Of a stretch of DNA of 16,428 nucleotides, positions 1 through 16,428 are shown piece by piece (the first letter of the stretch is position 1; each line of letters opens with the position of its first letter). The notes beneath the pieces were generated by a model, which saw only the letters and a program-made list of their open reading frames with translations, ran no database searches and was not told where the DNA came from. The DNA lies in the NCBI GenBank assembly GCA_029559475.1, contig JAKQBN010000005.1, positions 1 through 16,428 of the forward strand, read 5' to 3'. The position numbers and the translations under genes are program-made. Source of the DNA: a bacterium (GTDB taxonomy: Bacteria > UBA4055).

Positions 1-200
1 TTCATATATTTTTCGTCCCTGTCCTGAACGACAAGACCGGCTTCCTTTAATATCTTCAGATGATTTGATACGGTCGGCATTGAAGTTCCGATAATTGAAG
101 TGATCTCGCAGACGCACATCTGCTTAACTTCGAGCATTTTAACGATCCGGAGCCTTGTTTCGTCTCCGAGCGCTTTGAATATTTTTAAATGATCATACAT
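1..200 (-). CDS. ArsR/SmtB-family winged-helix repressor (5' part, runs off the window)
   Basis: The reverse strand from an ATG at 200 reads 66 codons without a stop and leaves the window. The first residues give the ArsR hallmark KALGDETRLRIVKML, then a Cys-Val-Cys pair at residues 29-31 followed by EIT, then the recognition-helix region TSMPTVSNHLKILKEAGLV. The CVC placement matches the alpha-3 metal or metalloid site of ArsR/SmtB repressors (ELCVCDL type), so thiol-based sensing is likely by family knowledge; the ligand cannot be read from the sequence. A GAGG SD lies 7 bases before the start. The gene is divergent from the cofactor operon and may regulate that operon or a gene further left; its C-terminal third is not visible. 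Confidence 0.93.
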   Translation of the reverse strand, partial: MYDHLKIFKALGDETRLRIVKMLEVKQMCVCEITSIIGTSMPTVSNHLKILKEAGLVVQDRDEKYM

Positions 201-217
201 GAAACGCCTCGTTTAGT

Positions 218-257
218 CATTTAGCTAAATGTAATAATGAAAAAATGATTTGTCAAG
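218..257 (-). promoter_or_regulatory. arsR-like gene promoter with overlapping palindromic operator
   Basis: Read on the minus strand, TTGACA (252-257) is followed after 18 bases by TACATT (228-233), a plausible -35/-10 pair. A perfect 14-bp palindrome, CATTTAGCTAAATG (218-231), overlaps the -10 and ends 18 bases before the start codon. A dyad in this position is typical of ArsR autoregulation. Promoter and palindrome are seen; binding by the repressor is inferred. Confidence 0.7.
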
Positions 258-297
258 AAAATATTGAAATCAAAAAAAATTCATTAAAATTACTTTC

Positions 298-326
298 TTG
301 ACTATTGAAAGCGGATTTCTTAAAAT
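298..326 (+). promoter_or_regulatory. Promoter of the cofactor-salvage operon
   Basis: TTGACT (298-303), a 17-base spacer and TAAAAT (321-326) form a near-consensus sigma70-type promoter. The expected transcription start is about 333, so the transcript begins some 40-50 bases before the structured leader. No other convincing rightward promoter is visible before the first large gene. Confidence 0.75.
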
Positions 327-333
327 TAGTCCG

Positions 334-350
334 TCCGGAATGATCCGGAA
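334..350 (+). repeat. Two TCCGGAA copies at one-helical-turn spacing near the transcription start
   Basis: TCCGGAA occurs at 334-340 and again at 344-350, with starts 10 bases apart. Each copy contains the palindrome TCCGGA, so the pair can act both as a tandem operator and as a small hairpin. The position, immediately downstream of the -10 at 321-326, suits a repressor site, but no regulator can be assigned. Confidence 0.4.
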
Positions 351-371
351 AAATTAAATAAATAAGTTCTG

Positions 372-466
372 AAGTTTTCTCCCCTAAAGGTTCTTAAGCC
401 AATGGGGAAAAACCGACAGGTCGCTCCCGAAAGGGAACGGTCTCCCGTGCTTGGAAAGGAGCTGAA
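372..466 (+). promoter_or_regulatory. Moco-family (molybdenum/tungsten cofactor) riboswitch, candidate
   Basis: The stretch TCTCCCGTGCTTGGAAAGGAG (441-461) closely matches the 3' core of the E. coli moaA Moco RNA as I recall it (UCCCGU, CUGGAAAGG, then the start codon). Visible pairings are: CTCC 379-382 with GGAG 458-461, which includes the SD; CCAA 399-402 with TTGG 451-454; GGGA with TCCC inside that; ACCG with CGGT; and a TCCC-GAAA-GGGA tetraloop hairpin (424-435). The 5' arm between the closing stem and CCAA is reduced to a tiny CC-TAAA-GG hairpin (383-390). In the family, variants lacking the P3 arm were proposed to sense the tungsten form. The downstream MobB-like and SUOX-like genes fit a Moco ligand. 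Control is probably translational through SD sequestration. The identification relies on remembered consensus and has not been checked with a covariance model. Confidence 0.66.
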
Positions 467-583
467 ATGTATCAAAAAGAATCTTCGCGGTCTAACCCGC
501 AGAAAATCATAACTAAATATTGTTCTGAGTACAGGCTTAAAAGCACGGAAGGACTTTTTTTTGGAAAAATTACTCAGATATAA
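467..583 (+). CDS. 38-residue small ORF directly downstream of the riboswitch
   Basis: ATG at 467 follows AAGGAG (456-461) with an ideal 5-base gap, and that SD forms the 3' strand of the riboswitch closing stem. This is the same geometry as the moaA start codon in E. coli. The frame is open for 38 codons to TAA at 581-583, 20 bases before the next gene. The product is basic and polar (MYQKESSRSNPQKII at the start, one Cys at residue 19), with no membrane segment and no recognised domain. It may be a real small protein or a leader peptide that couples riboswitch state to translation of the lipoprotein gene, which has its own SD. An odd run of eight T lies inside its frame at 555-562. Expression is unproven. 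Confidence 0.5.
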   Translation: MYQKESSRSNPQKIITKYCSEYRLKSTEGLFFGKITQI

Positions 584-603
584 CTAAACAAAAGGAGTCA
601 AAA

Positions 604-1422
604 ATGTTCAAAAAAATGATAAAAGTTCTGGGGCTGGCAATTCTTGCTCTTACGATCTTTACGGCATGCAGCGATGATGACAGCTCAACAGATTCGAAAA
701 CCTACGAAAGCATTTATATTCACTGGAACGGAGATTCTGCGAATGTATCTTTCGAAAACATGGTTACGACCGATGTTGACGGTGAAAAGGCGATAACTCT
801 ATCTAATTTCATCACAGACGAGATTATACCCGGTGATTCGATCTGCACTTTCTGGAATAAGGGAACGGAATATCAGGCGAGATCACTTTACTCTTATATG
901 ATCGTCGGAGAGGACGGATTTTCTGCAAGCGTTAAAGGATATCCTGACAATATATGGGATCATATGGGAAAAGGATTCATTATGTATGACACTAGAAATG
1001 TAATTTTCCCCGATGAGCAGATCGATCTGGCCGGAGCATACAATGTTAAAGCTGCGAAACACATCGAAATGTACAGAAAATTCGATGTCGTATTTAACGA
1101 TACAATAGTCGTTCAATTTGATCTAGAAAAAATGGCAACAGAATCGGTACTGAATCCTGATTCCGTCATGGAAGATGCGATACCTCTCAGCAGCTTTATC
1201 ACCAAAGCCGTTGAAGATTCTGTATATCTTGCACAGCCTGAAAACCTTCTGTACAATTTCCGTTCGGCGGATGATTTCGGGCCTTCTACAGATCTGACAT
1301 GGACGCAGCTTCAGACGGGATACTGGCTCAAAACTAGCGCTAAAACGCACTTTACTGATCCGGCTCTGACTACAAGCAGGTATAAAGTAAAATTCATCGA
1401 GAAAATTACAGCGCATGAATAA
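604..1422 (+). CDS. Lipoprotein with two tandem SUOX-like domains
   Basis: A lipoprotein signal peptide with lipobox FTAC (Cys22) anchors the protein to a periplasm-facing membrane; an Asp/Ser-rich linker follows. The mature part holds two similar halves, about residues 48-160 and 165-270. ITLSNFITDEI matches IPLSSFITKAV, the YSYMIVGEDGF segment matches LLYNFRSADDF, and each half ends in a long motif followed by a basic beta strand (HIEMYRKFDVVF and KVKFIEKITA). The order 'L..l', then a DG/DD turn, then a terminal strand is that of SUOX-type molybdopterin-binding domains (PF00174-like), though divergent and without a Cys in the mature domains. It is the first large gene of the operon, with a strong AAAGGAG SD, and overlaps the receptor gene by 8 bases. 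Binding of a pterin cofactor for hand-over to or from the receptor is inferred; the fold assignment is tentative. Confidence 0.72.
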   Translation: MFKKMIKVLGLAILALTIFTACSDDDSSTDSKTYESIYIHWNGDSANVSFENMVTTDVDGEKAITLSNFITDEIIPGDSICTFWNKGTEYQARSLYSYMIVGEDGFSASVKGYPDNIWDHMGKGFIMYDTRNVIFPDEQIDLAGAYNVKAAKHIEMYRKFDVVFNDTIVVQFDLEKMATESVLNPDSVMEDAIPLSSFITKAVEDSVYLAQPENLLYNFRSADDFGPSTDLTWTQLQTGYWLKTSAKTHFTDPALTTSRYKVKFIEKITAHE

Positions 1423-3346
1423 ATTCCGCTATTTTGTTATAGCTGTTTCGCTTATCTTCAGGTCCGGTTTCTGCACAGTTGAAGCTGGACTTGAAGTGAC
1501 TTATGATGCAGAAGGTGACAGTTCCGTTTTCACTTACATTCTCGAAGATATCATCGTCAATTCCTATTACGAGAAAATATCAGATTTTAAAGATCTTATT
1601 GTAACTGAACGGGATATTCAGTTAAAGCAACCATTAAATGCTGCCGATGCCGTGAAATCAGCACCTGACATAAATGCTTCGACCGGAACTAAAGGAGAGA
1701 CGAATACCAAGATCAGAGGGTTCTCTTCCGAAGATGTACTGATCCTGGTTGACGGAAAACCGATCAATCCGGGATATTACGGTAAAGTCGATCTGTCGAT
1801 GATCCCGTCAGATAATATCGCGAAGATCAAAATTCTTAAAGGTCCGGCGTCTGTATCGTACGGAACGAACAATACTGGCGGAGTGGTAAACATCATTACG
1901 AAGAACGGACAGGAAAAAACCGAAACGAAGATCAGCGGGATGTTCGGAGATAATGAGTTTCAGAAGATGAACATAAATCATTCTTTCAAAACGAGTTTAA
2001 TGAACTACTGGGCTGCGGGATATTATCAGCACAGGAACGGATATGCTCTTTCTGAGGATTTTGAGCCGACATCATTTGAGAACGGAGGATTAAGGAACAA
2101 CAGCTTTTACGAAAAATGGGGCGCGGACGCGAAAGTATCGTACGAGCCATCGCAGGAAGATATATATTCGCTGTCTCTGGGATATCATTCGGCAGAAAAG
2201 GAAGTTCCCTACAGCATATATACATTCGTACCTCAAAGATATTTCGTTTTCCCCGAATGGTACAGATATCAGGCAAGCATTTCCGGATACAAAATGCTTA
2301 ATAAAAAAACAGATCTGAAAGGAATTATTACTTTCGATTCATATCAGGACAGGCTTCTAAGCTATAAGAACGCCGAATTCAGTGACGGCGAACTCGATTA
2401 TGATTCATGGCTGAAAAATTATACTCTCGGTACGATATGGTCAGGTTCATACAGCATAAACAGTTTTCACGAAATATCTTACGGACTCAGCACACTGCGT
2501 TATTATTTAAAAAAATGGGATACGGGTGATCCGAAGCTGAAAAGAGAAATTCAGACGGGCAGTATTTACGCTGACTATCTATTCAGGCCGGACGACAGAA
2601 CCGACATCAATCTGGGCGTGGCATTGAACAGCCTTTACAAAGATAATGACGGATCTTTCGAGAATTACCCCGGATTTTCATTTACCTCAGGATATGAGAC
2701 CGTTTACGGCATCAGATTGAACGCAGGAATATCCCTGACACAGAGATTTCCGACAATGCACGAATTATACAGCACGACAGGCGGCAATGAGGATCTCGAG
2801 GCTGAAGAGTGCGTAAAATATGAAGCGGGGATAACTAAAGAACACAAATTCAAGGATAATCCCGTAAAATTGAATCTGGAAGCTTCAGTGTTTTATAACG
2901 ATATGAATAACCTGATCGAGAAACAGTCAGCTGAAGATCAGTACAAAAACATTGACGCAAGAATAGCGGGAATAGAGATCGGTTCTGAAGCCGGATATGG
3001 AGAAATTCTGTCGGCAGTTATAGGATATTCGTACATGAAACCTTATGAATACGGCAACAACATGCTCTACGAATCATCAAAGCAGAAGATCAATGCCGGT
3101 CTTGAGTTCGCTTATAAGAGGATCGTTTTAAACTACGAACTCAGCCTTTACGGTAAAAGGGAAACCGAGTATACGAGGGTACTGCCTTCATATTCTATGC
3201 ATAATGTGAATATCACGTACAAGCTGAACGTATATACAGAACTTTTACTCAAGGCGGAGAATATTTCAGATACTGATTACGAGGAAGAGGTCGGATTTCC
3301 GGCTCCGGGTAGATTGGTCACAGGCGGATTTACAATTACTTTTTAA
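1415..3346 (+). CDS. TonB-dependent outer-membrane receptor (BtuB/siderophore-receptor type)
   Basis: This is an outer-membrane barrel that imports a scarce ligand using TonB energy. A hydrophobic signal peptide (residues 1-24) is followed by a possible TonB box (EDIIVNS, 44-50). The plug domain (about 60-165) contains NAADAVKSAPDI, KIRGFSSEDVLILVDG (99-114), a GPASVSYGTNNTGGVVNIITK segment and other canonical plug motifs. The rest is a 22-strand-type barrel ending in NISDTDYEEEVGFPAPGR and a terminal Phe, closely resembling the BtuB-class C terminus. At 643 residues it is normal for small-cofactor receptors. The ATG lies inside the end of the lipoprotein gene (8-base overlap), indicating coupled translation. 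The substrate cannot be deduced from the barrel; operon content and riboswitch suggest a molybdopterin-type compound rather than B12. No B12 riboswitch box is present. Confidence 0.95.
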   Translation: MNKFRYFVIAVSLIFRSGFCTVEAGLEVTYDAEGDSSVFTYILEDIIVNSYYEKISDFKDLIVTERDIQLKQPLNAADAVKSAPDINASTGTKGETNTKIRGFSSEDVLILVDGKPINPGYYGKVDLSMIPSDNIAKIKILKGPASVSYGTNNTGGVVNIITKNGQEKTETKISGMFGDNEFQKMNINHSFKTSLMNYWAAGYYQHRNGYALSEDFEPTSFENGGLRNNSFYEKWGADAKVSYEPSQEDIYSLSLGYHSAEKEVPYSIYTFVPQRYFVFPEWYRYQASISGYKMLNKKTDLKGIITFDSYQDRLLSYKNAEFSDGELDYDSWLKNYTLGTIWSGSYSINSFHEISYGLSTLRYYLKKWDTGDPKLKREIQTGSIYADYLFRPDDRTDINLGVALNSLYKDNDGSFENYPGFSFTSGYETVYGIRLNAGISLTQRFPTMHELYSTTGGNEDLEAEECVKYEAGITKEHKFKDNPVKLNLEASVFYNDMNNLIEKQSAEDQYKNIDARIAGIEIGSEAGYGEILSAVIGYSYMKPYEYGNNMLYESSKQKINAGLEFAYKRIVLNYELSLYGKRETEYTRVLPSYSMHNVNITYKLNVYTELLLKAENISDTDYEEEVGFPAPGRLVTGGFTITF

Positions 3347-3366
3347 CTAGATAAAGGAATTACGGG

Positions 3367-4419
3367 ATGAGAAGAACCGGTTTTTATTTTACCATTGCGG
3401 CAGCAGTATTGCTCTTTATAATTCAGGGCTGCGCTAAAACAGATGTTCCAAAACAGAATGAAGCGGATAAGTTCATAATATCAGGCGCGGGCGGAGATGT
3501 GTCCGTCACGATAGCTGAGCTGATAAAGGACTATAAGCCCGTTACGATGACAGTTACATCTGTAAATTCATCAGGCGAAAAAAATCAGTTGAAAGTTACA
3601 GGCGCGCTTTTTAAGGATGTCCTTAAATCTAAAGGTATCGATCCTGCTTCATTCAGCACTGTCAGAACGATCTCAGGCGACAGTTATTCGATCGAGATAC
3701 CCGAAGAAATTATCTCTGCAAGAGAAATAGTTCTGGTTTACAAGATCGACGGCGAATTCTTAAATGAAAAAAGCAGGCCGTTAAAGATCGTCATTCCGGA
3801 TGAAAGAGCCATGTACTGGGCAAGAAACGTGGTTAAGATAGAGCTTATTCAGAGAAAACATACGGTAATGACTGACAAGATCGTATTTCTGGAATCCGCT
3901 TATAAAAATTTAAAACAGACAAAATACCTGTATTACGAGAACAATGATCTTGCCGTATCTGTAAAAGATCTTCTTTCCGCTTACAGCCCCGCAAGTGATT
4001 CCGGATTATGTTTTATAACGACAGACAGCCTGAAAAGAACCGAAACGAAAGAGAACGCCATGATCTCATTTATTAAATTTACCGGTAAAGGAAAACCTTT
4101 ATTTCTTTCACCTGATCTTCCCGGCGGGATGTATATAAAGAACGTGGTGCTGTTCAAACAGCAGAATGTCTGTTATTACAGTCTCGAAAGCGCCATGCTT
4201 CAAAATCCTTCTTTAACTCTTCCGGACATATTCAAAACTTCAGAATTCGCTGAAAGCGTGGAATACAGGCTCACAACTTTAACGGGCGATACGATCACAG
4301 CCTCAGGAGATGAACTACGGAGCTGTAAAATATCATTTGAAAGCAGCGCTTACAGCTGCTTGTTTGATGGAAAAGAAAAACCGTTAAAGGACATTCTGAC
4401 AGTTGAAAAAATTTATTAG
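3367..4419 (+). CDS. Lipoprotein with SUOX-like molybdopterin-binding-type domain
   Basis: The signal peptide ends in lipobox IQGC (Cys22). Residues 35-162 give a good SUOX/PF00174-like pattern: LKVTGALFKDVLKSKGID, then a GDSY turn, IPEEI, a VYKIDGEFL strand pair, RPLKIVIPDE and YWARNVVKIELI, matching the family's 'GvpL..lL', 'DGY', 'aye.nGepL', 'plRlvvP' and 'kwvk.Iev' blocks. The remaining ~190 residues look like further degenerate copies (VSVKDLLSAY near 195, SLTLPDIFK near 287, PLKDILTVEKIY at the end). The Mo-ligating Cys region of true sulfite oxidases is missing, so a binding rather than catalytic role is inferred. AAGGA precedes the ATG by 8 bases. The gene sits between the receptor and the S component, as expected of a periplasmic carrier, and overlaps the next gene by 17 bases. 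Confidence 0.8.
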   Translation: MRRTGFYFTIAAAVLLFIIQGCAKTDVPKQNEADKFIISGAGGDVSVTIAELIKDYKPVTMTVTSVNSSGEKNQLKVTGALFKDVLKSKGIDPASFSTVRTISGDSYSIEIPEEIISAREIVLVYKIDGEFLNEKSRPLKIVIPDERAMYWARNVVKIELIQRKHTVMTDKIVFLESAYKNLKQTKYLYYENNDLAVSVKDLLSAYSPASDSGLCFITTDSLKRTETKENAMISFIKFTGKGKPLFLSPDLPGGMYIKNVVLFKQQNVCYYSLESAMLQNPSLTLPDIFKTSEFAESVEYRLTTLTGDTITASGDELRSCKISFESSAYSCLFDGKEKPLKDILTVEKIY

Positions 4420-4969
4420 GCTGAGGACATTTACTTCGACAGAGCTTGTAATAATAGGACTTGTCGCGGCTCTCGGAATAGCTACCAAGCCGATAGTAGT
4501 GCCGTTGGTTCATATCATAACCGGTCCGCTTTTTATACCCGGAGGTTCTCTTGCAGGCGGATTTTATATGCTCTGGCTCGTTCTAGGCGCCGGGATCGTG
4601 AGAAAAACAGGCACGGCGACCGTTATCGCTTTCACTCAGGCTGTAATAGCTATCATTCTGGGGATCTACGGCACTCACGGAATAGTCAGTCTTCTCACTT
4701 ATACTGCTCCGGGCATCGCCGCTGATCTTGTTTTTATCTGTTCAAAAAATAAGAATTACAATCTGATGCATTTCTTTCTTGCCGGAGCATTATCGAATAC
4801 TGCAGGTGCTTTTGCGGTAAATCTTATGCTTTTTCAATTGCCTCTCATACCCCTTATTCTCTCATTAAGCATAGCTTTATTTTCCGGCGGGCTGGGCGGA
4901 ATAATTGCGTACAGCCTGAACAATAAGCTCAGTAAATTAAAGGTTCTGAATGAAAAACATAATAATTAA
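4403..4969 (+). CDS. ECF transporter S component, YkoE-like
   Basis: This is the substrate-binding integral membrane subunit of an energy-coupling-factor importer. It has about six hydrophobic segments in 188 residues. The sequence GGFYMLWLVLGAGIVRKTGTA, followed by EIIA-like helix and GIAADLVFI and AGALSNTAGAF blocks, resembles B. subtilis YkoE (PF09819, an S component for hydroxymethylpyrimidine or related compounds) as I recall it. The start is a TTG at 4403 (MKKFIRL), inside the end of the lipoprotein gene; AAGGA lies about 11 bases upstream. It belongs with the two ATPases and the T component further down the operon. A pyrimidine/pterin-like substrate would suit the YkoE relationship and the riboswitch, but the ligand is inferred. 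An alternative is thiamine-precursor uptake, for which no other thi gene is seen here. Confidence 0.85.
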   Translation: MKKFIRLRTFTSTELVIIGLVAALGIATKPIVVPLVHIITGPLFIPGGSLAGGFYMLWLVLGAGIVRKTGTATVIAFTQAVIAIILGIYGTHGIVSLLTYTAPGIAADLVFICSKNKNYNLMHFFLAGALSNTAGAFAVNLMLFQLPLIPLILSLSIALFSGGLGGIIAYSLNNKLSKLKVLNEKHNN

Positions 4970-6383
4970 GACACTGGCGGTTATCATTCTTATATCAGCC
5001 GCGATGATATACTACAGGTTTTACTGGAACGGACATGACGGTTATATGCCTTACCTGAAGGTCGCTGGAGACGTAAAAAACGTTCTTTATTTTAACAGGT
5101 TAGAAAGCGGCACAAAAACCGGGCTTAAGAATATTATCAAAAAGGCGGAACCGGCAGCTATGAGTTTTGATGTGATCTTCGCCGGGACAGACGGACTCGC
5201 CGCAAAGATAGATGACAGGCTTGACCGCGTTTCCCTGAATTTTTCAGTTACCGAAGGCTGGGAAATAATAGATGAAGATCATCCGGTAAGCAGCCATATC
5301 AAGCATTTAAAAGAAATTATTGTTGTATCAAAAGAGGGATTTACGGATAATTCTGTAACTGTCTTTAGTCCGGACAGCAACATTATTTCAGTCTCACCAG
5401 GTCAGATGTATGAAAAAACGCTTTCACGGACTTTAAAACTGGAAGGCGAGTCGAAGATAAAAAGAGAAACGGGCGAATACGGGGTATCAGTCTACAGCAT
5501 CGTTCTCTCTATGCCTGTATCTGATGTGATAAACGCTGAATATAAGAGGCTGATGATAATATCTTCTGACGGCAAAAACTTATATACAGGCGGTCAGGGA
5601 CAGCTGATATATGACGACAACAGAATATTGTATTCGGATGAAACAGGAGATAATCCGCAGGAGATAAAAGGAATTATGCCCGATCCGCCTGAAAAGTCTG
5701 TATCGGATGCGTACCACGACGCTCTGAATTATATTTATGACGGAAAAAAAGTCATGGTGATATTCCTTGACGGATTTTCCTGCGCGCAGTATGAATATGC
5801 AGTTAAAAATAAAATGACACCATATCTGGCAGAACTGGATAAGGCTCAGAAAGCAAGTACATACTTTAAGCCTGTAACGAATGTAGGATTCGCGGCGATG
5901 ATAACAGGAACCGGTCCAATTGAGAACGGAATTCACGACAGAAGCGGTCGGGCTCTGAATTCCACTATATTTCAAATACTTAAAGAAAAAGGGCTTAAAA
6001 GCATTCTGATCGAGGCTGATATAAGCATACTTGATTCTAATGCTGACGAAAGGCTGAATACTGACAGGAACGGTAACGGAAGCATAGACGATGAGATATT
6101 TGAAGCCGCAAAAAAAGAATCAGCGAACGGCTACGATTACATGCTTGTTCATTTTCACAGAATTGACGATATGGGACATAAGCACGGCCCGTTCGGAAAA
6201 GAAACACTCGATCAGATATCAATTGCAGACGGTTACGTAAAGGATCTTGTGAATAATTTTTCCGGGAAGGTGATAATTCTTTCTGATCACGGCATGCATG
6301 AAACATCAGACGGCGGTTCTCACGGTCAGGCAAGGAGGGAGGATTTTATTGTTCCTTATTTTATAACAGACGGAGGTATATAA
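4950..6383 (+). CDS. Membrane-anchored SUOX-like / alkaline-phosphatase-superfamily phosphodiesterase fusion
   Basis: An N-terminal transmembrane anchor (residues 3-22) holds a periplasmic protein of two parts. Residues ~35-250 contain one or two divergent SUOX-like domains (FAGTDGL at 77-83, then HPVSSHIKHLKEIIVVS; a second ISSDGKNLYTGGQG block near 204-217). Residues ~265-477 form an alkaline-phosphatase-superfamily catalytic domain of the nucleotide pyrophosphatase/phosphodiesterase type: Asp274 (IFLDGF), nucleophile candidate Thr310 (PVTN), Asp406 and His410 (D..GHKHGP), Asp446-His447 (SDHG) and His458 (GSHG), so all metal ligands appear present. An EF-hand-like loop (DRNGNGSIDDE, 372-382) is inserted. 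The enzyme probably removes a phosphate or nucleotide from the ligand before import; cleaving a pterin dinucleotide is the inferred case. It overlaps the S-component gene by 20 bases. Sulfatase activity is unlikely because no Cys/Ser-x-Pro-x-Arg motif is seen. Confidence 0.85.
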   Translation: MKNIIIKTLAVIILISAAMIYYRFYWNGHDGYMPYLKVAGDVKNVLYFNRLESGTKTGLKNIIKKAEPAAMSFDVIFAGTDGLAAKIDDRLDRVSLNFSVTEGWEIIDEDHPVSSHIKHLKEIIVVSKEGFTDNSVTVFSPDSNIISVSPGQMYEKTLSRTLKLEGESKIKRETGEYGVSVYSIVLSMPVSDVINAEYKRLMIISSDGKNLYTGGQGQLIYDDNRILYSDETGDNPQEIKGIMPDPPEKSVSDAYHDALNYIYDGKKVMVIFLDGFSCAQYEYAVKNKMTPYLAELDKAQKASTYFKPVTNVGFAAMITGTGPIENGIHDRSGRALNSTIFQILKEKGLKSILIEADISILDSNADERLNTDRNGNGSIDDEIFEAAKKESANGYDYMLVHFHRIDDMGHKHGPFGKETLDQISIADGYVKDLVNNFSGKVIILSDHGMHETSDGGSHGQARREDFIVPYFITDGGI

Positions 6384-6384
6384 T

Positions 6385-6897
6385 ATGAAAAAAATGGTGA
6401 TATCGATAATGGCCGTTCTTGTGTTACTCATAACTGTTCTTTTATACCTGGATAGAGACAGGGCGGGAGAAATGGCAGATTCTGCGCAAAATGCCCGTTT
6501 CGTCATAAAATCATCAGGTGCTGTTTTAAATACACTCGGTATGAACGATATAAGATCAGCCGGAGAAGAATCTTTCAAAGCCGTTCTTAAAACGAGCGGA
6601 AAAGACCCTGTTTACCTTAACTACAAAGGATGTCAGTTAAAAGAACTTCTCAAATCGAAAAATATCGATACTGCCGGAAAAACGATGATAGTCATCAAAG
6701 CCGCAGACGGATTTTCAATAGCATATTCAATAGAGGAAGTGATGACAGATAAGAACATTTACATTGCATATGAAGAGGAAGGCGAACTTTTAAAATCCGC
6801 ATCCGAGGGAGGAAGGGGACCGTATCAGGCTATTGTTGTATCCGACCAGTTCAGCAACCGCAGATGCAAACACGCAGTTGAAGCGGATCTGAGATAG
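6385..6897 (+). CDS. Membrane-anchored single SUOX-like domain protein
   Basis: One N-terminal transmembrane helix (residues 4-21) followed by a single periplasmic domain (about 36-169). The domain is the clearest short match to the SUOX core in this operon: YKGCQLKELLKSKNID, then VIKAADGFSIAYSIEEV with Asp108-Gly109, then IAYEEEGELL, GGRGPYQAIVVSDQ and CKHAVEADLR. Cys83 lies in the 'GxxL..LL' block rather than at the Mo-ligand position of sulfite oxidases. SD GGAGG (6372-6376) is 8 bases from the ATG, and the preceding stop is one base before the start. Position between the phosphodiesterase and the ECF ATPases suggests it presents the processed ligand to the S component; this is inference. 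Confidence 0.78.
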   Translation: MKKMVISIMAVLVLLITVLLYLDRDRAGEMADSAQNARFVIKSSGAVLNTLGMNDIRSAGEESFKAVLKTSGKDPVYLNYKGCQLKELLKSKNIDTAGKTMIVIKAADGFSIAYSIEEVMTDKNIYIAYEEEGELLKSASEGGRGPYQAIVVSDQFSNRRCKHAVEADLR

Positions 6898-6898
6898 T

Positions 6899-7591
6899 AT
6901 GTACGCGCTATCGGTAAAAGACCTTAGTTTCAGCTACGGCAAGGAGAAAGAGCCGCTTTTTGAAAAGCTGTCGCTCGATGTCGAAAGAGGCTCAGTTGTC
7001 GCGCTTACGGGAAAAAGCGGAACGGGCAAAAGCACTCTCTGCTATATTATGTGCGGGATAATACCTAAAATATTAAAAATGAACATAAAGGGATCCGTTG
7101 AGCTTTTCGGAAGGAACATTAACGATATGAAGACTGAGGAAATATATTCTATTGCCGGGATAGTTTTCCAGGATCCGGAAACACAGCTTTTTATGCCTTC
7201 GGTCGAGGACGAACTTGCTTTCGCGCCTGAAAACCTGTGCTGCGAAAGAAGCGAGATAAACAGAAGGATATACAATTCGCTGAAGGCGGTAGGCATGGAA
7301 AACTTCAGATATCATCAGACGAACAGTCTTTCGGGAGGACAGAAACAGCTTATCGCGATAGCATCGGTTTTGACGATGGAGCCGGAGATCCTGATATTCG
7401 ATGAAATAATGTCCCAGCTCGATAAAAAATCTAAGCTGAGGATAAAAGAAGTTATCAACGGACTAAAAAATGACGGAAAAACGATCGTAATGGTCGAGCA
7501 TGATGAAGATAATCTCGATCTCGCTGATGAAGTGTATCATCTCGAGAACAGGTCTTTAAGTAAAATCAGCGGCAGAGCCTGTAATAAATGA
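6899..7591 (+). CDS. ECF transporter ATPase subunit 1
   Basis: This cytoplasmic ABC ATPase powers the ECF importer. It has Walker A GKSGTGKST (38-46), Q-loop FQDPETQLF (Gln91), signature LSGGQ (144-148), Walker B ILIFDE (164-169, catalytic Glu169) and switch His201. The FQDPETQLF form is typical of EcfA/CbiO proteins. At 230 residues it is shorter than most EcfA (~270) and lacks their long C-terminal extension. After Walker B the usual 'PTxxLD' reads IMSQLD, a small departure. The start follows the previous stop by one base with no clear SD, so translation is probably coupled. It overlaps the second ATPase gene by an ATGA quartet, indicating a heterodimer. Confidence 0.93.
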   Translation: MYALSVKDLSFSYGKEKEPLFEKLSLDVERGSVVALTGKSGTGKSTLCYIMCGIIPKILKMNIKGSVELFGRNINDMKTEEIYSIAGIVFQDPETQLFMPSVEDELAFAPENLCCERSEINRRIYNSLKAVGMENFRYHQTNSLSGGQKQLIAIASVLTMEPEILIFDEIMSQLDKKSKLRIKEVINGLKNDGKTIVMVEHDEDNLDLADEVYHLENRSLSKISGRACNK

Positions 7592-8259
7592 ATAATAAAG
7601 TTCCATACATCGAGACGCAAAACGCTAATTTCAGATATGACAGATCAGAATTCGAGATAAAAGACCTGGACATAAAACTTTACAGAGATGATTTTACCGC
7701 TCTTACGGGTGACAACGGCTGCGGAAAAACTACCGCCGGAAAGCTTCTTACAGGCATATTAAAACCGCGGTCAGGTTCGGTTCTGTTGAAAGGCAGAGAC
7801 ATCTCAGGTATGGATCTCGGCGGGATCGGAAAAGATATCGGCTATCTGTTCCAGAATCCCGAAAAACAGATGTTCGCCGCATCGGTTTATGATGACATCG
7901 TTTTTCCGCTTCTGATAAACGGGACCGAACCCGATACCGCGCGTGAAAAAGCGTTTAAGATAATGCGCGAACTCGAAATAGAACATCTTAAAGACGAATA
8001 TCCGTATAATCTGAGCCACGGCGAAAAACAGAGAGCAGCTATAGCCGGGATACTTGTGAACGGTGCGGGTTTTCTGATACTGGACGAACCGACAACGGCT
8101 CTCGATAAAACAAGAAAAGAACTGCTCGGCTCTATACTAAAAAACCTTCACGAAGCGGGAACAGGCATCCTGATCATCAGCCACGATGAAAAGTTTATAG
8201 AAAAATTCTGCACGCGGGAAATTAAAATGAATAACGGAGATGTAATTGAGAACGAGTGA
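7588..8259 (+). CDS. ECF transporter ATPase subunit 2
   Basis: This is the second ABC ATPase of the ECF module: Walker A GDNGCGKTT (41-49), Q-loop LFQNPEKQMF (Gln89), signature LSHGEKQ (142-148), Walker B FLILDEPTTALD from 162 (Glu167), and His199. The signature has His in place of the first Gly of LSGGQ, while its Walker B/D-loop is canonical. The partner ATPase shows the reverse pattern, so the two sites of the heterodimer are probably not equivalent. It starts in a 4-base ATGA overlap with the preceding gene and overlaps the T-component gene by 14 bases. Confidence 0.93.
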   Translation: MNNKVPYIETQNANFRYDRSEFEIKDLDIKLYRDDFTALTGDNGCGKTTAGKLLTGILKPRSGSVLLKGRDISGMDLGGIGKDIGYLFQNPEKQMFAASVYDDIVFPLLINGTEPDTAREKAFKIMRELEIEHLKDEYPYNLSHGEKQRAAIAGILVNGAGFLILDEPTTALDKTRKELLGSILKNLHEAGTGILIISHDEKFIEKFCTREIKMNNGDVIENE

Positions 8260-8986
8260 ATTCGATCCGCGATCGAAACTTATATTCGTGGCCTCCGTGT
8301 CTTCTCTTGCGGTGTTTTTAAAAAGCAACTTTCTGCTTTCGGCAATAGCACTTATCAGCATATTGACCGCGGTTATTCTCAAAGCGGATCTTTTAAAAGC
8401 TGGTCGTAAGCTGAAAAGCCTTTTGTGGATGCTGTTTCTTATCGCGGCGCTTCAAAGTATTTTCAACCGCGAAGGAACGGTCATGCTTGATCTGTACGGC
8501 TTTACTCTCATAACATCAGGCGGCATCTCAGAGGGTATAGAATTCATGCTTAGAATGGCTATAATCATCATTTCCGCGACGATAATCTCGACATCAAATG
8601 TCAGACAAAGCGTTCAGGGGCTTATCCAGCTGAAAATACCCTACGAGATCGCATTTCTTGTTTCTATCGGTATAAGATTTCTTCCGATGCTTACCGAAGA
8701 GATCAAAGATTCATTCACGGCAATAAGGCTGAGGGGAGTTGTATTTAAAGAATTAACAATAAAAAAGAAGATCGAAATTTATTCATATCTGTTTCTGCCG
8801 GTGATCGCAGGAACAATAAAAAAGGCCGAAAAGATCGCGCTTTCGATGGAGACTAGAGGGTTCAGGGCAAAAGACAAAAGGACCAGCCTCAACATTCTCA
8901 AATATTCTGCTGCGGATCACTTTTTAATTGCATTCAGCATTATTATTCTTTTAATTTTTGTTTTAATCCAGACCATTTACAGATAA
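8246..8986 (+). CDS. ECF transporter transmembrane T component
   Basis: EcfT couples the ATPases to the S component. The protein starts DPRSKL (residues 7-12), a hallmark of the CbiQ/EcfT family, has about five or six hydrophobic segments, and carries the two coupling-helix motifs: AIRLRGV (159-165) and SMETRGF (200-206), which contact the ATPase grooves. Length (246) is normal. The start is TTG at 8246, supported by GGAG (8236-8239) at 6-base spacing and by the conserved N terminus. With the two ATPases and the upstream YkoE-like protein it makes a complete dedicated (group I) ECF importer within one operon. Confidence 0.92.
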   Translation: MRTSEFDPRSKLIFVASVSSLAVFLKSNFLLSAIALISILTAVILKADLLKAGRKLKSLLWMLFLIAALQSIFNREGTVMLDLYGFTLITSGGISEGIEFMLRMAIIIISATIISTSNVRQSVQGLIQLKIPYEIAFLVSIGIRFLPMLTEEIKDSFTAIRLRGVVFKELTIKKKIEIYSYLFLPVIAGTIKKAEKIALSMETRGFRAKDKRTSLNILKYSAADHFLIAFSIIILLIFVLIQTIYR

Positions 8987-8997
8987 GGAGTCGGCAA

Positions 8998-9741
8998 ATG
9001 AAAGTATTCTCGGTTTTCGGTATAACGGGTTCAGGCAAGACCACCACAGTTGAGAACATCATAAAGGAGCTTGTTAAAAGAAGGTATAAAACTGATTCGG
9101 TTAAAGATATACATTTCGATGCTTTTAAAATAGATACCGAGGGCAGCAATACAGACAGGCATTATAAAGCCGGAGCGGGCACAGTTACAGCGAGAGGGCA
9201 TTACGAGACCGATATTCTTTTTAAGAGAAAACTGAGCATGGAGGAGATCTACCGTTTCTACGACAGCGATTACCTCGTATGCGAAGGCGTGACCGATTCG
9301 AACATTCCGAAGATCATCTGTGCGCACAATACGAAGGAAGCTGACGAAAGGCTTGACAGCTCGGTTTTCGCATTTTCAGGAAGGCTGAGTAATGAAATGA
9401 CCGAATATAAGGGACTTCCAGTGATCAATGCTGTAAAAGAACCGGAAAGACTTGTCAACCTGATCGAAGAACTTGTACCGGAAAAACTTCCAGACTTCCC
9501 CGCGGAATGCTGCAACGCCTGCGGTTTCGGAAGCTGCAGTGAGCTTTTAGCAAAGATCTTAAAAAAGGAAGCTAAAAGAGAAGACTGCGTTATTGTTAAT
9601 AAGATCATCCGCCTACGCATTGACGGGAAAGAGATCGAAATGGTGCCGTTCGTGCAGAAAATACTGTTAAATTCCGTACTTTCGACCGTAAAAGAGCTTG
9701 ACGGCTACAGAAAGAACGGCAGGATCGAGATAGAAATATAA
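8998..9741 (+). CDS. MobB-like P-loop protein with C-terminal Fe-S motif
   Basis: Residues 1-~160 resemble MobB, the GTP-binding partner of molybdopterin-guanine dinucleotide synthesis: Walker A GITGSGKTT (8-16), then SVKDIHFDAFKIDTEGSNTDRHYKAGA, close to the MobB 'KH..H.f..D..GkDs.r...aGa' signature, and YDSDYLVCEG as the Walker-B-like strand. Residues ~165-200 add a CX2CX4CX16C motif (Cys172, 175, 180, 197) typical of a small [4Fe-4S] domain (PF04060 type). The tail (DGKEIEMVPFVQKILLNSVLS) resembles the end of MobB relatives in anaerobes and archaea. A TAAGGAG SD lies at proper distance. It links the operon to Mo/W-pterin metabolism independently of the riboswitch. No MobA is present nearby, so its role may be cofactor handling, nucleotide transfer or redox sensing rather than classical MGD synthesis. 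Confidence 0.85.
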   Translation: MKVFSVFGITGSGKTTTVENIIKELVKRRYKTDSVKDIHFDAFKIDTEGSNTDRHYKAGAGTVTARGHYETDILFKRKLSMEEIYRFYDSDYLVCEGVTDSNIPKIICAHNTKEADERLDSSVFAFSGRLSNEMTEYKGLPVINAVKEPERLVNLIEELVPEKLPDFPAECCNACGFGSCSELLAKILKKEAKREDCVIVNKIIRLRIDGKEIEMVPFVQKILLNSVLSTVKELDGYRKNGRIEIEI

Positions 9742-10430
9742 TGCAGTCTGAAAGAAATTATATATTCAATGGTGTAGAATACAGAACTGTAAAGAAATTC
9801 TTTTCAAGGATAAATTCGGTCTGGCTCATCGAAAGCATAAATGAAGCCGGTCAAAAATTTATTTTAAAGGATTTTGAGCATAACAAAGACCGGCTGAAAG
9901 CAGAGCTGTCGGGAATGGAGATTTTTAAGGACTTTAGCTTGAAAATGATATATTCCGACAGCAGGTATCTGATACACGAATACGTGCCGGGCGAAACATT
10001 ACTGTCATATTTTGAAGAGGCGGAGAAAAACAACACTTCCGTTAGTAATCCAGTAACTTTAATGATGAATTTCCTGAAAGCAATGTACAAATCCGCACCG
10101 GGCTATATCCTCGGCGATATTAATTTTAATAATTTTATCATCAGCGGATCGAATTCAGAGAGTAAGATCAAGTTCATAGATTTTGAAAATGTCAAACTCG
10201 GTGAGATCGAAGATGACTTAGGAAGGATAATATCTTTCGCGCTGACTTACGATCCCGCTTTCACAGGCTGGAAATATGATTTTGTGTCGGAATTCATAGC
10301 GAAATCTGAACAAGTTCTAAAAGCGGATAAAGCTAAAATATATTTTTACGCAGAAAAAGAATTCGTAGCCATGAACGTAAGAAGGCGGTTGGAAATAGAT
10401 ATTCCCGAAGTCTTAAAAAAAGTAAAATAA
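9741..10430 (+). CDS. Small-molecule kinase of the protein-kinase/APH superfamily
   Basis: At 229 residues this is a compact kinase-like fold: ATP-lysine candidate Lys43 (FILKDF), helix Glu55, hinge region YLIHEYVPGETL (76-87), catalytic loop LGDINFNNFII (Asp126, Asn131, with Leu where HGD would have His) and metal-binding IDFEN (Asp147). Short length and the GD-x4-N / IDFEN motifs are as in aminoglycoside/choline-type and LPS (Kdo/Rdo) kinases, which phosphorylate small molecules, rather than protein kinases. Its ATG shares one base with the stop of the MobB-like gene. Paired with a periplasmic phosphatase-superfamily enzyme, it may re-phosphorylate the imported ligand, as in thiamine or nucleoside salvage. 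That role is inferred; an envelope-sugar kinase is the alternative. Confidence 0.72.
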   Translation: MQSERNYIFNGVEYRTVKKFFSRINSVWLIESINEAGQKFILKDFEHNKDRLKAELSGMEIFKDFSLKMIYSDSRYLIHEYVPGETLLSYFEEAEKNNTSVSNPVTLMMNFLKAMYKSAPGYILGDINFNNFIISGSNSESKIKFIDFENVKLGEIEDDLGRIISFALTYDPAFTGWKYDFVSEFIAKSEQVLKADKAKIYFYAEKEFVAMNVRRRLEIDIPEVLKKVK

Positions 10431-10457
10431 AAAAGGCCTCATTTCTGAGACCTTTTT
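10430..10457. terminator. Bidirectional intrinsic terminator
   Basis: AAAAAGG and CTCA pair with TGAG and CCTTTTT around a TTTC loop, with one C/A mismatch, giving an 11-bp stem flanked by A and T tracts on both strands. The first A belongs to the kinase stop codon. It ends the rightward cofactor operon and would also stop leftward transcription of the small gene at 10492-10611. Confidence 0.9.
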
Positions 10458-10491
10458 CGTTGAGGAGTGAGTGAGTTAAGTGGGCAATCTT

Positions 10492-10611
10492 TTAGAATCC
10501 GTATTGGCTTCTTATTCTGTTCATGTTCTGTCTGAATCTGTAGGAGATGTTTATTGCTTCTACCGCTTTTTTATCTTCTACTGTCATTTGTGTGTTTTTA
10601 TTGTTTGTCAT
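10492..10611 (-). CDS. 39-residue orphan small protein
   Basis: On the minus strand ATG at 10611 follows GAGG (10620-10623) with an 8-base spacer. The frame runs 39 codons to TAA at 10492-10494, and the terminator at 10430-10457 follows. A promoter is visible upstream. The product is hydrophilic and highly basic in its second half (YRFRQNMNRIRSQYGF at the C terminus), after an acidic/basic stretch VEDKKAVEA, and is likely alpha-helical. It has no membrane segment and no domain I recognise. The combination of promoter, SD, ORF and terminator makes it a credible gene, perhaps a small regulator or nucleic-acid or membrane-surface binder; function is unknown. Confidence 0.6.
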   Translation of the reverse strand: MTNNKNTQMTVEDKKAVEAINISYRFRQNMNRIRSQYGF

Positions 10612-10651
10612 TTTATTTTCCTCTTTTTTAGTTTGTTTGACTTACACCGGT

Positions 10652-10679
10652 AATATATAATTAAATGGAAGGGCATCAA
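10652..10679 (-). promoter_or_regulatory. Promoter of the 39-residue small gene
   Basis: Minus strand TTGATG (10674-10679), 16-base spacer, TATATT (10652-10657). Transcription would start near 10645, about 35 bases before the small ORF. Just upstream (10688-10710) is an imperfect hairpin (CCG and AAAT pairing with ATTT and CGG around GCTG) without a T tract. Otherwise 10612-10757 shows nothing recognisable. Confidence 0.55.
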
Positions 10680-10757
10680 ACGAAAGTCCGACGAAATGCT
10701 GATTTGACGGAATGAAGTGATATTAATTAAGGTTCGACATCAGAAATCTGCTGCTCG

Positions 10758-11624
10758 TTATTCAATAGCTCCATGTTCCTTAGCTATGCCGATCCAGTGT
10801 TCAGAAAGAATTTTTGGATCTGTGCCTATACTCCGGGCAAGATGCAACGCCACTCCCATCATCAAGACAGAAGCTTCATGTAACTCTTTATCTGTTTGCA
10901 GAGCTTCAAATTGTTCCTGTGCTTTTGACTGCAGCAGATCGTTATGTTTTTGAACAAATGAGACAGGGTCTTCCAATTCATCAGAAATTTCCGGTAGTAT
11001 CAAACGATCTATCCATTCGTTCCCGATCCTGTTTGCCAATACTTCAGGAAGCTCGCTGCCCATCTTTCTCCAAAGCGGCAATGTCTTTTTATCACCTGAT
11101 CCAGCCAGACCGGTATCAAGGATAAGCATAAATGCGATATCTGCAATACTCTGCATCATTTCTAAATATGCATCCTGCGCTTTTTCGAACTGACCCGTCA
11201 TCTGACCAATAAGATATTCACCTACACTTAAATAAGGTAATTTAGCAACCTCGGGACATCCTTCAAGACAAGGAAATTTATCGCCCTGGTAAATATATTG
11301 AACAACTTCATTTTGTATCTGACGGCCGAGCGGATATAAACGGCATGCCAGCGGACGCGCAGAATATACACTGCATCCAAGATCATCTAAATATTGACTG
11401 CAAGCCTGCTTTCCCTTCCATCCGGCTTTTCCGTTGAATCGTAAACGAATGCCTCCATACTCGCAATAAAGATCACGAAACGCCCTCGGAGTAATCTTTT
11501 TCTCCCTCGCAAGACAGACCAGCTCCCATGGATTGATCAGCACAAGATTTCCAAAACAGCAGGCTCCGGCGCGTGAACAGGTAAGAGGTAATTTATCATC
11601 AATATTGAGTTTTGTTGTTATCAT
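10758..11624 (-). CDS. YkgJ-family cysteine-cluster protein
   Basis: The N-terminal half has the YkgJ/Fli-type zinc- or iron-chelating pattern: C16 with C22-C23 (CSRAGACC), C75 and C84 (ACSQYLDDLGCSVY), YSARPLACRLYP (87-98, Cys94), then C119 and C123. These cysteines define PF03692, a putative metal- or Fe-S-binding domain of unknown biochemical function. The C-terminal ~150 residues are helical and not recognised. The gene is more GC-rich than the adjacent toxin-antitoxin genes and lies 17 bases downstream of them with no clear SD before its ATG, so it may be read from their transcript or from a promoter inside the toxin gene. No functional link to the cofactor operon is evident. Confidence 0.85.
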   Translation of the reverse strand: MITTKLNIDDKLPLTCSRAGACCFGNLVLINPWELVCLAREKKITPRAFRDLYCEYGGIRLRFNGKAGWKGKQACSQYLDDLGCSVYSARPLACRLYPLGRQIQNEVVQYIYQGDKFPCLEGCPEVAKLPYLSVGEYLIGQMTGQFEKAQDAYLEMMQSIADIAFMLILDTGLAGSGDKKTLPLWRKMGSELPEVLANRIGNEWIDRLILPEISDELEDPVSFVQKHNDLLQSKAQEQFEALQTDKELHEASVLMMGVALHLARSIGTDPKILSEHWIGIAKEHGAIE

Positions 11625-11641
11625 AGGTTCAAATATAACTC

Positions 11642-12703
11642 TTATTTAACATTTTTGTAACATTCAAAGAATTGAACCCAATAAAAATAGGCTTCTCTTT
11701 TTCTCTTTCTCAATTTATACAAATGCTTAAATTCATTCGGGAATTCAAAATCCGTTAAAACTGAGGTTTCAGAGAATAACTCAATCTTTCTGAAATCATT
11801 ATTCTTGATTTTTATAGCTAATAAAGCAGCTTTAGATGCTGAAAGAATCGCATCATCGGCTCTATATGAAACATTTATGGGGTATGATGAAAAACGTCTT
11901 AATCCGTCGAACAACTCTTTCAATTCAAGAGAATCGCTAGTGTTACCAGCAGGAAAATGTGATATGATTAGGCTTGTTTCAATAATATCATCAAGAATTT
12001 TATCCACTGTAATGTTCAGATCTCTGTATTTGAGTTGTTTGTTACCTATATTCTGAAATGATTCGGCAATTATAACTAAATCATTATGAATGTCGAAGAG
12101 CCTGTCAATATCAAATAACTGCTTGATTATTTCCATAGATTTACCGGTATTATGCGGAATTCCTGAAGTAGTAGGCGCAAAAGCAGTGAGTTTGTCACCG
12201 AGAATAGAATCTATTGAAGGCATGCTCACATTAACAAGATTACTATCTGTATTAATCCATTTTGATAAGATTTTCACTTCTTTTACTACAGGATATAAAT
12301 TTTTTTCAAACAACACATCGAGAAGAACATAAGTTTCTTTTTCTGATATAACAGAGTTATAGAATAATTTAAAATGCTGCTTTGGAATATTATTGCCTGT
12401 CCTTACATCCTCTTCAAACCTTATAAACAACCCTTCGGAACAAATTTTGATCAGAATATCAGTTATACTCTCCTTTGATTCTTCAATATTAATATCAATG
12501 TCTATTGAAAATCTTTGAGGATCATCTATGAGAAGTATTAACGAAGTTCCCCCTTTGAAAATGAAATTTAATCCGTTTAACTTAAGCATTTCAAGAAGTC
12601 CCAAAGCACGGATCATTTTTTCACAGATTATCGGATCGATTTTTTTTTGTTTTTTCCTTAAGTCTAAAATCCAGTTTTTTGAATAAGAATCCGTTTTTAT
12701 CAT
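11642..12703 (-). CDS. AbiEii-type nucleotidyltransferase toxin
   Basis: This is a DNA-polymerase-beta-like nucleotidyltransferase of the AbiEii/DUF1814 family, the toxin of type IV AbiE toxin-antitoxin systems. Motif I is FKGGTSLILL (Gly51-Gly52-Thr53-Ser54), followed by RFSIDIDINIE (Asp68 and Asp70 as metal ligands). A later GDKLTAFAP segment matches the family's conserved Lys-containing block. Length (353) is slightly above the usual ~300. The start codon overlaps the antitoxin stop by four bases (ATGA), typical of the pair. The low GC content contrasts with the cofactor operon and suggests horizontal acquisition. By family knowledge it transfers nucleotides to a host RNA target when not counteracted and may serve in phage abortive infection. 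Confidence 0.9.
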   Translation of the reverse strand: MIKTDSYSKNWILDLRKKQKKIDPIICEKMIRALGLLEMLKLNGLNFIFKGGTSLILLIDDPQRFSIDIDINIEESKESITDILIKICSEGLFIRFEEDVRTGNNIPKQHFKLFYNSVISEKETYVLLDVLFEKNLYPVVKEVKILSKWINTDSNLVNVSMPSIDSILGDKLTAFAPTTSGIPHNTGKSMEIIKQLFDIDRLFDIHNDLVIIAESFQNIGNKQLKYRDLNITVDKILDDIIETSLIISHFPAGNTSDSLELKELFDGLRRFSSYPINVSYRADDAILSASKAALLAIKIKNNDFRKIELFSETSVLTDFEFPNEFKHLYKLRKRKREAYFYWVQFFECYKNVK

Positions 12704-13461
12704 TTGAGCAAATCCTCGCTGATTTTTACTTCTTTTTCTAAAATATTCTTAATCATATTATCCATTTTTCTTCTCCTGCTGTAATTGATCATAGTCGTAA
12801 AATTAATCTGATACTCTTTGAAAGCATTTTTCAATATTGTAATTGATTCATATCCCTGATATGAAATAAATGTTTCTGTGTCTGAGATCAAGTCAACCAG
12901 CATTTTTTCAATTTTTGGAGTTTTGACATTTTTTATTTGTTTTAAAGGTGATTTTGTAACAAGCTGCTTTACGATAATTGATTCTTTATTTTTTGAAATA
13001 TAAGTATCATAAGTTTTTTTATCGGGATTGATATAAATGTTCTCCAACCCTTTATCGCTAAGCAGGTAGAAAATAGAAAGCATCAGATCTTTCTCAACTT
13101 CGACGATAACAATATTGCCCGATGCCTGATGCACTGAGAATTGATTGAACCAGTTTGAACTCCATACACAATAGGAAACATCCGGATATTCTGTTGAAAT
13201 CAGATTACTGATTTTTTTGTGAATTTTTTCTATTAATGGTGCGTAAACCGCGTTATTTTCGGATATTTTATATACTCCTCTTTTTACTGAATCCAATACA
13301 CCATATTTTTTCAACTCATACACATACCATCTGAATGTAGTTTCTTTCAAGTCGGGTAAAAACCTATCTTTCATAAATTGATACAGCTCAAGTCGGGAGA
13401 AAAAACTTCTCTGTGAAAATTCACTTCTGACTTCTGTTAATATTTTCTTGCTTAAACTCAA
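12700..13461 (-). CDS. Winged-helix antitoxin (AbiEi-like, DUF6577 type)
   Basis: This is the first gene of the two-gene toxin-antitoxin operon. Residues ~1-70 are a winged helix (FFSRLELYQFMKD, then TTFRWYVYELKKYGVLDSVKRGVYKIS). The rest resembles the AbiEi/DUF6577 C-terminal domain (YCVWSSNWFNQF, IVIVEVEKD, then IVKQLVTKSPL and TPKIEKMLVDLI). The start is TTG at 13461; no ATG in frame lies nearby upstream, and only a weak GGG-containing SD is seen. In the family the antitoxin acts both as a repressor of its own promoter and as the toxin's counterpart without stable protein contact. The overlapping inverted repeat in its promoter supports autoregulation. Confidence 0.85.
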   Translation of the reverse strand: MSLSKKILTEVRSEFSQRSFFSRLELYQFMKDRFLPDLKETTFRWYVYELKKYGVLDSVKRGVYKISENNAVYAPLIEKIHKKISNLISTEYPDVSYCVWSSNWFNQFSVHQASGNIVIVEVEKDLMLSIFYLLSDKGLENIYINPDKKTYDTYISKNKESIIVKQLVTKSPLKQIKNVKTPKIEKMLVDLISDTETFISYQGYESITILKNAFKEYQINFTTMINYSRRRKMDNMIKNILEKEVKISEDLLK

Positions 13462-13479
13462 TTTAAGTACCCAACATTT

Positions 13480-13520
13480 GACACTTATTCAAATATAGTG
13501 TCTTTTGTTTGTATATGCAA
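13480..13520 (-). promoter_or_regulatory. Toxin-antitoxin promoter with operator dyad
   Basis: Minus strand TTGCAT (13515-13520), exactly 17 bases, then TATATT (13492-13497). An inverted repeat, GACACT (13480-13485) and AGTGTC (13497-13502) with an 11-base centre, spans the -10 and the expected start of transcription. This is the expected layout for repression by the AbiEi-like winged-helix protein; binding itself is inferred. Confidence 0.7.
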
Positions 13521-13548
13521 GTTGTTTTTAAATCACTAAAGTATTTTT

Positions 13549-15141
13549 TTACAATTCTATCATTTTGTCAGTGACTTTTTCCCTGAAATAACGGTCATGA
13601 GAGACAACGATAAGAGTGCCCTGATAATTTATTATGGCATTTTCAAGCGCTTCTCTCGATTCGATCTCAAGATGATTTGTCGGTTCATCAAGGATAAGCA
13701 CAGAAGGTTCCGTCATCAGTATTTTCGCAAGAGCAGTTTTACTTCTTTCGCCGATGCTAAGCCCTGAAATCTTTCTGAAAACCATGTCTTTTTCGATCTT
13801 CAGGCAGCCGAGAAGAGTTCTGGCTTTGTTCTGTATCAGATTATCACCCTGAGCGACCTCATCCAAAATTGTTTTATTAAAGTCAAGATTTTCAAATTCC
13901 TGAGCATAATAACCGATCTTCACAGACGGCGACCATTTTACTGTGCCATCATCAGCAGTGAGATTGCCAGTGAGTAATTTCAAAAGAGTGCTTTTACCGC
14001 TTCCGTTCTTCCCGCAGACCGCCAGCCTGTCATTTCTGTTCAGCTCAAAGGAAAGGCCGTCAATGAGATATTCATTTGTAAATCCGAAAGACAGATCTTC
14101 GACCCTCAGAATTATATTGCCGCCGGAACTTTCTCCGTCTATTGAAAATGAGCGTTTTTTCTCCATGAAAGGCTTTTCAGACTCGGCTTTTTCGATCAAT
14201 TTCTCCATTCTCGTTTCAATGTTCTTGGCTTTCTGCATAGCGTATTTAGCAAAATTCGTGACGGAGTTATAAGTTTTAGCATTTCCTTCAATGCCCGTGC
14301 TAGCCTGATGAGTCTCAGCCCACTGTTTCCGGTCTGTATAAGCCTGTTTAAGTTGCTTAACCTTTTTATTCGCGGTCTTCTGCTGATCGATCTTATAATT
14401 CAGCTCCCTCTCCTTTTCCTGTTTGTAAAGAGAGTAGTTCCCGCTGAATTCTTTTAAGCCCTCTCTGCCGATCTCCCATATTTTTTTTGTGCAGTTATCA
14501 AGAAATTTACGGTCATGACTGACTACGATGTAGGGAGTTTTTAAATTTATCAGATAACCTTCAAGCCAGACCAGCGAATTTTCATCAATGTGGTTGGTAG
14601 GCTCATCCAGTATCAGAAGATCAGGTTCGCCTATCAGCAGTGAAGCCAAAGCTAGTTTAGTTTTTTCGCCGCCGCTAAAAGTTGAGACAGGTCTCTCAAG
14701 ATCATCTTCACAGAACCCGAACTTTCCTGCGATTTTCGATATATCAGCCTCAAAAGTATAACCGTCAAATTTCGCATAGTCATACCAGAGTAAAGCGATC
14801 TGTTCGTCATCAGCATGATTCTCTTCACTTTCCGACAGCCTTTTGCGCAATTCCGCAAGCTCAGGTCTTGTGTGAAAGAAATAATCTATCATCTTAATAT
14901 CATCATCAGGATCAAGTTCCTGAGGAAGATAAGCGATTTTATCAGCATTATTCCTATATAAATTACCCTCAAAGGCGAGTTTCCCGAGAAGTATTTTCAG
15001 CAAAGTGGTCTTGCCGCAGCCGTTACTTCCGATAAGCCCGATCTTGCTGTCCTTATCAACGGTGAAGCTGATATTTTTCAATATCTCATTCTCAGCGTCT
15101 TCGTATTTAAAACTTATATTCTGTCCCTGTATATAAAGCAT
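13549..15141 (-). CDS. ABC-F family ATPase
   Basis: This is a soluble tandem ABC protein without membrane domains, 530 residues. Domain 1: Walker A GSNGCGKTT (38-46), signature FSGGE (155-159), Walker B LLILDE (175-180). Domain 2: GKNGSGKST (377-385), signature LSIGE (461-465, Ile in place of Gly), VLILDE (481-486). The charged linker (~216-340) is the P-site tRNA interaction motif region of ABC-F factors, which act on ribosomes. SD GGAGG lies 5 bases before the ATG. The preceding leader peptide and SD hairpin are reminiscent of antibiotic-resistance ABC-F genes (Lsa/Vga/Msr/VmlR group), so ribosome protection is possible; a housekeeping translation factor (EttA/Uup-like) is the alternative. 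Resistance activity is not shown by the sequence. Confidence 0.93.
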   Translation of the reverse strand: MLYIQGQNISFKYEDAENEILKNISFTVDKDSKIGLIGSNGCGKTTLLKILLGKLAFEGNLYRNNADKIAYLPQELDPDDDIKMIDYFFHTRPELAELRKRLSESEENHADDEQIALLWYDYAKFDGYTFEADISKIAGKFGFCEDDLERPVSTFSGGEKTKLALASLLIGEPDLLILDEPTNHIDENSLVWLEGYLINLKTPYIVVSHDRKFLDNCTKKIWEIGREGLKEFSGNYSLYKQEKERELNYKIDQQKTANKKVKQLKQAYTDRKQWAETHQASTGIEGNAKTYNSVTNFAKYAMQKAKNIETRMEKLIEKAESEKPFMEKKRSFSIDGESSGGNIILRVEDLSFGFTNEYLIDGLSFELNRNDRLAVCGKNGSGKSTLLKLLTGNLTADDGTVKWSPSVKIGYYAQEFENLDFNKTILDEVAQGDNLIQNKARTLLGCLKIEKDMVFRKISGLSIGERSKTALAKILMTEPSVLILDEPTNHLEIESREALENAIINYQGTLIVVSHDRYFREKVTDKMIEL

Positions 15142-15147
15142 AATTTC

Positions 15148-15177
15148 CTCCGTCGTTTAATCATTGCCTGTGCGGAG
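15148..15177 (-). promoter_or_regulatory. Possible SD-sequestering hairpin before the ABC-F gene
   Basis: In the minus-strand transcript CTCCG (15173-15177) can pair with CGGAG (15148-15152), which contains the ABC-F SD. The stem is 5 bp with a 20-base loop, so it is weak alone. Together with the short upstream leader ORF it could form a translational attenuator. Confidence 0.35.
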
Positions 15178-15231
15178 TAATAGAATTTGAAAACTTTAAG
15201 GTTATACGATTCTAAAATACCGTCAGGAATC

Positions 15232-15261
15232 CTAATTACCGTTTGAATATATATTTATCAT
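15232..15261 (-). CDS. Candidate 9-codon leader peptide upstream of the ABC-F gene
   Basis: ATG at 15261 follows AGGAG (15267-15271) by 5 bases and encodes MINIYSNGN before TAG. It ends about 90 bases before the ABC-F start. Short leader ORFs of this kind sense ribosome stalling upstream of many antibiotic-responsive ABC-F and erm genes. No classical terminator/antiterminator pair is evident; only the SD hairpin at 15148-15177 and a GATTC/GAATC dyad were seen. Confidence 0.4.
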   Translation of the reverse strand: MINIYSNGN

Positions 15262-15271
15262 GACGACTCCT

Positions 15272-15538
15272 GCGGTTTTGTTAAAGTACACTGGAAATTT
15301 AAGGAAGTAATTGATAAAATACAAACCTTTTCATAGATAATTATTTTTTATCAGCCTTTTTTAATAATTAAACATTTGATTTCTAACGACAATATTGTTA
15401 AATATAAGCTACTTGTAATAGTAAAGAAGAAAGAATTGAAAATTCTTGAAAAATATTCAAAATTTATCTCTGAGTGTCATTAGATGGCGTTCTTCTTTTA
15501 GTATCTTTCGGTTAAGTTGAATAAATGAGGAAGTGAAA
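15272..15538 (+). promoter_or_regulatory. AT-rich divergent intergenic region with promoter and inverted repeat
   Basis: This region separates the leftward ABC-F leader from the rightward PLD-helicase gene. A rightward promoter candidate is TTGATT (15376-15381), 17 bases, TAAATA (15399-15404). Downstream is a perfect inverted repeat, AAGAATT-GAA-AATTCTT (15431-15447), which could be an operator or a hairpin in the 5' leader. A second, weaker promoter reading begins inside it (TTGAAA at 15436). No convincing leftward promoter for the ABC-F gene, no RNA gene and no further credible ORF were found. Confidence 0.4.
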
Positions 15539-16428
15539 ATGGGAAGTTTACCGAAAATAATAGACAACAACCGGAAAAAACTTTTGGATATTCTGAAAGA
15601 AATTTCAAAAGAACACGATCATCTTTCGATCGCAACAGGCTACTGGGATCTGAAGGGTACACAGGAAATCTTTGAATCTATCAGAAACTATAAGAGCGTA
15701 AGGCTGCTTATAGGCAGAGAGCCTTTAATCCCGAGGCATAAAGAGTACAGACCCGAACCTGATTATCCGGATAAAGATTTTTTCTGCGACTTAGAAAATA
15801 TGCAGCCGACACCGGAATTGAAATCGCTTGTCATTTCAATGAAGAAAATGATTAAGGCAGGTAATCTTGAAGTAAGAGTTTACAGAAAAAGCTTTTTCCA
15901 CGCAAAGAGCTATATTTTCGGAGATTATTCATCAGACAATGCCGTAGGAATAATCGGCTCATCCAACTTCACGCTCAACGGGCTTACGCATAATGCGGAG
16001 CTGAACGCGCTTGAAGACGAGCATCGGATCGTCACATTTAAACCCATGTCGGAAAAACAGGAAGTCGGGCATCTTTACTGGTTCGATTCATTCTGGAATG
16101 ATCCCCAAACCGAAGAATGGAACGGTAAATTCACGGAATTACTTGAACATTCGCCTGTCGGAGATATACTTTTCAGCCCGTTTGAAACCTATATTAAAAC
16201 ACTTTACGAAATATACAACGAAGAACTTATCGAGGAGGATATTGACGAGTCTATAAAAGGCAGTCACGATCTTTACGATTTCCAGAAAAAGAATGTGAAC
16301 GCACTGATCCGCAGGCTTAAAAAATACAAAGTAGCCATGCTTGCCGATTCAGTCGGTCTGGGAAAAACATATACCGCAATTGAAGTTATCAAGCAATACT
16401 TGACAACTGAAGAAGGCAAGAAAAGAGT
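15539..16428 (+). CDS. PLD-nuclease / SNF2-like helicase fusion (5' part, runs off the window)
   Basis: An uninterrupted frame from ATG 15539 (SD GAGG at 15527-15530, 8-base gap) runs 296 codons to the window edge. Residues ~1-165 are a phospholipase-D-like nuclease domain: ATGYWDLKG (32-40), His121 and Lys123 (FFHAKSYIF), GSSNFT (140-145) and Glu154, i.e. one HxK...GSSN active site as in PLDc_2 proteins. After a spacer, a Q-motif-like DFQKKNV (247-253) and helicase motif I DSVGLGKTYTA (270-280) begin an SNF2-like superfamily 2 ATPase. Such fusions occur in restriction and DNA-defence loci (NgoFVII-like nuclease plus helicase). The remaining helicase motifs and neighbours are outside the window, so its role as a defence gene is inferred. 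Confidence 0.88.
   Translation, partial: MGSLPKIIDNNRKKLLDILKEISKEHDHLSIATGYWDLKGTQEIFESIRNYKSVRLLIGREPLIPRHKEYRPEPDYPDKDFFCDLENMQPTPELKSLVISMKKMIKAGNLEVRVYRKSFFHAKSYIFGDYSSDNAVGIIGSSNFTLNGLTHNAELNALEDEHRIVTFKPMSEKQEVGHLYWFDSFWNDPQTEEWNGKFTELLEHSPVGDILFSPFETYIKTLYEIYNEELIEEDIDESIKGSHDLYDFQKKNVNALIRRLKKYKVAMLADSVGLGKTYTAIEVIKQYLTTEEGKKR

Follow-up and report, generated by a model that had tools for sequence, protein, structure and literature searches.

A riboswitch-headed ECF/TonB operon as a candidate salvage system for molybdopterin-type cofactors in bacteria

We propose that an operon of eleven genes in the window, the whole 16,428-nucleotide stretch of bacterial DNA analysed here, encodes a dedicated salvage system for a molybdopterin-type cofactor carrying molybdenum (Mo) or tungsten (W). 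We give this reading a probability of about 0.8; transport, ligand and metal state are what we infer. The molybdopterin-type ligand suggested by a first-pass annotation of this DNA remains putative, and it is supported by related operons headed by the same kind of riboswitch and by moa-less genomes with Mo/W enzymes. Every element that this annotation had named was recovered in its place.

A covariance search, set beforehand as a test able to refute the proposed Moco-type riboswitch, confirmed it: the segment at 355–477 on the forward strand matches RF01055 with 55 bits (E 5e-11), above the gathering score of 36 bits, and thus belongs to the family. In the RF01055 alignment, the aptamer shows a gap over the columns of the P3 stem. 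The P3-less variant of the Moco RNA has been linked to tungsten-cofactor metabolism (Regulski et al. 2008, PMC2408646), and by that correlation the window aptamer is probably of the tungsten (Tuco) type. A riboswitch was also found in a sister genome. An expression-platform terminator was sought between the riboswitch and the first gene, where folding of positions 480–566 gave nothing notable (z −0.07). A SNORA69 match at 9843–9966 fell below threshold and was attributed to chance. A promoter-like site (TTGACT-17-TAAAAT, 10/12 matches) lies at 298–326 on the forward strand, and an inverted repeat, possibly a bidirectional terminator, lies at 10429–10458. Compared with shuffles, the sequence shows no excess of either kind of site, and both are therefore weak. 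What holds of the promoter-to-terminator operon originally described is the tight array of 11 forward-strand open reading frames (ORFs) across 604–10430, with overlaps or gaps of at most 21 nt, while its flanking signals are present at that weak level.

Domains in these ORFs were assigned by Pfam and NCBIfam scans. The first ORF (604–1422) encodes a lipoprotein, lip1, which falls into no Pfam family and has homologues at the head of Cloacimonadota operons, and the second (1415–3346) encodes a TonB-dependent outer-membrane receptor (Plug, 85 bits) with homologues within Cloacimonadota operons. The S, A, A′ and T subunits that define an ECF transporter are encoded together: the S component, a putative substrate binder of the PF09819 family (4403–4969; ABC_cobalt/YkoE-type, 59.8 bits); the ATPases A1 (6899–7591; TIGR04520, 200 bits) and A2 (7588–8259; assigned from its sequence and from homologues in the equivalent position of related operons); and the CbiQ-family T component (8246–8986; 101 bits), in whose coupling helices two Arg-Gly motifs, IRLRGVV and METRGFR, can be read. 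A membrane-anchored phosphodiesterase of the NPP/alkaline-phosphatase superfamily (4950–6383; Phosphodiest, 58 bits) retains the Thr nucleophile and the six metal ligands (D274, T310, D406, H410, D446, H447 and H458), and its NPP-type active site is, as judged from the sequence, intact. The MobB-like P-loop protein (8998–9741) scores 63.7 bits against PF03205 (cut-off 26.6 bits), matches a solved MobB with E 1.8e-16 and carries a C-terminal Fe-S domain (23.6 bits) with cysteines C171, C172, C175, C180 and C197. The last ORF (9741–10430) had been called a small-molecule kinase; it does contain kinase motifs (GDINFNNF and DFE) and has homologues in related operons, but its assignment as an APH/RIO-type kinase-like protein is weak, at 20.6 bits, below the cut-off.

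The two remaining proteins have a predicted SUOX-type fold. One is a lipoprotein and candidate pterin binder (3367–4419; Oxidored_molyb 29.8 bits, above the cut-off; AF2 pLDDT 87), for which Foldseek returned PruR and sulfite dehydrogenase, and the other is membrane-anchored (6385–6897; 22 bits, below the cut-off; AF2 pLDDT 90.8) and matches the PruR profile (7kom) with E 6e-4; Foldseek comparison of the models with the sulfite oxidase family gave E 1e-7 and 4e-8. The conserved Mo-ligating cysteine of sulfite oxidase-family molybdoenzymes was sought in both families and not found: the lipoprotein family (A5) has no conserved Cys besides that of the lipobox, and the second family (A6) has only a C-terminal Cys, which some members lack. 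PruR is a periplasmic protein that binds pterins without the Cys ligand of Moco (PMC13259868), and the window proteins share with it a secreted SUOX fold, the lack of a Mo-ligating Cys, TM scores of 0.64–0.75 by target length and a weak profile match. On sequence and models, they appear to resemble pterin-binding PruR rather than sulfite oxidase. PruR differs in that it signals to DcpA/DTB regulators (PMC13259868), whereas the window proteins sit in a putative import operon in which no DcpA/DTB regulator was found next to the SUOX-fold genes. The SUOX-like carriers of the first-pass annotation thus keep their fold and become PruR-like, without the metal-ligating Cys, and pterin carriage may be suggested by analogy. 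According to its description, PruR has a pocket not large enough to take Moco (PMC13259868), and some relatives of the operon (e.g. L083 and G117) consist of S, A and T only, with no SUOX-fold proteins or phosphodiesterase; we counted both observations against salvage.

Known ECF vitamin importers and TonB receptors (YkoEDC, BtuB-type) share with the window system an S, two A and a T component, a Gram-negative outer-membrane receptor and riboswitch control. That the operon is an ordinary importer of thiamine, a thiamine precursor or cobalamin is nonetheless extremely improbable. The S component does belong to the YkoE/ABC_cobalt family, and among solved structures it comes closest to the thiamine-precursor protein YkoE (5edl), a kinship that we counted against salvage, but the match is distant (E 0.026) and the upstream RNA is Moco, not TPP. 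The receptor is best resembled by BtuB models, yet it scores far under their cut-offs (TIGR01779, 139 against 599.7 bits). A true TPP-controlled YkoE-like paralogue from the window's phylum (L079) matches the window's S component only with E 3e-5, and a search with all of Rfam found TPP or cobalamin riboswitches at the head of 0 of 45 related loci. The related operons share the Moco RNA instead, and the alternative of a thiamine or B12 riboswitch, raised at the outset, is disfavoured by this context as well as by the distant relation to YkoE. The window operon differs further from the vitamin importers in its Moco/Tuco RNA, SUOX-fold proteins, NPP-type phosphodiesterase and MobB-FeS protein, and in that systems of its type occur in genomes without Moco synthesis genes.

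Related operons were found in Clostridia, Chloroflexota, Actinomycetota and Cloacimonadota. A custom riboswitch model placed a Moco RNA upstream of about 51 of 80 related loci, almost always on the strand of the operon; the model holds only 14 base pairs because its alignment was poor, and many matches were therefore checked with Rfam, which confirmed the Moco RNA in 24 of 45 scanned loci, including 12 of 12 Cloacimonadota loci picked from the custom model's matches. Genes for FDH are physically linked to one related operon (L087), genes for AFOR, MoaD and ThiF to another (L121), and those for TupABC to a third (L105); we counted these linkages in favour of salvage.

The co-occurrence test recommended by the first-pass annotation gave a favourable result: among the genomes with this S component, to which the MoaC count applies, 26 of 54 have no MoaC, and all 26 of these contain Mo/W-enzyme homologues (AFOR, FDH or XDH family). 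Outside the window's phylum, the search for MoaA, MoaE and MoeA used a single-sequence chimera of the three as its one query, which matched MoaA in 0 of the 26 MoaC-less carriers and MoeA in two, with none in the other 24; three positive controls of the MoaA/MoeA search gave E 1e-44 to 1e-78. Most of the named genomes are MAGs lacking completeness figures, and the absences of synthesis genes are read accordingly; two of the 26 are 99% complete, and G152 is 99% complete in one contig. In a sample drawn without regard to this feature, 4 of 4 tested non-Delongbacteria genomes showed the same pattern of missing synthesis genes and Mo/W-enzyme homologues present. We consider it probable that several phyla contain Mo/W-cofactor auxotrophs that have abandoned cofactor synthesis and rely, through this ECF/TonB system, on cofactor released by their neighbours.

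Import of tungstate or molybdate, free or chelator-bound, with the cofactor then made internally, would agree with the frequent control of molybdate/tungstate transporters by Moco RNAs (PMC2408646), with the TupABC genes adjoining two related operons (L105 and L126) and with the cofactor scaffold that the window's genome builds for itself. It is improbable, however: it would be useless to the 24 genomes in which MoaA, MoaC and MoeA all went undetected, it gives the pterin-binder-like SUOX-fold proteins and the phosphodiesterase no role, and tupABC is already present in the window's genome under its own, second Moco RNA. TupABC, ModABC and WtpABC likewise supply Mo/W enzymes under Moco-RNA control, but they carry oxyanions via solute-binding-protein ABC systems, not ECF. 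Since metal import alone would not help moa-less carriers, the imported substrate is most likely the cofactor itself. Uptake of cyclic pyranopterin or metal-free molybdopterin, both precursors, differs from salvage of the metal-loaded cofactor only in the species carried, and we regard it as rather unlikely. It would fit one genome (G406, locus L105), in which MoaC is missing, MoeA is retained and TupABC adjoins the operon, as expected for uptake of metal-free molybdopterin; in the 24 of 26 MoaC-less genomes without a MoeA match, a metal-free precursor would need an insertase of an unknown kind.

The window contains no de novo moa or moe gene, as had been noted, but its genome does: searches and chosen stretches of the assembly revealed moaA, moaC and a MOSC-MogA fusion at one locus (L045), and moeA is also present. 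The weak MoaA Pfam match in this genome corresponds to a short but motif-complete MoaA. These genes rule out cofactor auxotrophy of the window's organism; import is thus not needed there, and salvage would supplement synthesis. MoaE is missing from 13 of 13 genomes of the window's phylum, with other Moco genes and Mo/W enzymes present, so that at least one non-orthologous step exists. This might favour the view that moa-less genomes build molybdopterin by an unknown route using the operon proteins, the ECF part carrying something else, but no gene of the operon encodes a radical-SAM or cyclase-like enzyme able to stand in for MoaA or MoaC, and the SUOX-fold proteins, phosphodiesterase and TonB receptor face outwards; we hold this to be highly improbable. 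Absence of MoaE was also ruled out as the reason for the importer, because sister genomes without MoaE have Mo/W enzymes and no importer.

On the salvage reading, the TonB receptor would take in the cofactor, its dinucleotide or a fragment shed by other cells; the SUOX-fold proteins would hold it, as PruR holds pterins, and the phosphodiesterase may trim the nucleotide off the dinucleotide form. The S component would pass the cofactor to the ECF module for ATP-driven import, and the MobB-FeS and kinase-like proteins might trap or re-activate it inside, with the riboswitch lowering expression when cytoplasmic cofactor is abundant. Salvage would then supplement the de novo pathway in the window's organism and replace it in Cloacimonadota and several Clostridia. 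Against this proposal we counted the instability of free Moco when no protein holds it.

Moco is commonly viewed as too unstable for trading, and each cell is assumed to be self-sufficient. The literature that we searched yielded no published bacterial Moco importer, in agreement with the first-pass annotation. The described Moco/Tuco regulon shares the RNA family and its P3-less variant with the window operon, but the members given for it are metal transporters, synthesis genes and enzymes (Regulski et al. 2008, PMC2408646); a search of that text for TonB, cobalt and hypothetical gave no matches. Dietary uptake by C. elegans also draws ready-made Moco from other organisms, in an animal and by an unknown mechanism, and according to the same 2022 paper exogenous uptake had been neither examined nor observed outside C. 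elegans (PMC9793310). An importer of the kind proposed here would supply genes for the passage of molybdopterin across membranes and offer candidate proteins for extracellular Moco handling, and it would explain how Mo and W enzymes run in moa-less anaerobes. Its presence in genomes with Mo/W enzymes and without synthesis genes would make anaerobic cross-feeding of Moco/Tuco directly testable. If the proposal is true, Moco/Tuco is a shared nutrient, like vitamin B12.

The first-pass annotation placed a Moco-type riboswitch at the head of the operon, and an Rfam covariance match of 55 bits (355-477, + strand) confirms this RNA, which is followed on the same strand by eleven genes (604-10430) with intergenic gaps of at most 21 nt. 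Its gene names are upheld by Pfam and NCBIfam, those of the smaller SUOX-like protein and the kinase only weakly. The P3 columns of the Rfam alignment are empty in this RNA; P3-less RNAs have been associated with tungsten-cofactor metabolism (Regulski et al. 2008; PMC2408646). The draft genome (2.28 Mb, 92% complete), of which the window is one entire contig, encodes a homologue of the Mo/W enzyme aldehyde ferredoxin oxidoreductase (AFOR), two selenocysteine-type FDH homologues and, behind a second Moco RNA, the tungstate transporter TupABC, a combination that fits tungsten use. The window also holds an AbiEii/AbiEi-type toxin-antitoxin pair (11642-13461, - strand; PADLOC E 3e-116 and 3e-77), an ABC-F-like protein (13549-15141, - strand) that carries two ABC ATPase domains but lacks a membrane part, and a defence-like PLD and SNF2-helicase protein (HKD+Snf2, PbeA-like; 15533-16426, + strand) that is cut by the contig end.

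Using the S component of the ECF importer as query against 84,980 species genomes, we found 140 relatives and kept 80; they range across Clostridia and other Bacillota, Dehalococcoidia/Chloroflexota, Actinomycetota and Cloacimonadota. A recurrent gene order is SUOX lipoprotein, S, PDE (an NPP-type phosphodiesterase), SUOX, A1, A2, T, MobB-FeS and kinase. Among the relatives, TonB and the first operon gene, the lipoprotein lip1, are confined to the sister genome and Cloacimonadota, both of which have outer membranes. Clostridial operons have FMN-binding and polyferredoxin membrane proteins as extra members, a hint of redox handling on the outer side of the cell. Sedimentibacter-type operons, including those at loci L089 and L091, are joined by proteins of ~960-1320 aa, FMN-binding domains and a polyferredoxin-FMN membrane protein, possibly an extracytoplasmic redox module. 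Some neighbours are Mo/W genes: a molybdopterin oxidoreductase gene is among those of the operon at L087, and the neighbourhoods of L121 and L105 contain AFOR with MoaD and ThiF, and TupABC, respectively. At L121:4605-7761, the AFOR gene has its own Moco RNA and is followed by the MoaD-like and ThiF-like genes; the genome of this locus gave no MoaA, MoaC or MoeA matches. Some relatives are incomplete, with S, A and T only (e.g., L083). At L077 and L078 (genomes G117 and G253), a large Fe-S flavoprotein subunit with a Molybdop_Fe4S4 domain immediately precedes the S-A-T module, and SUOX-like genes are absent from both loci.

A thiamine or B12 riboswitch over homologous operons, which the first-pass annotation had named, together with failure to find a Moco RNA, as evidence against its reading, was not encountered: Rfam scans of 45 related loci revealed no TPP or cobalamin RNA heading the operon, and Rfam's own model upheld a Moco RNA in 24 of them. 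A covariance-independent count gave a similar picture: a model derived from 20 Moco RNAs matched 51 of the 80 loci (46 at E ~1e-6 or better), nearly always upstream of the operon and on its strand; some RNA-less loci are truncated at contig ends. Of the Cloacimonadota loci, 12 were tested, picked from among the matches of this home-built model, and Rfam upheld every one. L087 does contain one cobalamin RNA, but it is located 10 kb downstream of the S gene. In a sister genome of the window's phylum, a TPP riboswitch (L079:571-675) precedes a distantly related YkoE-like ECF set; this set is a true thiamine-type paralogue, and its riboswitch places it in a group separate from the Moco-RNA operons.

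MoaC, sought by Pfam profile in 54 genomes with the S component, most of the named ones MAGs that may be incomplete, was present in 28 and absent from 26, a count that covers importer carriers only. The MoaC-less group takes in every one of the ten genomes of Cloacimonadota type at the named loci and both f141 genomes tested; among them are G152 (one contig, 99% complete) and G289 (99%). Outside the window's phylum, MoaA, MoaE and MoeA were sought with a single-sequence chimeric MoaA-MoaE-MoeA query, which in three MoaC-positive controls detected MoaA at E 1e-60 to 1e-78 and MoeA at 1e-44 to 1e-55. In the 26 genomes, the same query yielded only generic radical-SAM matches for MoaA, and MoeA in two (G406 and G417). 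A chimeric AFOR-FDH-XdhA query nevertheless found Mo/W-enzyme homologues in all 26, bearing out the co-occurrence to which the first-pass annotation had pointed; G152 has an AFOR homologue at 63% identity, and an Anaerosalibacter isolate has Sec-type FDH and XDH-family proteins. A sample drawn without regard to this feature contained five genomes outside the window's phylum with strong S-component matches, and the four tested all lacked MoaC and had Mo/W-enzyme homologues. Metal import would be useless to cells that lack the pterin scaffold, and a cofactor-sensing riboswitch makes sense only if the cofactor enters; these two points form the core argument, drawn from homology, that the operon would serve cofactor uptake.

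The window's own genome encodes moaA, moaC, a MOSC-MogA fusion (L045) and moeA, which rules out cofactor auxotrophy of this organism; salvage, if it occurs here, would thus be an addition to synthesis. The MoaA of this small phylum, which was sampled as 13 genomes of a single family, is unusually short (L045:3128-3928, - strand; 266 aa). It scores under the Pfam C-terminal cut-off, yet both Fe-S motifs (CxxxCxxC and the C-terminal CxxCx13C) and the terminal GG are retained. MoaE (PF02391) was not found in the window's genome or its 12 relatives (0/13). Most of the 13 keep moaA, moaC, moeA and Mo/W-enzyme homologues despite this absence.

AlphaFold predicts the folds of both SUOX-like proteins with confidence (pLDDT 90.8 for the smaller, 87 for the larger), and Foldseek matches both to sulfite dehydrogenases/oxidases and to PruR; the smaller protein also matches PruR (7kom) by sequence profile (E 6e-4). 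PruR, a SUOX-fold protein of the periplasm, binds pterins without a Mo-ligating Cys (PMC13259868), and both operon proteins likewise lack this residue. Since the PruR pocket is described as too small for Moco (PMC13259868), the resemblance supports binding of pterins in general and not of Moco in particular. The PDE keeps all expected NPP-family metal ligands and the Thr nucleophile, and cleavage of the MGD or MCD pyrophosphate is a guess that fits. At L133:11430-11870 and similar Cloacimonadota loci, the PDE gene has shrunk to an N-terminal portion that lacks the catalytic domain, with the other operon genes still in place, so the PDE step is not required in every carrier. The P-loop and five Cys are retained in the MobB-FeS protein.

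Sequence analysis establishes the parts list, the riboswitch, the conservation and the phylogenetic pattern; from these we infer cofactor uptake, the order of its steps, the direction of riboswitch regulation and the roles of PDE, MobB-FeS and kinase. The cofactor may enter metal-loaded or metal-free, and as a mononucleotide or a dinucleotide. The lack of a MoeA match in 24 genomes favours import of a metal-loaded form there, and G406, with MoeA and with TupABC beside the operon, may import a metal-free form. No bacterial Moco importer was found in the open-licence papers searched. The building blocks of the operon are known families, and its substrate, gene set and implied auxotrophy appear to be new.
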